64,000 bases of DNA from Streptacidiphilus sp. PB12-B1b (GTDB taxonomy: Bacteria; Actinomycetota; Actinomycetes; Streptomycetales; Streptomycetaceae). A model generated the notes under the pieces. The model was not told the origin of the DNA. It saw only the letters and a program-made list of their open reading frames with translations, and searched no databases. This document shows, piece by piece, positions 1 to 64,000 of this stretch. Position 1 is the stretch's first letter; each line of letters begins with the position of its first letter. A program made the position numbers and the translations under genes. Where the stretch lies: the NCBI RefSeq assembly GCF_014084125.1, contig NZ_CP048405.1, forward strand, positions 3,720,001 through 3,784,000. The letters run 5' to 3'.

Positions 1-1
1 C

Positions 2-457
2 GTGGAGCAGCCCGGCGACGTCGTCCCGCTGGTCCGCCCGCAGACCGGCAGCAGGCCGGTGCTGAACGAGGTCGACGGCACCCTGGCCGGACGCAAGGTG
101 CTGGTCGTGGACGACGACCCGCGCAACGTCTTCGCCCTCAGCGGCATCCTGGAACTGCACGGCATGCGGGTCCTGCACGCCGAGAACGGGCGCGCGGGCA
201 TGGACGCGCTCTCCCGCCACCCCGACGTCGAACTGATACTGATGGACGTGATGATGCCGGAGATGGACGGCTACGCCGCCACCACCGCCATCCGCGCGCT
301 GCCGGAGCACGCGGAGCTGCCGATCATCGCCGTCACCGCCAAGGCCATGCACGGTGACCGGGAGAAGAGCCTGGCCTCCGGCGCCAGCGACTACGTGACC
401 AAACCGGTGGACGCCAACACCCTGATCGCCTGCATGCAGCGGTGGCTCCAGGTCTAG
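2..457 (+). CDS. Receiver domain, 3' end of a probable hybrid histidine kinase (5' truncated)
   Basis: The frame is open to the left edge, so the true start probably lies outside the window. The visible 151 residues are one REC domain: acidic pocket D37-D39, phosphoacceptor D82 in LILMDVMMPEMDG, T112 and K134 (VTKPVD). This degree of conservation, with 30 linker-like residues before it and no output domain after it, is typical of the C-terminal receiver of large HAMP-rich hybrid sensor kinases in Streptomyces. A stand-alone single-domain regulator is the alternative. The next gene is a PP2C phosphatase on the same strand, so the pair may belong to one signalling unit. The domain is certain; the parent protein is inferred. 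Confidence 0.75.
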   Translation: MEQPGDVVPLVRPQTGSRPVLNEVDGTLAGRKVLVVDDDPRNVFALSGILELHGMRVLHAENGRAGMDALSRHPDVELILMDVMMPEMDGYAATTAIRALPEHAELPIIAVTAKAMHGDREKSLASGASDYVTKPVDANTLIACMQRWLQV

Positions 458-535
458 CCTGGGCGTCACCGCGGCGCAGCCACGGGACCAGCGAACCACC
501 CCGTACCGCAGCACCCTTCAAGGAGCCAGCTTCAC

Positions 536-2899
536 ATGCCCGCCCGCCCCGGTGAGCCGACCGACACCGCCGCCGCCCCGCCCGCGTCCGAGGACGGGCT
601 CGACCGCCTGGCGGCCACCGTCGCCCGGCTGCGGCGGCAGGTGGACGAGGCGCAGGCCGCGGCGGGCGGCCGGGCGCTGATCGACATGGCCCGGGGCGTG
701 CTGGTGGAACGGCTGCACTGCGGGCCGCACGCGGCCGGGCGGCAGCTGGACGCCCTGGCCGACAGCGCCGGGGTCTCGCTGCTGGAACTGGCCGCCGACA
801 TCGTCAACCAGACCGCCCAGGACGAGCTCAGCGAGATCGCCGACACCCTGCCGGCCGCCCCCGGCAGCCGCGCCCCGGCCCCCGAGGCCACCCGGCTGCG
901 CACCGCGGAGAGCGGTGTCCTGGCCGCGCAGGACACCCAGGCGGTCGCCGAGTCACTGCTGCAGTACGCCCTGGCCCCGCTGGACGCCACCGCCGTGGCG
1001 GTCTGGGCCGCCGCCCCCGACGGATCGCTGCGGCTGGCCGGCAGCGCCGGCTTCCCCGAGGCCGAGGCGGGCCGCTGGCACTACGTTCCGCCGAGCGTGG
1101 CCACCTTCGCCCGGCGCGCCCTGAACGACCGCCGGACCCTGTGGGCCCGCACCCTGGCCGAGACCCGGCTGCCGTCCATCGGCGGCAGGGCCACCCAGGA
1201 GGCTGGCCGGGTCGCCGTCCCGGCCGGCACCGGCGGGCGGCTGCTGGGCGTGCTGGAGATCAGCTGGCCCGGCCCGCTGACCCCGCAGAGCCCGCAGATC
1301 GAGCGGCAGGTCGAGGCCCTGGCCGAGCTGTGCGCGCACACCCTGGACGGCCACCAGCCGACCGCCGCCGCGCCGCTGTCGCCGCTGGCGGAGCTGGTGG
1401 AGGGGCTGTGGGATCCGGCCATGGTGCTGCGGCCGGTGCTGGACGCCGACGGCACCCTGAGCGACTTCCGCATCCACCACCTCAACAGCCACGTCGCCGA
1501 CCTGGCCGGGCGCCAGCGGTCCAGCCTCAGCGGCTCCTCGCTGCTGGAGGCGTACCCGATGACCGTGCAGAGCGGCGGGGTCTTCGAGAAGCTCGAGCAC
1601 GTCTACGCGACCGGCGAGCCGTTCCGGGCCCGGCGGATGGCCACCACCACCCTGGTCGACCAGGTCCCGCTGACCACCTACGCCCGGGTCAGCATCACCC
1701 GGCACGGCGACGAGGTGCTGCTCACCTGGCGCGCCGACGACGAGGCCACCCGCCTGGCCGACCTGCTGCAGCACGCCCAGCGGCTGGGCCGCATCGGCGG
1801 CTTCGAGGAGAACCTGCGCAGCGGGGAGATCATCTGGAACAGCCAGCTGTTCGACCTGTGCGGGCTGCTCCCCACCGATCCGCCGATCCCGGTCACCCAG
1901 CTCCCGCAGCACACCCACCCGGACGACGCCGCCACCATCGGCCGCTTCCTGCGGACCCTGCTGCACCACCGGCGGCCCGCCTCCACCGCGTTCCGGATGC
2001 AGCGCCCGGACGGCTCCGCCCGCTACATCCGGGTGGTCGCCGAGCCCGTCCTCGGCGAGGACGACGAGCTGACCGCCGTACGCGGCGCCTACCAGGACGT
2101 CTCCTCCCAGCACTGGACCGAGGTCGCCCTGGCCGCCACCCGCGACCAGCTCGCCCACAGCGAGCGGCAGGCCGCCGAGCAGAACCGGCTCACCCTCCAG
2201 CTCCAGCACGCCATCATGCCGCCCACCACCGGGCCGATCCACACCCTCGGCCTGCACGTCGCGGTCCGCTACCGGCCGGCCGAGAAGGACCACATGGTCG
2301 GCGGGGACTGGTACGACATCGTCACGTTGCCGTCCAAACAGGTGATGCTCTCGGTCGGGGACATCGCCGGGCACGGCATCGAGGCCGCCACCTCCATGGT
2401 GGTGCTGCGCAACGCCCTGCGCGGGCTCGCCGCCACCGGCGCCGGGCCCGGGCCGCTGCTGGGCTGGCTGAACACCGTCGCCCACTTCCTCACCGACAAC
2501 GTCACCGCCACCGCCGTGGTCGCCCTGTACGACCCCGCCACCCGTGTCCTGCGCTGGGCCAGGGCCGGCCACCTGCCCCCGGTGCTGGTGCGCCAGGGCC
2601 AGGCGCAGGCCCTGCCCATGGTCAAGGGCATCCTGCTGGGCGCCGTCGGCGAGGCCCGGTACCAGGAGGGCGAGGTGCAGCTGGAGCCGGATGACACCCT
2701 GCTCATCTACACCGACGGCCTGATCGAGCAGCGGGACCGCTCTGTGCAGAGCTCCCTGGACCTGCTGGTGGCGGCCGCGCAGCGGAGCGCCAGCACCCTG
2801 GACGACCGGCTGGACTACCTGCTCACCCACAGCAGCGCCGACACCGACGACGACACCTGCGTCATCGGCGTCCAGCTGGCGCCGGACCCGCTGCCCTGA
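536..2899 (+). CDS. ANTAR-GAF-PAS-PAS-PP2C (SpoIIE/RsbU-type) serine phosphatase
   Basis: Predicted cytoplasmic phosphatase that would dephosphorylate a STAS anti-anti-sigma factor. Order of domains in 787 residues: a short coiled stretch then an ANTAR-like helical segment (about 35-100, with IDMARGVLVERL and the LLELAADIV end), a GAF domain (about 125-260), two PAS domains (about 280-400 and 415-535, the second ending with the PAC-like YIRVVAEPVL), a linking helix, and a PP2C/SpoIIE domain from about 565. Metal-binding motifs are present: GGDWYD with D591, GDIAGHG, YTDGLIE and the terminal DDDTCV. ATG chosen because AGGAG sits at 521-525. ANTAR domains normally bind RNA; here the domain is fused to a sensory phosphatase, so the ligand, the RNA target and the STAS partner are all unknown. 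Confidence 0.88.
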   Translation: MPARPGEPTDTAAAPPASEDGLDRLAATVARLRRQVDEAQAAAGGRALIDMARGVLVERLHCGPHAAGRQLDALADSAGVSLLELAADIVNQTAQDELSEIADTLPAAPGSRAPAPEATRLRTAESGVLAAQDTQAVAESLLQYALAPLDATAVAVWAAAPDGSLRLAGSAGFPEAEAGRWHYVPPSVATFARRALNDRRTLWARTLAETRLPSIGGRATQEAGRVAVPAGTGGRLLGVLEISWPGPLTPQSPQIERQVEALAELCAHTLDGHQPTAAAPLSPLAELVEGLWDPAMVLRPVLDADGTLSDFRIHHLNSHVADLAGRQRSSLSGSSLLEAYPMTVQSGGVFEKLEHVYATGEPFRARRMATTTLVDQVPLTTYARVSITRHGDEVLLTWRADDEATRLADLLQHAQRLGRIGGFEENLRSGEIIWNSQLFDLCGLLPTDPPIPVTQLPQHTHPDDAATIGRFLRTLLHHRRPASTAFRMQRPDGSARYIRVVAEPVLGEDDELTAVRGAYQDVSSQHWTEVALAATRDQLAHSERQAAEQNRLTLQLQHAIMPPTTGPIHTLGLHVAVRYRPAEKDHMVGGDWYDIVTLPSKQVMLSVGDIAGHGIEAATSMVVLRNALRGLAATGAGPGPLLGWLNTVAHFLTDNVTATAVVALYDPATRVLRWARAGHLPPVLVRQGQAQALPMVKGILLGAVGEARYQEGEVQLEPDDTLLIYTDGLIEQRDRSVQSSLDLLVAAAQRSASTLDDRLDYLLTHSSADTDDDTCVIGVQLAPDPLP

Positions 2900-2934
2900 T
2901 CGACCCCCGGCCGCGTGCGCGGCCCGTATCCATC

Positions 2935-2957
2935 CGCCTGCCCCGGCGGGGCAGGCG
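2935..2957. terminator. Hairpin, 10-bp stem, after the PP2C gene
   Basis: Perfect inverted repeat CGCCTGCCCC / GGGGCAGGCG with a 3-nt loop, 36 bp after the stop of the phosphatase gene. A weaker GGCCGC / GCGGCC hairpin lies just before it. No T-tract follows, which is usual in this GC range. Confidence 0.5.
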
Positions 2958-3024
2958 CCCAGCGGGCGGTCCGGTGCGCCGGGCCGCCCGCCGTTCGACC
3001 CAGCCGCGACCAGGAGCACGCCGT

Positions 3025-4092
3025 ATGAACCCGCTGTCGAAGTCCCTGCACAGGCTCGACCGCCTGCAGCAGGCCCACCGGGGGCCCGCCTTCGTCGTCG
3101 CCGTGGTCCGCAAGCTGGGCGACGACCGCACCGGCCAGCTGTCCGCGCTGATCACCTACTACGGCTTCACCGCGGTCTTCCCGCTGCTCCTGCTGCTCAC
3201 CACCACGCTCGGCTTCGTGCTGCGCGGCAACACCGCCGCCCAGCGCGCGGTGCTGGACTCCGCCCTGGCCGACTTCCCGATCATCGGCAACCAGCTCACC
3301 GCCAACGTCCACTCGCTGCACGGCACCGGCGCGGCGGTGGTCGCGGGCGGGCTCGGCCTGCTCTACGGCTCGCTCGGGGTCACCCAGGCGCTGCAGTTCG
3401 CCATGGCCCAGGTGTGGAACATCCCCGAGGTGGACCGGCCCGGCTACCTGGACCGGCTGGGGCGCGGCCTGCTGCTGCTGGTCGCGCTGGCGGCGGGCCT
3501 GCTGCTCAGCGCGGCCACCGCCGGGCTGGCCGGCTTCGTGGCCCGCGGGCCGCTGGCCTACGCGGCCGGGCTGCTCGGGTCGGCGGCCGTCAACACCGGG
3601 CTCTACCTGGTCAGCTTCCGCATCCTGACTCCGGAGGAGATCCCGCTGCGGCAGCTGCTGCCGGGCTGCCTGCTGGCGGGCCCGGCCTGGACCGCGCTGC
3701 AGACCGGCGGCGGCTATCTGATCGCCCATGAGCTGCGGCACTCGACCCAGGTCTACGGCTTCTTCGGGACCGTCCTCGGCCTGCTGTCCTGGCTCTACCT
3801 GGGGGCGCAGATCACCATGTGCGCGGCCGAGATCAACGTGGTGCGCACCCGGCGGCTGTGGCCGCGGACGCTGCTGCAGCCGCCGCTGACCCAGGCCGAC
3901 CGCCGGGTCCTGGACGCGCTGGTGCACCAGGAGGAGCGCCGCCCCGAGCAGCGGGTGGAGAGCTTCTTCGTGGTCGACGCCGTCGAAGCGCCGCAGGCGG
4001 TGCCGGCCGCGCCGCCCGAGCGGGCCGAGCCGCCCGCTGCCGCCGCCGCGGCGGGCGCGGAGCCGGAGGCGGGCCTCGAGGGTCACGGCTGA
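3025..4092 (+). CDS. YihY/BrkB-family integral membrane protein
   Basis: A 355-residue protein with about six membrane segments between residues 40 and 275, then a soluble Ala/Pro/Glu-rich tail of about 80 residues. Family marks are the opening amphipathic region followed by LITYYGFTAVFPLLLLL, the central GGLGLLYGSLGVTQALQ, and the YGFFGTVLGLLSWLYLGAQI helix near the end. The family was once called ribonuclease BN, but no nuclease activity is supported and its role is unknown. The start at 3025 is chosen over one 51 bp upstream because CAGGAG lies 7 bases before it. It stands alone downstream of a hairpin terminator, so it is probably transcribed on its own or with the small gene that follows. 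Confidence 0.85.
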   Translation: MNPLSKSLHRLDRLQQAHRGPAFVVAVVRKLGDDRTGQLSALITYYGFTAVFPLLLLLTTTLGFVLRGNTAAQRAVLDSALADFPIIGNQLTANVHSLHGTGAAVVAGGLGLLYGSLGVTQALQFAMAQVWNIPEVDRPGYLDRLGRGLLLLVALAAGLLLSAATAGLAGFVARGPLAYAAGLLGSAAVNTGLYLVSFRILTPEEIPLRQLLPGCLLAGPAWTALQTGGGYLIAHELRHSTQVYGFFGTVLGLLSWLYLGAQITMCAAEINVVRTRRLWPRTLLQPPLTQADRRVLDALVHQEERRPEQRVESFFVVDAVEAPQAVPAAPPERAEPPAAAAAAGAEPEAGLEGHG

Positions 4093-4152
4093 AACCGCCG
4101 TCCGTGGGCAGGGGTGGGCTGTCCGGTGATCGAACCACGCGAGGAGCAGCAG

Positions 4153-4395
4153 ATGAGCGGTTTCAGGGTGACCACGACGGTCGAGGTCTCGAAGGAGCTG
4201 GGGGCCTACGGGCCGGAGCGCCAGCCGCTGATCCAGGCGGCGCTGGAGATGCTGTCGGACGAGTCGGCGATGGCCGCCGGCACAGCCGACGGCCCCGGGC
4301 GCTACGCGGAACTGCTGCCGGGCACGACCTTCTACTGGCTGGTCCTGGAACGGCCCAGGCTGGTCGTGGTCTGGCAGGTCGCCACCGCGGTGTAG
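4153..4395 (+). CDS. Hypothetical small protein (80 aa)
   Basis: Not recognised. Soluble alpha/beta-looking protein with a basic N-terminal strand (FRVTTTVEV), an acidic helix around LIQAALEMLSDESAM and a hydrophobic C-terminal pair of strands ending in LVVVWQVATAV. No transmembrane segment or cysteine. The internal ATG at 4153 is preferred over 4114 because GAGGAG lies 6 bases upstream. The stop codon is inside the first unit of a 15-bp triplicate repeat whose next two units read CAG in place of TAG, so a single base change would extend the protein in frame. It converges on the MFS gene. Confidence 0.6.
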   Translation: MSGFRVTTTVEVSKELGAYGPERQPLIQAALEMLSDESAMAAGTADGPGRYAELLPGTTFYWLVLERPRLVVVWQVATAV

Positions 4396-4425
4396 CCCAC
4401 CGCGGTGCAGCCCACCGCGGTGCAG
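4381..4425. repeat. Three tandem 15-bp units spanning a stop codon
   Basis: Units at 4381-4395, 4396-4410 and 4411-4425 share CCACCGCGGTG-AG; each contains the 10-bp palindrome CACCGCGGTG. The unit is five codons long and in phase with the upstream gene (TAV-stop in unit 1, TAVQ in units 2 and 3). It occupies most of the gap between two convergent genes and may also act as a transcription block. Confidence 0.75.
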
Positions 4426-4451
4426 CAGGGCGCCCGGGGCCGGGCCGCTCG

Positions 4452-5990
4452 TCAGCCGGGGCTCGCCGCGGGCGCCGCCTCGGCGGACGACGGCCCGGAG
4501 ATCTCCTCCAGCGAGCGGCCCTCGGCGTCCACCCCGAGGAACACCTCGACCACCGCCCCGATGATCATCACTCCGGCGCCGATCAGGTAGCCCAGGAACA
4601 GCTTGAAGTGGTCCTGCCCGGTGCCGATCAGCTGGCCGTAGAGCCAGGGACCGAAGGCCCCGAAGGACTGGGCGATGACGAAGAACACGGCGATGGCCTT
4701 GGCCCGCACCTCCACCGGGAAGACCTCGCTGACCGTCAGGTAGGCGGCGCTGGCCCCGGCCGAGGCGAAGAAGAAGATGACGCACCAGGCGGCCGTCTGG
4801 GTGACCGCGTTCAGCAGCCCGGCCTTGAACAGGAAGGCGCTGACGGCCAGCAGGAAGCCGGAGAGGAAGTAGGTGCCGGAGATCATCTTCCGGCGGCCGA
4901 CGGTGTCGAACAGCCGGCCGATGGTCAGCGGGCCGATCAGGTTCCCCAGGGCGAAGAAGATGAAGTAGTAGGCGGTGTCGCCGCTGGGCACGCCGTAGAT
5001 CCTGGTGAGCACCAGGGTGTAGGTGAAGAAGATGGCGTTGTACAGGAACGACTGCGTGATCATCAGTGAGGCGCTCAGCACCGAGCGCCCGGGATAGCGC
5101 GAGAACAGGGTCCGGGCCAGCGTGACGAAGCCGATGTTGTCCGCCGCGACCACCTTGACGGCCTTGGACTCGTCCACCGGATCGAGCGTGCCGCCGCTGT
5201 CGTCCACGCTGCGCTCGATCTGCGCCACCGCCGCCTCGGCCTCGTCCACCCGGCCGTGCATGATCAGCCAGCGCGGGCTCTCCGGCAGGTTCTTCCGGAC
5301 GAAGATGATCACGAAGCCCAGTACCGGGCCGAGCAGGAAGGCCACCCGCCAGGCGTAGCTCGCGGGCAGGTTGTTCACCACGGCCAGGGTGAACACGGTG
5401 GCCAGCAGCGCGCCGCCCCAGTAGGTGCCGTTGATGGCGATGTCCACCCGGCCCCGGTAGCGGGCCGGGATCAGCTCGTCGATGGCCGAGTTGATGGCCG
5501 CGTACTCGCCGCCGATGCCCATGCCCGCGATGAAGCGGGTGGCGTCCAGCCACAGCACCCAGCCGTGGGAGTGGCCCGCGGTGCACGCGGTGAGCGCGCC
5601 GCCGGCCAGGTAGACGCCCAGGGTGATCATGAAGAGGTTGCGTCGGCCCCACTTGTCCGACAGCCACCCGAAGAACAGCGCCCCGGCCACCTCGCCCAGC
5701 AGGTAGACCGTGCCGACGGAGAAGCTGACCGACGCCGAGGACAGGTTCAGCGTGTCCTTCTGGGTCAGGATGCTGGTGACGTTGGAGGCGATGGTGATCT
5801 CCAGGCCGTCCAGCACCCAGGCCACGCCCAGGGCGATCACCAGCCGGGTGTGGAAGCCGGACCAGCCCAGCCGGTCCAGCCGGGCCGGGATCAGGCTGAG
5901 CACGCCGCCGGAGCCGCCCGACGAACCGGAGCCGCCCGACGACGGCGGAGGCTGCTCCGCAGGTGGTCCAGAATTCGCGGGTCTGGTCAT
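4452..5990 (-). CDS. MFS transporter (sugar/organic-acid symporter type)
   Basis: A 512-residue permease of the inner membrane with 12 predicted helices after a Pro/Ser/Gly-rich 35-residue cytoplasmic N-terminus. Major-facilitator marks are D-K-W-G-R-R after TM2, the GGEYAA segment with R-Y-R-G-R in the first half, and D-T-V-G-R-R-K in the matching loop of the second half. The long cytoplasmic loop near residue 240 (EAAVAQIERS...) resembles the central loop of the sugar and metabolite:H+ symporters. Substrate cannot be read from sequence; the neighbouring aldose epimerase suggests a sugar. Start at 5990 is chosen because GGAGG lies 7 bases upstream of that ATG; the longer open frame has no such site. 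Confidence 0.88.
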   Translation of the reverse strand: MTRPANSGPPAEQPPPSSGGSGSSGGSGGVLSLIPARLDRLGWSGFHTRLVIALGVAWVLDGLEITIASNVTSILTQKDTLNLSSASVSFSVGTVYLLGEVAGALFFGWLSDKWGRRNLFMITLGVYLAGGALTACTAGHSHGWVLWLDATRFIAGMGIGGEYAAINSAIDELIPARYRGRVDIAINGTYWGGALLATVFTLAVVNNLPASYAWRVAFLLGPVLGFVIIFVRKNLPESPRWLIMHGRVDEAEAAVAQIERSVDDSGGTLDPVDESKAVKVVAADNIGFVTLARTLFSRYPGRSVLSASLMITQSFLYNAIFFTYTLVLTRIYGVPSGDTAYYFIFFALGNLIGPLTIGRLFDTVGRRKMISGTYFLSGFLLAVSAFLFKAGLLNAVTQTAAWCVIFFFASAGASAAYLTVSEVFPVEVRAKAIAVFFVIAQSFGAFGPWLYGQLIGTGQDHFKLFLGYLIGAGVMIIGAVVEVFLGVDAEGRSLEEISGPSSAEAAPAASPG

Positions 5991-6155
5991 CGGCCGGCCT
6001 CCGAAATCGCGGGTGGGGGCCGACGCGTGGCGGTTGTCCGCCGCCTGCGCCGGCACTGCGTGGGTGGGGCGGCCTCCCGCCCCACCAGCCCCTGCCCGGT
6101 TCCCTCGCAGGCTAACGTCGGCTCACATCCCCGGCAACGCGGCCGATCGGGGCGG

Positions 6156-7073
6156 TCAGGGGGCCAGCCGGGCGCCCCAACGGGTGACGGTGGAGCCGCC
6201 CGGCTCCAGCCGGACGACGCCCTCGCCGCTGCGGAAGGCGTCCGGCGGGCAGGTCATCGGCTCGGTGCCCAGGCCGTGCCGGCGGCGCTCCGGGGCCAGG
6301 GTGTCGGCGGTGTAGATCTCGACCAGCGGGTAGCCCTCGTCCACCCACAGCTCCGCCGTCCGGCCGTCGGCCCCGGTGAGCCGGACCCAGGCCCGGCCGT
6401 CCGGGTCGCGCTCCAGGTCGGTGAAGGCGTAGTCGATCTCCAGGCCCCGCAGCGGGCGTCCGTGGCGGAAGTCGAAGGGGGTGCCCGCGACCGCCTCCGT
6501 GCCGGTGGGCAGCTGGCGTTCGGGGTCGGTGGTGATCCGGGTGGCGGCGGCCAGGGTGAGCGTGCAGGCGTCGACGGTGCCGCTGCCCGGCGAGAGGTAC
6601 GGGTGCTGGCCGCTGCCGTACGGCGCGGGCCGGTCGCCCTCGTTGCGGGCGGTGGTGGTCACGGTCAGGCCGTCCTCGTCCAGCCGGTACTCCACCCGCA
6701 CGTCCAGCGTGAACGGATAGCCCGGCATCGGGTGCAGCACGGTGGCCATGGTGATCCGGCTCTGGTCCGCCTGGACCGGCTGCCACGAGCGCCAGCGCAG
6801 GAAGCCGTGGATGGCGTTCTGCTTCTCCGGCTCGTCCAGCGGCACCTGGTGGTCGACGCCGTCGAAGCGGTAGCGGCCGTCGCCGAGCCGGTTGGGCCAG
6901 GGGATGAGCGGCGTGCCGTGCGCGCCGTCGCACAGGGCGTCCAGCGGGTACGGGTGCAGGACGTCGCGGTCGCCGGCCCGGTAGCAGCGGATGCCCCCGC
7001 CGACCTCGACCACCGTGGCCCGCTGGTCGCCGAAGCCGATCTCGTACTGCTGTCCGGAAGGGGGTGTGGGCAC
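6156..7073 (-). CDS. Aldose 1-epimerase family protein
   Basis: Galactose-mutarotase-like beta-sandwich enzyme that would interconvert alpha and beta anomers of a hexose. The expected landmarks are visible: the N-terminal GTPLIPWPNRLGDGRY, the NAIHGFLRW histidine motif, the second catalytic histidine in YGSGQHPYLSPG, and the distal acidic residue in PLVEIYTADT. About 305 residues, the usual length. A GTG at 7073 with AGGAG 9 bases upstream is preferred; an ATG at 7094 is the alternative and adds seven residues. The gene lies upstream of the MFS gene on the same strand (165 bp gap), so both may serve uptake and use of one sugar; that link is inferred. Confidence 0.87.
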   Translation of the reverse strand: MPTPPSGQQYEIGFGDQRATVVEVGGGIRCYRAGDRDVLHPYPLDALCDGAHGTPLIPWPNRLGDGRYRFDGVDHQVPLDEPEKQNAIHGFLRWRSWQPVQADQSRITMATVLHPMPGYPFTLDVRVEYRLDEDGLTVTTTARNEGDRPAPYGSGQHPYLSPGSGTVDACTLTLAAATRITTDPERQLPTGTEAVAGTPFDFRHGRPLRGLEIDYAFTDLERDPDGRAWVRLTGADGRTAELWVDEGYPLVEIYTADTLAPERRRHGLGTEPMTCPPDAFRSGEGVVRLEPGGSTVTRWGARLAP

Positions 7074-7385
7074 GGTGTCACTCTCCTGATCCATGGTGCC
7101 GCCTGCGGGGGAGCGGGCGTGCGGTCGGGAACGCAGTCGGCACGGTACTCCTGGTCCCCGCCCGACTCCTCGTCGGCGCCCGGCGGGTCACGGCAGCACG
7201 GCAGGTTTCGCCTGCGGCAAGGGGGTTAGGCGCTCACTGCGGCCGTCCGGCGCGACCCTCTCCCCCCGGGTCGGTCCCCGGGGCCGCCCCGGAAGGGCCC
7301 CGGCTCCCCCCGCCGCGGGCCCTTCCGCAGTCCCCGGTCCGCAGCCCGCCCGGCCGCGCTGCCCCGGCCCGCTCCGGGCCCGGCG
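7074..7385. other. Intergenic region, no gene recognised
   Basis: About 310 bp between the aldose epimerase start and the ssgA-like stop, both on the minus strand. Open frames here are compositional shadows with no ribosome binding site. It must hold the promoter of the epimerase gene; no convincing -10/-35 pair was found on the minus strand. Confidence 0.5.
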
Positions 7386-7811
7386 TCACTGCGGCTCCTG
7401 CGGGTCGGCGGCGCTCCCGGCCGCCAGCAGCCGGTCCCAGTCCAGGTCGAGCCGCTCCCGGCCGAACGGCACCAGCGCGTAGCTGGCCTGAAGGAAGGTC
7501 CGCAGCGGCTCGGTGGCGCCGACCAGCTCGGCGCGGGCCTGCGCGGTCCGCAGCCGGATGGCGGTGCGGTCCCTGCCGACCGGGCTCACCTGGACGTCCC
7601 CCTCGCCGCTGGTACGGGTCAGACCCTCCGTCAGCAGGTCCCGGCTGAACTCCCAGACGGCGTCGGCGCCGTCCGCGGTGAGCATGCCGGGGAAGCGGGC
7701 CCGGACACAGAACGGGTTGTTCGGGGCGTAGCTGAGCCAGGCGGTGAAGTCGATCGAGCTGCTCGGGCCGAGCAGGGTGAAGTCCACGGGACGGATGATC
7801 GTCGGAAGCAT
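7386..7811 (-). CDS. SsgA-family sporulation/cell-division regulator (SALP)
   Basis: A 141-residue SsgA-like protein, a family restricted to sporulating actinomycetes that helps place septum and peptidoglycan machinery during sporulation. Recognisable by ASYALVPFGRE near the C-terminus, the N-terminal S-Y-A-P-N-N-P-F strand, the V-W-E-F-S-R-D-L-L-T-E-G helix and G-E-G-D-V-Q-V-S-P. Length is right for the family (about 130-145). The ATG at 7811 has GGAGA 8 bases upstream; the open frame extends further but its extra 42 residues look non-coding. Which of SsgA to SsgG it matches cannot be decided here. It is monocistronic and next to a STAS/anti-sigma pair. Confidence 0.85.
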   Translation of the reverse strand: MLPTIIRPVDFTLLGPSSSIDFTAWLSYAPNNPFCVRARFPGMLTADGADAVWEFSRDLLTEGLTRTSGEGDVQVSPVGRDRTAIRLRTAQARAELVGATEPLRTFLQASYALVPFGRERLDLDWDRLLAAGSAADPQEPQ

Positions 7812-7960
7812 CGGCAGAGTCTCCAGGGCAAGGGCGGACACAACTCCCCGCACCGGCTGCGGGCACGCCAAAGGTGGCGGGGATGCGGCTCGTCTACCCT
7901 GACTCCCGGGGCGCACGCTGGGCCGTTCGGTGGACATCCGGGGCCGGAGCGCCGCCGCCG

Positions 7961-8314
7961 TCAGCCGGGGGAGCCCGCCAGGGCCGCCGCCACGCTCGGG
8001 TACTGCGCGATGACGGTGTCCACGGCGGTGATCTCCAGGACCCGTCCGACCGCCTCGGTGGCCGACACCAGCGCCAGCGACCCCTGCTCCGCCTGCGCCC
8101 GGCGCAACACCTGGAGCAGCACGTTCAGCCCGCTGGAGTCGCAGAACCCGACCTGCGACATCTCCAGCACCAGATGGCGCCGGCCCTCGTCGATCAGCTC
8201 GACCAGCACGTCGTGCAGGCTCCCGGCGCTGTCGAAATCCATCGACCCGCCGACCGCCACCACCGCGTGCGTGCCCTGCGCCTGCTGGACGGTGGCGGTC
8301 AGATCGCAGGGCAT
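7961..8314 (-). CDS. STAS-domain anti-anti-sigma factor (RsbV/BldG-like)
   Basis: A 117-residue single STAS domain. The phosphorylatable loop reads GFCDSSGLNVLL, with the serine pair after Asp that an RsbW-type kinase phosphorylates; the N-terminal strand HAVVAVGGSMDFDSAG is also typical. Unphosphorylated protein would bind an anti-sigma kinase and free a sigma factor. ATG at 8314 has TCCGGAG just upstream. It is divergent from a HATPase gene that starts 211 bp away, an arrangement consistent with a cognate switch pair sharing a promoter region. Confidence 0.88.
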   Translation of the reverse strand: MPCDLTATVQQAQGTHAVVAVGGSMDFDSAGSLHDVLVELIDEGRRHLVLEMSQVGFCDSSGLNVLLQVLRRAQAEQGSLALVSATEAVGRVLEITAVDTVIAQYPSVAAALAGSPG

Positions 8315-8525
8315 GTGAACTCCGGATGACGGTGGTTGGGACGCCGTGGCTGCCGCGGGGCGGGCTGCCCAGTCTATGATCCCCGCAGGGGCCGCTCCGG
8401 CGGAAGCCCGGTCGGCGAACTCATACCGGTCGGCGGGGTGCGGCACACGGGCGTGCCGACGGCGACATACCGGGCAAGGGACCGGCACGGCTCGGCATTC
8501 ACGACGAGGGACACGGGGAGCACGC

Positions 8526-8942
8526 ATGGAACAGCAGACGCAGTTCCCCGCGCGCCATGCCGTGCACGCGTTCGACGGCCGCAGCGGCACCATCACCGCG
8601 GCCCGGGAGCTGGCCCAGGGCTTCTTCGAGCGGTGCCGGCCGCCGCTCTCCCGGGCCGACCTGGACGATGCGCTGCTGCTGGTGAGCGAGCTGGTCACCA
8701 ACGCGGTACGGCACGCGCCGGGCCCGTGCACGCTCACCCTCGCCGACGACCGGCGGCGGCTGACCGTGACGGTCACCGACAGCAGCTCGGCCGCGCCCGT
8801 CGGCCGCGCGCCGGACCTGGCGTCCGGCAACGGCGGCTTCGGCTGGCACCTGCTGCACCGGATCGCCCAGCAGGTCGTGGTGGAGCCGCACGAGGGCGGC
8901 GGCAAGTCCGTCACCGCGACCCTGCTGCCGCCGACCACCTGA
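8526..8942 (+). CDS. RsbW-type ATP-binding anti-sigma / serine kinase
   Basis: A 138-residue GHKL ATPase domain. N-box is LVSELVTNAVRHAPG, with the conserved E and N for Mg-ATP; the G1-like segment is DSSSAAPVGRAPD and the lid/G2 region GGFGWHLLHRIA, as in the many small Streptomyces anti-sigma kinases. It should phosphorylate a STAS partner and bind a sigma factor. ATG at 8526 has GGGGAG 5 bases upstream. The divergent STAS gene and the sigma factor gene 1.4 kb downstream are plausible partners. No extra sensor domain is present. Confidence 0.87.
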   Translation: MEQQTQFPARHAVHAFDGRSGTITAARELAQGFFERCRPPLSRADLDDALLLVSELVTNAVRHAPGPCTLTLADDRRRLTVTVTDSSSAAPVGRAPDLASGNGGFGWHLLHRIAQQVVVEPHEGGGKSVTATLLPPTT

Positions 8943-8985
8943 TCTGCCCCGAGTCGGCTGCCGGGATCCGGGTACGCGCGGAGGA

Positions 8986-9771
8986 ATGGATACCACACAG
9001 AAGAAGTTCTCCGTCCGAAGGTTCCCCGGCCGTGACGTGGCCCGCCGGGTGCGGCCGAGCGGTATCCGGGTCCGCAAGGCCGTGCTGACCACCTTTCTGG
9101 CACTGCTCGGCCTCGGCGTCTCGACCCACTACGGGGGGCTGCTCGGCGAGCCCGGACCGCACCATCCGCTGGCCGACCGGGTGGTGGCCGGCGGCAGCGC
9201 GGTGGTCTTCCTGGTCTTCGCGCTGATCGCGGTCCGGGGGGCCACCGAGGACCTGGTCTCGCTCGTCCCCGACCGCTTCGGCGACACCCGCGTCACCACC
9301 CTGCGGATGCTGTGCCTGCTGACCGGCTACGCCATGGTGGTGCTGGGCTCGCTGAGCCTGCTTCACGTGCCCTGGAGCAAGCTCATCCTGGGCGGCGCGC
9401 TGACCGGCGTCATCGTCGGCATCGCCGCCCAGCCGGTGCTGGGCAACATCTTCGCCGGGCTGGTCCTGCTCACCGCCCGGCCGTTCCACATCGCCGAGGA
9501 CGTCACCATCCGGGCCGGTGCGCTCGGCGGCGCCGTCCAGGGGCGGGTCACGGACATGACGCTGCTCTTCGTCCAGCTGCGCACCCCGGACGGCACGGTG
9601 CTGCTGCCCAACAGCGCGGTGCTGAGCGCCGCCATCGCCCCCGGCGACGGGCCGGTCCTGGCCGCGCCTCCCGCCGCGCCGCCGGTGCCGGCCCAGGCCC
9701 AGGCCCAGACGCAGGCCCCGGCGCCGGGCGCGCCGGACGCACCGGCCGCCGGGCCCGCCGCGCAGCCGTGA
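8986..9771 (+). CDS. MscS-family mechanosensitive channel-like protein
   Basis: A 261-residue membrane protein: three hydrophobic helices (about 30-50, 65-88, 105-125), then the MscS pore helix and beta domain (about 128-205; GIAAQPVLGNIFAGLVLL and HIAEDVTIRAG are characteristic), and an Ala/Pro/Gln-rich disordered tail in place of the large cytoplasmic cage. It is therefore a short MscS relative that may not form a full vestibule. The start codon sits only one or two bases after GGAGG, an unusually tight spacing, but no better in-frame start is visible. It follows the anti-sigma kinase gene by 43 bp on the same strand. Confidence 0.82.
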   Translation: MDTTQKKFSVRRFPGRDVARRVRPSGIRVRKAVLTTFLALLGLGVSTHYGGLLGEPGPHHPLADRVVAGGSAVVFLVFALIAVRGATEDLVSLVPDRFGDTRVTTLRMLCLLTGYAMVVLGSLSLLHVPWSKLILGGALTGVIVGIAAQPVLGNIFAGLVLLTARPFHIAEDVTIRAGALGGAVQGRVTDMTLLFVQLRTPDGTVLLPNSAVLSAAIAPGDGPVLAAPPAAPPVPAQAQAQTQAPAPGAPDAPAAGPAAQP

Positions 9772-9880
9772 CCGGCGGCGCTCGGGGTCCGTTCCCTGCC
9801 AGCCCCTCCGTTCGCCGCGCGCGAGTCGCGCAGAGCCCGCATCCGCTGAAGCATGGGATCCACACAGACAGGAGCGAAGC

Positions 9881-10138
9881 ATGTCCGAGAAGTACGTATG
9901 GCGCATGGTGGTGACCGACTCCCGGGGCCGGAAGGACCCCTCGACCTCCGACATGTTGCCCAACCCCTACATCTCGGACGAGCCGGCCCAGCATGTCGCC
10001 GAGCGGGTGCTGGGGCTGATCGCCCCGGGCTACGCCGCCCAGGAGCCGGCCCCGAAGTCCATCGAGATCCAGGTCTGGTCCGGGCACCTGCGCGGCGACC
10101 CGATCGCCACCGCGGAGTGGCACCACGGCGCCGCCTAG
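9881..10138 (+). CDS. Hypothetical small protein (85 aa)
   Basis: Not recognised. Small soluble protein with a YVWRMVVTDSRGRKDPS N-terminal strand, a helix around EPAQHVAERVLGLIAPGY, and a strand pair SIEIQVWSGH / TAEWHHGAA. The tryptophan- and histidine-rich end is distinctive. The ribosome binding site AGGAG lies 6 bases before the ATG, which supports real translation. A strong hairpin follows the stop codon, so it ends a transcription unit just before the sigma factor gene. Confidence 0.65.
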   Translation: MSEKYVWRMVVTDSRGRKDPSTSDMLPNPYISDEPAQHVAERVLGLIAPGYAAQEPAPKSIEIQVWSGHLRGDPIATAEWHHGAA

Positions 10139-10166
10139 CCCGGCCGCGGGACGGGGGAGCGCGCGC

Positions 10167-10212
10167 ACAGGGTTGTGGGGTCCACCCGAACGGGTGGACC
10201 CCACAGCCCTGT
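10167..10212. terminator. Very long hairpin, 22-bp stem
   Basis: Inverted repeat with 21 Watson-Crick pairs and one G-U pair closing on an AA loop (or a 21-bp stem with a GAAC tetraloop). Its core is TGTGGGGTCCACCC / GGGTGGACCCCACA. It lies 29 bp after one gene and 138 bp before the sigma factor start. No T-tract follows. Acts most likely as a transcription stop; an operator or processing site is possible. Confidence 0.6.
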
Positions 10213-10349
10213 CGAAAGGATTTTCGGCCGTGCTGCGCAGATCGGCTGCATGGGACAGCGGAACCGGGGGATACGGCCGGAACGGGGTGCCGGCCGCGTC
10301 ATGACGGCCGGGCCCGCACACGGCAGTCCGAGACCAATCCGGAGGTACC

Positions 10350-11267
10350 ATGCACACGGGTGCGACGGCCGAGCGAGTGAGTGCCCAGACCTTCCGGGCC
10401 GAGGTCGGGGAACCGGCGGCCCCGGCCGCCCCCGCCGTCGGGGAGCACGTCGACTACTTCCCCGGCCTGGACCTCTCCGCCCCGGCCAAGGCGTCGCCCG
10501 GCGACGCACGGGCCATGTCCAAGGTGCTGTTCGCGCGGATGGCGGCGCTGGAGGAGGGCACGCACGAGTACCAGTACGTGCGCAACACCCTGATCGAGCT
10601 GAACATGGCGCTGGTGAAGTTCGCCGCCGGGCGCTTCCGCTCCCGCAGCGAGCCGATGGAGGACATGGTCCAGGTCGGCACGATCGGCCTGATCAAGGCC
10701 ATCGACCGGTTCGACCCGGAGCGCGAGATCGAGTTCACCACCTTCGCGCTGCCCACCATCACCGGCGAGATCAAGCGCTTCTTCCGGGACACCAGCTGGG
10801 CCGTGCACGTGCCGCGCCGACTGCAGGAGCTGCGCCTGGTGCTGGCCCGGGCCAGCGACAGCATGGAGCAGCTGATCGGGCGCCCGCCCACGGCCGGCGA
10901 GCTCGCCGAGCACCTGGACCTCCCGCTGGACGAGGTCCGCGAGGGCATGGTCGCCGCCAACGGCTACACGCCCAGCTCGCTGGACGCCAAGGCGCTGAGT
11001 TCCGAGGCGCAGGACGAGGAGTCCGGGTTCCTCTCCCGTCTGGGCAAGCCGGACCCGGGCATCGAGGGGATCGAGAACCTCCTCTGCCTGAAGCCGATGA
11101 TCGCCCAACTCCCGGACCGGGAGCGCCGGATCCTGTCGATGCGCTTCGGCGCGGAGATGACCCAGACCGAGATCGGGGCCGAGCTGGGCATCTCCCAGAT
11201 GCACGTCTCGCGGCTGCTGAACCGCACCCTGGCCAAGCTCCGCAGCGGCCTGCTCGACGAGGAGTGA
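10350..11267 (+). CDS. RNA polymerase sigma factor, SigB/SigF/SigG group
   Basis: A 305-residue group 3 sigma factor. Region 2 includes the DMVQVGTIGLIKAIDRFD core-binding helix and FTTFALPTITGEIKRFFRD (regions 2.3-2.4); region 3 contains LQELRLVLARA; region 4 ends with the helix-turn-helix TQTEIGAELGISQMHVSRLL. The TITGEIKRFFRD signature is that of stress and sporulation sigma factors controlled by partner switching. The 50-residue N-terminal extension is Ala/Pro-rich. GGAGG lies 7 bases before the ATG. The nearby STAS and HATPase genes, and the B12-binding protein downstream, are candidates for its control. The specific orthologue (SigB, F, G, I and others) is not decided. Confidence 0.9.
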   Translation: MHTGATAERVSAQTFRAEVGEPAAPAAPAVGEHVDYFPGLDLSAPAKASPGDARAMSKVLFARMAALEEGTHEYQYVRNTLIELNMALVKFAAGRFRSRSEPMEDMVQVGTIGLIKAIDRFDPEREIEFTTFALPTITGEIKRFFRDTSWAVHVPRRLQELRLVLARASDSMEQLIGRPPTAGELAEHLDLPLDEVREGMVAANGYTPSSLDAKALSSEAQDEESGFLSRLGKPDPGIEGIENLLCLKPMIAQLPDRERRILSMRFGAEMTQTEIGAELGISQMHVSRLLNRTLAKLRSGLLDEE

Positions 11268-11284
11268 CGGCCTGCCGGTAGCGT

Positions 11285-11302
11285 GGGGGCGGAACCGCCC
11301 CC
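11285..11302. terminator. Short hairpin after the sigma factor gene
   Basis: GGGGGCGG-AA-CCGCCCCC, an 8-bp stem, 18 bp after the stop codon of the sigma factor gene. It lies 85 bp before the B12-binding protein start, so the two may not be strictly co-transcribed. Confidence 0.4.
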
Positions 11303-11386
11303 GGACAGCTCCGGCGGACCGGACCATCCGCGACGGCGACTCCCGGCCGGGTGCCCGTGGGCGCCACCGCCCGTGAAAGGTGCGAC

Positions 11387-12469
11387 GTGACCCACCAGCC
11401 CGACGGCGGCGGTGCGCCCGAGGCCGCCGACGCGCCCGCGTTGAGCGGGCAGTTCTTCGCGGCCGTGGCCGTCATCGACGAGGAGCAGGCGCTGCGCGTG
11501 CTGGAGCGCGCGGCGGGCTTCGGCCTGAGCCCGGAGCGGGTCCTGCTGGACGTCATCGCCCCGGCCCAGGCCCGGGTCGGCCTGGAGTGGGCGGCCGGGC
11601 GCTTCACGGTGGCGCGCGAGCACGCCGCCACCGCGATCAGCGACCGGGCAGTGGCCGTGCTGGCGGGCCGGGGGTCGCCGCGCTCCCGGCCCGCCGTCGG
11701 GCATGCCACCGTCGCCTGCGTGGACGGCGAGTGGCACGCCCTGCCGGCCCGGCTGGTCGCCGAGACGCTGCGGCTGCGCGGCTGGACGGTGGACTTCCTC
11801 GGCGCCGACGTACCGGCCGCCCAGCTCGTCGCGCACCTGCACGCCACCGGCCCGGACGTGGTCGCGCTGTCCTGCTCGCTGCCCACCCGGATGCCCGCGG
11901 CGCACGCCACCATCACCGCCTGCCAGGCGGCCGGGGTGCCGGTCCTGGTCGGCGGCGCGGGCTTCGGGCCCGGCGGCCGCTACGCCGGGCTGCTGGGCGC
12001 CGACGCCTGGGCGCCCACCGCGACGGCTGCGGCCGACCGGCTGGCGAGCGGCCGGCTCAGCTCCGCCGCGGTCGGGCCGAGCGACCCGCTCGGATCGCTG
12101 GTGCACCTGATCGACCAGGAGTACACCCTGCTCAGCCGGGCCCGCCGGGCGGTGGTCGAGCAGACCATGGACGCCCTGCGGGAGCGCCTGCCGGAGCTGG
12201 GCGGCTGCACCGCCGAGGAGCTGGAGCGCAGCCGCGAGGACGTCGTCCACCTGGTCGACTTCCTGGCCGTCGCGCTGTACCTGGACGATCCGCGGGTGCT
12301 GACGGACTTCCTGAGCTGGACCGAGGAGGTCCGGCGGGCCGGGCGGCTGCCCCTGGCGGTGCTCCCGGCCGCGCTGGAGGCGCTGGCCGCCCCGCTGCGC
12401 GACCTGCCCAGGGCCCTGGGCATGATCCGGGTGGCGGGGGCCGCCGGGGCGAAACCGGAGCGGCCCTGA
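11387..12469 (+). CDS. CarH/LitR-like B12-binding protein lacking a DNA-binding domain
   Basis: A 360-residue cytoplasmic protein. Residues about 20-100 form a helical bundle carrying the W-x9-EH motif of CarH photoreceptors (W68, E78, H79). Residues about 105-215 form the Rossmann-like B12-binding domain, with ExH (E115, H117) as the probable lower-ligand histidine and LVGGAGFGPGG at the far end. A helical extension of about 130 residues follows (FLAVALYLDDPRVLTDFLSW). There is no MerR helix-turn-helix, so it cannot act as CarH does on DNA; a protein partner is expected. The residue after W68 is alanine, where characterised CarH has the light-adduct histidine (from memory). The GTG at 11387 has GAAAGG 6 bases upstream. 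Its place after a sigma factor gene suggests light or cobalamin input. Confidence 0.82.
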   Translation: MTHQPDGGGAPEAADAPALSGQFFAAVAVIDEEQALRVLERAAGFGLSPERVLLDVIAPAQARVGLEWAAGRFTVAREHAATAISDRAVAVLAGRGSPRSRPAVGHATVACVDGEWHALPARLVAETLRLRGWTVDFLGADVPAAQLVAHLHATGPDVVALSCSLPTRMPAAHATITACQAAGVPVLVGGAGFGPGGRYAGLLGADAWAPTATAAADRLASGRLSSAAVGPSDPLGSLVHLIDQEYTLLSRARRAVVEQTMDALRERLPELGGCTAEELERSREDVVHLVDFLAVALYLDDPRVLTDFLSWTEEVRRAGRLPLAVLPAALEALAAPLRDLPRALGMIRVAGAAGAKPERP

Positions 12470-12503
12470 GCGTGGCGGCGGGGGGCGGGCGCGCGGCGGC
12501 GGT

Positions 12504-12509
12504 TAACGT
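12504..12509 (+). promoter_or_regulatory. -10 element of a probable leaderless glgX transcript
   Basis: TAACGT ends six bases before the glgX ATG and no Shine-Dalgarno sequence is present. This spacing places transcription start at the ATG, the usual arrangement of leaderless actinobacterial genes. No clear -35 box. Confidence 0.5.
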
Positions 12510-12515
12510 CCTCGG

Positions 12516-14645
<2,130 letters not shown>

Positions 14646-14655
14646 CCCACGGCGG

Positions 14656-14677
14656 CCCGGGCCGGATGCGGCCCGGG
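14656..14677. terminator. Hairpin between convergent genes
   Basis: CCCGGGCC / GGCCCGGG, 8-bp stem with a 6-nt loop, between the stop of glgX and the stop of the acyltransferase gene. It could serve both strands. Confidence 0.5.
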
Positions 14678-14706
14678 TCAGCTGTGGTCCGGGTCAGCCG
14701 TGGTCC
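14675..14706. repeat. 16-bp tandem duplication over the acyltransferase stop codon
   Basis: GGGTCAGCTGTGGTCC is followed directly by GGGTCAGCCGTGGTCC. The minus-strand TGA (14694-14696) lies in the right-hand unit. Confidence 0.7.
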
Positions 14707-15682
14707 GCGATCCAGCCGTCGACCCGGGCCCACTGCGTGCGCAGCCATTCGGCCTGCTGCTCCGGACCGGCCGGGATCTCCTCGGCCGGGACCAGCCACC
14801 AAGTGGCGCGCACCGGCCGACGCAGCGGGATGCCGCGCCACAACGTGCCCGCCGACACCATGTCGTCCAGCCCGGTGTGGGCCACGAACAGCGCGTCCGC
14901 CCCGGGCGCCGCCGCCAGGGCCGCCAGCGTCCCCTCGGTCCGGGGTGGCAGCACATGGGTGAGCCGCTCGGTCCGGGCCGCCTCGCGCCGACGGCCGTGG
15001 CGGCGCAACCAGCGGATCGCCCGCTGCCTGCGGCGCTCGGTGAAGTTGCCGCCCTCGGGAAGATGACCAGCGCGTCACCCGGGCCCAGGTCCGCGACCAG
15101 CCCGCCGATGGCTTCGGCGGTGCGGTGCGGGGCGGCGGTGCGCGGCACGAAGCAGTGCGGCACCCGGCCGAGCAGCACGTCCAGGCAGGGATCCCAGCGC
15201 AGCGCCTGCTTGAGCACGATCCTCGGGCGCAGCCGCGCGTAGGTGATCGCGGCGTGCACCAGCAGGAAGGAGTCGCCGGGCCCGGCGTGCCGGGCCAGCA
15301 CCAGCAGCGGGCGGTCGACCGGCACCTGCTGCGGCTGCCGCTGCTCGTCCAGTTCGACGCGCAGCCCGAACACCGGCACGGCCGCCCGGCACAGCAGGTC
15401 CAGCAACGAGCCCAGCCGGGCGTAGGAGCGGGCCTGCAGGGCGGCCGCCGGGCCGAACAGGTCCGCCGCCGACAGCGCCAGCCCGAACAGCTCCGCCAGC
15501 ACGTACAGCAGCAGGTAGCCGCTCAGTCGCACCGGGCGCCAGGCGCCGCGCAGCAGCAGAGACACCGGGCCGGTGAGCAGCAGGCACAGCGCGAACAGGG
15601 CCGCCGCCACCGGCACCAGCACCAGCAGGGCCGGGACGCTGACGAGCCGGCGGGCGAGGGTGCGCCAACGGGCCGCGCTCAC
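14694..15682 (-). pseudogene. Lysophospholipid acyltransferase (PlsC-like), frameshifted in the FPEGG motif
   Basis: Two frames together give a 1-acylglycerol-phosphate acyltransferase-like membrane protein of about 329 residues. From the GTG at 15682 come two or three hydrophobic helices, then LLVLARHAGPGDSFLL (a variant of the H-x4-D block) and DALVIFPR. The sense of that frame is then lost, and continues in the next frame as ERRRQRAIRWLRRHGRR and the end at 14694. One missing base near 15052-15059, inside the codons of the conserved FPEGG, explains the break: total length is 989, one short of a multiple of three. Genuine inactivation and a sequencing error in a G/C run cannot be told apart here. 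The GTG overlaps the patatin stop codon (GTGA), so the two were built as a coupled lipid-remodelling pair. Confidence 0.8.
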
Positions 15683-16563
15683 CGCCGGGGGTCCGTCGAC
15701 CGGTCCGGGCCGAGCGCCTCCAGGTAGGCGGCGGTGGCCCGGTGGGCGCGCTCGATCCGCTCCCGGGTGGAGCCGAAGTCCCGGTGGCGAAGCTGCCGGG
15801 CCGGGCTGAGCCGCTGGTCCGGGTCGGAGCCGGTGGGCAGGACGTGCACCGTGACGTCGTCCGGCAGGTCGTCCATGTCGCGGGCGAAGCGGTGCCTGCG
15901 GGCGATCTCGAAGCAGACCGAGGCCACCTCCCAGGGCCGCCGGGGGACCGACAGCGGCTGCTCGATCCGGCCGACCTGGAGCACGTAGACGGTGCGCGCG
16001 CCGAGCGCCACCGCCCGCCCCACCGGGATGCTGTTGACCAGCCCGCCGTCGAGGAAGTGCTCGCCGTCCACCCGGACCGGCGGCAGCAGCCCGGGCACGG
16101 CCGACGAGGCCAGGATCGCCGGGACCAGCGGGCCGCTGCTGAACCAGCGCTCGGCCGAGCGTTCGACGCAGGCGGCGACGCACTGGAACGGCACCGCGAG
16201 GTCCTCGAACGCCAGCTTGCCCAGGTCCTCCTCCAGCAGGGCGCGCAGCGGGCCGTTGGAGTAGAGGTGGGTCCGGCTGCGGACAGCCGTCCCGACGCGG
16301 TCCGCCAGCGATCCGGCGAACACCCCGGCCCGGCCCATGCCCTGCCACAGCTCGCTCAGCCGTTCGACCGAGGCGGGGGAGGGGTCGGCGGCCACCAGGG
16401 CGCCGTTGATCGCGCCCACCGAGGTGCCGAGCACCAGGTCGGGCCGGATCCCGGCGTCCAGCAGGGCCTGGAGCATGCCTACTTCATGGGCTCCGAGGGA
16501 GCCGCCGCCGCCGAGGACGAAGGCGCAGTCGTAGCCCGCGGGGGCGGGTGCGTGGTCGGTCAT
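15679..16563 (-). CDS. Patatin-like phospholipase
   Basis: A 294-residue serine hydrolase expected to deacylate phospholipids or acylglycerols. Patatin marks are all present: oxyanion loop FVLGGGGSLGAHEVG (about residues 15-29), the nucleophile elbow GTSVG (about 46-50), and the second dyad residue in DGGLVNSIPVG (about 166). No signal peptide or membrane helix, so probably cytoplasmic or peripheral. The ribosome binding site is weak (GGGGA 12 bases before the ATG). Its stop codon overlaps the GTG of the acyltransferase gene downstream, so deacylation and reacylation would be co-expressed. Confidence 0.9.
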   Translation of the reverse strand: MTDHAPAPAGYDCAFVLGGGGSLGAHEVGMLQALLDAGIRPDLVLGTSVGAINGALVAADPSPASVERLSELWQGMGRAGVFAGSLADRVGTAVRSRTHLYSNGPLRALLEEDLGKLAFEDLAVPFQCVAACVERSAERWFSSGPLVPAILASSAVPGLLPPVRVDGEHFLDGGLVNSIPVGRAVALGARTVYVLQVGRIEQPLSVPRRPWEVASVCFEIARRHRFARDMDDLPDDVTVHVLPTGSDPDQRLSPARQLRHRDFGSTRERIERAHRATAAYLEALGPDRSTDPRR

Positions 16564-16610
16564 GGAGTGCCCATTCCCCGAAACGCCCCGCCCTCACGCG
16601 GCGGCCCCCG

Positions 16611-19600
16611 CTAGGGCAGGGTCCAGAGCTGGTCGGCTGCGCCGGAGCAGTCGTCGATCACCAGGCCGGTCCCGGAAGGGCCGGAGCCCGGGTCCTCCAG
16701 GCACCTGCCGGACTGCGGGTTGAGCAGCTCCCCGTCCGGCTGCGGCGACCAGGTCTGGGCGCCGGTGCCGTTGCAGGTGTACAGGTCCACCGCGGTGCCG
16801 TCGGCGGTGCCCGCGCTGGTGACGTCCAGGCACTTGCCCAGCGCCTGCAGCGTGTGGCCGGTCTGGGTGGTCCACTGCTGCGCGGTGGTGCCGTTGCAGC
16901 TGTAGGCGTCCACGCCGGTGCCGTCGGCGCTGTGGTCGCCCTCGACGTCCAGGCACAGGCCCTGGACGCCGGTGACCGCGCCGGTGGCGTCGGCGGGGGA
17001 GGTCCAGGACTGGTTGGCGTTGCCGTTGCAGGACCAGATCTGCACCTGGGTGCCGGGCGTGGTGGACACCCCGGTGTCGTCCAGGCACTTGCCCGACTGC
17101 GGATTCAGCAGCGCCCCGTCCGGCTGCGGTTGCCAGACCTGCGCGCCGGTGCCGTTGCAGGCGTACAGGTCCACCAGTGAGCCGTTGGCGGTGCCGCCGC
17201 TGGTGACGTCCAGGCAGCCGCCGTCGGCGCGGACGGTGCCGTCCGGCTCCACGGTCCACTGCTGGCCGTCGGTGCCGTTGCAGGTGTAGATCTCCACCTT
17301 GGTGCCGTTGGCGTTGGCGTCCCCGGTGAGGTCCAGGCACAGGCCCTGGTAGCCGACCAGGGGGGTGGAGGCGACGGTGTCGGCGGCCGGGACCACCGTC
17401 CAGGTGAAGGAGGTGGCGGCCTGCGCGCCCGCGCCGTCGGTGGCGGTGACCCGCGCGGTGGTGGTACCGGGGGTGGTCGGGGCGCCGGACAGCACGCCGG
17501 TGGCGGCATTGACGGACACCCCGGCGGGCAGGCCGGTGGCGGTGTAGGCCAGGGCCTGGCCGCCGCTGGTGTCGGCGGCGGTGACCGGGACCGACACCGG
17601 TGCGCCGACCGGGCCCTCCTGCGGGGCGACCTGGCCGACGCTGACCGGCGTGCCCAGCTGCGCGGCGGTCACGGTGAGCGTGCCGGTCAGCGGGAGGTCG
17701 GCGTCGGAGTCGCCGACGGCGACGGTGTAGCCGCCGGTGCTGGTCGCCCAGGCGTTGGTGGCGGCGTTCCAGTAGTGGAGGTTGCTCTGGGTCAGCGGGA
17801 AGCTGACGGTCTGGCTGGCGCCGGGCTTCAGGCTGACCCGGGCGAAGCCCTCCAGCTGCCGGGGCGGCTCACCGGAGGCGGCCGGATCGGTGACGTACAG
17901 CTGGGCCACGTCCGCGCCCGCCACCGAGCCGGTGTTGGTCACGGTCGCGGTCACCGTGGCGGCGCCGCCCGCGCTCAGCGGGGTGACCTTGAGGTTGCTG
18001 AAACCGAAGGTGGTGTAGGACAGGCCGTAGCCGAAGGGGAACAGCGGCGTCAGCTTGTTGGCGTCGTACCACCGGTAGCCGACGTCCACGCCCTCGGAGT
18101 ACTGCACCGTCCCGCCCGTGCCGGGCCACTGCGCGGCGGTGGAGGCGGGGACCTGCGCCAGCGAGGTCGGGAAGGTGACGGTGAGGTGCCCGGAGGGGTC
18201 GGTGTCGCCGAACAGCAGCGAGGCGATGGCGGTGCCGTCCTCCTGGCCCGGGTACCAGGCCTCCAGCACGCCCTTGACCTGCGACAGCCAGGGCATGGTG
18301 ACCGCCGAGCCGGTGTTCAGCACCACCACGGTGTCGGGGTTGGCCGCCGCGACGGCGGAGATCAGCGCGTTGTCCGCGCTGGACAGGTCGATCGAGGAGA
18401 GGTCGCTGCCCTCGGACTCGTCGTTGCCGACGAAGACGACCGCCACACCCGAGGCCGCCGCCAGCGCCGCCGCCGAGGAGTCCGAGGAACCGTCGTTGTA
18501 GGCCACGCTGACGCCGCTTCCGGCCCGGGCGGTGATCCCCTGCAGCGGGGTGACCGTGCCGCTGGAGTTCACCCCGGCGCTGCCGCCGCCTGCGGTCAGC
18601 GGGCTGCTGGACGCGTCCGTGCCGATCACCGCGACCGACTTCACCGACGAGGCCAGCGGCAGCACGCCGCCGCTGTCCTTCAGCAGCACCGTGCCCTCCT
18701 CCGCCAGCGCGGCGGCGTCACCCTGGTCGATGGCGCCGGTCGCGGTCTGCCCGGGGGAGCCGACGGCCGGCCGGTCGAACAGCCCGTAGGCGAACATCTG
18801 CGTCAGGATCGGCGAGACCAGTGCGTTCAGCGACGCCCGGCTCACCGTCCCGGCGTTGACCGCGCTCAGCAGTGCGCTGCCGTAGTAGCCGTCACTGCCC
18901 GGCATGTCCTGGTCCAGGCCCGCCTGCACGGAGGCGGCCGTGGACTTGGTCGCCCCCCAGTCGGAGGTGGTGAAACCGGTGAAACCGAACTGCTGCCGCA
19001 GCACGGTGGACATGGTGTACGGGTTCTGGCAGGCGGGGGAGCCGTTGATGGTGCTGTACGAGCACATCACCGACGAGGCCGCACCCTGCTGCACGGCCGT
19101 CTGGAAGGCCGGCAGGTAGATCTCCTGCATCGTCCGGTCGCTGACCACCGCGTTGTCCGAGGGGGTGTTGCGATTGGTCTCCTGGTTGTACACCGCGTAG
19201 TGCTTGACCTGGGCCATCACCCCGGTCGACTGCACGCCCCGGATGTCGGCCGCGCCCAACTGCCCGTTGAGGTAAGGGTCCTCGCCGATGCTCTCGAAGG
19301 CCCGGCCCCAACGCGGGTCGCGGACGATGTTGATGGTCGGCCCCAGGTCGACGCTGGTGCCCTTGGCCGCCTGCTCCGCGCCGATCAGCCCGCCGAACTC
19401 CTGCTCGGCGGCGGTGTCCCAGGTGGATGCGACGTCCACCGGGGCGGGCAGCTGGGTCACCCCGGACAGGCCGTCGCCGACCCCGGCCGGGCCGTCCTCC
19501 AGGTTCATCGCCGGGATGCACAGCGCGCCGATGGCCGGGGTGAACCCGACATAGCTGGACCCGCCGGAGCCGGTCACCATCGACACTTCCTGTGCGGTCG

Positions 19601-19796
19601 TCATCCGGGCCGTCAACTCGCTCACCCGCTGGGCGATCGGCGCGTTCGAGCCGACCCACGGACAGGCGGTGGAGGCCGCTGCCGGGGCCGGCGTCGCGGC
19701 CTGCGCCGAGCCCGGCGCCCAGCCGAAGGCGGCTGCCAGCACAGAACCGGCCAGCAGCAGCGGCAGGCGTCGACGGGGTACGCGTCCTGGACTCAC
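16611..19796 (-). CDS. Secreted GH3 beta-glucosidase with FnIII-like, He_PIG and two RICIN lectin domains
   Basis: A 1061-residue exported enzyme. Sec signal peptide (RRRLPLLLAGSVLAAAFGW, cleavage near AQA, residue 33). GH3 N-terminal barrel about 50-330 with the nucleophile Asp279 in TTSDWGAT; GH3 C-terminal domain about 350-575; fibronectin-III-like domain about 600-680 (TNTGSVAGADVAQLYV); a putative-Ig (He_PIG) domain about 720-800; and two ricin-type beta-trefoils to the end, each with Q-x-W signatures (GQQW, AQVW, NQSW; AQQW, AQTW, DQLW). It probably releases glucose or xylose from plant or fungal polymer while bound through the lectins. GTG at 19796 is preferred (AGGAG 6 bases upstream) over a TTG two codons earlier. 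Confidence 0.92.
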   Translation of the reverse strand: MSPGRVPRRRLPLLLAGSVLAAAFGWAPGSAQAATPAPAAASTACPWVGSNAPIAQRVSELTARMTTAQEVSMVTGSGGSSYVGFTPAIGALCIPAMNLEDGPAGVGDGLSGVTQLPAPVDVASTWDTAAEQEFGGLIGAEQAAKGTSVDLGPTINIVRDPRWGRAFESIGEDPYLNGQLGAADIRGVQSTGVMAQVKHYAVYNQETNRNTPSDNAVVSDRTMQEIYLPAFQTAVQQGAASSVMCSYSTINGSPACQNPYTMSTVLRQQFGFTGFTTSDWGATKSTAASVQAGLDQDMPGSDGYYGSALLSAVNAGTVSRASLNALVSPILTQMFAYGLFDRPAVGSPGQTATGAIDQGDAAALAEEGTVLLKDSGGVLPLASSVKSVAVIGTDASSSPLTAGGGSAGVNSSGTVTPLQGITARAGSGVSVAYNDGSSDSSAAALAAASGVAVVFVGNDESEGSDLSSIDLSSADNALISAVAAANPDTVVVLNTGSAVTMPWLSQVKGVLEAWYPGQEDGTAIASLLFGDTDPSGHLTVTFPTSLAQVPASTAAQWPGTGGTVQYSEGVDVGYRWYDANKLTPLFPFGYGLSYTTFGFSNLKVTPLSAGGAATVTATVTNTGSVAGADVAQLYVTDPAASGEPPRQLEGFARVSLKPGASQTVSFPLTQSNLHYWNAATNAWATSTGGYTVAVGDSDADLPLTGTLTVTAAQLGTPVSVGQVAPQEGPVGAPVSVPVTAADTSGGQALAYTATGLPAGVSVNAATGVLSGAPTTPGTTTARVTATDGAGAQAATSFTWTVVPAADTVASTPLVGYQGLCLDLTGDANANGTKVEIYTCNGTDGQQWTVEPDGTVRADGGCLDVTSGGTANGSLVDLYACNGTGAQVWQPQPDGALLNPQSGKCLDDTGVSTTPGTQVQIWSCNGNANQSWTSPADATGAVTGVQGLCLDVEGDHSADGTGVDAYSCNGTTAQQWTTQTGHTLQALGKCLDVTSAGTADGTAVDLYTCNGTGAQTWSPQPDGELLNPQSGRCLEDPGSGPSGTGLVIDDCSGAADQLWTLP

Positions 19797-19882
19797 GGGC
19801 AACTCCTGTCACCTACGGGGGGTTTGGGTGCACGGCGCGCCTCCAGCACTGTGGCGACACCCGACCCCCGCGTCAATGACTT

Positions 19883-19898
19883 TGACCAGACGCGGTCA
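19883..19898. promoter_or_regulatory. 16-bp palindrome upstream of the GH3 gene
   Basis: TGACC-AGACGC-GGTCA, a 5+6+5 inverted repeat 87 bases before the GH3 start codon, in the only promoter-bearing gap of that gene. Possible operator; no matching regulator is encoded nearby. Confidence 0.3.
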
Positions 19899-19939
19899 CA
19901 CAACCCTTGGTGAGTACAGAAGTTGAACGCTTGCCCCGG

Positions 19940-20167
19940 TCACGGGGCGTCGTAGTACCGCCGCTCCTCGACCACCTCGTCGGCGCCCAGGCCCCGGCCG
20001 GGGACGCGGCTGCGGTAGATGCGGGCGTAGGTGGCCAGCCCCAACAGCCCGGCCACCATCAGGATCACGCCCACGATGTGGATGTTCATCCCGGCCAGAT
20101 GCCAGTTGACGCCGAAGGTCAGAATGGCCCCCGCTGCTATCACGATGATGCAGCCGCCGATGCCCAT
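19940..20167 (-). CDS. Small two-helix membrane protein (DUF6458-like)
   Basis: A 75-residue membrane protein: two helices (about 3-20 and 28-48; GIGGCIIVIAAGAILTFGV and HIVGVILMVAGLLGLATY) and a charged tail with DEVVEERRYY. The G-I-G-G start, the A-G-A-I-L-T-F-G-V core and the N-I-H-x-V-G turn recall the actinobacterial DUF6458 family, a match made from memory. Function unknown. GGAAGG lies 7 bases before the ATG. It is divergent from the SRPBCC gene (158 bp gap). Confidence 0.75.
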   Translation of the reverse strand: MGIGGCIIVIAAGAILTFGVNWHLAGMNIHIVGVILMVAGLLGLATYARIYRSRVPGRGLGADEVVEERRYYDAP

Positions 20168-20325
20168 GGTTGTGCCTTCCGTCGCGGTGGGTTGGTGCAA
20201 CTCCCTTGCCCAGGAGCCTTCTCCCTGCTGCTTGCCGCGCTCCGCAGGTCGAAACGTCGGAGTGGGCCGGGGCAGGGCGGGGCAGGCGCTGTACGACGAG
20301 CATTCGACGAGCCGAGGAGGCCGGC

Positions 20326-20769
20326 ATGTCCCAGATAGAGGAATCGGTTGAGGTCCAGGCGCCGCTGAGCACCGTCTACGATCTGTGGAGCCGGTTCCCG
20401 GAGTTCCCGCGCTTCATGAGCGGCGTGGAGAGCGTGGAGTGGGTCAGCGAGGGGCTGACGCACTGGGTTGCCAACGTGGACGGCATCCACCGCGAGTTCG
20501 AGGCGCGGATCACCGAGCAGATCCCCGGGGAGCGCATCGCCTGGACCTCGGTCAGCGGCGCCGCGCAGTCCGGTGTGGTCACCTTCCACCGGCTCGGCGG
20601 CCTGCAGACCAAGGTGATGCTGCAACTGGACATCGATCCGCACGGCGTGCTGGACGTCCTCGGCGACAAGCTCGGCTTCGTCGCTCACAAGGTCCAGCTG
20701 GACCTGCGCGAGTTCAAGCGCTTCGCCGAGGCCCAGCAGGACCGGGAGGCCGCTGCGCGCGCGGTGTGA
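20326..20769 (+). CDS. SRPBCC-family (polyketide-cyclase-like) protein
   Basis: A 147-residue START/Bet v1-like fold protein. It opens with the standard IEESVEVQAPLSTVYDLWSRF strand-helix, followed by F-P-R-F-M-S-G-V-E-S-V, the central E-Q-I-P-G-E-R-I-A-W-T-S strand pair and a long C-terminal helix (DKLGFVAHKVQLDLREFKRF). Such proteins hold a hydrophobic ligand or act as stress-linked scaffolds; no catalytic residues can be assigned. GAGGAGG lies 5 bases before the ATG. The gene stands alone between a divergent membrane protein and a small-protein pair. Confidence 0.85.
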   Translation: MSQIEESVEVQAPLSTVYDLWSRFPEFPRFMSGVESVEWVSEGLTHWVANVDGIHREFEARITEQIPGERIAWTSVSGAAQSGVVTFHRLGGLQTKVMLQLDIDPHGVLDVLGDKLGFVAHKVQLDLREFKRFAEAQQDREAAARAV

Positions 20770-20837
20770 ACCGCCCCAGTCAGCGGAATTCCGACCGGAC
20801 GGTAGGATCGGCGGTGCAGTTCCTGGAAAGTGGGTAA

Positions 20838-20888
20838 ATGAATTCGAGTGGATTCTTGCGCTCGCTGAGTAAGGTGGCGGACCGATGA
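20838..20888 (+). CDS. Possible 16-codon leader peptide, overlapping the next start (ATGA)
   Basis: ATG at 20838 has GGAAAG 7 bases upstream and encodes MNSSGFLRSLSKVADR. Its TGA overlaps the ATG of the next gene (ATGA at 20885-20888), the normal arrangement for translational coupling. The codons AAT, AGT and TTG are unusual for this genome. A -10-like TAGGAT at 20803-20808 could start a transcript about 25 bases before it. Coding status is inferred only from these signals. Confidence 0.4.
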   Translation: MNSSGFLRSLSKVADR

Positions 20889-21148
20889 GCACACAAACGC
20901 CTCAAGGATTCGAACTCTCCTTCGCGCCCCTGGCGGCGGACGCCGAACGCGGCCACCCGGACGTGGTGACCGTGATGCGCACCCAGGTGAAGGGCCCCGG
21001 CGGCCACCCTGTGTACGCGGACGCCACCGGGATCGTGCGCGCCGAGATCAGCGACCGGGGCGAGGTCCGGATGCTCGCCACCAGCACCCACCAGGACGTC
21101 CGCCGTCCGGTCGGGTGCCGGGCGCTCCCGCCCAAGACCGCCGCCTAG
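20885..21148 (+). CDS. Hypothetical protein, paralogue of the 33849-34121 gene
   Basis: An 87-residue protein of unknown function, perhaps of the DUF6296 group (uncertain, from memory). An N-terminal strand FELSFAPL and the run V-V-T-V-M-R-T-Q precede a conserved core GPGGHPVYADATGIVRAEIS followed by DRGEVRM and RRPVGCR. The same core recurs in the protein at 33849-34121, so the family is multi-copy here. AAGGTGG lies before the ATG. It may be coupled to the 16-codon open frame described just upstream. Confidence 0.7.
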   Translation: MSTQTPQGFELSFAPLAADAERGHPDVVTVMRTQVKGPGGHPVYADATGIVRAEISDRGEVRMLATSTHQDVRRPVGCRALPPKTAA

Positions 21149-21168
21149 CGGCAGCCCGGGGGACACGC

Positions 21169-21963
21169 ATGCCCGAGGGCGACTCGGTCTACCGGACGGC
21201 CCAGCGGCTGCACGACGCGCTGGCGGGCCGTCCGCTGACCGTCTCCGACCTGCGGGTGCCCGCCCATGCCACGGCGGACCTGACCGGACGCCCGGTACTG
21301 GAGGTCGTCCCCCGCGGCAAACACCTGCTGACCAGGGTGGACGGCGGTTGGACCCTGCACACCCATCTGCGGATGGAGGGCCGCTGGCAGGTCTACCCGG
21401 CCGGGCAGCGCTGGAGCGGCGGCGCCGACTGGCAGATCCGGGCCGTGCTGGGCAACCGCGACGCCACCGCCGTCGGCTACCGGCTCCCGGTGGTGGAGCT
21501 GCTGCGCACCGCCGACGAGGGCCGGGCCGTCGGCCACCTCGGGCCCGACCTGCTGGGGCCCGACTGGGACCAGGCCGAGGCGCTGCGGCGGATCCTCGAC
21601 CGGCCCGAGCGCCAGATCGGCCTCGCCCTGCTCGATCAGCGCAATCTGGCCGGGATCGGCAATGTGTACGCCAACGAACTGTGCTTCCTGGCCGGGATCA
21701 CCCCCTGGACGCCGGTGGAGCACACCCCCGGCCTGGAACGCCTGGTCCGGCTGGCACACCGGCTGCTGCTGGTCAACCGCTCCCGCAGCGGCCGGGCCAC
21801 CACCGGAGACACCCGGGCCGACCGGCGGCTGTGGGTCTACGGACGCGCCCGCCGCCCCTGCCGCCGCTGCGGCACCGCCATCCGGACGTCCTCGCTCGGC
21901 GACCCCCCGCAGGACCGGGTCGCCTACTGGTGCCCGCGCTGCCAGAAAGGGCCCACCCCGTAG
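21169..21963 (+). CDS. Fpg/Nei-family DNA glycosylase (endonuclease VIII type)
   Basis: A 264-residue base-excision repair enzyme that removes oxidised pyrimidines and nicks the abasic site. The mature N-terminus is M-P-E-G-D, giving catalytic Pro2 and Glu3 of the Nei type. The helix-two-turn-helix carries LLDQRNLAGIGNVYANELCF, and a C-terminal zinc finger is intact (C-R-R-C-G ... Y-W-C-P-R-C). ATG at 21169 is fixed by the need for Pro2. Located 20 bp after a small unknown gene; no other repair gene is nearby. Confidence 0.92.
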   Translation: MPEGDSVYRTAQRLHDALAGRPLTVSDLRVPAHATADLTGRPVLEVVPRGKHLLTRVDGGWTLHTHLRMEGRWQVYPAGQRWSGGADWQIRAVLGNRDATAVGYRLPVVELLRTADEGRAVGHLGPDLLGPDWDQAEALRRILDRPERQIGLALLDQRNLAGIGNVYANELCFLAGITPWTPVEHTPGLERLVRLAHRLLLVNRSRSGRATTGDTRADRRLWVYGRARRPCRRCGTAIRTSSLGDPPQDRVAYWCPRCQKGPTP

Positions 21964-21964
21964 G

Positions 21965-21987
21965 CCGGCTGAAGTGTACGCAGCCGG
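21965..21987. terminator. Hairpin after the DNA glycosylase gene
   Basis: CCGGCTG / CAGCCGG, 7-bp stem with a 9-nt loop, starting right after the stop codon. Confidence 0.35.
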
Positions 21988-22056
21988 TTCGCGGATTGCC
22001 CGTGCGGTTCGGCCCTTCGGGGGTAGGCGAGGAGGACCGAACGCAGAGGAGGCGTG

Positions 22057-22311
22057 ATGAACTGGCGCGACCGCGCGGCATGTCTGGAGCAGGACCCCGA
22101 GCTGTTCTTCCCGGTGGGCACCGCCGGCCCGGCCCTGGTGCAGGTGGAGAAGGCCAAGGCGGTCTGCCGCCGCTGCCCCGTGCAGCGCGCCTGCCTGGAG
22201 CTGGCCATCGCCGACGGGGAGCAGAGCGGCGTGTGGGGCGGCCTGTCGGAGGAGGAGCGGCGCTCGCTGCGCCGCCGCACGGCCCGCGCCCGCCGGGCCG
22301 AGGCCGCGTAG
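22057..22311 (+). CDS. WhiB-family iron-sulfur transcription regulator (WblE/WhiB1-like)
   Basis: An 84-residue WhiB-like protein. The four cluster-binding cysteines are C9, C37, C40 and C46 (VCRRCPVQRAC), followed by the GVWGG turn (58-62) and a basic C-terminal tail (RRSLRRRTARARR) that contacts DNA. The N-terminus MNWRDRAAC and PELFFPVG resemble WblE/WhiB1, proteins that bind a [4Fe-4S] cluster reactive to NO or O2 and interact with the principal sigma factor. ATG at 22057 is preferred over the GTG three bases earlier because AGAGGAGG is then well spaced. Confidence 0.92.
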   Translation: MNWRDRAACLEQDPELFFPVGTAGPALVQVEKAKAVCRRCPVQRACLELAIADGEQSGVWGGLSEEERRSLRRRTARARRAEAA

Positions 22312-22427
22312 CCGGACGGCCCGACGCGGCTGGTGTCCCCGGCCCGGGACGCGGCCTGGGGCCCGGTCCGGGCGCTAGGGTGACGCTCTGTCAGGCAGTG
22401 TCCGTTTTTCCCGGAAAGGCGCAGACT

Positions 22428-22835
22428 GTGTCAGCTGTACTCCCCGACGAGCTGAAGAAGCTCATCGACGACTCCCAGGTCTTTGCGACCGTGGCCACCG
22501 TCCAGCCTGACGGCAGCCCCCAACTGTCCGTCACCTGGCTCACCCGAGACGGCGACGACCTGCTGATCTCCACCACGGTGGACCGCAGGAAGGAGCAGAA
22601 CCTGCGCCGCGACCCGCGGGTGACGGTGATGATCAACCCGTCCGACGCCCCCTACAGCTACGCCGAGGTGCGCGGCACCGCCGCGCTCAGCACCGAGGGC
22701 GGGCAGGAGCTGATCGACCGGCTCTCGCGCAAGTACACCGGCAAGGACTACCGCGACTTCAACCCGACCGCCGGTCAGGACGCCGAGCGGGTCGTGGTCC
22801 GGGTCACCCCGCGCAAGGTCGTCGGCTCCTTCTGA
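22428..22835 (+). CDS. PPOX-class F420-dependent oxidoreductase
   Basis: A 135-residue split-barrel flavin/F420-binding protein. Typical segments are FATVATVQPDGSPQLSVTWL at the N-terminus, the DDLLISTTVDRRKEQNLRRD loop, and PRVTVMINP...Y-A-E-V-R-G-T-A, with the terminal RKVVGSF. Members reduce small substrates with F420H2; the substrate is unknown. The GTG at 22428 has GGAAAGG 8 bases upstream; the open frame extends much further but as shadow. A strong hairpin separates it from the convergent SDR gene. Confidence 0.87.
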   Translation: MSAVLPDELKKLIDDSQVFATVATVQPDGSPQLSVTWLTRDGDDLLISTTVDRRKEQNLRRDPRVTVMINPSDAPYSYAEVRGTAALSTEGGQELIDRLSRKYTGKDYRDFNPTAGQDAERVVVRVTPRKVVGSF

Positions 22836-22857
22836 GACGGCGGCGCCCCCAGGCCCC

Positions 22858-22888
22858 GGCCCGCCGCCCCGACCGGGGGCGGCGGGCC
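22858..22888. terminator. Bidirectional terminator hairpin, 13-bp stem
   Basis: GGCCCGCCGCCCC / GGGGCGGCGGGCC with a 5-nt loop, between convergent genes ending at 22835 and 22918. Confidence 0.65.
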
Positions 22889-22917
22889 GCCGCCCACCCG
22901 GGCACGGTCACCCCGGC

Positions 22918-24477
22918 TCACCCCGGAACGGTGACCCGGGCACGCTCACCCGAGCCGTCCCCGCGCGCCTTTCCGGCGATGTTGCGGGCCATGCCACCGA
23001 AGACCACCGAGTGGAACGGGGCCACGCTCCACCAGTACAGGTGCCCGGCCAGGCCGCGCGGATGGAACAGGGCCAGCTGCCGGTAGCGCGCGCCGCCGTC
23101 CGCGTCGGGATCGACGCCCAGCTCCAGCCAGGCCAGCCCCGGCAGCCGCATCTCGGCCCGCAGCCGCAGCAGCCGCCCGGGCACCAGCTCCTCCACCCGC
23201 CAGAAGTCCAGCGAGTCGCCCACCCGCAGCCGGGTCTGGTCGCGCCGGCCGCGCCGCAGCCCCACCCCGCCGACCAGCCGGTCCATCCAGCCGCGCACCG
23301 CCCAGGCCAGCGGGAAGGAGTACCAGCCGTTCTCGCCGCCGATGCCCTCGACCACGTCCCACAGCGCCTGCGGCGAGGCGTCCACCGCCAGCTCCCGCAG
23401 GTCCTGGTACAGGCTGCCGCCGGCCCACTGCGGATCGCTGGGCAGCGGATCACTGGGCGCGCCCGGCAGCGTCGCCGAGGACCACCGGGTCTCCACCCGG
23501 GCCTGCCTGATCCGCGCCAGCGCCAGGGCCACCGCGTCCTCGAAGCCGATCAGGCCGCCCAGCGGGTCGGGCGCGTACCGGGCGATGTCGTGCTCCGCGC
23601 ACACCACCTCGTGCCGCAGCGACTCCACCAGTGGCCGGGCGATGGCGCTCGGCACCGGCGTCACCAGTCCCACCCAGTGGCTGGACAGGGACGGCGTCAG
23701 CACCGGCACCGGCACGATCACCCGCCGCCGCAGCTGCGCCACCGCCGCGTAGCGCAGCATCATCTGACGGTAGGTCAGCACGTCCGGGCCGCCGATGTCG
23801 AAGGTGCGGTTCACCTCCGGCGGCATCAGCGCCGAGGCCACCAGGTAGCGCAGCACGTCGCGGACGGCGATCGGCTGGATGCGGGTGTTCACCCAGCTGG
23901 GCGTGACCATCACCGGCAGCCGCTCGGTCAGGTAGCGCAGCATCTCGAACGACGCCGAGCCCGACCCCAGCACCACCGCCGCGCGCAGCTCCGTCGTCGG
24001 CACGCCGCTGTCCCGCAGGATGCGCCCGACCTCGGCGCGCGAGCGCAGGTGTGCGGACAGCTCCGCCTCGGGGACGCCCCCGGGGATCAGCCCGCCCAGG
24101 TAGACGATCCGGCGCACACCGGCCGCCCGCGCGGCGGCGGCGAAGGCCCGGGCGGCATCCGCGTCGGTGCGCTCGAAGGACGTGCCGGTGCCCAGGGCGT
24201 GCACCAGGTAGTAGGCGACGTCCACCCCGTCGAAGGCGCCGTCCAGGCTCGGCGGCCGGGTCACATCGCCCCGCACCCGCTCCACCTCGGACGCCCAGGG
24301 CTGGTCGCGCAGCCGCCCGGGGTCGCGCAGCAGGCAGCGCACCGACGCGCCGGAGGCCAGCAGCACCGGCACCAGCCGCCCGCCGATGTAGCCGGTGGCC
24401 CCGGTGACCAGGCAGCGCAGTCCGGCGAGATCGGGAGCTCCCGGCTCGCCCTCGGCGAATGCCCCCGCTGTGGTCAC
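22918..24477 (-). CDS. NAD(P)-dependent epimerase/SDR fused to DUF2867
   Basis: A 519-residue two-domain protein. Residues about 15-330 are an atypical extended SDR: CLVTGATGYIGGRLVPVLL nucleotide loop, DVAYYLVHALGTG, and the S-W-V-N-T-R-I-Q-P-I-A segment typical of YesF/NmrA-like reductases. Residues about 345-505 match the DUF2867 SRPBCC-like domain (WDVVEGIGGENGWYSFPLAW, DSLDFWRVEELVPGRLLRL, WWSVAPFHSVVFGGMARNI). Proteins with this pair are common in actinobacteria; their substrate is not known. GTG at 24477 is chosen because GGGAG lies 5 bases upstream; an ATG 66 bp earlier has a poor site. Confidence 0.86.
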   Translation of the reverse strand: MTTAGAFAEGEPGAPDLAGLRCLVTGATGYIGGRLVPVLLASGASVRCLLRDPGRLRDQPWASEVERVRGDVTRPPSLDGAFDGVDVAYYLVHALGTGTSFERTDADAARAFAAAARAAGVRRIVYLGGLIPGGVPEAELSAHLRSRAEVGRILRDSGVPTTELRAAVVLGSGSASFEMLRYLTERLPVMVTPSWVNTRIQPIAVRDVLRYLVASALMPPEVNRTFDIGGPDVLTYRQMMLRYAAVAQLRRRVIVPVPVLTPSLSSHWVGLVTPVPSAIARPLVESLRHEVVCAEHDIARYAPDPLGGLIGFEDAVALALARIRQARVETRWSSATLPGAPSDPLPSDPQWAGGSLYQDLRELAVDASPQALWDVVEGIGGENGWYSFPLAWAVRGWMDRLVGGVGLRRGRRDQTRLRVGDSLDFWRVEELVPGRLLRLRAEMRLPGLAWLELGVDPDADGGARYRQLALFHPRGLAGHLYWWSVAPFHSVVFGGMARNIAGKARGDGSGERARVTVPG

Positions 24478-24610
24478 GGCTGCTCCCTCGGTCGGCGTCG
24501 CCGGTCCGGCGCTCTGGCGCGCCCGCCCGCTGATGCTCTCCATCCTCACCCGGGCGGCGCCGCGCCGCAGCCCGCGACCGCCCGGGAGGGGCGCGGGGAA
24601 CGGCCGCCGG

Positions 24611-24973
24611 TCACTCCACGCCCGGCAGCTGCCGCTGCTCGGGCAGGTGCACGGGGGCCGGATCGGCGGCGGGGGCCGGCTGCGCCGCCGGGGCGGGCGC
24701 GGGGTCGGCGGCGATGCCGTCCAGGGCCAGCCGCAGCGTGTAGCCGGGCCGACTGGACCGGCGCTCCCAGCGCAGATCGGCCACGCTCTGGTCCGGGTCC
24801 TCCTCCAGCCAGTCGGCGGCGGCCCGCAGCAGCGCGACGGCGTCGTCGGCGGCCAGCTCCAGCGTCCCGTCGTCGTCCACGGTGACCCACAGGTCCACAT
24901 GGTTGTTGACGAAGGAGCTCGCCCTCTCGCGCAGCGCCTCGGCCACGGCCGGGCCTTCGGGGTTCTGGGTCAC
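24611..24973 (-). CDS. Hypothetical protein (120 aa)
   Basis: Not recognised. Residues 1-75 look globular and acidic (VNNHVDLWVTVDDDGTLEL, then a helix ADDAVALLRAAADWLEED), followed by a basic strand (YTLRLALDGI) and a Pro/Ala-rich tail. No membrane segment, no cysteine. Starts with GTG after AGGA at 6 bases. It lies 133 bp upstream of the SDR gene on the same strand. The first domain resembles small acidic actinobacterial proteins of unknown role. Confidence 0.6.
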   Translation of the reverse strand: MTQNPEGPAVAEALRERASSFVNNHVDLWVTVDDDGTLELAADDAVALLRAAADWLEEDPDQSVADLRWERRSSRPGYTLRLALDGIAADPAPAPAAQPAPAADPAPVHLPEQRQLPGVE

Positions 24974-25190
24974 TGGCTGTCCTCTCCTCGCTCCGCTTCG
25001 TACGGGCGGCTCCTGCCCTGATCGCCGGGGGTTACGCGGTGCGCGGCGCGGGGCCTTTCCCGGTACGGGGTGGTTTGGCCGACGCCGGTGCGGACAGGCG
25101 TGCTGCTGCGGGTCGGTCTCCCCCCTGTTGCCGACCGCGCGGCGCGCGCCCCGGGCCCATCCCCCCAGGCCCGGGGCAGCAGCCGCCGAT

Positions 25191-26411
25191 TCAGCCGGTC
25201 GGCCGAGTGTCCGGCGGCGCCGGGTCCGCGGCCGGGCGCAGCACCCGGACGACCGACCAGGCCACCGACACCAGCGGGACGGCCACCACCGCGCCGACCA
25301 CCCCGGCGAGGATGCCCCCGCCCAGCACCGACAGGGCCACCACCACCGGGTGCAGCCGCACCGCCCAGCCCATCACCAGCGGCTGCAGCACATGCCCCTC
25401 GATCTGGCCCACGACCACGATGAGCACCAGCACGATCACTGCCGTCACCGGGCCGCGCGCGGCCAGCGCCACCACGGCGGCCACCGCCATGGCCACCGGC
25501 GAGCCGACCAGCGGGACGAAGGTGGCGAAGAACTCCAGCAGCGTCAGCGGCAGGGCCAGCGGCACCCGCAGCAGGTAGAGCGCGATGCCGACCATGGCCG
25601 CGTTGCTCGCGGCGACGATGACGATCCCCCGGGTGTATCCGGAGAAGGTCTGCCAGGCCGCCCCGCCGGCCCGCTCCAGCCGCGGATGCGGGCCGCCGGG
25701 GATCTGCGCCCGGAACCACTGCCACATCCGGTCGCCCGAGTGGATGAAGAAGATCGAGCAGAACAGCGCCAGCGCGGCCCCGGTGGCCAGCTCCACGGCG
25801 CGTCCGGCGCCGTTGACGGCCGTGCTCACCACCGTCGAGCGGTGCTGCGAGAGGTAGTTGCCCACGGTCTTCTGCAGCCCGGAGACGGTGCTCGGGTCGA
25901 CGTTGAACGGCGGCTGCTCCAGCCAGTGCTCCACCCGGGTGAGCCCGCTGCTGAACTCCCTGCCCAGGGTCTTGGACTCCATCGCCACCGCGTCCCCGAC
26001 CAGCGACAGCAGTCCGGCCACCAGGATCAGCGAGCCCAGCAGGGCCAGCAGCACGGCCAGTTTGCGGGGGAGGCGGCGGGCCAGCCGGTCGGTCACCGGA
26101 CGCAGCACCGAGGTCAGCAGCAGCGCGGCGAACAGCGCCGTCGCCAGCAGCTGCAGCTTGCCCACCACCACGAACACCACGTAGGCGGCGGCCGCGACGA
26201 CCAGCAGCCGCCAGGCGTACCCGGCCGCGGACTGCAGCAGCACGGGCACGCCCGCAGAGCGGCGGGCCTCGGTCGGCCGGGCCTGCCGGGTCGGCCGGAG
26301 CCGGCCGGGCGGCGCGGTCAGCCGTGGCCCCCGGCGTCCGCCCGGTGCGGCGCGGGGCCTGCGGAGGCCGGTCCGGTCCGGTCCGGGCCCGGAGTCGTCG
26401 CCCTCGCCCAC
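25191..26411 (-). CDS. AI-2E family transporter-like permease
   Basis: A 406-residue membrane protein with eight predicted helices. The family signature is clear: the N-terminal helix pair AAAAYVVFVVVGKLQLLATA / LRPVTDRLARRLPRKLAVLL, an amphipathic extracytoplasmic segment (about 150-230), then G-Y-T-R-G-I-V-I-V-A-A-S-N-A-A-M and EFFATFVPLVGSPVAMAVAA near residue 290, and GQIEGHVLQPLVMGWAVRLH. Named after TqsA, but most members export other small molecules or act in Na+/H+ exchange, so the substrate is open. GTG start with AAGGGGG 7 bases upstream. The 55-residue N-terminal extension is basic and Pro-rich. Confidence 0.87.
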   Translation of the reverse strand: MGEGDDSGPGPDRTGLRRPRAAPGGRRGPRLTAPPGRLRPTRQARPTEARRSAGVPVLLQSAAGYAWRLLVVAAAAYVVFVVVGKLQLLATALFAALLLTSVLRPVTDRLARRLPRKLAVLLALLGSLILVAGLLSLVGDAVAMESKTLGREFSSGLTRVEHWLEQPPFNVDPSTVSGLQKTVGNYLSQHRSTVVSTAVNGAGRAVELATGAALALFCSIFFIHSGDRMWQWFRAQIPGGPHPRLERAGGAAWQTFSGYTRGIVIVAASNAAMVGIALYLLRVPLALPLTLLEFFATFVPLVGSPVAMAVAAVVALAARGPVTAVIVLVLIVVVGQIEGHVLQPLVMGWAVRLHPVVVALSVLGGGILAGVVGAVVAVPLVSVAWSVVRVLRPAADPAPPDTRPTG

Positions 26412-26753
26412 CGGACGCCCCCTTAGCTGTGGCCGTGGCGGTCTGCGGTCAGGTGTGCAGGTGGGTCAGGAGTGCAGGCGGCCGTCGCGGCCGTCGGCGG
26501 TGTTCGTGCGCCGGGTGCGTTCCAGCATGGCGTGCGGCTCCTCACGGCCAGGGGGTGTCGATCCGATCCTGCTGCCAGGTCCGCGCCGCTGCCGCCCGTG
26601 CGCGCCGTCCGGGCGCGGCACTCACCCGAACGGCGCTGCCAGGGTCGGCAGCCGCTGCGTGCGAGGCCCTGACCGGGGTACGTTCCGGCGTATACGGACG
26701 CACTCGCGGCCGCGTCCGACCCGGCCGGGGCCGCGAGACGATGGAGGGTCACA
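26412..26753. other. 342-bp intergenic region; one possible tiny gene inside
   Basis: Separates divergent genes. Contains a 21-codon frame with a strong ribosome binding site on the minus strand (26466-26528, listed separately) and a CGTATACG palindrome at 26689-26696 near the plus-strand gene. Otherwise nothing recognisable. Confidence 0.5.
26466..26528 (-). CDS. Possible 20-residue small protein or leader peptide
   Basis: ATG at 26528 preceded by GAGGAG at 9 bases; encodes MLERTRRTNTADGRDGRLHS, then TGA. It lies 54 bp upstream of the AI-2E permease start on the same strand, so it could be a leader peptide. Basic and hydrophilic, no family known. Support is only the ribosome binding site and position. 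Confidence 0.3.
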   Translation of the reverse strand: MLERTRRTNTADGRDGRLHS

Positions 26754-26963
26754 GTGCACGTCTACGAGATGCTGGCCGAGAACGACCACCACACCGACGG
26801 CGCGGTCCGGCAGTGGCACATGACCGCCGACGGCGCCTCCGTGGCGCTGTGCGGGCGGGAGTTGGAGCCGGGGGCGGCCCGGCTGTCCACGGACGCCTGG
26901 GGCCACACCGAGGAGAAGTTCTGCCACACCTGCGGCGCTCTCTACCTGCGCCAGGTCCCCTAG
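26754..26963 (+). CDS. Hypothetical small Cys/His protein (69 aa), possible metal binder
   Basis: A 69-residue protein with H-M-T-A-D-G near residue 22, ALCGRELEPGAARL, and a C-terminal FCHTCGALYLRQVP. The three cysteines (one in ALCGREL, then C-x2-C) with nearby histidines could bind one zinc. Similar short proteins annotated as hypothetical are frequent in Streptomyces. GGAGGG lies 5 bases before the GTG start. It is followed at once by a 13-bp hairpin, so it forms a single-gene unit. Confidence 0.65.
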   Translation: MHVYEMLAENDHHTDGAVRQWHMTADGASVALCGRELEPGAARLSTDAWGHTEEKFCHTCGALYLRQVP

Positions 26964-26976
26964 CCGGTCCTGCTCC

Positions 26977-27008
26977 CGCCCCGGCCGCCCGCCCCGGCGG
27001 CCGGGGCG
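26977..27008. terminator. Terminator hairpin, 13-bp stem
   Basis: CGCCCCGGCCGCC / GGCGGCCGGGGCG with a 6-nt loop, 13 bp after the stop of the small Cys/His gene and 27 bp before the GH16 -35 box. Confidence 0.6.
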
Positions 27009-27035
27009 TCCGATTCCGGAACCGTGCGCACAGGG

Positions 27036-27064
27036 TTGACATGTCTGTAACCACGCCGTAGACA
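27036..27064 (+). promoter_or_regulatory. Sigma-70-type promoter of the GH16 gene
   Basis: TTGACA (27036-27041), a 17-bp spacer, then TAGACA (27059-27064). Start of transcription would fall near 27071, just before the first operator-like palindrome. A perfect -35 box is rare in this window. Confidence 0.6.
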
Positions 27065-27073
27065 TCAGCTGAT

Positions 27074-27087
27074 AGAGAGCGCTCTCT
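27074..27087. promoter_or_regulatory. LacI-family operator-like palindrome 1
   Basis: Perfect 14-bp palindrome AGAGAGCGCTCTCT with the CG-centred AGCGCT core of CebR/LacI-type sugar repressors. It covers the predicted transcription start, so a bound repressor would block initiation. Confidence 0.6.
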
Positions 27088-27155
27088 CGGCTGACGGCCG
27101 GTGAACTGTCCACCCCCCAAGCCGTTCTGTCGTACCGCCTGGCCAGGAGCGCGCC

Positions 27156-27167
27156 ATGACCTGCTGA
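27156..27167 (+). other. Three-codon minigene with ribosome binding site in the GH16 leader
   Basis: AGGAG at 27145-27149 is followed at 6 bases by ATG ACC TGC TGA. Too short to be a protein; it could hold ribosomes near operator 2 or be chance. Confidence 0.2.
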
Positions 27168-27171
27168 TCCG

Positions 27172-27185
27172 AGAAAGCGCTATCT
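27172..27185. promoter_or_regulatory. LacI-family operator-like palindrome 2
   Basis: AGAAAGCGCTATCT, 12 of 14 positions symmetric, same AGCGCT core as operator 1 and 98 bp centre to centre from it. It lies 20 bases upstream of the GH16 start codon; two sites could allow looping. Confidence 0.5.
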
Positions 27186-27204
27186 GCGCTGAGGGGAAGG
27201 CAAC

Positions 27205-29223
27205 ATGATCGTCTTATCGCGTGCCGGGCACCGATCCCGCCGCCGGACCGGGCCGCGCCGGTGGCGCTCGGCGGTGACCACCGTGGCGCTGCTCGCCGGG
27301 TACCTGACCGGCACCGCCCTCGCGGGCGCGGGCCCCGCGCAGGCCGACACCGTCCCGGCCGCCCCCGCCGGCTGGACGACCGTCTTCGGCGACGACTTCG
27401 CCGGACCGGCCGGCTCCGCCCCCTCGTCGGCGAACTGGTTCTATGACATCGGCACCGGCTACGGGACGGGCGAGGTCGAGCAGACCACCGCCTCGACCGC
27501 CAACTCCTACCTCGACGGCAACGGCCACTTGGTGCTGAAGGCCGTCGACAACGGCGGCACCTGGACCTCCGCCCGGCTGGAGAGCACCCGCGACGATTTC
27601 CAGGCCCCGGCCGGCGGCGAACTGGAGATGACCGCGTCGATCGAACAGCCGAACCCGGCCAACGGCCTGGGCTACTGGCCCGCCTTCTGGGCCCTCGGCT
27701 CCCCGATGCGCGCGGGCGGGGGCTGGCCCACCTCCGGCGAGATCGACATGATGGAGGACGTCAACGGCTCCAACCAGGCGTCACAGACCCTGCACGACGC
27801 GGCCGGCAGCAGCGGGCACCCGCTGATCGCCTGTCCCGCCGCCGGCTCCGGCTGCCAGACCGGCTACCACACCTACTCGGTCATCGTGGACCGGACCAAC
27901 ACCAGCGCGGAGACGCTGGAGTTCCTGATGGACGGCACGGTCGAGTCGACCGTCACCGAGGCGTCCGTCGGCACCACCGCCTGGCAGCAGGCCATCGACC
28001 ACGGCTTCTTCATCATCTGGGACCTGGCCATGGGTGGCAACTACCCGGACGGCGTCTACGGCTCCACCACGCCGACCGCGGCCACCTCCTCCGGCGCGTC
28101 CATGAGCGTGGCGTACGTGGCCGTGTACGAGAAGGGCGGCAACTCCACGCCCACCGCCACCGCCACGGCCACCGGGGCGGTCAAGGGCATCAACGGGCTC
28201 TGCCTCGGCAACCAGAACGTGCTGAACACCGAGGGCAACCCGATCGGGGTCAGCGCCTGCGACGGCGACCCGGGCCAGCAGTGGTCCACCTACACCGACG
28301 GCACCGTGCGGGTCCAGGGCGGCTGCCTGGACGTGGTGAGCGCCGGGACCAGCAGCGGCACCGACGTCGACTGGTACCCCTGCAACGGCACCAACGCGCA
28401 GGGCTGGACCCACCAGGCCAACGGCGAGCTGGTGAACCCCAACTCCGGCCTGTGCCTCACCGATCCGGGCGGCAACACCGGCTCCCGGCTGGACATCGAG
28501 ACCTGCACCGACTCCGCCGCCCAGCAGTGGACCCTGCCCGCCGGCGGCAGCGGCGACACCGTGACCGTGACCGGACCGGGCAACCAGACCTCCACCGCCG
28601 GTACCGCCGCGAGCCTGCAGGTGCACGCGAGCGACTCGGCCTCGGGCCAGACGGTGACGTACAGCGCCACCGGCCTGCCCGCCGGACTGTCCATCAACTC
28701 CTCCACGGGGCTGATCTCGGGCACGCCGACCACCCCGGGCAGCTCCACCGTCACGGTCACCGCGACGGACCGCACCGGGGCCTCCGGCTCCGCCTCCTTC
28801 GGCTGGACGGTGACCGCCGCCGCCGGCTGCGGCAGCACCAACCTCGCCCTGGGCCGGACGGCCACTGCCTCCTCCCAGGAGAACGGCAGCTTCCCGCCGC
28901 AGGACGCGGTCGACGGCAACACCGGGACCAGGTGGTCCAGCGCCTTCTCCGACCCGCAGTGGCTGGAGGTGGACCTGGGCTCCACCCAGACCATCTGCCA
29001 GGTGGTGCTGGACTGGGAGACGGCCTATGCCACGGCGTTCCAGCTCCAGGTGTCCAACGACGGCTCGACCTGGACGCCGATCTACTCCACCACCACCGGC
29101 ACCGGCGGCACGCAGACGCTGAACGTCTCGGGCAGCGGCCGGTACCTGCGGATGTACGGCACCGCCCGGGCCACCCAGTACGGCTACTCGCTCTGGGAGC
29201 TCCGGGCCTTCGGCAGCAGCTGA
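27205..29223 (+). CDS. Secreted GH16 beta-glucanase with RICIN, He_PIG and F5/8-type C domains
   Basis: A 672-residue exported glycosidase. Signal peptide ends at A47 (PAQA-D). GH16 domain about 52-310 with the catalytic E-x-D-x2-E at E179, D181 and E184 (GEIDMMED), and WPAFWALG ahead of it; this suggests an endo-beta-1,3(4)-glucanase. A RICIN beta-trefoil follows (about 325-450, QQW and QGW repeats), then a He_PIG Ig-like domain (about 455-535) and a discoidin/F5-8C carbohydrate-binding domain (540-672). Leucine 4 is TTA (27214-27216), an early bldA-dependent codon. GGGGAAGG lies 4 bases before the ATG. Promoter and two operator palindromes point to sugar-repressor control. The RICIN and He_PIG parts resemble those in the GH3 enzyme at 16.6-19.8 kb. 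Confidence 0.93.
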   Translation: MIVLSRAGHRSRRRTGPRRWRSAVTTVALLAGYLTGTALAGAGPAQADTVPAAPAGWTTVFGDDFAGPAGSAPSSANWFYDIGTGYGTGEVEQTTASTANSYLDGNGHLVLKAVDNGGTWTSARLESTRDDFQAPAGGELEMTASIEQPNPANGLGYWPAFWALGSPMRAGGGWPTSGEIDMMEDVNGSNQASQTLHDAAGSSGHPLIACPAAGSGCQTGYHTYSVIVDRTNTSAETLEFLMDGTVESTVTEASVGTTAWQQAIDHGFFIIWDLAMGGNYPDGVYGSTTPTAATSSGASMSVAYVAVYEKGGNSTPTATATATGAVKGINGLCLGNQNVLNTEGNPIGVSACDGDPGQQWSTYTDGTVRVQGGCLDVVSAGTSSGTDVDWYPCNGTNAQGWTHQANGELVNPNSGLCLTDPGGNTGSRLDIETCTDSAAQQWTLPAGGSGDTVTVTGPGNQTSTAGTAASLQVHASDSASGQTVTYSATGLPAGLSINSSTGLISGTPTTPGSSTVTVTATDRTGASGSASFGWTVTAAAGCGSTNLALGRTATASSQENGSFPPQDAVDGNTGTRWSSAFSDPQWLEVDLGSTQTICQVVLDWETAYATAFQLQVSNDGSTWTPIYSTTTGTGGTQTLNVSGSGRYLRMYGTARATQYGYSLWELRAFGSS

Positions 29224-29228
29224 CAGGG

Positions 29229-29266
29229 CGTCGGGGCGGGGGCGGGAGGGCGCCCCCGCCCCGACG
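29229..29266. terminator. Terminator hairpin, perfect 16-bp stem
   Basis: CGTCGGGGCGGGGGCG / CGCCCCCGCCCCGACG with a 6-nt loop, 5 bp after the GH16 stop codon. Strong stop of the GH16 transcript. Confidence 0.7.
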
Positions 29267-29283
29267 GCGGCCACCGACCGGGC

Positions 29284-29289
29284 TAGAAT
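29284..29289 (+). promoter_or_regulatory. -10 element of a probable leaderless MazG-like gene
   Basis: TAGAAT ends six bases before the GTG start codon, with no Shine-Dalgarno sequence. Same geometry as at glgX. Confidence 0.5.
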
Positions 29290-29295
29290 CGGCCG

Positions 29296-29748
29296 GTGCT
29301 TTCCTCAACCGAAGAGTCCCGCGACGCACCCGCCGCCCGGCCCGCCGAGCCCTCCACCGCGGAGCGGGTCCGCTCCTTCCACCGGGCCTTCGGGCTCGAC
29401 TGCCGCAGCGAGCCCGCCGAGATCGCCTCGGAAGCCGCCCGCCACCGGATGGAGCTGATGCGGGAGGAGGTCGACGAGCTGGCCGAGGCCGTCGAGGAGG
29501 GGCGGCTGGACCACTTCGCTCACGAGCTCGCCGACGTGGTCTACATCGCGTACGGCACCGCCGCCGTCCACGGCATCGACCTGGACGCGGTGATCGCCGA
29601 GGTGCACCGTGCCAACATGAGCAAGCTAGGCCCGGACGGACGCCCGTCGCTCAGGGCCGACGGCAAAGTCCTCAAGGGCGACTCCTACACTCCGCCGGAC
29701 GTCGCCGCCGTGCTGCGCGCCCAGGGCTGGTCACCGGCTCAGGCCTAG
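29296..29748 (+). CDS. MazG-like nucleotide pyrophosphohydrolase
   Basis: A 150-residue all-alpha NTP pyrophosphatase-type protein. The metal-binding helices are ELMREEVDELAEAVEEG (E-E-x2-E) and HFAHELADVVYIAYG (E-x2-D), the MazG/HisE-like pattern, followed by the N-M-S-K-L-G-P-D-G-R-P motif seen in this subfamily. Would hydrolyse non-canonical or excess NTPs to NMP and PPi. The GTG start lacks a ribosome binding site but has a -10 box placed for leaderless transcription. Converges on the gluconokinase gene with 10 bp between stops. Confidence 0.83.
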   Translation: MLSSTEESRDAPAARPAEPSTAERVRSFHRAFGLDCRSEPAEIASEAARHRMELMREEVDELAEAVEEGRLDHFAHELADVVYIAYGTAAVHGIDLDAVIAEVHRANMSKLGPDGRPSLRADGKVLKGDSYTPPDVAAVLRAQGWSPAQA

Positions 29749-29772
29749 GGCTACCGGCTCAGGTCTGGGGCT
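29733..29772. repeat. 20-bp tandem duplication covering two stop codons
   Basis: ACCGGCTCAGGCCTAGGGCT followed by ACCGGCTCAGGTCTGGGGCT. Unit 1 holds the TAG of the MazG-like gene; unit 2 holds the stop of gluconokinase on the other strand. Confidence 0.75.
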
Positions 29773-30328
29773 CCCCGGCGGTCGGGCGCAGCCGCAGCGC
29801 GGCGGCCCCGGCCAGCGCCCGGGGCTCCGGGCCGACGTCCAGGGTGCTGCCGCGCTCGTCGCCCTCCAGCGGCTCCAGCGCGGCGAGCTGGGAGTCCAGC
29901 AGCGCGGGCGGCATGAAGTGGCCGGTCCGCCGCCCGATCCGCTCCGCGAGCAGGACGCGGTCGCCGGTCAGCAGCAGCATGTACGCGCCCGGGCAGGCGG
30001 CCCGCAGGGCGTCGCGGTAGCGGCGTCTGAGCGCCGAGCAGGCGATCACGCCGCCGGTGCCGTCGGCCCGCCGTTCGGCCAGCCAGCCGCCGACCGCCGC
30101 CAGCCAGGGGCGGCGGTCCTCGTCGTCCAGCGGGACGCCGGCCGACATCTTGGCGATGTTGGGCGCCGGGTGCAGGTCGTCGGCGTCGGCGAAGGGCAGC
30201 CCGAGGCGCTCGGCGAGCAGCCGCGCCACCGTGCTCTTGCCGACGCCGGAGACCCCCAGCACGACCACGCACAGCGGTGCGGGCGGCGCCGCCTCGGCGG
30301 GGGAGCGGTCGGCTGCGGTGCGGGCCAT
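29759..30328 (-). CDS. Gluconokinase
   Basis: A 189-residue P-loop kinase phosphorylating gluconate to 6-phosphogluconate. Walker A is VVLGVSGVGKSTVARLLAER; the family motif ADADDLHPAPNIAKMSAG follows, then PWLAAVGGW, CSALRRRYRDALR, and G-H-F-M-P-P-A-L-L-D-S-Q with ALEPLEGDE, all diagnostic of GntK-type thermoresistant gluconokinase. AGGAG lies 8 bases before the ATG. No gluconate permease or GntR regulator is adjacent. Confidence 0.93.
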   Translation of the reverse strand: MARTAADRSPAEAAPPAPLCVVVLGVSGVGKSTVARLLAERLGLPFADADDLHPAPNIAKMSAGVPLDDEDRRPWLAAVGGWLAERRADGTGGVIACSALRRRYRDALRAACPGAYMLLLTGDRVLLAERIGRRTGHFMPPALLDSQLAALEPLEGDERGSTLDVGPEPRALAGAAALRLRPTAGEPQT

Positions 30329-30398
30329 GCGGGCGGCTCCTGACGAGGGACGACTGGCGAGGGACGGCTGACGGCGGGCCGGCCCGTCGGCGGGCCCG

Positions 30399-30833
30399 CT
30401 AGGGGGCGGGTTTGGTGACGGTGTCGAGGAAGAACGCGTCGATGCTCTGCACGGCCTGGACGAAGTCGTCCAGGTTCACCGGCTTGGTGACGTAGGCGTT
30501 GGCGTGCTCCCGGTACGCCCCGGCGACGTCGTCGGGGGCGGCGGACGTGGTCAGCACCACCACCGGGACGCAGGCGAGGACCTGGTCGCCCTTGAGCACC
30601 GCGAGCAGCTCGCGGCCGTTCATCCGGGGCATGTTGAGGTCCAGGACGATGAGGTCGGGACGGGGCCTCCCGTCGTCCCGCAGGTAGGCCAGGGCGGCCA
30701 CGCCGTCGGCGGCGCGCTGGACGCTGCGCGCCAGGCCGCGGTCGAGCAGTGCCTCCTCGACCAGCATCGCGTCGGCGTCGTCGTCCTCGACCAGCAGCAC
30801 GGTGTACGGGCGGGGCGGGGCTGCAGCGGCCAT
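30399..30833 (-). CDS. Single-domain response regulator (Rcp1-like)
   Basis: A 144-residue stand-alone receiver. Acidic pocket VLLVEDDDADAMLVEEAL, phosphoacceptor Asp in LIVLDLNMPRMNGRELL, VLTTSAAPDD threonine and the lysine in VTKPVNLDDF. The long beta4-alpha4 region and lack of an output domain place it with Rcp1-type regulators that accept phosphate from phytochrome or CHASE3 kinases; the divergent gene encodes such a kinase. ATG at 30833 has AAGGA 9 bases upstream. A GACAAC-N4-GTTGTC palindrome lies in the shared promoter region. Confidence 0.88.
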   Translation of the reverse strand: MAAAAPPRPYTVLLVEDDDADAMLVEEALLDRGLARSVQRAADGVAALAYLRDDGRPRPDLIVLDLNMPRMNGRELLAVLKGDQVLACVPVVVLTTSAAPDDVAGAYREHANAYVTKPVNLDDFVQAVQSIDAFFLDTVTKPAP

Positions 30834-30887
30834 CTCGGGGCATCCTTCGGTGGTGACGGGCCGGGGTCGCACGTGTGTGCGCACCCC

Positions 30888-30907
30888 GCGACAACGAGGG
30901 TTGTCGC
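30888..30907. promoter_or_regulatory. Palindromic site GCGACAAC-GAGG-GTTGTCGC
   Basis: Perfect 8+4+8 inverted repeat between the divergent response regulator and histidine kinase genes. Its core GACAAC-N4-GTTGTC is the same as in the palindrome at 42155-42172, upstream of another PP2C gene, which suggests a shared regulator. Confidence 0.5.
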
Positions 30908-31009
30908 TATGACGGTAGGCTTTCGCCGTTCCGCGCGTCCACCGTGCGGCGCACCGTACCAGGATCAGCGCCGTGCAGGGCTCTGCCGGTGACCAGAGCG
31001 GAGACGGCA

Positions 31010-32631
<1,622 letters not shown>

Positions 32632-32635
<4 letters not shown>

Positions 32636-33852
32636 GCTTCGACACCACCCCGGCCCCCGCCGCCTGGCAGGACCCGGCCGACGGCGAGCACTACCGGGTG
32701 CTGCTGGTCGAGGACGACGCCGGGGACGCGCTGCTCGTCCAGGAGTACCTGGCCGACACCCGGCTGCCGCACGTGCTGCGCTGGAGCCGGGATCTGGCCG
32801 CCGCGCTCGCCGACATCGCCGCGAACCCGCCGGACTGCGTCCTGCTGGACCTCGGCCTGCCGGACATCGTCGGCGTCGCGGCGGTGGAGGCCATCCAGGC
32901 CGCCTGCCCGCGGGCCGCCGTGATCGTGCTCACCGGCCTCGCCGAGGCCCGCTCCGCCAACGCGGCGGTGGCCAGCGGCGCCCAGGACTACCTGGTCAAG
33001 GGGCAGGTCAGCACCGACCTGCTGGACCGCACCCTGCGCTACGCGATCCACCGCAAGCAGGCCGAACGCGCGGCGGCCGAACTGCGCGAGAACCAGATCC
33101 ACGCCCGCGAGAACGCCCGCCTGGAGCGGGGGCTGCTGCCCACCCCGCTGCTGCGCTCCGCCGGGGTCACCGTCAACAGCCGCTACCTGCCCGGACGCGA
33201 ACGCGCCCTGCTGGGCGGGGACTTCCTGGACGTGGTGCAGACGCCCGACGGCGTCGTCCACGCCGTCATAGGGGACGTCAGCGGCCACGGGCCGGACGAG
33301 GCGGCTCTCGGCGTCTGCCTGCGGATCACCTGGCGGGCGCTGGTGCTGGCCGGGCACGTCGGCGCCGACCTGCTGGACCTGCTGGAACAGGTGCTGGTCG
33401 CCGAGCGACCGCGCACCGAGATGTTCGCCACCTGCACCACCGTCAGCATCGCCGCCGACCTGCGGTCGGCGAGCCTGCTGCTGGCCGGGCACCACGAGCC
33501 GCTGCTCTGTGCGGACGGCTCGGCCCGGGAGGTCACTGCGGGCTTCGGCCCGGCGCTCGGGATCACGCCCGGGCGGCGCCGCTGGCAGACCACGACCCTG
33601 GAGCTGCCCGCCGCCGGCGCGCTGATGATGTACACCGACGGGCTGATCGAGGGCCGCAGCGGCCCGGGCCTGGAACGGCTCGGGGCGGCCGGCCTGATCG
33701 AGCTGATCGCCGCCGCCCCCGAGCCGGCCGTGAACAGCCTGCTGGACCACCTGGTGGGCACTGCCCGTACCCTCAACGCCGGCCGCCACTCGGACGACCT
33801 GGCCATCCTGCACCTCTCCTGGGGCCAGGGCCCCCCGGTCCACCGCCGCTAA
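32632..33852 (+). CDS. Receiver-PP2C (RsbU-type) response regulator phosphatase
   Basis: A 406-residue output protein for the upstream kinase. REC domain about 18-145 with VLLVEDDAGDALLVQEYL, phosphoacceptor in CVLLDLGLPDI and YLVKGQVSTD; a coiled linker; then PP2C about 175-395 with LGGDFLDVV, GDVSGHGPDE, MMYTDGLIEGR and DDLAILHL. Would dephosphorylate a STAS protein when the kinase is active. Four-base overlap with the kinase gene implies fixed stoichiometry. The 3' end overlaps the convergent small gene by 4 bp inside a hairpin. Confidence 0.92.
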
Positions 33853-33862
33853 GCGGCGGTGG
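33840..33862. terminator. Bidirectional hairpin over two overlapping stop codons
   Basis: CCACCGCCGCT-A-AGCGGCGGTGG, 11-bp arms. Both the TAA of the PP2C gene and the TAG of the convergent gene lie at its centre, so ends of translation and transcription coincide. Confidence 0.6.
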
Positions 33863-34121
33863 AGCTGCGCTGTCGGACGATCTGCACCATCGGGCGGCGG
33901 CAGGCGACCGGGCGGCGCAGCTCCTGGCGCGCGCTGGTCTGCATCATCCGCACCTCGCAGCGGTCGCTGATCTCGGCGCGGACGATGCCGGTCTCGTCGG
34001 TGTAGATGGGATGGCCGCCCGGCCCCGTCGCCTCCGTGCGCCGGACCACCACGGACTCCGTGGCGGTCACCGGGCGCAGTGCGGTTGCGAAGTGCAGCTC
34101 GAAGCAGTCGTCACCGGTCAT
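33849..34121 (-). CDS. Hypothetical protein, paralogue of the 20885-21148 gene
   Basis: A 90-residue protein sharing the core GPGGHP(I)Y-D-TGIVRAEISDR-EVRM with the gene at 20885; the N-terminal FELHFA strand also aligns. The C-terminal tail MVQIVRQRSSTAA differs. Function unknown. Start at 34121 is chosen because it aligns with the start of the paralogue; a GTG 48 bp upstream is possible and neither ribosome binding site is strong. Its stop codon overlaps that of the PP2C gene. Confidence 0.65.
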   Translation of the reverse strand: MTGDDCFELHFATALRPVTATESVVVRRTEATGPGGHPIYTDETGIVRAEISDRCEVRMMQTSARQELRRPVACRRPMVQIVRQRSSTAA

Positions 34122-34341
34122 GGGCTGGGTCCACCGTTTCCTTGAGCGAATCTGTTCCTGCAGAGCCACGTCTGTCCCGGAACGCGGCGCCTACACCACC
34201 GGATCGCCGTCGGCGAGGGGGAAGTACAGGACCATTCGGCCGATTGGCGCGTGTTCGGGCGCTCTGTGCCGCCGCTGCCTCCCTAGCGTGTACGCCGACA
34301 ACCGGCTGACCAGCCGAGCCTGCACGAGGATGGACGCACAG

Positions 34342-35772
34342 ATGACCGATGAACCTCTCCGCCGCGTGGTAGCCGAACCGTTCAGCAGGCGCCGGGCGCT
34401 GCTCGGGCTGGCTGCCGGAGTCGGCACGGCAGCCGCCGCGGGCGTCGCCGGAACCACCCCCGCCTCGGCCGCCGGTACCGCGGCCAAGGCCGCTGCACCG
34501 GCGGCCGCGCCCGCGGCGAGCAACCCCGCGCCCGGCGCCATGGAGCTGTTCACCGACTCCGACTTCAACTTCCAGGCGCTGGGCGCCCTCGGCGCGGCCG
34601 GGCACGGCTCGACCGAGGTCGGCGAGGTGCTCACGGCGGTCAACTCGATCAACGCGGCCGGGCTGAGCTTCCAGACGTTCACCGACACCTTCCGGTACTG
34701 GGGCGACCGGCTGGCCCGCGAGTCCGCGCAGGCGGGCCGCCCCGGGCAGAAGCAGACCCGGCGGTTCCGGGCCCTGCGCTCCTCCTCCTACTACGAGCAG
34801 GCGCTGTACTACGTCCTCGGCACCGACCACCCGGGCGACGAGGAGGACGTCTACCGCTCGGTCAGGGCCGGGTGGGACGCCTTCGTCGCCCGCTGCGACC
34901 CCCCGGCCGAACTGCTGAGCGCGCCCTACGGCCCGCACCGGATGCCGGTGTGGTTCTTCCGGCCGGACGCATCGTGCGTGCCCCGCCCCACGGTCATCCT
35001 CACCAACGGCAGCGACGGCCAGAATGTCGACATGTGGACCTACGGCGTGGCCTCGGCGCTGGGCCGGGGCTGGAACGCGGTGGTCTACGACGGCCCCGGC
35101 CAGGGCCAGATGCTGTTCGTGGACCAGGTGCCGTTCACGCCGCGCTGGGAGGAGGTGGTCCGCCCCATCGTCGACCTGCTGATCCGGCGTCCGGACGTGG
35201 ACCGCAGGCGGATCGCGCTGACCGGATTCAGCCTGAGCGGGGTGCTGGCCCCGCGCGCCGCCGCCTTCGACCACCGGCTGGCCGCCCTGGTGGCCGGGCC
35301 GGGCGTGGTCGACCCGTGGCTGGCCTTCCCGGCCGACGTGCGCAGCATCCTGGTCGGCACCAAGGCGGAGACCAACCACATCTGGAACACCGAGGTCGTC
35401 CCCAGCCTCACCGCCGACGAGGCGTTCCAGCTGAAGAAGCGGTTCGAGCCCTACGACGCCGCGGTCATGCGCGCAGCGCGGCAGGGCCGGATGTTCACCG
35501 ACTTCTGGACCCCGGCCCAGGTCCTGGTGGCGATGAACATCACCAAGGTCGCCGGACGGATCACCGCGCCCACCCTGGTGGTCGACTTCCAGGACGAGCA
35601 GTTCTTCCCCGGCCAGGCCCGGCAGCTGTTCGACCTGCTGCGCAGCCGCAAAGAGTACGTCCGGATGACCCGGGCCGAGGGCGCGCAGCTGCACTGCTCG
35701 CCGATGGCCCCGCAGCACTACTGCGAGACCATCTTCGACTGGCTGGACGAGACCCTCGACGTCCGCCCCTGA
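34342..35772 (+). CDS. Tat-exported alpha/beta hydrolase
   Basis: A 476-residue secreted hydrolase. Twin-arginine signal SRRRALLGLAAGVGTAAAAG, cleaved near ASA. After a helical N-terminal region (about 60-210) comes the alpha/beta fold: VILTNGSDGQN (oxyanion strand), YDGPGQGQMLF, nucleophile elbow GFSLSG, an acid in LVVDFQDEQF and histidine in GAQLHCSP. The layout resembles the FrsA/2,6-dihydropseudooxynicotine hydrolase group that cleaves C-C or ester bonds. Start is uncertain: ATG at 34342 is taken, with 34330 as alternative, since GAGG touches the latter directly. Confidence 0.85.
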   Translation: MTDEPLRRVVAEPFSRRRALLGLAAGVGTAAAAGVAGTTPASAAGTAAKAAAPAAAPAASNPAPGAMELFTDSDFNFQALGALGAAGHGSTEVGEVLTAVNSINAAGLSFQTFTDTFRYWGDRLARESAQAGRPGQKQTRRFRALRSSSYYEQALYYVLGTDHPGDEEDVYRSVRAGWDAFVARCDPPAELLSAPYGPHRMPVWFFRPDASCVPRPTVILTNGSDGQNVDMWTYGVASALGRGWNAVVYDGPGQGQMLFVDQVPFTPRWEEVVRPIVDLLIRRPDVDRRRIALTGFSLSGVLAPRAAAFDHRLAALVAGPGVVDPWLAFPADVRSILVGTKAETNHIWNTEVVPSLTADEAFQLKKRFEPYDAAVMRAARQGRMFTDFWTPAQVLVAMNITKVAGRITAPTLVVDFQDEQFFPGQARQLFDLLRSRKEYVRMTRAEGAQLHCSPMAPQHYCETIFDWLDETLDVRP

Positions 35773-35781
35773 GACCGCGCC

Positions 35782-35815
35782 GGGAGCGCGGCGGGGTGCC
35801 TCCCGCCGCGCTCCC
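35782..35815. terminator. Bidirectional terminator hairpin, 14-bp stem
   Basis: GGGAGCGCGGCGGG / CCCGCCGCGCTCCC with a 6-nt loop, between convergent genes ending at 35772 and 35833. Confidence 0.65.
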
Positions 35816-35832
35816 CGCGCCTCGGCCTGCTC

Positions 35833-36465
35833 TCAGCCCGGCGGCCGACCGCCCCGGGCCAGGGCCTGGGAGCGCATGTAGGCCGGGTACCAGCGGGTGA
35901 AGCGGTAGGCGAGGACCAGCAGGATGATGGGAATGACCCAGTTCAGCCAATCCGTGCCGGACGACACATGCAGTGCGACCAGGCCCAGGATCGCGGTGAC
36001 CGCGAACACCAGCCCCCACACCGCCGTCAGCACCCGGTTGGTGCGCTTGAAGGCAGGCGTGCCCCAGACCTCCCTCGGGGTGGACTCACGCGCGTACTGC
36101 TCGGTGAACGGCACGAAGGCCAGCGAGACCAGCGCGGTCAGCGCCAGCACGCCGTTGGAGAGGGTCTGGGCGTAGGTCTCCAGCCAGAGCAGCCTGCTGC
36201 GGTGCAGGAACAGGGCCAGGACGCTGACCACGGCGAAGAAGACGATGCCGACGGCGTCCAGCAGCTTCGGCAGGCCGCGCCCGCTCCGCAGGTCGGGGAG
36301 GGTCAGCACGACCGCCGCGACCAGCGCCGAGAAGGCCGCCAGCTTCCAGGTGCTGGGGCCCGCGACGACGTCGAAGATGATCCACGGCGCGAAGGCGAAG
36401 AAGATGTTCTGGCTGCGGCCGATCGGGCGGGGCGCCGTGGAACTGCTCTGTCCGTACTGGCTCAC
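35833..36465 (-). CDS. Hypothetical integral membrane protein (210 aa)
   Basis: Six hydrophobic segments are visible after a short Ser-rich N-terminus: WIIFDVVAGP, FSALVAAVVLTL, AVGIVFFAVVSVLALFL, NGVLALTALVSLAFVPF, VLTAVWGLVFAVTAILGLVAL and WVIPIILLVLAYRF. The segment EQYARESTPREVWGTPAFKR resembles small actinobacterial membrane proteins of unknown function. GTG start with GGGAGG 9 bases upstream. Only 30 bp separate it from the DUF4389 gene, with which it is probably co-transcribed. Confidence 0.75.
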   Translation of the reverse strand: MSQYGQSSSTAPRPIGRSQNIFFAFAPWIIFDVVAGPSTWKLAAFSALVAAVVLTLPDLRSGRGLPKLLDAVGIVFFAVVSVLALFLHRSRLLWLETYAQTLSNGVLALTALVSLAFVPFTEQYARESTPREVWGTPAFKRTNRVLTAVWGLVFAVTAILGLVALHVSSGTDWLNWVIPIILLVLAYRFTRWYPAYMRSQALARGGRPPG

Positions 36466-36495
36466 GAGGGAGTACCTCCCGGCTTCGGGGCGCGG

Positions 36496-37281
36496 TCACC
36501 TGGCGGTCGAGGAACCCGGCTGCGCCATGGTGCCGGAGTCGGAGTTTGAGCCGCTGCCGGAGAACCCCCCGGACACCAGCCCCGCCACCAGGAACAGCAC
36601 CAGCAGGCCCTTGGCCCCGCCCGAGGTGGTCAGCGGCCTGGTGGCCGAGCGCGGCTGCTGCGCCGGGCCGGGCTGGTCGCCGAACAGCCGCTTGGGGTAG
36701 GCGGAGCTGAGCATGGAGACGTAGGCGCTCAGCCGCATGGTGTAGCGGGTGACCGCCGCCGTGGCCTGGAACACCGGGACCGGCAGCCGGCCCAGGACCA
36801 GGGCCACCAGCCAGATGATGATGCTGACCGCGTAGTAGCCCGAGGTCAGCAGCCCGGCCACGATCGCCGCGGGGATCATCAGGATGATCCGGAACAGCAC
36901 CGCCAGCCGGTTCAGTCGGCCCGGGCGCACCTCGATCCGGATCGGGTACTCGGGGGCGTCGAAGGCGAACGGCGGGTAGCGGTCCACCAGCAGCATGGCG
37001 TAGCCGTGCACCCGGGTCTGGTAGGCCAGGTACCGCAGCAGGAAGCCGGCGACCGGCTCCGGCAGCCGGCCCAGGACCAGCGCGGAGAACCAGCCGACCA
37101 CGGTGACCACGACCGCGGCGATGCCGAGCACGAACAGCACCACGAACTGCGGCACCAGCAGCAGCCAGCGCAGCAGCACCGTCCAGCGGCGCTGGCGTCC
37201 GGGCTCGGGGACGTCCAGCTCGGGCAGGGTCTCGTCCGGCAGCGCGGGCGCCGGGGGCGCCGCCCAGGTCTGCTCCGCCAT
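36496..37281 (-). CDS. DUF4389-family membrane protein
   Basis: A 261-residue membrane protein with two copies of the DUF4389 unit. Each has a long helix pair and the W-x-A-L-V-L-G-R-L-P-x-P-V motif: GWFSALVLGRLPEPVAGFL in the first and WLVALVLGRLPVPVFQA in the second; the segment between reads YPPFAFDAPEYPI. A C-terminal single helix (KGLLVLFLVAGLVSGGF) ends the protein. Function unknown. GGAGGAG lies 5 bases before the ATG. Confidence 0.82.
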   Translation of the reverse strand: MAEQTWAAPPAPALPDETLPELDVPEPGRQRRWTVLLRWLLLVPQFVVLFVLGIAAVVVTVVGWFSALVLGRLPEPVAGFLLRYLAYQTRVHGYAMLLVDRYPPFAFDAPEYPIRIEVRPGRLNRLAVLFRIILMIPAAIVAGLLTSGYYAVSIIIWLVALVLGRLPVPVFQATAAVTRYTMRLSAYVSMLSSAYPKRLFGDQPGPAQQPRSATRPLTTSGGAKGLLVLFLVAGLVSGGFSGSGSNSDSGTMAQPGSSTAR

Positions 37282-37421
37282 GTCCGCTCCTCCGCTGTCG
37301 CCCGCACCGGTCGGATCCAGCGTCCCCCGGCCCGGGCGTCCGCACCTGCGGCGTGGGCTGTTCGGGCGATCCCGCTGGACGATCCCCGCTGGGGCGGTCA
37401 GGGCGCGATCGGGCCCGTCGC

Positions 37422-38276
37422 TCAGCCCGTCTCGGCGCGGCGGGCGGCGAAGACGACAATGTCGTCGCGCTGCTGGGCCCCGAACCCCTCCAGCAGCGCG
37501 TCGCAGAGCGCCTCGCAGTCCCAAGGGCCGTCGGCGGCCGCACGGCGCAGGCTCTCCAGCGCCTCCGGCAGGGGAGTGCCGCGCTTCTCGATCAGGCCGT
37601 CGGTGACCATCAGCAGGCTGGCGCCGGGTGCCAGGCGGTGGCTGGTGCCGACCGGCTGCGGCAGCCCCAGGCCCAGCAGCGGCCCGTGCTCGGTGACGAA
37701 CTCGGCCCGGCCGGGCCCGGTGCGCAGCAGCGGCAGCGGGTGGCCGGCGTTGGCGATCCGCAGCCGCCCGGTGCCCGGCTCCAGCAGCGCCACGCACACG
37801 GTCGCCGTCCACCCGGGCCGGTGGCGGCTCAGCAGCGTGTCCAGCCGCTCCAGCAGCACGTGCGGCGGATGGTCCTCGGTGGCGAAGGCACGCAGGGCGT
37901 GACGCAGCTCACCCATCACCACGGCGGCCTGCAGGCTGTGGCCCATCACATCGCCCACGGCCAGCAGCAGTCCGCCGGGGGTGTCGATGGCCTCGTAGAA
38001 GTCGCCGCCTATCTCCGTCTGGGTGGCAGCCGGAAGGTAGCGGACGGCCAGTTCAATCCCCGGCAACCGGGGCAGGTGTTCCGGCAGGAAAGTGCGCTGC
38101 AAGGTGAGGGCGAGCTGGTGCTCCTCGCGGTACAGGGCGACCACCCCGCGGTTGGTCTCCTCCAGCTCGGCCAGCAGCTCCGCGTTGAGCTTCCGCAGCC
38201 GACGGATCTCGTCGTCCTGGGCGGACTGCGGTTCGCCCGCGGCGTCGTCGGTAGGATCCTCATGGCTTCGGAGCAC
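37422..38276 (-). CDS. Coiled-coil PP2C (RsbU-type) phosphatase
   Basis: A 284-residue phosphatase with no sensory domain other than an N-terminal coiled coil (EIRRLRKLNAELLAELEETN). PP2C motifs: TEIGGDFYEAID, GDVMGHSLQA, ANAGHPLPLL, LLMVTDGLIEKR and QRDDIVVFA. It should act on one of the STAS proteins encoded just beyond the divergent HATPase. GTG start with AAGGTG 4 bases upstream. The divergent promoter region of 188 bp is shared with the HATPase-STAS pair. Confidence 0.9.
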   Translation of the reverse strand: MLRSHEDPTDDAAGEPQSAQDDEIRRLRKLNAELLAELEETNRGVVALYREEHQLALTLQRTFLPEHLPRLPGIELAVRYLPAATQTEIGGDFYEAIDTPGGLLLAVGDVMGHSLQAAVVMGELRHALRAFATEDHPPHVLLERLDTLLSRHRPGWTATVCVALLEPGTGRLRIANAGHPLPLLRTGPGRAEFVTEHGPLLGLGLPQPVGTSHRLAPGASLLMVTDGLIEKRGTPLPEALESLRRAAADGPWDCEALCDALLEGFGAQQRDDIVVFAARRAETG

Positions 38277-38464
38277 GCTTCACCTTAACGAGTCGGCCCG
38301 TACCGGCCCAGACGCCGTCCGCGCGGCGGCCGGGGCCGCGGCCGGTCAGTAGGCTGTGGGCCACAGGCCGGCGGTGCGGCACCGTCTCGTACGATTGTCC
38401 GGCCGGGGTCGGGTCAGCGCGGGCAGCCCGGTCACCGCACCGATGGACGAGAGGCCACTGGTTC

Positions 38465-38902
38465 ATGGACGCTCAACCGGATCCCCTGACGCGCGTGGAG
38501 CGCTGGCCGCTCGACGGCGGGCCCGGCACCCTCGCCCGCGCCCGCGACCGCACCCGGGAGTTCCTGGACGCGCTGCCCGGGGTCTCCCAGACGGTGCTGC
38601 AGGACGGCCTGATCCTGGTCACCGAGCTGGTGTCGAACGCGATGCGGCACGCCCCCGGCCCGGCCGCGCTGGAGCTGGCCGACCGCCCGGGCGAGGTGAC
38701 GATCGCGGTGAGCGACAGCAGCACCCGCCTGCCCGAGCCGCGCGCGGCCGACCTCACCGCGGCCGACGGCGGATTCGGCTGGCACCTGGTGCAGCGGCTG
38801 TCGCAGGCGGTCCGGGTCCAGCTGGACCCGCCGCACGGCAAGACCGTGTCCGCCACGCTGGCCCTGGATTTGCCGAGGTCGCGCGAGACGATGGCAGGAT
38901 GA
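38465..38902 (+). CDS. RsbW-type ATP-binding anti-sigma / serine kinase
   Basis: A 145-residue GHKL kinase very like the one at 8526-8942: N-box LVTELVSNAMRHAPGP, DSSTRLPEPRAADL, and GGFGWHLVQRLSQ. GAGAGG lies 10 bases upstream of the ATG. The stop codon overlaps the start of the STAS gene (ATGA), so the kinase and its likely substrate are translationally coupled, the usual rsbV/rsbW arrangement with reversed order. Confidence 0.88.
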   Translation: MDAQPDPLTRVERWPLDGGPGTLARARDRTREFLDALPGVSQTVLQDGLILVTELVSNAMRHAPGPAALELADRPGEVTIAVSDSSTRLPEPRAADLTAADGGFGWHLVQRLSQAVRVQLDPPHGKTVSATLALDLPRSRETMAG

Positions 38903-39342
38903 TCCCCATGGACAGTGCCACAGGCGACGCAGCAGCAGGCGCCCGCGAGCCGCGGGCGGGGACGGATCCGGGCGCCCCGCTCTCGGTGCCGCCCACGGAC
39001 TGCCAGGCGCTGACGGTCAGCAGCCGTCCCGACAGCACCGGCGTGCTGGTCCGGGCCGAGGGCGATCTGGACTTCGAGACCGCCGACACGCTCCGGGACC
39101 TGCTGAACACCGTGGTGCTGATCCCCGGTCAGCGGCTGACGCTCGACCTGGACGCGGTGGACTTCTTCGACTCCAGCGGCCTGGGTGCGCTGCTCGCGGC
39201 CCGTAGTCTGGCCCAGCAGGCCGACGCCACCGTGGAGCTGCTTCCGCCGCCGGAGCACATCGCCCGGGTCCTCGAGGCCGTCGGCCTCACCTCGCTCTTC
39301 GCCATCCGCACCGACCCCGGCGGGGGCACCACGGTCGGCTAG
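38899..39342 (+). CDS. STAS-domain anti-anti-sigma factor with N-terminal extension
   Basis: A 147-residue protein: about 35 residues of Ala/Gly/Pro-rich extension, then a STAS domain (VLVRAEGDLDFETADTLRD, VDFFDSSGLGALLAARS, C-terminal VGLTSLF). The serine of D-S-S-G-L is the expected phosphosite for the upstream kinase. Start at 38899 comes from the ATGA overlap; ATG at 38908 is an alternative. Confidence 0.88.
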   Translation: MIPMDSATGDAAAGAREPRAGTDPGAPLSVPPTDCQALTVSSRPDSTGVLVRAEGDLDFETADTLRDLLNTVVLIPGQRLTLDLDAVDFFDSSGLGALLAARSLAQQADATVELLPPPEHIARVLEAVGLTSLFAIRTDPGGGTTVG

Positions 39343-39431
39343 CGGGGAAGAGTCTGACGGCGCAGGCATGGGCCGGGAATCTCGGGGCAGCGGAAAGGCA
39401 ACGTCCTTCTGTCCTGTCCTGGAGGTGGGCC

Positions 39432-39809
39432 TTGTCCCCCGAGTCCGAAGTCCTGACCGTCAGCACCACCGTTCACGGAGACGACCGCGCGGTCGTCTCG
39501 CTCACCGGCGAGCTCGACGTGGACACCGCCGTGGCGCTGCAGCACCAGCTGGCCGCCCTGGTCCTGCAGGGCCGCAAGCACGTGGTGCTCGACCTGGCCC
39601 AGGTGCCGTTCATGGACTCCTCCGGGCTCAACAGCATCCTGCGCGCCCGCTCGGAGACCCAGCGGTACGACGGCAACCTGTTGCTGGCCGCGCCCGGTTC
39701 TGCCGTACGGCGGCTGCTGGACCTGACCGGCGTCAGCCTGACCAGCCCGCTCTACGCCACGGTCGGCGACGCGCTCGCCTCCCTCGCCGGTGCCGAGCCC
39801 GCGTCCTGA
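39432..39809 (+). CDS. STAS-domain anti-anti-sigma factor
   Basis: A 125-residue STAS protein: VVSLTGELDVDTAVALQ, KHVVLDLAQVPFMDSSGLNS with the phosphosite serine, and LLDLTGVS at the end. It starts with TTG at 39432, supported by GGAGG 6 bases upstream; no other start gives a full domain. 89 bp after the previous STAS gene on the same strand. Confidence 0.87.
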   Translation: MSPESEVLTVSTTVHGDDRAVVSLTGELDVDTAVALQHQLAALVLQGRKHVVLDLAQVPFMDSSGLNSILRARSETQRYDGNLLLAAPGSAVRRLLDLTGVSLTSPLYATVGDALASLAGAEPAS

Positions 39810-39839
39810 GCCTGTCTTTTTTGACCACGCCATCCTGAC

Positions 39840-39863
39840 CCGGGCGCCCGATCGGGCGCCCGG
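39840..39863. terminator. 24-bp perfect palindrome, bidirectional terminator
   Basis: CCGGGCGCCCGA / TCGGGCGCCCGG, preceded by a run of six T at 39817-39822. It lies between convergent STAS genes. Confidence 0.6.
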
Positions 39864-39900
39864 CGGCGGTTCGGGGCCGGTGATCCGGCCCGGATCGCCG

Positions 39901-40305
39901 TCAGGCCCCGTTGGTCCGCGTGGTCGCGCCGGCTGTGGTCTCGGCGGCGTGGTGCTGCTCGGGCGAGCTGAGGGCGTCGGCGAAGTGCGCGTCCAGCCCG
40001 GTGATCCTCAGGATGCCCTGGAGGTGGTCGCTGACCCCGGCCAGATGCAGGTTGACCTGGTCGGTCTCGGTACAGCGCATGATCCAGATGAGGGCCGACA
40101 GCGCCGACGAGTCGGTGTTGTCGACCCCGGTCAGGTCCACCGTCAGGCAGCCGCCGACCGGCAGCTCGGCCAGCGCCTCGTCGGCGGCCTGGCGCAGCTC
40201 CCCGGCGGTCTCGTAGTCGCAGGAGCCCACGAGGGCCAGGGTGATCCGCCCGGAGGCGGTGGGGTTGACGGTGATCGTCAGCGGCTCCGGCTCGTAGCGG
40301 CTCAC
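39901..40305 (-). CDS. STAS-domain protein (divergent member)
   Basis: A 134-residue STAS protein: RITLALVGSCDYETAGELRQ, CLTVDLTGVDNTDSSALSAL, ITGLDAHFADAL. The phosphosite loop is N-T-D-S-S-A-L in place of D-S-S-G-L, a mild variant. The GTG at 40305 has a G-run upstream; the open frame extends 66 codons further but those residues look non-coding. It lies downstream of the GAF-PP2C gene on the same strand, a likely functional pair. Confidence 0.83.
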   Translation of the reverse strand: MSRYEPEPLTITVNPTASGRITLALVGSCDYETAGELRQAADEALAELPVGGCLTVDLTGVDNTDSSALSALIWIMRCTETDQVNLHLAGVSDHLQGILRITGLDAHFADALSSPEQHHAAETTAGATTRTNGA

Positions 40306-40435
40306 GTCAGCCCCCCGGTCCGGCTGACTGCTGCCCTCGGCGCAGCCGCCGTCGTTGCGGGTTGGCCGGTCATGCTCGTGCACGTGTTCGTCTCCACCAC
40401 GTTTTCGAAGGACGGTTCGCTCCGTTGTTGCGCAC

Positions 40436-42136
40436 TCATCCTGTGTACCTACCCGGACCCGCGCCGTCCACCATGGTGAGATGAGATCCGCGCCGAGGCG
40501 CACCCAGCGCGAGCGCGGCGATGTCGTCGCGCGGGCCGCCGGCGCACCATTCGGTGACGACCATCTCCACCCGTTCCACCACGGCCTCCACCGGCAGCCC
40601 GGAGCACTCCGCCAGCAGGTCGCGCAGGCGGTGCTCGCCGAACATCTCCCGCCCGCCGGAACCGCCGCGGGCCTCGGTGATGCCGTCGGAGTACAGCAGG
40701 CAGATGTCCCCGGGATCCAGCGTGGTGCTGAACGTCGTGCTGGTGATCTCCGCCACAGCGCCGATCAGCGTACCCCCGGTGCGGGCCTGCTCGACCACAC
40801 CTCCGCTGCGCAGCAGCAGCGGTGGGGGATGGCCGGCCGCGGTCAGCCGCAGCGCCACCCGTCCGTTGCCGATCGGTGTGGCCCCGGCCAGCACCAGCGT
40901 GACGAAGCGGGCCTCCTGCTCGTCCAGCAGGGTCGCGTTCAGCAGCTCCAGCAGCTGTTCGTGGTCCGGCTCGATCCGGCGCAGGGCCGAGAGGGTGTTG
41001 CGGATCTTGCCGGTGAGCACGGCCGCGCCGGGGCCCTTGCCGCAGACGTCCCCCAGCATCAGCAGGGTCTCCTCGGGCATCCCGCTGCCCGGCAGCGGCG
41101 GGTGCACGTCATAGAAGTCACCGCCGATCAACTCCCCGGCCCGCGAAGGGCGGTAGCAGCTGGCCAGGTCGAGGCCGTCCAACCTGGCCGCCGCCGGGGG
41201 CAGCAGGGCCCGCTGCAGTACGACCGCGGTCTCGGCCCGCTCGGCGTACAGCACGGCGGCGGAGATGGCCGCCCCGGCGCGGGCCGCGAAGATCCGGGCG
41301 AACAGCTCCTCGTCCTCGCTGAAGCCCTGCGGGCCCGAGCGGCGCAGCAGCACCAGCGCGCCCGCGGCCACGCCGTTGCCCGGCAGCGGCGTCACGACCA
41401 GGGAGCCGGGCTCGCCGAAGCCGGGCGGCAGCAGCCAGCCGGGCACCAGCGCCGGGTCCACCCAGCGCGAGGGGACCGGCGGGAAGCCGCTCAGCGCCTC
41501 CGCCAGGCCGGGGACCTCGGAGACGTCCACCGCCAGGGCCGCCTCCTCGATGGACCCGCCGCGCACCAGCCGGGTGATGGCGATCCGGCGCCCCCGGGTC
41601 GGGGTGACCACGACGGCGGCGTCGGCGAGTTCCTCCACGGCGAGTTCGGCGGTCACCCGCAGACAGCGCCGCTGGTTGAGCGAGGAGAGCAGTCGGGCCG
41701 AGGCGCGGACCAGGAAGGACGTCCGGGCGCGCTCGTCGGCCAGCCGCCGCACCGCCGCCTGCTCCTCGGTCACGTCGGTCAGCAGCCAGCCGCTGCACGT
41801 GCCCGGGAGCGGCTGCGAGACGGCCCGCACCGAGCGGTCGCCGACGGCTCCGTCCACCACGGCCGCGCCGGAGTCGTGCGCCTCGCACAGCCACTGCGGC
41901 ACGACCGGCGGGGCGAAGGACTCCTGCTCCCGCAGGCCGGGGAACAATGCCTCGGCCGCCTTGTTGTGCAGTCGTACGGTATGGCCGCCGCCCGGCTCGG
42001 GGGCGACCACCAGGGCGGCTGTGGTCGCGTCGACCAGCGCCCGCAGGACCGGCACGCCCAGGGCCCGGGCTTGTGCGTCTCGACGGGCGCCCCGCTCCGG
42101 GGAGGCCGCGTCCACGACAGGTCGGGAGATCGACAC
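40436..42136 (-). CDS. PAS/GAF-PP2C (RsbU-type) phosphatase
   Basis: A 566-residue phosphatase. A PAS-like N-terminal region (about 20-140, VRLHNKAAEALFPGL) precedes a GAF domain (about 150-310, AELAVEELADAAVVVTP) and the PP2C domain (about 325-550) with GELIGGDFYDVH, LGDVCGKGPGAA, CLLYSDGITEARGG and GPRDDIAALAL. GTG at 42136 is set by AGGAGG 5 bases upstream. An 18-bp palindrome lies 19 bases upstream of the start. The STAS gene downstream is its likely target. Confidence 0.9.
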   Translation of the reverse strand: MSISRPVVDAASPERGARRDAQARALGVPVLRALVDATTAALVVAPEPGGGHTVRLHNKAAEALFPGLREQESFAPPVVPQWLCEAHDSGAAVVDGAVGDRSVRAVSQPLPGTCSGWLLTDVTEEQAAVRRLADERARTSFLVRASARLLSSLNQRRCLRVTAELAVEELADAAVVVTPTRGRRIAITRLVRGGSIEEAALAVDVSEVPGLAEALSGFPPVPSRWVDPALVPGWLLPPGFGEPGSLVVTPLPGNGVAAGALVLLRRSGPQGFSEDEELFARIFAARAGAAISAAVLYAERAETAVVLQRALLPPAAARLDGLDLASCYRPSRAGELIGGDFYDVHPPLPGSGMPEETLLMLGDVCGKGPGAAVLTGKIRNTLSALRRIEPDHEQLLELLNATLLDEQEARFVTLVLAGATPIGNGRVALRLTAAGHPPPLLLRSGGVVEQARTGGTLIGAVAEITSTTFSTTLDPGDICLLYSDGITEARGGSGGREMFGEHRLRDLLAECSGLPVEAVVERVEMVVTEWCAGGPRDDIAALALGAPRRGSHLTMVDGAGPGRYTG

Positions 42137-42154
42137 GGGGGCCTCCTCTCGTCG

Positions 42155-42172
42155 GGACAACACCTGTTGTCC
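42155..42172. promoter_or_regulatory. 18-bp palindrome GGACAAC-ACCT-GTTGTCC
   Basis: Perfect 7+4+7 inverted repeat (8+2+8 if the inner A-T pair is counted), 19 bases upstream of the GAF-PP2C GTG. It shares GACAAC-N4-GTTGTC with the site at 30888-30907. Confidence 0.5.
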
Positions 42173-42265
42173 AGACGCAACCGTCTCGCACCTCCGGCGG
42201 TTGAGGCAAGTCCGGCCCGGCCCCGGCCACCTGTGCCAGCCGGAACGCGGGCCGGGATCAGGACG

Positions 42266-42430
42266 TCAGCGCGCTTCGCGGAACTCCACGTGGCGAGCGG
42301 CGCGCGGGTCGTACTTGCGCAGCGTCAACCGATCGGGGTCGTTGCGGCGATTCTTTCGGGTGACGTACGTGTAGCCGGTTCCGGCGGTCGAACGGAGCCG
42401 GACGACCGGGCGGAGGTCACTGCGGGCCAT
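42266..42430 (-). CDS. rpmG: 50S ribosomal protein L33, zinc-independent (C-minus) form
   Basis: A 54-residue L33: [20 protein letters not shown], then [20 protein letters not shown] and the end HVEFREAR. The two CxxC pairs of zinc-binding L33 are absent, so this is the C-minus paralogue that actinomycetes make under zinc limitation to free zinc from ribosomes. A Zur-like inverted repeat lies 18 bases before the ATG. It stands alone between the GAF-PP2C gene and a GH3 gene; the other zinc-free ribosomal paralogues usually found beside it (L28, S14, S18) are not here. Confidence 0.92.
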
Positions 42431-42448
42431 GGTGTGTCCCTTCGTTCT

Positions 42449-42471
42449 GCAATGGTTGTCGTTTCCATTGC
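42449..42471. promoter_or_regulatory. Zur-box-like inverted repeat upstream of rpmG
   Basis: GCAATGG-N9-CCATTGC. On the minus strand the centre reads ATGGAAACGACAACCAT, close to the TGNNAACG-type core of actinobacterial Zur sites. Position 18 bases before the rpmG ATG fits zinc-dependent repression. Confidence 0.6.
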
Positions 42472-42539
42472 GGTGCTGTCCCCGTCAACAGCACCACCCG
42501 CCGCCGCATTCCCGTACACGGACGCACCGGCCCGCCTGC

Positions 42540-43682
42540 TCAGGCCAGGCGTTGGCGCAGCCGGATGATCCGGTCCAGCGCGGCCGTGAACCCCGGGAAG
42601 CCCAGGCGGCCATCGGCCAGGGCCTGCGCCAGGCCGTCCACCACCGCCTGCCCGTTGGCCACGTCGCGGGATGCCTCCAGGATCAGGTCCATCCCGGCCG
42701 TGGCGGCGGCCACCGCGTTCTGCGGGGCGGTGCCGAAGGGCTTCAGCGCGCCCGCGTCGATCGCATCGGTGACGGTCACGCCGCGGAAGCCGTGCCGCCG
42801 CCGCAGCTCCTCCTCGACCACCCGCGCGGACAGCCCCGCCGGGCGGTGCGGGTCCAGCGCCGTGTGGACCGCCCAGCTCACCATGGCCAGATCCACCCCG
42901 GCGGCGATCGCCGGGCCGTACGGACGCTCGTCCACGCCGCGCAGCTCCGCCAGCGGCGTGGTCAGCGTGACCGGCCCCAGATCGGTGTTCTGACCGGTGG
43001 CGGCCGGGCCCAGCCCGGGGAAGTGCTTCGCGGTGGCCGCCACCCCGGCCGCCTGCTGCGCCTCGATGAAGGCCCGCCCGCAGACCGACACCACCTCCGG
43101 GTTCGAACTGTACGAACGCCCGAACTGGTCGATGAAGTCGCCCGGCGCGCGGAAGACGTCCAGCACCGGTGCCAGGTTGACGTTCAGCCCGGCGCCGCGC
43201 AGCAGCTGCCCGGCCTCCCGGCCCGCCTCGGCCGCGGCCCGCGCCGGGTCCGGCGACGCGCCGATCTGCTTCTGCGAGAGCACCGGGCCGCCCGGCAGCC
43301 GCCGTACCCTGCCGCCCTCCTGGTCGGTCATCACCAGCAGCGGCGCACGCACCGGGCTGCCCTGGGCGGCCTCGTGCAGCTGCTGCACCGCCGCGGTGAC
43401 CTGGGCCAGGCTGGAGACGTTCTCGCCGAACAGGATGACCCCGCCGACCACGCCGCCGGCGATCCGGTCCAGCAGTGCCTGCGGCACGGTGGTGCCCGGG
43501 TACGAAAAGACGACCCGCTGCCCGGCCAGCTGCTCCGGCGTCAGCCGGGAGGCCAGGTCGGATGCGGGGCCCGCCTCGGCGGCGGTCGGCGCGGCGAAGC
43601 ACAGCCCGGCCGCTGCGGCGGCGAGACCGGCCCCGGCGAACAGGGTGCTGCGGCGGGAGAGCGGATTCCCCGGGTGGTCCAT
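42540..43682 (-). CDS. Tat-exported GH3 N-terminal-domain glycosidase (NagZ-like)
   Basis: A 380-residue exported GH3 barrel without the C-terminal domain. Tat-type signal PLSRRSTLFAGAGLAAAAAG. Barrel landmarks: GGVILFGENV, MTDQEGGRVRRLPGG, NLAPVLDVFRAPGDF, KHFPGLGPA, SWAVHTALDP and the nucleophile aspartate in GVTVTDAIDAGAL. In NagZ the loop after KHFPG carries an Asp-x-His acid/base dyad; here it reads TGQNTDLG and the histidine is not visible, so activity on N-acetylhexosaminides is uncertain. ATG at 43682 has GGAGG 8 bases upstream. Confidence 0.85.
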   Translation of the reverse strand: MDHPGNPLSRRSTLFAGAGLAAAAAGLCFAAPTAAEAGPASDLASRLTPEQLAGQRVVFSYPGTTVPQALLDRIAGGVVGGVILFGENVSSLAQVTAAVQQLHEAAQGSPVRAPLLVMTDQEGGRVRRLPGGPVLSQKQIGASPDPARAAAEAGREAGQLLRGAGLNVNLAPVLDVFRAPGDFIDQFGRSYSSNPEVVSVCGRAFIEAQQAAGVAATAKHFPGLGPAATGQNTDLGPVTLTTPLAELRGVDERPYGPAIAAGVDLAMVSWAVHTALDPHRPAGLSARVVEEELRRRHGFRGVTVTDAIDAGALKPFGTAPQNAVAAATAGMDLILEASRDVANGQAVVDGLAQALADGRLGFPGFTAALDRIIRLRQRLA

Positions 43683-43789
43683 GCTGTGTGCCTCCATAGA
43701 GGGGTGGACGTCTCCGCTCCGGTCTACCCAGCACGGCCGGACGCGCAGGGGAGGCGCGCCCGGCCGCCGACGATTGGCCCCTGGGCGGC

Positions 43790-46700
43790 TCAGTCCTGCG
43801 GCGGGGGCGGCTGCGGCTGCTGCTGCCCTGCGGGTGGCTGCTGCTGTGCGGGCTGCTGGCGCGGCGTCTGGTGCGGCAGGTCCACGTGCAGGACGGTCTG
43901 GTCGTGGTCGCCCGGCAGGTGCTCGGCGGGCAGCGGCAGCTGCGGCCGGCCCTGGCTGCCGCGCGGGAACACCGTCATCGGAATGGACTCGACCGCCACC
44001 TGCGGAGTGTCCGGGCCGTGCAGATCGGTCAACTGCTGCCCCAGCGCCTCACGGAACGCCTCGGCGACGGCCGCCCCGCGCAGCGCCGACAGCTGCAACG
44101 ACTGCCCGAAGTGCGCTCGGCCGCCGTGGGTCACGGTCGCGTGCGCCTCGACGGTGACCACCGGCGGCAGGCCGCCGCTCTGCGCCTGCACCAGGCTGCT
44201 GGTGGCGACATGCGAGGCCACCGACTCGATCGCGGTGCTCTGGCCCGCGCCCAGATCCGCCGAGGAGCCGTCGAAGCCGAGGGCCTGGCTGGCCACCCGC
44301 TCGACCGTCACCGGCTCGACCGTCACCGGCTCGACCGTCACCGGCGCGGCAGACGTCGAGGCTGGTGCCGTGCGCACCACCTCCGGTGCGGGCGGCGGGC
44401 CGGGCTGCTCCGGCGGCGCCGGGTGCGCGGGCTGGAACGGGACGTCGGCGAGGGTGGTGGAGCCGGGCGCGGCCGGGGGCGGTGCGGCGTCGTGGACGAC
44501 CGGGGGCGGCGCGGCGACGGTCTCGTCGCTCGGGGGCGAGACGACGATGCGCGGGACGGGCGGCGTGGCGGGCTGCACCACCGTGATCCGGTTGGGCGGA
44601 GCGGCGACGACGGTGTCGTGGGCCGTGACGGTGGCTGGTTGTCGGAGTGGGGCGGTGGGGGCCGGGACGGGAGTGGTGGGCAGCGGCACCGTGACCCGGT
44701 CGGGCGGGGCCGGGGCGACGGTGTCGTCCGCCGTGCGGCTCGGCAGCGGGTTGCCGGGCGCGGCGGGCTGGGTGGTGATCGGGCGGTTCGGCAGGGCCGG
44801 GGGGAGGGCGCCGTGCATCATCGGCGGCGGCGCCTGCCGGGTGGTGTCGGTGGCGAGCGGGGTGGCGGCCGGGGTCGAGACCGGGGTTGCAGTCGGGGTC
44901 GAGGCCGGGGCCGTGCGCGCGGGGGGCGGTGGGACCGCCTGCTGGCCGCCGTTGTTCGGCTGCGGGGGGTTGCGGACCATCGGCACCTGGTCGCCCTGCT
45001 GGTGTGCTCCGGAGAACACCAGGTAGGTGTCGCCGGGCCGGGTGCCGCCGGTGGTCTCGTGCTCGGGGATGTCGACGGTGACCGGGATGACGCCCTTCTC
45101 CTGGAGTTGGCGGCCTCCGTCGGAGAAGGTCAGCGTCACCTCGGCGTGGCCGGTGAACCGGGCCATCGGGGTGTTGAACTTGCCGCTGGCGATCACGCGT
45201 CCGCCCTGCTCCAGCAGGGGGCCGCCGCGGTTGCGGTGCTGCACACCGGCCGTCAGCAGCACCGTCGCCTCGGCGTGTCCGGCGTCCGCCTCGACCCCGA
45301 TCTGGCCCTGGCCGCCCCAGAGCGTCCAGTCCAGGTCGGTGTGCCGGGTCGTCGTGCCGACCTCGCTGGCGGGGCTCAGCTCCACCTTGTTGTCGCTGGC
45401 CTCGTACTCCAGGCTGAGCAGCTTCACCGACGCCTTGACCTGGGCCTGGTTCACGAACAGCCGGTGCCCGGCGCTGGGGGTGCTGAGGTCGTCGCCGCGC
45501 GTCGCCGGGTTGAAGCCGGACGACAGCTGGCTGTGCCCGATCGCCTGCCGGGCGACGTCGTTCATCCGGGCCCAGGTGCCCTTGCCGAAGAACTGCGGCC
45601 CGCGCGCCCGGATGATGTCGCCGATGCCGGAGGAGTCGCCGATCCACCGGGTCACGTCGACGTCCCGCAGACCCTCCGTCCACACGCGTGCGGGCGGCAC
45701 CCGCACGGGGGCGGGGCCAGGAGCGGGCGCGGGCGGCTGGGCTGCCCGGAACTGGGCGAGCTGCTGCTGCTCGGCCGGGTTCGGCCGGGCCACGAACACC
45801 GGCGGCTCCCCGGTCTCCAGGGGTCGGGTCTCGGACGCCTGGAGCGTCGCCTCGAAGCCCACCTCGGTCTGCGCGCTGCTCCGCTGCGGGGCCATCATCC
45901 GCCGGACCGAGCGGATCACCCGTACGTTGTCCCCGTGGACGATGCTGCGCACCCCGTGCACGAAGGAGGCGGGCATGTCGCCGATCATCCGGATCGCGGT
46001 GCGCGGCGGCGGCTCCGCACCGCCGTGGTAACTGGCGGCCCCGATCCGGGGCGGGGCGCCCGGTGGGGGCGGGTTCCGGAGCGCTTCCCGCTGCAGGTAG
46101 GCATTGCTGCGGTCGACGGCCTGCTGCCGGAACGCGCGGGACATGGGTTCCAGGACCACCCGCTCGCTGTTGTGCAGGCTCAGCAGCGGCCGCCGGGTCA
46201 TGGTGAAGACCAGCTGCGCGGTTCCGGCCGCGGTCACGCCCTCGCGCTTGCTCTTGGAGGTCATGCCGGTCGACGCCGACCCGGCCGTCACCCGGGCCTC
46301 GTCGTGGCCCCACGAGCGGGTGCCGCCCAGTCCGAACACCCCGGCGACGCCGTGCGGCAGGGGGTTGGTGGTGCCCTGGGCCGAGACGGAGACGGTGTGG
46401 TTGTTGCCCCGGTCCCTGCCGCCGTCGTCGTCGGCGAAGGCGAAGGAGCGCTGTGCGGCGGTGCCGGTGTTGAACTCGGTCACCGGGACCTCGCCGGTCT
46501 GCCGCAGCCTGCTGACGTACGAGCTGATCCGCACCTCGCTGCGGCCGTGCCGGATCACCATCTCCTCACCGGACATCATCGGCTTCAGCGCGGGGACGAG
46601 CGCGTCGTCCCCGATGGCCCGGATGATCTTCTCGCGCATGCCCGGCCAGTCGCCGCGCAGGGTGTTCCTGCCGGTGTTGCCGATCCGGTCCACGGTCCGT

Positions 46701-49700
46701 TCGACGACGGTGTGGCGGGGGCCGCCGCCGTGCAGCGGGAAGACGTCGGTGACCACGTCCGACGATCCCAGCCGCCAGCTGCTGCTGATCCGGTCGGGCA
46801 CCGCCATGGGCCGGGCCGGCTGCTGGAGCCCCTGGGGGGTGGGGGCGTCGCGCAGCGGCACGGCGACCACGGCGCCGTCCATGACGACGGTGGGGTGGTG
46901 CTCGAAGTGACTGAGGTTGTTGCGCAGGTCGTAGTCCACGCCGAAGTGGATCTGGCCGGTGAACAGCCCCGCCGGTTCGTTGTTCTTGCCCCGGCTCGCC
47001 GTGGAGCCCGCGGTGTCCGTCGTCATGCTGCGGGAGAAGTCGAAGGCGCGGGTGTAGGAGGCGTTGATGTTGACGTGCGGCACCTTGACCTTGATCGGGA
47101 GGCCCAGGATGTGCCGGGTCCGCTGGTCGCGGGAGATGCCGGTGGAGGCCCGGTACTGGTTGCCCAACTCGAACTCGAAGGGGTCCACGGTCTCGGTGTG
47201 TCGGAAGTTGGCCAGTCCGGCGCGGACCTTGATGGTGCCCTTCCAGCCGCCCGCGTCCACATGGACGGTGATCGAGCCCCCCCGGGAGATCCGGGACAGC
47301 TGCCCCTTGAGCGCGAACGGGTCCAGCTGCTGGCGCAGTTGCATCCGCAGCTGGTCCGGGACGGGTCGGCCGAAGCGGTTGGCCAGGGTGCGCTCCACCT
47401 GGTTGAGCAGCCGGGAGTCGTCCGGGCCCAGACTGTGCAGGACGTCGGACGCGCCCATGGCGCCGCGGTGCTGGATCCGGTCCGGGGCGCTGCGCAGGTC
47501 GGCCGGCGGGGTCCGGGCGACGAACGGCTGCCGCGGGGGAGGGGGCACCGGCGCCGGGTGCGTCGGCGCCGGTGCCGTGGCCGGGTGCGCCGGTGTCGGT
47601 GTTGGTGTCGGGTGCGTGCTCGGGGCGGGGACCGGCGCTGTTGCAGCGGGGCCGTGGGCCTGTGCGGCGGCCGGGTGGTCGAAGACGGCGGGGCCGTTCG
47701 CGGTCATGGTGTGGGCCATGGTGTCCCGCGCGTCCATGCTGAACTCCGCGTCCAGCGGCACGGTGGCGGTGTGGGTGGCGTCGCCCCGGGTGAAACGGAC
47801 GTCGATCGCCACCCGGGAGTCGAACAGCGCCTGCGGCTGCTTGTACTTGCCGTTGGCGTACGCCTTGCCCGCCGTGCCCGAACGCCAGCCGATGCGGTTG
47901 CGGTGCTGGAGGCTGTAGGAGCCCTCGATGTCCATGTCGTCGGTGGGGGCTTCCGGATGCGAGTCCCCGCTCCCGGCCGTGCCGCCCTCGGTGCCGGTGG
48001 TGTGCGCGGGGGCGTCACCCGAGGAGTGGGCGGCGCCCGTGGCGGAGCCTCCGGCGGAGTCCGTCGCCGGGTGGTTCAGTTTGGCCTCGTAGCCGCCCAG
48101 GATGTTGCCTGCGCGGGTGCGCTCGAAGACCGTGCGGTTGGAGCCCGAGACGCCGGTCTCGGAGACCGAGTTCAGCTCGGTCTTCTCCTCCATCCGCTTG
48201 AACTCCATCCGGGTGACCCGGGCGGTCGCTGACACCTTGATCCCGCGCCGCAGCAGGGCCGCCTTCAACTCCGGTGTCTCCAGCGAGAGTCCACGCGTCA
48301 TGGAGGTCAGGTGCCCGGCCACCATCGGGTGACTGTAGGTGTCCAGCACCTCCTCCCGGATGTCTTTCCAGACGTCCGGGAAGTGCGTCAGGCCGAGCTG
48401 GTCCAGCTGGTCGTGCAGCGGGCGCACATCGCCCAGGTCGCGCGTGGTGACGGTGTCGCGCAGACCGTGCGGGCCGGCCGGGGGCGGGGTGTTCGGGCCG
48501 GCCGCGCCCCACACCGAGCGCGGCGGCTCGGCGACGACCTGCCCGGTCTGCCACACCCGGTTGTTGCCCGCCGGGCCGGCCGGCGGGTTCGCCGCCTCGA
48601 AGCGGGTCGGATCCAACGGCCCGGCCTGGCCGGTGACATCACGCGCCTCGTGCTGCTCGATGATGCTGGTGAAGTCCACCTGCGACGTGGGCCGGGCCTC
48701 GCGGACGGTGTCGTTCCCGTTCATCAGCTTGAAGTGCAACTGCAGCGTGCTCTTGCCGTCGAAGACGGCGCCGCCGGTCTTCAACTTCGTGGTGACCGTG
48801 ACGTCCTGGGACGAACCGGAGATCGCCGTCCGGTCCCGTCCGCGCTGTTCCGAGCCGGAGCCGCCGAGCATCCCGGGCATCATCTTGGCGATGTTGCCCG
48901 GCACCGGCAGCTGCCCCAGATGGCTCCGGGTGCCGAGGTCGTACTGCGAACGGACCACGCCGGTACCGACGTTGAACTCGGTCGAATCGGTGTTGGCCAC
49001 ATGCCACATGGAGTGAACGGAGGCGCTGATCTCCACAACGCCCTTGCTGCTGCTGCCGAAACGCCCGGGAACCTCGACCCGCAGCGGCTGACCGGACATC
49101 ATGCCCTTGAGATCCTGGTGCAGTTGGCCCAGATCGACCTGCTCGGCCAGCTGTGTGCGGACCTTGGGCCACATGTCCCCGAAGACCCCCCGCCCGTCGG
49201 TGTCGGCGTCCACCAGCACCGACTCGATGCCCTTGGTGGTGACGGCGCCGTTGGCCAGCCGGGTCGCCGACACGTCCACCACGATGTCCGAGCCGCCGAT
49301 CCGGCGGGAGTTGACGATGCGCTGCGGGGGTGCGAACAGCGTCTTCGGACGAACCGGGCGGTCCCGCGCGTCCAGGGTGTCGCGCTTGGGCACCGCCACC
49401 GTGCCGCGGATGTCCATGGACGCGTGCTGACCGCCCAGAGGCAGTTCGTACCTCTTGCCGAACTTCTTGACGTCGGAGAAGTCCAGCGACAGCCGGAAGG
49501 AGGTGCCGAAGAGCGAGGCCGCCTCGGTGGTCTTGCCCCGAGCGATGGTCCGGGCCCCGTCGGTCCGGGTGGAACCGTCCAGACGCTCGTGCGTGTACGT
49601 CACCTGCGGAGTGATGTCGCCGTTGCCGGTCTTGAACTTGCTGGACAGGCCGCCCTGGTAGCGGGTGAGCCCGTCGCTGGTCCGGCCGAGGACGACCTGG

Positions 49701-52700
49701 TGCTCCGAACCGCCCTCGAACTCCAGCTTCGGCGCCTCGGACAGGTAGAGGTGGCTGTCGACGCTGACCCTCATGGTCACCGTGCCGGACCAGCCCTTGG
49801 CCTTGAACGGGGCCTCCCAGACATCGCCCCGGGACATGGCGGACAGCCGGGGCTTCACCGTCGAGCTGCCGAAGAAGCTGTGCGCGATGGTCTGCCCGGC
49901 CTCGTCGTCGCCGAGGGCCCTGCCGAAGAGCGCGGTGATCCGGCTGACCACCACGTTGTCGTCCTCGTGCAGGCTGACCAGCAGGTCGCCGCCGGAGAGC
50001 TGCTTGCCGGAGACGATCCGGGCGGGCGGCGTACGGACGTCCTCCGGCGCCACCGGATCACGGGGCGCGAACGCGGGGTCGTAGAGGTGATGGGTGGTCC
50101 AGGGCGGCGTCCCCGACGTCGTCGGGTGCGGGCGCGGCACCGGAGGCACGGGTCGCGTGGGTGCGGGCGGAGGGGTGTGGGTCGGCTGGGTTGCGGCGTC
50201 CCGGGTGGACCGCGAACTGCTGGCCACCGCGTTGACCTGCTTCCGGGCGACCGTACGCGGATTCGGCCGAGGCGCCGACCGAGTCGGATCCTGCGCCGGA
50301 AGGGCGTCGCGGGAGAGGTCGCGGGTCACCGGGGGCGGAGCGGGCGTCCGGGAGCTGGTCGGCGGCGTCGGCGCCTCGACGGGGGTGGGTCGCTGGGTGG
50401 CGGTGTCGTCGGTAGTTGCGTCCGTGGTGGGACGGGTGGCGGCGTCGCCGGTGGTGTCGTCGGCGATGGTGTCGTCGGCGGTGCGGGCCTTGGTGGCGGG
50501 AAGCGTGGACGCGTCGCGGACCACCAGGGGCTGCGCGGGGACGTGGGTGGCCACGGTCGGCGGCGTTGAACCCTCGACCGTGGTGGGACGGTCGCTGGTG
50601 ACGTCGCTGCTCGTGGCGGCGGGTTGCGTCAGCCGTACCGGCGCGGCCTCGGGCGGTTCGACGGTGCTGTGCACGGTCGGGTGCTCGATGGTGGGCACGG
50701 GCTGGCGGACGGTGTCCGCCAAGCCGTCGGCGGTGTGGGGTGCGGCCGGGACGGGTGGCGGTACCGACACGTCGTCGTCCAGCGGGCGGACGACGGTCGG
50801 CGGTGTGGTCTCGGGCGGGCTGACCGGCGTGTGCTGCTCCTGCACTTGCTGCGCCCGCGTCGGCAGCGGAGTCGCCGCTTCGCGGTTGGGGTCCGACACC
50901 GGGTCCACCCAGGTGTGCTGACGCGTCGTCATGGATGCCTGTTCGCGGGCATCCTGCCACTCCCGCGAGGTGCCGGGGGTGCTCTGCTCGGTGGGCCGCT
51001 CGACCGGGGACGGCGGGAGTGGGATGTCCTCGGCCGAGGCCGGGACCTCGCGCACGGTGGTCGGCTCTGCCGCATCGTGCGAGGAACCGGCGGCGGCCGG
51101 CTGTGGCGCCCTCGGGGCGGCCTCGGCCGCCGTGTCGGTGGGCACGGCGCGGTGGTCCGAACCGCCGCCGCTGGTCAGGGCACCGAGCAGGTGCAGATGG
51201 CGGCTGCGCAGGCCGCCCTGACCCAGGCCGTCCGGCGACGGCTCGCGGAAGTCGCCCAGCAGGGAGCCGGGGATGTGCGGGCGCTGCGGCCCGGAGCTGT
51301 CGCGGTACTCGTCACGCAACCCCAACTGGTGGGCGATCTCGTGGGCGTAGGCGGCCGGTTCGGCACCGACCGGCCAGCTGCGCTGGTCCATCGGCCCGTC
51401 CTGGCTGACCAGGTCGACGGTCAGGTGCGGGGCCTCGTCCACGCCGACGTGTTCGACCGTCACATGCAACTGGTCGCCGTTGGGCAGCCGGTGGGCCGGA
51501 TCGTTGAAGAACTGCTGCACGCCCCGCTGCACCCGGCTGCGGGTGTCCTCCGCGTCGGGGTTCCCCTCCCCGTTGCGGAACGCGACCTTGACCGTCAGGT
51601 CGGTGAACGGCTGACCCTTGACGCTGAACCGGCGCAGGTCGAAGCCGGAGCGGACGACGAAGCGCGGCGTCCGATCCAGCCGCGCGGGCGGCGGGACGAC
51701 GGGGTTGTCGGTCCGCACCGGACTTCCGACGTCGGCCCCGGCGGTGGGGGAGGCGTTGCGTACCGGCCCGCCGTTGCCCGGGCCGGGCGGAAGATCCCCG
51801 TGCCCGGCGGTGGCAGCGGCCCCGGTCGCAACGGCTCCGGCCACGGCGGTCGAGGGCGTATGCGCGCTCTCCCGCACCGGCTGCGGCGCTCCTGCGGCCT
51901 CGGTCGCCACCCTCGGGGCAGGGGTGTGCGCCCCGGCCCCCTCGGCGCTGGAGCCGTTGCCGGAGGCCGCCGAGGTCGAGCCCGTACGGGGGTCGGCGGA
52001 CGGCGCAGGGTCGGAGACCGTGCGGACCTGTCCGGCGGAAGTGCCGGGTGACGTGCCGACGGACGTGCTGGTGGATGTCGATCCGGTGGCGGGGCGGGCC
52101 GGGTCGTCAGCCGCTGTCGAGGTGGTGGTGACCGGTGAGGGGGTTTCGGTGTCGACGTCCTGCTCGGAAGCGCGGCCGACGGTCGTGACGGGCGGGTTCT
52201 GCGCGGTGGGGGAGTCCGTCCGTACCTGCGAGACGCCCGCCCCGCCGGTCTGGGCGGTTTGGCGGGTCTGGCCGGTCTCGCCCGTCTGCTCGTGCGGCAC
52301 GGACGGCGCGGCGGTGGCACCGCTGCCGCCCTCCGCGTGCCCGGTGGCCGTGCTGACCGTGGTGCGCACCTGGCCTGCGTCGTCGGTGTCGGAACCCGGA
52401 GCGGCGCCACGCTGGTTTCCGGCGGCTGCCGACTGCTGCTGGCCGGTCCGGGTGTCGGCCCGGCCGTCGGCGTGGCCCGCACCGGCCAGGCCGTTGCCGA
52501 CGGACGTGACCGGCGTGCCACCGCTCTCGGTGCTCACCACTGGAGCGGTACGGCCCTGCCCTGCGCCCGCTGTCTCCACCGCGTCGGACTCGCCGGTCTT
52601 CGCGTCGCCGAACTCGGAGGTGCCGGTGTGGGAGGCGGTGTCCGTGTCGCTGCCGAAGTCGTCCGTCAGTTTGACGTCGTCGTCGAGGCCGGGCAGGTGC

Positions 52701-53566
52701 AGGTCCAGGTCGGGCATGGTCGGGAGCTTCAGGTCGACGTCGATGTGCTCGGTGTCGTCGTCCCCGCCGAACCGGCGGCGCCCGCCGCCGCCACCGGCCA
52801 GTGCGCCGATGATGCTGGAGCTGAGCGTCGAACCGAAGTCGCCCTCGCCGCCGAAGATGCCGTCCATGGCGGCGGTGCTGACCACGCCGGTGATGCCGCC
52901 GATCGTGGCCTTGCCGATCAGCGATCCGGCGAACTTGGGCACGAACACCTCGCCCGCGCCGGAGAACAGGCCGCCGATCGCCCCGGAGATGGCGCCGCTC
53001 TCCACCGCCGAGAGGGTGTCCTGGGTGTCCCACTTGGTGCGGTCGCCCTTGAGGATCTGGATGGTCTGAATGGCGACGTCCATGCTGACCATGAAGCCGA
53101 CGCCGGTGGCGATCCCGGTGATCAGCCGGCGCAGGATCATCTGGATGACCAGCCGTGCCGAGGTGATCGCGGCCGGTGCCAACTCCGGCGCCCAGAAGGC
53201 CAGCTGTACCAACTCTGCGGCCAGCCAGACCAACTGGGCCAGGATCATGTACTTGGAGTATTCGATCTGCACCCCGGTGTTGCGTCCCAGCTCGCCCAAC
53301 TGGCCTGCGGCCTGCGACATGTCGGGCATGCTGGACTGCAACTGGGTGACGAAGGACTGAAACTGGTCCGCAACCGACCCGCCCAGGTTGGCCAGCACGC
53401 CGCTAGTGGCCGGGTCGATCGAGCTGCTGATGGTGACCAGTTGCTGGGCGGCCTGGTTCCAGGCGTCGCCGAGCTGCATCATTTTGTCCTCGTCGCCCTG
53501 GGGCCAGGACTGGCCGACGGCCAGCTTGGCGACCCAGGACAGCTCGGGGGGCAGGTTGATGCTCAT
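43790..53566 (-). CDS. Giant T7SS-associated protein: WXG100/CpnT-like N-terminus, metzincin-like motif, six-copy module, OmpA-like end
   Basis: A 3258-residue protein with no cysteine seen. Residues 1-110 are a helical WXG100/CpnT-like secretion domain (PELSWVAKLAVGQSWPQGDE), followed by hydrophobic helices (about 105-235) and a Gly-rich stretch. A Ser/Thr/Pro linker leads to a small domain (about 640-800) with HEIAHQLGLRDEY at 742-754, the H-E-x2-H-x2-G-x2-D pattern of metzincins. A second linker precedes six diverged copies of a beta-rich module (about 1180-2840), then a Pro-rich region and an OmpA-like domain (about 3090-3220) before a Pro/Gln tail. No C-terminal toxin domain was recognised. 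The ATG overlaps the stop of the 53563-53934 gene (ATGA). Likely a secreted T7SS effector or surface protein; function unknown. Confidence 0.8.
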   Translation of the reverse strand: MSINLPPELSWVAKLAVGQSWPQGDEDKMMQLGDAWNQAAQQLVTISSSIDPATSGVLANLGGSVADQFQSFVTQLQSSMPDMSQAAGQLGELGRNTGVQIEYSKYMILAQLVWLAAELVQLAFWAPELAPAAITSARLVIQMILRRLITGIATGVGFMVSMDVAIQTIQILKGDRTKWDTQDTLSAVESGAISGAIGGLFSGAGEVFVPKFAGSLIGKATIGGITGVVSTAAMDGIFGGEGDFGSTLSSSIIGALAGGGGGRRRFGGDDDTEHIDVDLKLPTMPDLDLHLPGLDDDVKLTDDFGSDTDTASHTGTSEFGDAKTGESDAVETAGAGQGRTAPVVSTESGGTPVTSVGNGLAGAGHADGRADTRTGQQQSAAAGNQRGAAPGSDTDDAGQVRTTVSTATGHAEGGSGATAAPSVPHEQTGETGQTRQTAQTGGAGVSQVRTDSPTAQNPPVTTVGRASEQDVDTETPSPVTTTSTAADDPARPATGSTSTSTSVGTSPGTSAGQVRTVSDPAPSADPRTGSTSAASGNGSSAEGAGAHTPAPRVATEAAGAPQPVRESAHTPSTAVAGAVATGAAATAGHGDLPPGPGNGGPVRNASPTAGADVGSPVRTDNPVVPPPARLDRTPRFVVRSGFDLRRFSVKGQPFTDLTVKVAFRNGEGNPDAEDTRSRVQRGVQQFFNDPAHRLPNGDQLHVTVEHVGVDEAPHLTVDLVSQDGPMDQRSWPVGAEPAAYAHEIAHQLGLRDEYRDSSGPQRPHIPGSLLGDFREPSPDGLGQGGLRSRHLHLLGALTSGGGSDHRAVPTDTAAEAAPRAPQPAAAGSSHDAAEPTTVREVPASAEDIPLPPSPVERPTEQSTPGTSREWQDAREQASMTTRQHTWVDPVSDPNREAATPLPTRAQQVQEQHTPVSPPETTPPTVVRPLDDDVSVPPPVPAAPHTADGLADTVRQPVPTIEHPTVHSTVEPPEAAPVRLTQPAATSSDVTSDRPTTVEGSTPPTVATHVPAQPLVVRDASTLPATKARTADDTIADDTTGDAATRPTTDATTDDTATQRPTPVEAPTPPTSSRTPAPPPVTRDLSRDALPAQDPTRSAPRPNPRTVARKQVNAVASSSRSTRDAATQPTHTPPPAPTRPVPPVPRPHPTTSGTPPWTTHHLYDPAFAPRDPVAPEDVRTPPARIVSGKQLSGGDLLVSLHEDDNVVVSRITALFGRALGDDEAGQTIAHSFFGSSTVKPRLSAMSRGDVWEAPFKAKGWSGTVTMRVSVDSHLYLSEAPKLEFEGGSEHQVVLGRTSDGLTRYQGGLSSKFKTGNGDITPQVTYTHERLDGSTRTDGARTIARGKTTEAASLFGTSFRLSLDFSDVKKFGKRYELPLGGQHASMDIRGTVAVPKRDTLDARDRPVRPKTLFAPPQRIVNSRRIGGSDIVVDVSATRLANGAVTTKGIESVLVDADTDGRGVFGDMWPKVRTQLAEQVDLGQLHQDLKGMMSGQPLRVEVPGRFGSSSKGVVEISASVHSMWHVANTDSTEFNVGTGVVRSQYDLGTRSHLGQLPVPGNIAKMMPGMLGGSGSEQRGRDRTAISGSSQDVTVTTKLKTGGAVFDGKSTLQLHFKLMNGNDTVREARPTSQVDFTSIIEQHEARDVTGQAGPLDPTRFEAANPPAGPAGNNRVWQTGQVVAEPPRSVWGAAGPNTPPPAGPHGLRDTVTTRDLGDVRPLHDQLDQLGLTHFPDVWKDIREEVLDTYSHPMVAGHLTSMTRGLSLETPELKAALLRRGIKVSATARVTRMEFKRMEEKTELNSVSETGVSGSNRTVFERTRAGNILGGYEAKLNHPATDSAGGSATGAAHSSGDAPAHTTGTEGGTAGSGDSHPEAPTDDMDIEGSYSLQHRNRIGWRSGTAGKAYANGKYKQPQALFDSRVAIDVRFTRGDATHTATVPLDAEFSMDARDTMAHTMTANGPAVFDHPAAAQAHGPAATAPVPAPSTHPTPTPTPAHPATAPAPTHPAPVPPPPRQPFVARTPPADLRSAPDRIQHRGAMGASDVLHSLGPDDSRLLNQVERTLANRFGRPVPDQLRMQLRQQLDPFALKGQLSRISRGGSITVHVDAGGWKGTIKVRAGLANFRHTETVDPFEFELGNQYRASTGISRDQRTRHILGLPIKVKVPHVNINASYTRAFDFSRSMTTDTAGSTASRGKNNEPAGLFTGQIHFGVDYDLRNNLSHFEHHPTVVMDGAVVAVPLRDAPTPQGLQQPARPMAVPDRISSSWRLGSSDVVTDVFPLHGGGPRHTVVERTVDRIGNTGRNTLRGDWPGMREKIIRAIGDDALVPALKPMMSGEEMVIRHGRSEVRISSYVSRLRQTGEVPVTEFNTGTAAQRSFAFADDDGGRDRGNNHTVSVSAQGTTNPLPHGVAGVFGLGGTRSWGHDEARVTAGSASTGMTSKSKREGVTAAGTAQLVFTMTRRPLLSLHNSERVVLEPMSRAFRQQAVDRSNAYLQREALRNPPPPGAPPRIGAASYHGGAEPPPRTAIRMIGDMPASFVHGVRSIVHGDNVRVIRSVRRMMAPQRSSAQTEVGFEATLQASETRPLETGEPPVFVARPNPAEQQQLAQFRAAQPPAPAPGPAPVRVPPARVWTEGLRDVDVTRWIGDSSGIGDIIRARGPQFFGKGTWARMNDVARQAIGHSQLSSGFNPATRGDDLSTPSAGHRLFVNQAQVKASVKLLSLEYEASDNKVELSPASEVGTTTRHTDLDWTLWGGQGQIGVEADAGHAEATVLLTAGVQHRNRGGPLLEQGGRVIASGKFNTPMARFTGHAEVTLTFSDGGRQLQEKGVIPVTVDIPEHETTGGTRPGDTYLVFSGAHQQGDQVPMVRNPPQPNNGGQQAVPPPPARTAPASTPTATPVSTPAATPLATDTTRQAPPPMMHGALPPALPNRPITTQPAAPGNPLPSRTADDTVAPAPPDRVTVPLPTTPVPAPTAPLRQPATVTAHDTVVAAPPNRITVVQPATPPVPRIVVSPPSDETVAAPPPVVHDAAPPPAAPGSTTLADVPFQPAHPAPPEQPGPPPAPEVVRTAPASTSAAPVTVEPVTVEPVTVERVASQALGFDGSSADLGAGQSTAIESVASHVATSSLVQAQSGGLPPVVTVEAHATVTHGGRAHFGQSLQLSALRGAAVAEAFREALGQQLTDLHGPDTPQVAVESIPMTVFPRGSQGRPQLPLPAEHLPGDHDQTVLHVDLPHQTPRQQPAQQQPPAGQQQPQPPPPQD
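44300..44344 (-). repeat. Three perfect 15-bp units in the giant gene (VTVEP x3)
   Basis: CTCGACCGTCACCGG repeated three times without mismatch in the Pro-rich region before the OmpA-like domain; encodes V-T-V-E-P units. Perfect identity indicates recent slippage. Confidence 0.85.
45040..50025 (-). repeat. Six-copy beta-rich protein module within the giant gene
   Basis: Copies begin near residues 1180, 1385, 1690, 2025, 2250 and 2580. Five start with R-I or L-R-D then G-x-S-D or G-D; each has a short L-x-x-M-x-x-G block (LSAMSRG, LKGMMSG, LTSMTRG, LSRISRG, LKPMMSG; the sixth is degenerate) and ends in a strand such as LHFKL or VTLTF. The set looks like a duplicated block of three. Confidence 0.6.
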
Positions 53567-53934
53567 TCCTTGCCGGGCCTCGAATCGTAGTCGTCGGTGC
53601 TGCTCGAACCGCCGTCAGCAGGCTGCAACTGCCTTACGGCGGCGACATTCTGGTCCTCCAGCCGGTCGAACTGGACGGCCATGGTCCTGACCCCCTGAGC
53701 CGTGCTGTCGACCACGTCCCCGGCGCCGCCGACGCCCTGCACCCACTCCTGGTGCGGGTTGTCGTACTGCCCGAAGAACTGCTGTCCGGCGGCGTCCTTG
53801 CCCCAGCACTCGCCCAGCGCGTCCAGCGTGGACTCCAGGGTGGTCCCGACCGAACGCAACTGTTCGGCCAGCTCCTGCATGTAGGGGATCTGGTTGTTCA
53901 GACCTTCGGTGTCGACCGAGAACGCGTCGGGCAC
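53563..53934 (-). CDS. WXG100-like small T7SS protein (123 aa)
   Basis: Two predicted helices flank a W-G turn: ELAEQLRSVGTTLESTLDAL, then ECWGKDAAGQQFFGQYDNPH, then a second helix DVVDSTAQGVRTMAVQFDRL. This is the Esx fold with C-W-G-K-D replacing W-x-G and a disordered acidic tail. AGGAGG lies 6 bases before the GTG start. Its TGA overlaps the ATG of the giant gene, so it is probably the chaperone-like secretion partner of that protein. Confidence 0.8.
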   Translation of the reverse strand: MPDAFSVDTEGLNNQIPYMQELAEQLRSVGTTLESTLDALGECWGKDAAGQQFFGQYDNPHQEWVQGVGGAGDVVDSTAQGVRTMAVQFDRLEDQNVAAVRQLQPADGGSSSTDDYDSRPGKE

Positions 53935-53977
53935 GGTGGTCCTCCTGCCTTTCTGTCGGTGCGGGTGGGAAACGGTT

Positions 53978-54415
53978 TCAGCGCGGGCCGCGCGGACCGT
54001 CCGGGCGTCCGTTGTCGATGTAGTCGCGGACCGCGTCGGGCATGCCCGGGTCGTCCGGCAGCAGCGCGGTGGGATCGGCCCGGCCCTGGAGCAGATCGCC
54101 CGCGCCCACGCCGGGCGGCAGCCCCAGCGACGTCAGCTCGGCCACCTGCTCCAGCGCCTTCTCGCGGGCCTGCGCCAGCGCCGCCATCATCGCCTCGGAC
54201 AATTCCTTGGGGGCCATCCGGCGGTAGGCCCCGGTCGGGAACTCGACGGCGGTGACCTCGCCGTTGGCGCTCACGGTGACCTTGACGCTCTGCCGGGGCG
54301 CGGTGCCGACGCCGCTGACCTCGTTGATCCGGCGGCGGGTCTCGGCCGCCTCCTCGCGCTGCCTGCGGTACAGCGCGAGGAGGTCCTCGATGCCCTGGTC
54401 GTACGGTGTGCTCAT
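53978..54415 (-). CDS. YbaB/EbfC-family protein (EspL-like)
   Basis: A 145-residue protein with the YbaB fold: helix IEDLLALYRRQREEAAETRR, strands SVKVTVSANGEVTAVEFP, and helix ELSEAMMAALAQAREKALEQ, plus a Pro/Gly/Asp tail. YbaB-like proteins within T7SS operons (EspL in mycobacteria) bind DNA or stabilise secretion substrates. GGAGGG is 4 bases from the ATG. Positioned between the PPE-like gene and the giant-protein pair, all on one strand. Confidence 0.85.
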   Translation of the reverse strand: MSTPYDQGIEDLLALYRRQREEAAETRRRINEVSGVGTAPRQSVKVTVSANGEVTAVEFPTGAYRRMAPKELSEAMMAALAQAREKALEQVAELTSLGLPPGVGAGDLLQGRADPTALLPDDPGMPDAVRDYIDNGRPDGPRGPR

Positions 54416-54469
54416 GCATCCCTCCGGGATCGGGGCCGGTGCGGGGCCGCTGTGGTTCGGGCAGTCCGG

Positions 54470-57382
54470 TCAGAGGAACGCATCGGCATCCTCCGCCGCC
54501 CCTCCGCCGCCCCAGGTGTCGCCGTCCTGGACCAGCAGATCGGCGATGCTGCGGACCGGCGCGGGCTCCTCGGGCTCGTCCGGTTCCTGCAACTCCGGCT
54601 CCTCCGCGACGGCTTCGGCGGAGCAGGACGCGGACAGCGCCGAGGTGGCCGCCAGGGCGCGCTCGGTCAGGCCGCCGGGGGCGGGGGCGCGGTTGGGCTG
54701 CCAGGTCGCCCAGCCCGGGCCGTCCGGCTCACCCTCGGCGATCGGCGCCTCGGCCCCGGCCGGCTGCCCGGTCCAGGTACCGTCCTCGGCGCCGGAGTAG
54801 CCGGAGGAGAGCACATCGCGCTCCTCCTCGCCGCCGACCAGCCCCCACAGCAGCGGCACCAGCGCCTCCCCGGCCGTGTCCCAGGCGGCGCTCTCCTCGG
54901 CGCCCTCGCCCTCCGCCTGGCCCGCCAGCGCCCCCTGCTCGTCGGCGAGCGGCTCCCCCTCCTCCTCCAGCAGCGCGCTGCTCCCCGCGTTGGGGGCGGA
55001 CGACGGCACCGCCTCGGCCGTGGCCTCGACCCCCTCGGGGAGATCGGTCCAGGCGGCGGCCTCCGCCCGGGCCAGGGCGGGCGGCTCCTCGTGCTGCGCG
55101 GCGGTCGCGGCTGCGGCCACGGCCCCGGCCGCCAGCAGGCCGAGCGAGGCAGCCCCGGCGACCGCACCGAGGGCCGAACCGACCTCGTCGGCGGTGCCCG
55201 GCTCCCCCTGCCAGGGATCGGTCTCGCCCTCCAGCAGGCCGGAGGCGTCACTGCGCTCGCCGTCGGAGCCGCCCTGGCCCGGTGCGCCGCCCGCGCCCGG
55301 CAGGTACGGCATGCCGTCACCGGCGGACGACCCACCCGACTCCGCGGCCGGGACGTCCGAGCCCGGGCCGTCGGCGTCCGCACCACCGGCGCCGAGGCCG
55401 TCCGCGCCCAGTCCGTCCGCGCCCGGGCTGCCTGCGCCCAGGTCGCCGAGGCCGCCCAGTCCGTCCAGGCCGCTGCCACCGGCGGTGGTGCCCAGCGGCG
55501 AACCCACCTCCTCGTCGAGGTCCGGCTCGCCCTCCCAGGGGGCGATGTCGCCGTCCAGCAGGCCGGAGGCGTCGCTGCGCTCGCCGCTCGGGTCGCCGCT
55601 CTGCCCCGGCGCGCCGCCCGCGCCGGGCATGTAGGGCATGCCGTCGCCCGCCGCGTCCGCGCCGGTGTCGCCCGCGCCCACCCCGCCGAGCGCGCCCAGG
55701 CCGTCCGCGCCCGGCAGCCCGGTGCCGAGCCCGTCCGCGCCCTGGCCGTCCTTGCCCAGTCCGTCCGCGCCCAGGTCGCCGAGGCCGTCCAGGCCGCTGC
55801 CGCCGGCGGCGGTGCCCAGCGGAGAGCCGATGTCGCCGTCACCGACGTCCGTGGACCCCTCCCAGGGCGCGACATCGCCGTCGAGCAGGCCGGAGGCGTC
55901 GCTGCGCTCGTCGCCGGCGCCCGGCTGACCGGCCGCGCCGCCCGCGCCGGGCATGTACGGCATGCCGTCACTGGCCGCGTCGCTGCTGGTGTCGCCGACG
56001 CCGGTGCCGCTCAGCGACCCGAGGCCGTCCGCGCCGGGCACGCCCGTGTCCAGCGGCACGCCGGTGCCCAGGCCGTCGGGCACGCCCGACTCGGTGGACA
56101 GGCCGCCCGGGAAGGCCGCAGGACTGCCCGCGCCGTCGGTGGACAGGTCGTCCGCCGTGCCCGGCAGGCCGCCCACGCCGCCGGTGCCGAGGCCGCCCGG
56201 AAAGGACTCCCCGGTGTCGTCGGCGAGCGGGTCGGTGACGTCGTCCTCGGTGCCCAGGGGCAGCGCGCCGACGCCGGTACCGACACCGGTCCCGCCGGGA
56301 AAGGAGGAGGGGCTGAGCGCGCCGAGCGGGTCGGTCGAGCCCAGCGGATCGGGATCGGCTCCCCCGACGCCGGTGCCGTCGGGGAAGGCGGACGGGTCGC
56401 CGACCCCGGTGCCGTCGCCGGGCAGCGCGGCCAGATCGCTGACGCCGGTGCCACCGGGGAAGGGGGACGGGTCGGCCGAGCCACCGGGGTTGAGCGCGGC
56501 GTCCAGCGAGGCCGGGTCCAGACCGCTGTCGGGCAGCCCGGCCGCGTCCGAGGTGGACAGGTCGCCCGGGAAGGGCGACGGATCGGCCTCGGCATCCCTC
56601 GGAAGGTCCGACGTCACCGGGCTCAACGGCATGTCGTCCGTCGGCCCCGTGCCCGTGTCGGGATCGTTGAGGCCCGGATCGTTGGGGTCGTTGGGGCTGT
56701 TGTCACCGGGAGAGTTGATCGGCTGGGGCGAGCGGACCGTGTCGATGGTGACCTGGTACTCGCCGGCCAGGCTCTTGAGCACGGCCCGCATGTCGCTGGT
56801 CATCATCTCGACCAGCTGCGGCTTCTGGCTGATCGGGATCAGCCCGTTGCTCATCGGCTGGACGCCCATCTCGATCGCCTGGTTGGCATACCAGTTGTCG
56901 ATCTCCACGAGCTTGTTCTGGGCGGTCCGCAGGTTGACCGAGTTGTCGGCGAGCTGCTGCGGGACCGAGTCGGTGCCGGTGGCCCCGCCCGACAGCACGT
57001 TGGCGGTCGCGCTCACCTGCTTGGAGAACGTGGTCATCATGTCGATGAAGGAGTCCGCTGCGTCACCCGTCCACGGGCCGTGCGGACCGGCCAGCGCGTT
57101 GGCCTGGTCCTGAAGGCTCTGGGCGATCTGCGACAGGGTCAACTGCACGGTGTAGAAGGCGTCCGCGGCCGTCTGCAGCGTGCTCGGATCGGACACGGAC
57201 AGCGCATGGGTGTCGTTGTCGGAGTTGTCCACCCCGGCGGACATGCCGTTGATGGCGGCCATGATCTGCTTCCAGTCCCAGGTGTTGTAGTCCGACACCG
57301 AGCCCGGATCGGACCCCGGGTCGCCGAAGACCGCGCCGTCGTCGCCCTGGTTGAAGCCGTTGTTGTTGTAGTCCGTACTCAT
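54470..57382 (-). CDS. PPE/WXG100-like protein with long Gly/Asp/Pro repeat region (970 aa)
   Basis: Residues about 30-245 are helical with the W-T-G turn at 104-106 (GPWTGDAADSF), the hairpin of WXG100/PPE proteins. Residues about 250-700 are low-complexity Gly/Asp/Pro/Leu (units like GADGLG and FPGGTGVG). Within this region three copies of a unit with GMPYMPGAGG, R-S-D-A-S-G-L-L and P-W-x-G are found, a signature seen in other Streptomyces Esx-linked proteins. The last 230 residues are acidic Ala/Glu-rich. No cysteine in the helical domain. Probably a T7SS substrate or structural surface protein. Its ribosome binding site is moderate (GGCGGG). Confidence 0.75.
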   Translation of the reverse strand: MSTDYNNNGFNQGDDGAVFGDPGSDPGSVSDYNTWDWKQIMAAINGMSAGVDNSDNDTHALSVSDPSTLQTAADAFYTVQLTLSQIAQSLQDQANALAGPHGPWTGDAADSFIDMMTTFSKQVSATANVLSGGATGTDSVPQQLADNSVNLRTAQNKLVEIDNWYANQAIEMGVQPMSNGLIPISQKPQLVEMMTSDMRAVLKSLAGEYQVTIDTVRSPQPINSPGDNSPNDPNDPGLNDPDTGTGPTDDMPLSPVTSDLPRDAEADPSPFPGDLSTSDAAGLPDSGLDPASLDAALNPGGSADPSPFPGGTGVSDLAALPGDGTGVGDPSAFPDGTGVGGADPDPLGSTDPLGALSPSSFPGGTGVGTGVGALPLGTEDDVTDPLADDTGESFPGGLGTGGVGGLPGTADDLSTDGAGSPAAFPGGLSTESGVPDGLGTGVPLDTGVPGADGLGSLSGTGVGDTSSDAASDGMPYMPGAGGAAGQPGAGDERSDASGLLDGDVAPWEGSTDVGDGDIGSPLGTAAGGSGLDGLGDLGADGLGKDGQGADGLGTGLPGADGLGALGGVGAGDTGADAAGDGMPYMPGAGGAPGQSGDPSGERSDASGLLDGDIAPWEGEPDLDEEVGSPLGTTAGGSGLDGLGGLGDLGAGSPGADGLGADGLGAGGADADGPGSDVPAAESGGSSAGDGMPYLPGAGGAPGQGGSDGERSDASGLLEGETDPWQGEPGTADEVGSALGAVAGAASLGLLAAGAVAAAATAAQHEEPPALARAEAAAWTDLPEGVEATAEAVPSSAPNAGSSALLEEEGEPLADEQGALAGQAEGEGAEESAAWDTAGEALVPLLWGLVGGEEERDVLSSGYSGAEDGTWTGQPAGAEAPIAEGEPDGPGWATWQPNRAPAPGGLTERALAATSALSASCSAEAVAEEPELQEPDEPEEPAPVRSIADLLVQDGDTWGGGGAAEDADAFL
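55190..55990 (-). repeat. Three copies of the GMPYMPGAGG / RSDASGLL / PW unit
   Basis: Within the 970-residue protein the unit recurs near 55.93, 55.60 and 55.28 kb, each about 320 bp apart, with variable Gly/Asp-rich spacers. Confidence 0.7.
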
Positions 57383-57526
57383 GGCCCGCCTGTCTCCCCT
57401 GTCACCGGCCGCTGTCCGCCGTCGTAAGTCCTGCCGCTGTCAACGGTGTTGGAGCGACGGCCACCGGCCGCCCGGCACAGGACCGGAACGTCCGGTGACC
57501 GCCGGCTCGCCGAACGGCTGCGCCGC

Positions 57527-58072
57527 TCAGCTGCCGCTGGAGGTGCTGCTGCTCCCGGAGCCGCCGGCGTCGGTCATCATCTGGGTGAAGTCACCCTGCG
57601 ACGACGACATGGCACTCTGGAAGTCGGTAGCCGTCATGGTGTTGGCGTCCTCGATGGTCGTGTACTGGGCGCTGAGTTGCCGCACCCCGTCCCGCAGGTC
57701 GGCCAGGCCCTGGCCCAGGTCGGCCAGGGTCTTGATGTACTGCTCCTTCAACCCCGCGTCCCCGTTGGGACCGTTGACCGAGGTCCGCATCTGGTTGGCG
57801 TGGTAGAAGGCGCCGGGCGCGATGCCGACGTTCCCGAGGGTGGTCGAGGCCGTCCGCGTGGGCGCGATCAGCAGGTCGATGTTGTTGGCGAAGACGTCCA
57901 GCGAGGCCGTGTCCACCGACGTGTCGTGGCCCTGCCCGGACGTGACCGGAACCGCGGGCACCGACCAGGAGTTGGTGTTGTTGGCGTGCCCGGAGCCGGC
58001 CGGCACGCTGGTGCCGCCGCCGTACTGCTGCGCCGTGTGCGCCGGCTGCTGGGAGCCCCTCGATCCCTGCAT
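57527..58072 (-). CDS. T7SS-associated WXG100-like protein (181 aa)
   Basis: About 55 disordered N-terminal residues rich in Gly, Ser and Gln precede an Esx-sized helical domain (about 55-160; DVFANNIDLLIAPTRTASTT, GLKEQYIKTLADLGQGLADL, DGVRQLSAQY), then a Ser-rich tail. No W-x-G turn is evident. Only 6 bp separate it from the WXG100 gene upstream and its own ribosome binding site is weak, so it relies on coupled translation. Confidence 0.7.
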   Translation of the reverse strand: MQGSRGSQQPAHTAQQYGGGTSVPAGSGHANNTNSWSVPAVPVTSGQGHDTSVDTASLDVFANNIDLLIAPTRTASTTLGNVGIAPGAFYHANQMRTSVNGPNGDAGLKEQYIKTLADLGQGLADLRDGVRQLSAQYTTIEDANTMTATDFQSAMSSSQGDFTQMMTDAGGSGSSSTSSGS

Positions 58073-58078
58073 GGCCGA

Positions 58079-58366
58079 TCAGCCCCAGAGCTGAACGCCT
58101 TGGCGTTCACCGTTGGAGTAGTACTCGTTGATGCTGCCCAGGAGCTGGGTGGCGGTGGCGGCCTTGCTGGTCATGTCGGCTGCGGCCGCGTCCCACTGGG
58201 CCTTGACCTGGGCGTAGGTCTGCTGGGCGTCGCTGGTCCACTCGGAGAGGTTGACCTTGGACTGGTTGTCCAGGTCGGTCAGGGTCTGGTTGATCTTCTG
58301 GGTGATGGAGTTCATCTCGCCGACGATGTAGTCGACCTGCTCCATCTGGACGGTGTACGTGGCCAT
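58079..58366 (-). CDS. WXG100-family protein (EsxB-like)
   Basis: A 95-residue Esx protein: a helix MEQVDYIVGEMNSITQKINQ, the turn S-E-W-T-S-D at 42-46 (W43, with Ser where Gly is usual), and a helix QTYAQVKAQWDAAAADMTSK. The end GERQGVQLWG lacks the usual Y-x3-D/E secretion signal in strict form. AAGGAG lies 7 bases before the ATG. It should form a heterodimer with the WXG100 protein encoded immediately upstream (47 bp gap). Confidence 0.9.
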   Translation of the reverse strand: MATYTVQMEQVDYIVGEMNSITQKINQTLTDLDNQSKVNLSEWTSDAQQTYAQVKAQWDAAAADMTSKAATATQLLGSINEYYSNGERQGVQLWG

Positions 58367-58413
58367 CGGATGGCTCCTTGTGATGTGGATGCGGTACGGG
58401 TGGCGGGAGTTGG

Positions 58414-58755
58414 TCAGGAGGGGAAGCCGGGCAGGCCGGAGCCGCCCGAACCGATCGTCTGGGCGACCTGGTTGGCGACCTGCTGGGTGTTCTCGTGGGT
58501 GTTGGCGTAGACGTTGGTGTTGGCGGAGAGCTTTTCGAGCATGGTGCGCAGGGCCTGGTTGACGGCGTTGAAGTCCTCCAACCACTGCTGCATGGCCTGG
58601 GTGTAGACGGAGGCGGCGTCGCCGCTCCAGCTGGCCTGCAGGCCCTCGATCTGGCCGTCCATCTGGGCGTAGGAGCTGGTGGCCTCGTCCAGGGCGCTCT
58701 GGAAGGTGCTCTGGGCAGCCGTCATGCCCTGCAGTTCGACGGAGGTCAGTGCCAT
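58414..58755 (-). CDS. WXG100-family protein (EsxA-like)
   Basis: A 113-residue Esx protein with canonical turn: SSYAQMDGQIEGLQASWSGD, W43-S-G45, then the helix ASVYTQAMQQWLEDFNAVNQ. The C-terminus has a second helix pair and a GSGGSGLPGFPS tail. AAAGGA lies 6 bases before the ATG. Forms a pair with the next gene; both are downstream of the EccA-like ATPase gene that may recycle or escort them. Confidence 0.92.
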   Translation of the reverse strand: MALTSVELQGMTAAQSTFQSALDEATSSYAQMDGQIEGLQASWSGDAASVYTQAMQQWLEDFNAVNQALRTMLEKLSANTNVYANTHENTQQVANQVAQTIGSGGSGLPGFPS

Positions 58756-58864
58756 GTCGGGTCCTTTCGTTGGTGGCCGGTGCGGGACCGGCCGTGGGTG
58801 GCGACGGGGGGCGGACAGTCCGCCTCCCGAGCAGAGGTCGGGACGTGTGGGTCGCGGGCGGCGT

Positions 58865-61800
58865 TCACGACGGCACCAGCGGGGCCGTCTGCGCGCTGCG
58901 CGCGTGGTCCGGGGCCTGCTCCGCAGGCATCTCCCGGAGGGCGGGCGCCTCGGGCGGGCCCGGCAGGTCGTCGAGGGTGATGGTGCGCGAACGCGCTGAC
59001 GCGGCCAGCTGCTCGGCCCACCGGTGCAGGTCGTACACGCCCCCGGGAGACGCGAGCTGGATGTGCCCGCCGACCAGTGCGCGCGCCGCCTCGTCCCCCA
59101 ACCGGAAGCCGAGGGAGCGCAATTGACGGTCAATCAACTGAACCGCTTGGACTGCGGTGTAGGGAGCCAGCTCGGCGTACTCGGCGAACACCGCTGCCAG
59201 GTCGGTCCGTTCACGCATCAGGTCCATCAGCCGCGGGCCGCTGCCGGAGAGGACCAGGACCGCGCCGTGGGGGCGTCCGGCGAGCTTCACCAGGGCGTCC
59301 AGGACGGCGGTGCGCTGCGCGGGCCGACGCTGCTCGAAGGCGGCGTCCGACTCCAGCAGCAGGAGGCCGCCTTCGGCTTCGGTGAGGGCGGCGGCGAGGC
59401 GGAACAGGGGCTGCTCGGCCCAGCGGACCGGCACCGCGGACAGCGGCAGGTGGTGGACGGTCCCGGTGGCCAGCAGCCCCGACTCGGCCAGGCAGCGGCC
59501 GTAGGCCCGCGCCAGGGCTCGTCGACCACTGCCCCGCGGACCTTCCAGCACGACGTGGGCCAGCCCCTCGGTGGGCTGACCCGCCTCACGCAGCTTGGCC
59601 AGCGCCTCCAACCGCGCGCGCAGCGTCTCCCGGGCGGAGTCCAGCCCGGTCAGCGCGGCCAGCGCGCGCACCGGCGACGACGGCTTGGCCTGCTCGGGCG
59701 CGGGCGGGGCGGCGGACTCGGCAGGCGGCGTCGGCACGGGGGCCCCGGGGGCCGCAGTGGGCGTGGCGGCCACGGGCGCGGATGGCGTCCTGGCCGGTGG
59801 CGTGGCCGCAACCGCAGGTGCGGCGGCGGGCACGGGTGCGGTGATGACGTCGTCGCCGGTGAGGGTGCTGAGGTCGTTGTCGTGCTGGGGCGGGTGGGCG
59901 GCCAGGCGGGAAGCCTGACGGCTGATCATTTCCTCGAAGACCTGGCGCGCGACGCGGCCGTTGCCGAAGGTGGCGCCCTTGGGGACGTCGACGAAATAGC
60001 GGTTCAGCGCGTCCAGCGCGGAATCGGTGAGGTGGTAGTAGTGCTTGGCGCACAGGCCGCGGACGATGGTGACCAGTTCGTCGGGGCTGTAGTTGGGGAA
60101 CGCGATGGTGCGGGCGAAGCGGGAGGCCATGCCGGGGTTGGAGGCGAGGAACTGGTCCATCTGGGCGGAGTAGCCCGCGACGATGACGACGATCTCGTCG
60201 CGGTGGTCCTCCATGAGTTTCATGAGGGATTCGACGGCTTCCTGACCGAAGTCGGGGCCGCTGCCCCGGGACTGGTTGGTCAGGGTGTACGCCTCGTCGA
60301 TGAACAGGACGCCGCCGAGGGCCTTGTTGAAGACCTCGGTGGTCTTGATGGCGGTGCCGCCGATGATCTGGGCGACCAGATCGGCGCGGGCGACCTCGAC
60401 GATGTGGCCCTTGCTGAGGATGCCGAGTTCCGCCAGGACGGCGCCGTAGAGGCGGGCGACGGTGGTCTTGCCGGTGCCGGGCGGCCCGGCGAAGACCAGG
60501 TGGCGGCTCATGGGGGGCATGGGCAGGCCCATCTCCTGCCGCCGCTGGGTGATCTTGTTGAGGTTGATCAGGCCGGTGACCTCGCGTTTGACGCTGTCCA
60601 GGCCCACCAGGGCGTCCAGATCGGCCAGCGGCCCGGTCCCGGGGTGCTGGGCGCCGTCGGCGAATCCGCCCTCCGACGCGTCCGGGGTGGGACGCACGGC
60701 GCTGGTGTCGCCGGCGTCGTCCGGGTCCTCGCTGGTGGCGCTGTCGCCGGTGTCGAGGCGGTGGAGGGTGAACGGGGTGCTGGGCCGCAGCCGGTTGAGC
60801 GGGACGCCGCCGTTGTGGTGGATCCGGCAGTCGGTGAGCGTGACCGGCTCGTCGGTGTTGCAGCGGATGCCGTCGCCGGTGTTGTCCTGGAGGGTGGTGG
60901 CGGTCAACTCCAGGCGGGTGGTGGGGTGCAGGTTGATGCCGTGGCGGTGGGCGGTGGTGATCCGGCAGCCGGTGGCGGTCAGCGCGGCACCGGTGGTCAG
61001 GTGCAGGGCATCGGCGTCGGAGCCGGTGAATTCGCTGTCGTGGGCGGTGAGTTGGCTGTCGGCAGTGAGGTGCGTGGCGCTGCCGTGGACGGTACTGGTG
61101 GTGAGCTGGGCCCGGGCGCTGTCGGTCAGGTTCAGCGCGGTGCCGCCGGTGGTGTTCAGGCGGGTGTCGGTGAGCTGGGCGGTGGCCTGGTCGAGCTGGA
61201 TGCCGGTGGAGCCGGGCTGGGGCGTGAGTTCGGCGCGGGTCAGCGTGAGCCGGGCGGTGCCGGTGGCGTGGGCGCCGGTGGTGGAGGTGTGGTGGACGGT
61301 CAGGTCGTGGCAGTCGGCGTGGGTGTCGGCTTCGAGGTGCAGGCCGACCGGGGTGTCGTGGATGCGGCAGTTCTGCAGGCGGGCGCGGGCACCGGGCGCG
61401 AGGTGGACGCCGGTGGCGGCGGCCGTGATGGTGCAGGTGTCCAGGACGGGCGTGGCGCCGGAGCCGACGTGGACCGAGGTGGCGGCGGACCCGGACAGGG
61501 TGCAGTGGGCCAGCGTGGTGCTGCCGGTGCTGGTGAGGTAGGCGTCCAGGGTGGTGCTGTCGGTGATGGTGGTGTGGTGGAGTTCGGCCTGGGCGTGCTG
61601 TTCGACCGCGAGGGCCGGTTTGCCGCTGCCGGTGATGCGGGTGGTGTGGATCTCGGCGCGGGCGTTGCCGTTGACGCAGATGCCGTTGCCGCGCGGCTGG
61701 TGCAGCTGGCTGTCGCGGACGGTGAGGTGTCCGTGTTCGGCGACGACCAGGGCGGAGGAGCCGGCGTCGTGGATGCGGGTGTGTTCGATGGTGTTGGGGC

Positions 61801-62230
61801 CGGGGGAGGTGACCACGATGCCCGCGCCCTGGGTGTTGGTGACCTGGCAGTCGCGCAGCGCCAGGACGCCGCTGTGCCAGGACAGGACGGCGGCCCATGC
61901 CTGGCCGGTGATCTGGCAGCCGTCCAGGGCGGCCTGTCCACGGCGCACGTCCAGGACCGGGGCCTGCGGGTCGGCGCCGGACAGGTGCAGGTGGGAGAGC
62001 TGCACGGCTTCGGCGTCCAGGACCAGGGCGCTGCCGGTGGCGGCGTGGATGTGCACGGGGCCGGTGTCCTCGGCGGCCAGGGTGAGCGGACGGGTGATCA
62101 CCAGGCTCTCCTGGTAGCGGCCGGGCGCCACGGTGATCAGGGAGCCTTCCTCGGCGTCGGCCAGGGCGGCCCCGATGGTGCGGTAGGCACCCGCACGGTC
62201 GGCTGCGACGGACAGCACACGACGACTCAC
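58865..62230 (-). CDS. Right-handed beta-helix + AAA+ ATPase (EccA/CbxX-like)
   Basis: A 1121-residue protein. Residues about 1-500 are a right-handed parallel beta-helix with many copies of short T/H-rich rungs (TLAHCTLSGS, LTDTRLNTTGG). Residues about 550-830 are a CbxX/CfxQ AAA+ domain: Walker A GPPGTGKTT (K588), Walker B GGVLFIDEAYTL, sensor region ASRFARTIAFPNYSPDEL, as in EccA of T7SS. A Pro/Ala linker leads to a second AAA-like domain (about 895-1090) whose Walker A is GPRGSGRRA and whose Walker B reads LLLLESDAAF, so it has lost catalytic residues. GTG overlaps the stop of the upstream gene (GTGA). Confidence 0.85.
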   Translation of the reverse strand: MSRRVLSVAADRAGAYRTIGAALADAEEGSLITVAPGRYQESLVITRPLTLAAEDTGPVHIHAATGSALVLDAEAVQLSHLHLSGADPQAPVLDVRRGQAALDGCQITGQAWAAVLSWHSGVLALRDCQVTNTQGAGIVVTSPGPNTIEHTRIHDAGSSALVVAEHGHLTVRDSQLHQPRGNGICVNGNARAEIHTTRITGSGKPALAVEQHAQAELHHTTITDSTTLDAYLTSTGSTTLAHCTLSGSAATSVHVGSGATPVLDTCTITAAATGVHLAPGARARLQNCRIHDTPVGLHLEADTHADCHDLTVHHTSTTGAHATGTARLTLTRAELTPQPGSTGIQLDQATAQLTDTRLNTTGGTALNLTDSARAQLTTSTVHGSATHLTADSQLTAHDSEFTGSDADALHLTTGAALTATGCRITTAHRHGINLHPTTRLELTATTLQDNTGDGIRCNTDEPVTLTDCRIHHNGGVPLNRLRPSTPFTLHRLDTGDSATSEDPDDAGDTSAVRPTPDASEGGFADGAQHPGTGPLADLDALVGLDSVKREVTGLINLNKITQRRQEMGLPMPPMSRHLVFAGPPGTGKTTVARLYGAVLAELGILSKGHIVEVARADLVAQIIGGTAIKTTEVFNKALGGVLFIDEAYTLTNQSRGSGPDFGQEAVESLMKLMEDHRDEIVVIVAGYSAQMDQFLASNPGMASRFARTIAFPNYSPDELVTIVRGLCAKHYYHLTDSALDALNRYFVDVPKGATFGNGRVARQVFEEMISRQASRLAAHPPQHDNDLSTLTGDDVITAPVPAAAPAVAATPPARTPSAPVAATPTAAPGAPVPTPPAESAAPPAPEQAKPSSPVRALAALTGLDSARETLRARLEALAKLREAGQPTEGLAHVVLEGPRGSGRRALARAYGRCLAESGLLATGTVHHLPLSAVPVRWAEQPLFRLAAALTEAEGGLLLLESDAAFEQRRPAQRTAVLDALVKLAGRPHGAVLVLSGSGPRLMDLMRERTDLAAVFAEYAELAPYTAVQAVQLIDRQLRSLGFRLGDEAARALVGGHIQLASPGGVYDLHRWAEQLAASARSRTITLDDLPGPPEAPALREMPAEQAPDHARSAQTAPLVPS

Positions 62231-64000
62231 GAACCCGACCCCCCGGACGACGAACCAGAACCAGAAACAGAAGCAGGAGTGGTGATCAGCCCCGGCGGGC
62301 CGGGCAGCGGGCCGCCGGTCGTGCTGCAGCCGCCGTCGGCGGACAGGAGGGCCAGCGAGCGCTCCAGGCTCTCCAGGGCGATCTCGTCCAGCGGAACCCG
62401 CTGCCCCTCGCCCCCGCCGGTGTCCTCGGCGGTCTCCTGCGGGGACAGCTCCCGCAGCAGCACGGTGGGACGGTCGCCGTCGTCGGTGCGCAGCACCTTG
62501 AAGGCGGTGCCGGGCAGGAACAGCACCCGGTCGGCCACGGCCGGTTCGGGGTCCAGCAGGTTGGTGCGGCGTGCGGTCAGCGACCAGATCAGGAAGTCGG
62601 TGCCCTGGTCCGGGCCGCGGTGCGGGTCGGTGCGCGCCGTGCAGAACGCCCACTCGGTGGCCACCCGGCCGGGGCGGTACCAGGCCAGCTCGGCCGCGCT
62701 GACCCGGGTCTGCAGCAGGGCCGTGCCACGGTAGGACGGCAGCCTGCCCAGCCCCGAGGCCACGCAGCGGGCCAACGGCACATGCGGTCCCACCGTGCCC
62801 GCGCGCACCGCCGCGTCCACCGCCGCAGTGTCCCCGGACAGGTACAGCCGCACGGCCACCAGGTCCGTCAGCGCCTCGCCCTCCGCACCCCGCGCGGCCC
62901 CGCGCAGCCCCGGCGCCTGCGACATCACCCGCGCCACCGACCCCGCCACCGCGTTGTACTGCGCGCTGAACGTCCGGCGCACCCACGCCCGCTCCTGCTC
63001 GATGCCCCGCTCCGGCACCGCCACACACGCCGCCCCGCGCGGCACCCCCTGCACCCGCACGCCGTTGCTCTGCCCACCCGGCGCGGGCGACGGGGCCGCC
63101 GGGAGTGCGGGGGCGTCCGGAGTGGCGGGGGTGATGTTGCCGTCGCCCCCTGGCCGGACGGCGGCGGGCGCGGGTGCTTCGGATTCCATCCGGATGTGCG
63201 GAATCGCCATCGGCGGCGTCCGTACCGGTTCGACCCGGGCCGTCGGCACCGGCATCGGGGCAGGCTCGGTCTGCGGCGCGGCGGGCTCCGCCGGGGGAGC
63301 CGGGGAGACCGGGGAGACCGGGGTGACCGCCGCGCTCGCGGGCGTCGGCTCGGGGACCACGCTGTGCGAACGCGTCGGCTTCGGCGCGGTGGTGGCGTCG
63401 GGTATCAGCGGCGCGGGGACGACGGGCGCCGGGGGAACCTGGACCCACGGCGGAACGGGCGGCGTGGAAGCAGCGGCGGCTGCCGTCGCGGTCCGGGGCT
63501 CGGGTGCGGCCGATCCGCTCCAGGCACCCTGGGCGGACTCCGTCTGCGGACGGGCAGCCATCGGCGGACCGGGCTGCGCCGAGGCGAAGACCGGTGCGAC
63601 CGGCGGCGTGCTGGGCGTCGCGCCCGCCTCCGGAGCGGCCGCCACGGAGGCCGCCCGCACGGGGACGGTCGGCCGGGCTGCCGCCTGTCCGGCGGCGTCC
63701 GGCAGTTCGATGCCCGGTGCCGTCGTCGGCACCGAACTCGCCGCGCTCACCGGCGTGTTGACGGCCGTGGCGTGCTCCACCCCACCTATGGCTGCCGCTG
63801 GTAGCACAGGTGACGATACGTCATCTCGGTCTGTCTGAACCGCCGTCCACGGCGCCTCGCGCGCGGGGCGTCCCTGGGCTGCCCTGGCTGCGGTGACCAC
63901 GCGCCACCGCTCGGCCGTGAGCGCCGCAGGCGGCAGCCGCCAGGCATCCTCGTCGGAGGTCGCCGTCGTCAGCCCCGGGTCGTCGGCGGGCGCGATGCGG
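62227..64000 (-). CDS. Pro-rich T7SS protein with ADP-ribosyltransferase-like C-terminal domain (5' truncated)
   Basis: No stop codon in frame up to the right edge, so the start lies outside; 590 residues are visible. A long Pro/Ala/Val-rich disordered region is followed, over the last 270 residues, by a globular domain. Its pattern, S-Y-R-G-T-A-L-L-Q then E-W-A-F, D-F-L-I-W-S-L-T-A-R-R and D-R-V-L-F-L-P-G-T-A-F-K-V-L, resembles the R / S-T-S / ExE strands of arginine-specific ADP-ribosyltransferases, but the final ExE glutamates are absent, so it is likely inactive or of another activity. The stop overlaps the GTG of the ATPase gene. The family assignment is tentative. Confidence 0.65.
   Translation of the reverse strand, partial: RIAPADDPGLTTATSDEDAWRLPPAALTAERWRVVTAARAAQGRPAREAPWTAVQTDRDDVSSPVLPAAAIGGVEHATAVNTPVSAASSVPTTAPGIELPDAAGQAAARPTVPVRAASVAAAPEAGATPSTPPVAPVFASAQPGPPMAARPQTESAQGAWSGSAAPEPRTATAAAAASTPPVPPWVQVPPAPVVPAPLIPDATTAPKPTRSHSVVPEPTPASAAVTPVSPVSPAPPAEPAAPQTEPAPMPVPTARVEPVRTPPMAIPHIRMESEAPAPAAVRPGGDGNITPATPDAPALPAAPSPAPGGQSNGVRVQGVPRGAACVAVPERGIEQERAWVRRTFSAQYNAVAGSVARVMSQAPGLRGAARGAEGEALTDLVAVRLYLSGDTAAVDAAVRAGTVGPHVPLARCVASGLGRLPSYRGTALLQTRVSAAELAWYRPGRVATEWAFCTARTDPHRGPDQGTDFLIWSLTARRTNLLDPEPAVADRVLFLPGTAFKVLRTDDGDRPTVLLRELSPQETAEDTGGGEGQRVPLDEIALESLERSLALLSADGGCSTTGGPLPGPPGLITTPASVSGSGSSSGGSGS

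Follow-up and report, generated by a model that had tools for sequence, protein, structure and literature searches.

Rings of beta-pore-forming toxins and MACPF proteins are built from separate chains, and the passage of Gram-positive type VII secretion system (T7SS) toxin enzymes across a target membrane is, to our knowledge, largely unexplained. Zhang et al. (2012; PMC3482391) described giant proteins of actinobacteria in which several toxin domains are combined (ALF-like metallopeptidase, caspase, ADP-ribosyltransferase, MCF1-SHE), as well as OTU domains in WXG-headed T7SS toxins; the relevant passages do not mention a six-module hairpin barrel. For CpnT of Mycobacterium tuberculosis, a channel part, EsxE-EsxF and TNT have been described (PMC7810871).

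The giant protein analyzed here is encoded in a 64,000-nucleotide stretch (hereafter, the window; Table 1) of the genome of Streptacidiphilus sp. PB12-B1b, a soil-dwelling relative of Streptomyces. It resembles CpnT in its WXG100-like head, its small WXG100 partners and the idea of a channel combined with an enzyme, but CpnT ends in the TNT toxin and the giant protein does not; it also differs from the multi-toxin giants of Zhang et al. (2012) in having a zinc domain and no recognised terminal toxin. In our main reading, to which we assign a probability of roughly 58%, it is a polymorphic multi-domain type VII secretion effector carrying its own membrane passage, the candidate for which is a central hexad of related modules. 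A literature search over titles and abstract openings (preprints excluded, few subscription papers) returned no description of such a hexad. The barrel element could not be matched to any described family, giant multi-toxin proteins themselves having been known since 2012.

The giant gene and its type VII secretion locus

The open reading frame singled out by the initial annotation is a real minus-strand gene, with an ATG start, 3258 aa and coding-like codon-position G+C (0.70/0.56/0.93). Its translation contains no cysteine, as that annotation had claimed, whereas the other window ORF calls of at least 150 aa (crude calls, some perhaps spurious) contain 139 cysteines in 12,822 aa, from which about 35 would be expected in the giant protein. 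This absence is not a matter of chance, and it fits the earlier suggestion of a life outside the cell. Cysteine is also scarce in the hexads (13 in 88,958 aa over 57 hexads), and both this scarcity and the long linkers fit an extracellular role of the chain, which may also be threaded. The long Pro/Thr linkers noted before were recovered as three stretches with 49–59% P/T/S/A, the first of them (residues 270–625) being poorly conserved over most of its length relative to the same-genus orthologue; the hydrophobic Gly-rich stretch in front of it (31% ILVFMWY and 23% G over residues 150–270) has blocks 62–82% identical in that orthologue.

The head matches PF25547 at residues 10–147 with an E value of 4e-21 (76 bits against a cut-off of 27), and residues 1–250 share 68–82% identity per 50-residue block with the same-genus orthologue. 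This head, of whose family the CpnT head is presumably also a member, is the sole match of a Pfam scan of the giant protein, in which no C-terminal toxin tip was detected (the tail is OmpA-like and Pro-rich); NCBIfam gave no family for the protein, and comparison of the whole chain with PDB sequences gave nothing useful. CpnT is not known to contain a hexad. Of the proposed ATGA coupling to a small WXG100-like protein, the overlap itself is confirmed and recurs as an identical 4-base overlap in the G001 locus of a same-genus genome; the match of the partner to WXG100 lies just under the Pfam cut-off (26 bits vs. 27.3).

Going upstream on the minus strand, the gene order is giant, WXG100-like, YbaB-like, 970-aa, small genes, EccA-like and EccB/EccC, where EccB (PF05108) and EccC (PF01580, three stretches) lie beyond the window (L012). 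A matching gene set in similar order, as judged by first residues and lengths, is present in G001, where the gene at the position of the GH3-domain gene starts differently and no GH3 counterpart is apparent. The GH3-domain gene, which has a Tat-like start, occupies the downstream position next to the giant gene at which an immunity gene might be sought. The PF25547 match and the EccA-like, EccB and EccC genes agree with the earlier identification of a T7SS substrate with a CpnT-like head, and judging from these sequence features the giant protein is probably exported by the type VII secretion system.

The 970-aa WXG100-headed gene carries a tandem repeat of about 324 bp (2.7 copies) and several shorter repeats. 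A second T7SS-like locus of the same genome (G000:C1:4959589-4970409, L055/L056) encodes another WXG100_2-headed giant of 3606 aa with 2 Cys, which may have a different central part, since the hexad module profiles found nothing in it (best E 0.18).

Table 1. Features of the giant protein and neighbouring genes (window positions)
Feature	Residues	Position	Strand	Basis
Giant protein gene		43790..53566	minus	ATG start, 3258 aa, one terminal stop, no cysteine
WXG100_2 (CpnT-like) secretion head	1-150	53117..53566	minus	PF25547 at 10-147
Hydrophobic Gly-rich (Gly-zipper-like) stretch	150-265	52772..53119	minus	composition and conservation
Ser/Thr/Pro/Ala/Gly linker	270-625	51692..52759	minus	49% P/T/S/A
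Zinc-peptidase-like domain	626-810	51137..51691	minus	motif and alignment with 6 relatives
Zinc motif HEIAHQLGLRD	742-752	51311-51343	minus	HExxHxxGxxD pattern
Pro/Thr linker	811-1162	50081..51136	minus	56% P/T/S/A over 801-1160
Hexad of six hairpin modules A-B-C-A-B-C	1163-2852	45011..50080	minus	self-comparison, profiles, models
Module A1	1166-1400	49367..50071	minus	profile; hairpin in model
Module B1	1404-1642	48641..49357	minus	profile; hairpin in model
Module C1	1698-1952	47711..48475	minus	profile; hairpin in model
Module A2	2015-2244	46835..47524	minus	profile
Module B2	2249-2581	45824..46822	minus	profile
Module C2	2620-2852	45011..45709	minus	profile (match 2631-2840)
Pro/Ala/Thr linker	2853-3084	44315..45010	minus	59% P/T/S/A
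Divergent OmpA-like tail domain	3085-3212	43931..44314	minus	homologous tails touch PF00691
WXG100-like partner gene		53563..53934	minus	ATGA overlap with giant gene
YbaB/EbfC-like gene of T7SS locus		53978..54415	minus	PF02575, E 1.3e-11; counterpart in G001
970-aa protein, WXG100-like start, low-complexity repeats		54470..57382	minus	counterpart in G001
EccA-like AAA ATPase, right-handed beta-helix front		58865..62002	minus	PF13229, PF00004, PF17866; upstream coordinate is the edge of the scanned stretch, no start codon
GH3-domain gene		42540-43697		downstream neighbour, 92 bases from giant gene

Six modules and a predicted single-chain barrel

Self-comparison of the giant protein pairs residues 1166–1396 with 2015–2240, 1403–1614 with 2249–2456 and 1701–1807 with 2632–2739, and the A, B and C profiles (built from the giant protein and its same-genus orthologue) place A-B-C-A-B-C on the chain, so that the six module copies seen before are now resolved as a triplet occurring twice. 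The three types are mutually related, with profile-profile probabilities of 99.1–99.6% as compared to at most 0.2% for three controls. All 57 loci that were fetched for their two A-B matches read ABCABC once split hits of one letter had been joined, and because these had been so chosen, a further 13 loci, most of them of irregular appearance, were fetched. The intact ones among them have ABCABC either once or twice. Five were not intact, being cut by contig ends (L229, L230) or having broken ORFs (L232, L233, L234), and L227, L231, L235 and L236 contain hexads counted before. Counted once each, the intact arrays number 70 (57, plus 9 of a first set of 12 that are absent from those 57, plus the new L224, L225, L226 and L228), and another module number or order occurs in none; additional modules always form a whole second hexad (G001g, L224, L226), and a C module split by an insertion, printed CC, is found in two chains (the giant protein and one L226 hexad). 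The number of adhesin repeats is commonly variable, and an open-ended adhesin repeat array was rejected given the count fixed at six.

The hexad matched no Pfam family at E values up to 1 and has no NCBIfam family, and the triad profile matched no PDB sequence at the same threshold. What was earlier described as an unrecognised beta-rich module is now predicted to be the hairpin donor of a barrel. AlphaFold2 models computed without templates for the first triad of the giant protein and for a relative (alignments of 49 and 63 rows) reached pTM 0.83 and 0.87, which speaks for a folded rather than disordered module region. In the triad model each module (A1, B1, C1) comprises about 240 residues with a helical head and puts out one hairpin; that of C1 has a Gly/Ser/Thr insertion at its tip, and pLDDT is below 50 at model residues 672–714. 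With three modules predicted at good confidence here and five in the relative, the six hairpins together are predicted to form a single hollow 12-stranded barrel, the closure by the sixth being extrapolated. That the barrel is instead an artefact, with independent beta domains whose similar hairpins were aligned by AlphaFold2, we regard as extremely unlikely: barrels are part of the training of this program, the alignments are of just 49 and 63 rows and Foldseek TM-scores are low, but the pTM values were obtained without templates, Glu and Lys residues near the hairpins of several modules are invariant (63 rows), and the six-module count is strict.

In a fold comparison, autotransporter translocators outscored CymA (15.8), OmpG (13.2), FadL (12.3) and TonB receptors (10.3–11.5) among the matches listed, and porin or TonB receptor homology was set aside given these lower scores and the lack of a sequence relation. 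The autotransporters themselves (EspP, AIDA-I, BrkA, Hbp, NalP, EstA) differ from the hexad, where each hairpin comes from its own module of about 240 residues with a helical head, the host is monoderm, export is presumably by T7SS, and Pfam and PDB sequence searches (E up to 1) found no relation to known autotransporter translocators. An autotransporter-like geometry would accord with a barrel acting in the producer's own envelope, e.g., serving the wall of hyphae or spores as a conduit or lipid-carrying channel; this we consider very unlikely, as Streptomycetaceae lack an outer membrane and a patchy presence (53/394 family genomes) is unlike that of a housekeeping envelope part. The term channel applied to the N-terminal part of CpnT (PMC7810871) is a point in favor of this reading.

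The hexad is also comparable to beta-pore-forming toxins and MACPF proteins (perforin, MAC, pleurotolysin) in combining a core domain with a long hairpin that is predicted to have a polar stem and an amphipathic tip, and it differs from them in its six covalently joined modules; MACPF homology is not claimed, as the pore-form chains among the weak, low-scoring Foldseek matches of the models reach TM-scores of 0.11 at most. In family-averaged hydropathy, both faces are polar at mid-stem, and near the B and C tips a polar face is paired with a hydrophobic one (+1.4 to +1.8). The windows scanned for A, which ended before the outermost tip columns, reach at most 0.03 near the tip and show no such face. 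Scored sequence by sequence, the single face of highest hydrophobicity falls in the central 40% for 45/49 A, 45/49 B and 46/49 C hairpins, vs. 45%, 46% and 42%, respectively, for shuffles of the same hairpins; the rows share kinship and are not independent trials. Since stems are hydrophilic and tips tend to be amphipathic, the tip end is the one expected to enter a target membrane, and by analogy with beta-pore-forming toxins we infer that it would insert there.

These properties bear on the initial annotation's reading of the protein as a surface or contact-dependent structure. An exported chain could stay on the wall of the producer and grip it by the OmpA-like end, the barrel being a stiff, soluble stalk or the head of an adhesin, and the polar stems, long Pro/Thr linkers, OmpA-like tail and lack of a recognised terminal toxin would all suit such a role. 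We consider it unlikely, given that in A, B and C alike the face of highest hydrophobicity is at the hairpin tips when scored per sequence, that several hexad proteins have toxin-family enzyme domains, and that the modules always number six while adhesin repeats usually vary. Modules predicted to donate barrel hairpins speak more for a pore or conduit than for a structure that only sits at the surface.

Exchangeable enzyme domains and the OmpA-like tail

Relatives of the zinc domain were picked by the HExxHxxG pattern, and seven of the eight copies were aligned (one spanned two loci); the H, E, H, G and D of the motif are common to 7/7 rows, of which only the Asp counts as independent because the rows were selected by HExxHxxG. 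The metzincin-like zinc motif proposed earlier is present as HExxHxxGxxD at residues 742–752; at the presumed Met-turn, the giant protein has Leu and the other six rows Met. The zinc-domain profile matched several zinc-peptidase families in Pfam, all weakly (best M6, E 0.0034), and in the PDB the Streptomyces small neutral protease (snapalysin), again weakly (E 0.16). It has matches in 75/249 genomes of the family, and none in the same-genus orthologue. That orthologue has, between hexad and tail, an OTU-like domain (GDGxC...HYD), assigned by its motifs and by the invariance of Cys, His and Asp in 6/6 rows; its Cys is the sole cysteine of the protein, and the domain has no supporting Pfam or PDB match.

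Two other hexad proteins end in an ADP-ribosyltransferase, namely a 13,650-residue ORF of G001 (PF03496) and a Scabin-like case in G213 (PF22596), and these are the two of ten scanned relative pieces in which a toxin family was found. A Gln_amidase domain lies N-terminal of the hexad in 3/4 Kitasatospora pieces, and PF25547 was found in 2/4 head pieces of relatives. Enzymes thus occur on either side of the hexad, OTU-like and ADP-ribosyltransferase domains C-terminally and Gln_amidase N-terminally, and domain comparison shows that the delivery part is conserved while the enzyme domains are exchanged, as in polymorphic toxins. The earlier statement that no toxin domain is visible is not supported in this form, in that the zinc domain belongs to the same exchangeable enzyme-like set as the OTU-like domain of the orthologue and the two ADP-ribosyltransferases.

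The barrel may alternatively be a stand-alone pore that kills target cells or makes them leak, the enzyme domain serving only to process the chain (autoproteolysis) and nothing being translocated. Both the barrel prediction and the tip hydrophobicity would fit this; the ADP-ribosyltransferase and glutamine-deamidase domains of other hexad proteins, whose usual activities need substrates inside the target cell, make it distinctly unlikely. Zhang et al. (2012; PMC3482391) state that OTU peptidases of such proteins may act in processing or as toxins, which is compatible with it.

The tail is about 42% identical to that of the same-genus orthologue, and its profile has matches in 30/249 genomes. 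An OmpA-like end, as initially annotated, finds weak support: 7/18 homologous tails touch PF00691 at E values up to 1 (best 3.7e-4); the giant protein's own tail, one of the 18, matches nothing in Pfam, PF00691 included, and nothing useful among PDB sequences. With profile matches this weak, the idea of the OmpA end as a proven wall anchor was set aside. The tails have in common a near-invariant G-x-x-H-F-G motif, which is not known as part of the usual OmpA signature.

Proposed mode of action and distribution

Under the main reading, which suggests an injection-type toxin with a pore of its own beside an enzyme domain, the WXG100_2 head and the coupled WXG100-like partner would target the chain to the neighbouring T7SS, as family membership suggests, and the modules A-B-C-A-B-C, with one long beta-hairpin each, would close into one single-chain 12-stranded barrel, given the extrapolated sixth hairpin. 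The tip end of this barrel would enter the target membrane in the manner of beta-pore-forming toxins, and Pro/Thr-rich, cysteine-free linkers might allow the enzyme domain (zinc-peptidase-like with HExxHxxGxxD here, an OTU-like cysteine-protease domain in the orthologue) to reach the target cell through the barrel by being threaded or presented, which is the least certain step. The more specific proposal that monoderm actinobacteria use a covalent pseudo-hexameric 12-stranded barrel pore as the translocation channel built into giant effectors, which T7SS exports and whose enzymes are exchangeable, is tentative, and we place it somewhat short of even odds. A fixed six-module barrel beside exchangeable enzymes would explain the membrane passage directly and testably for a number of giant proteins of actinobacteria; if true, it would do with one chain what beta-pore-forming toxins achieve with several, and would illustrate barrel evolution by module duplication.

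With an A1-B1 query, relatives were found in 2/14 genomes of the genus and 8/293 of the order (own genome included in both), and with the A-B profile in 53/394 genomes of the family (four candidates scored per genome) and 9/394 of the class, the other eight of the latter in one further family; the single giant protein as a query against genome contigs and viral contigs returned no relatives. Named relatives comprise nine Kitasatospora loci and three Streptomyces plasmids, in the records of which the giant genes are annotated as hypothetical. On one plasmid (L003, Streptomyces sp. NBC_01455), an IS1634 element lies between the giant hypothetical gene and the hexad-bearing gene, amid several transposase genes, and the two genes were treated as separate and not joined. 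On the two others (L004, L005), a right-handed beta-helix gene that overlaps the giant gene and a RICIN-domain gene lie downstream of it, and both may encode partner proteins.

Besides its two hexads and the ADP-ribosyltransferase end, the 13,650-residue ORF of G001 (G001:C1, L015-L017) has zinc and OTU-like domains, four of each. ORFs of 19,630, 16,221 and 15,840 residues (G029:C17, G324:C5 and G077:C2), unusually large for bacteria, contain zinc-like or OmpA-like domains of this set.
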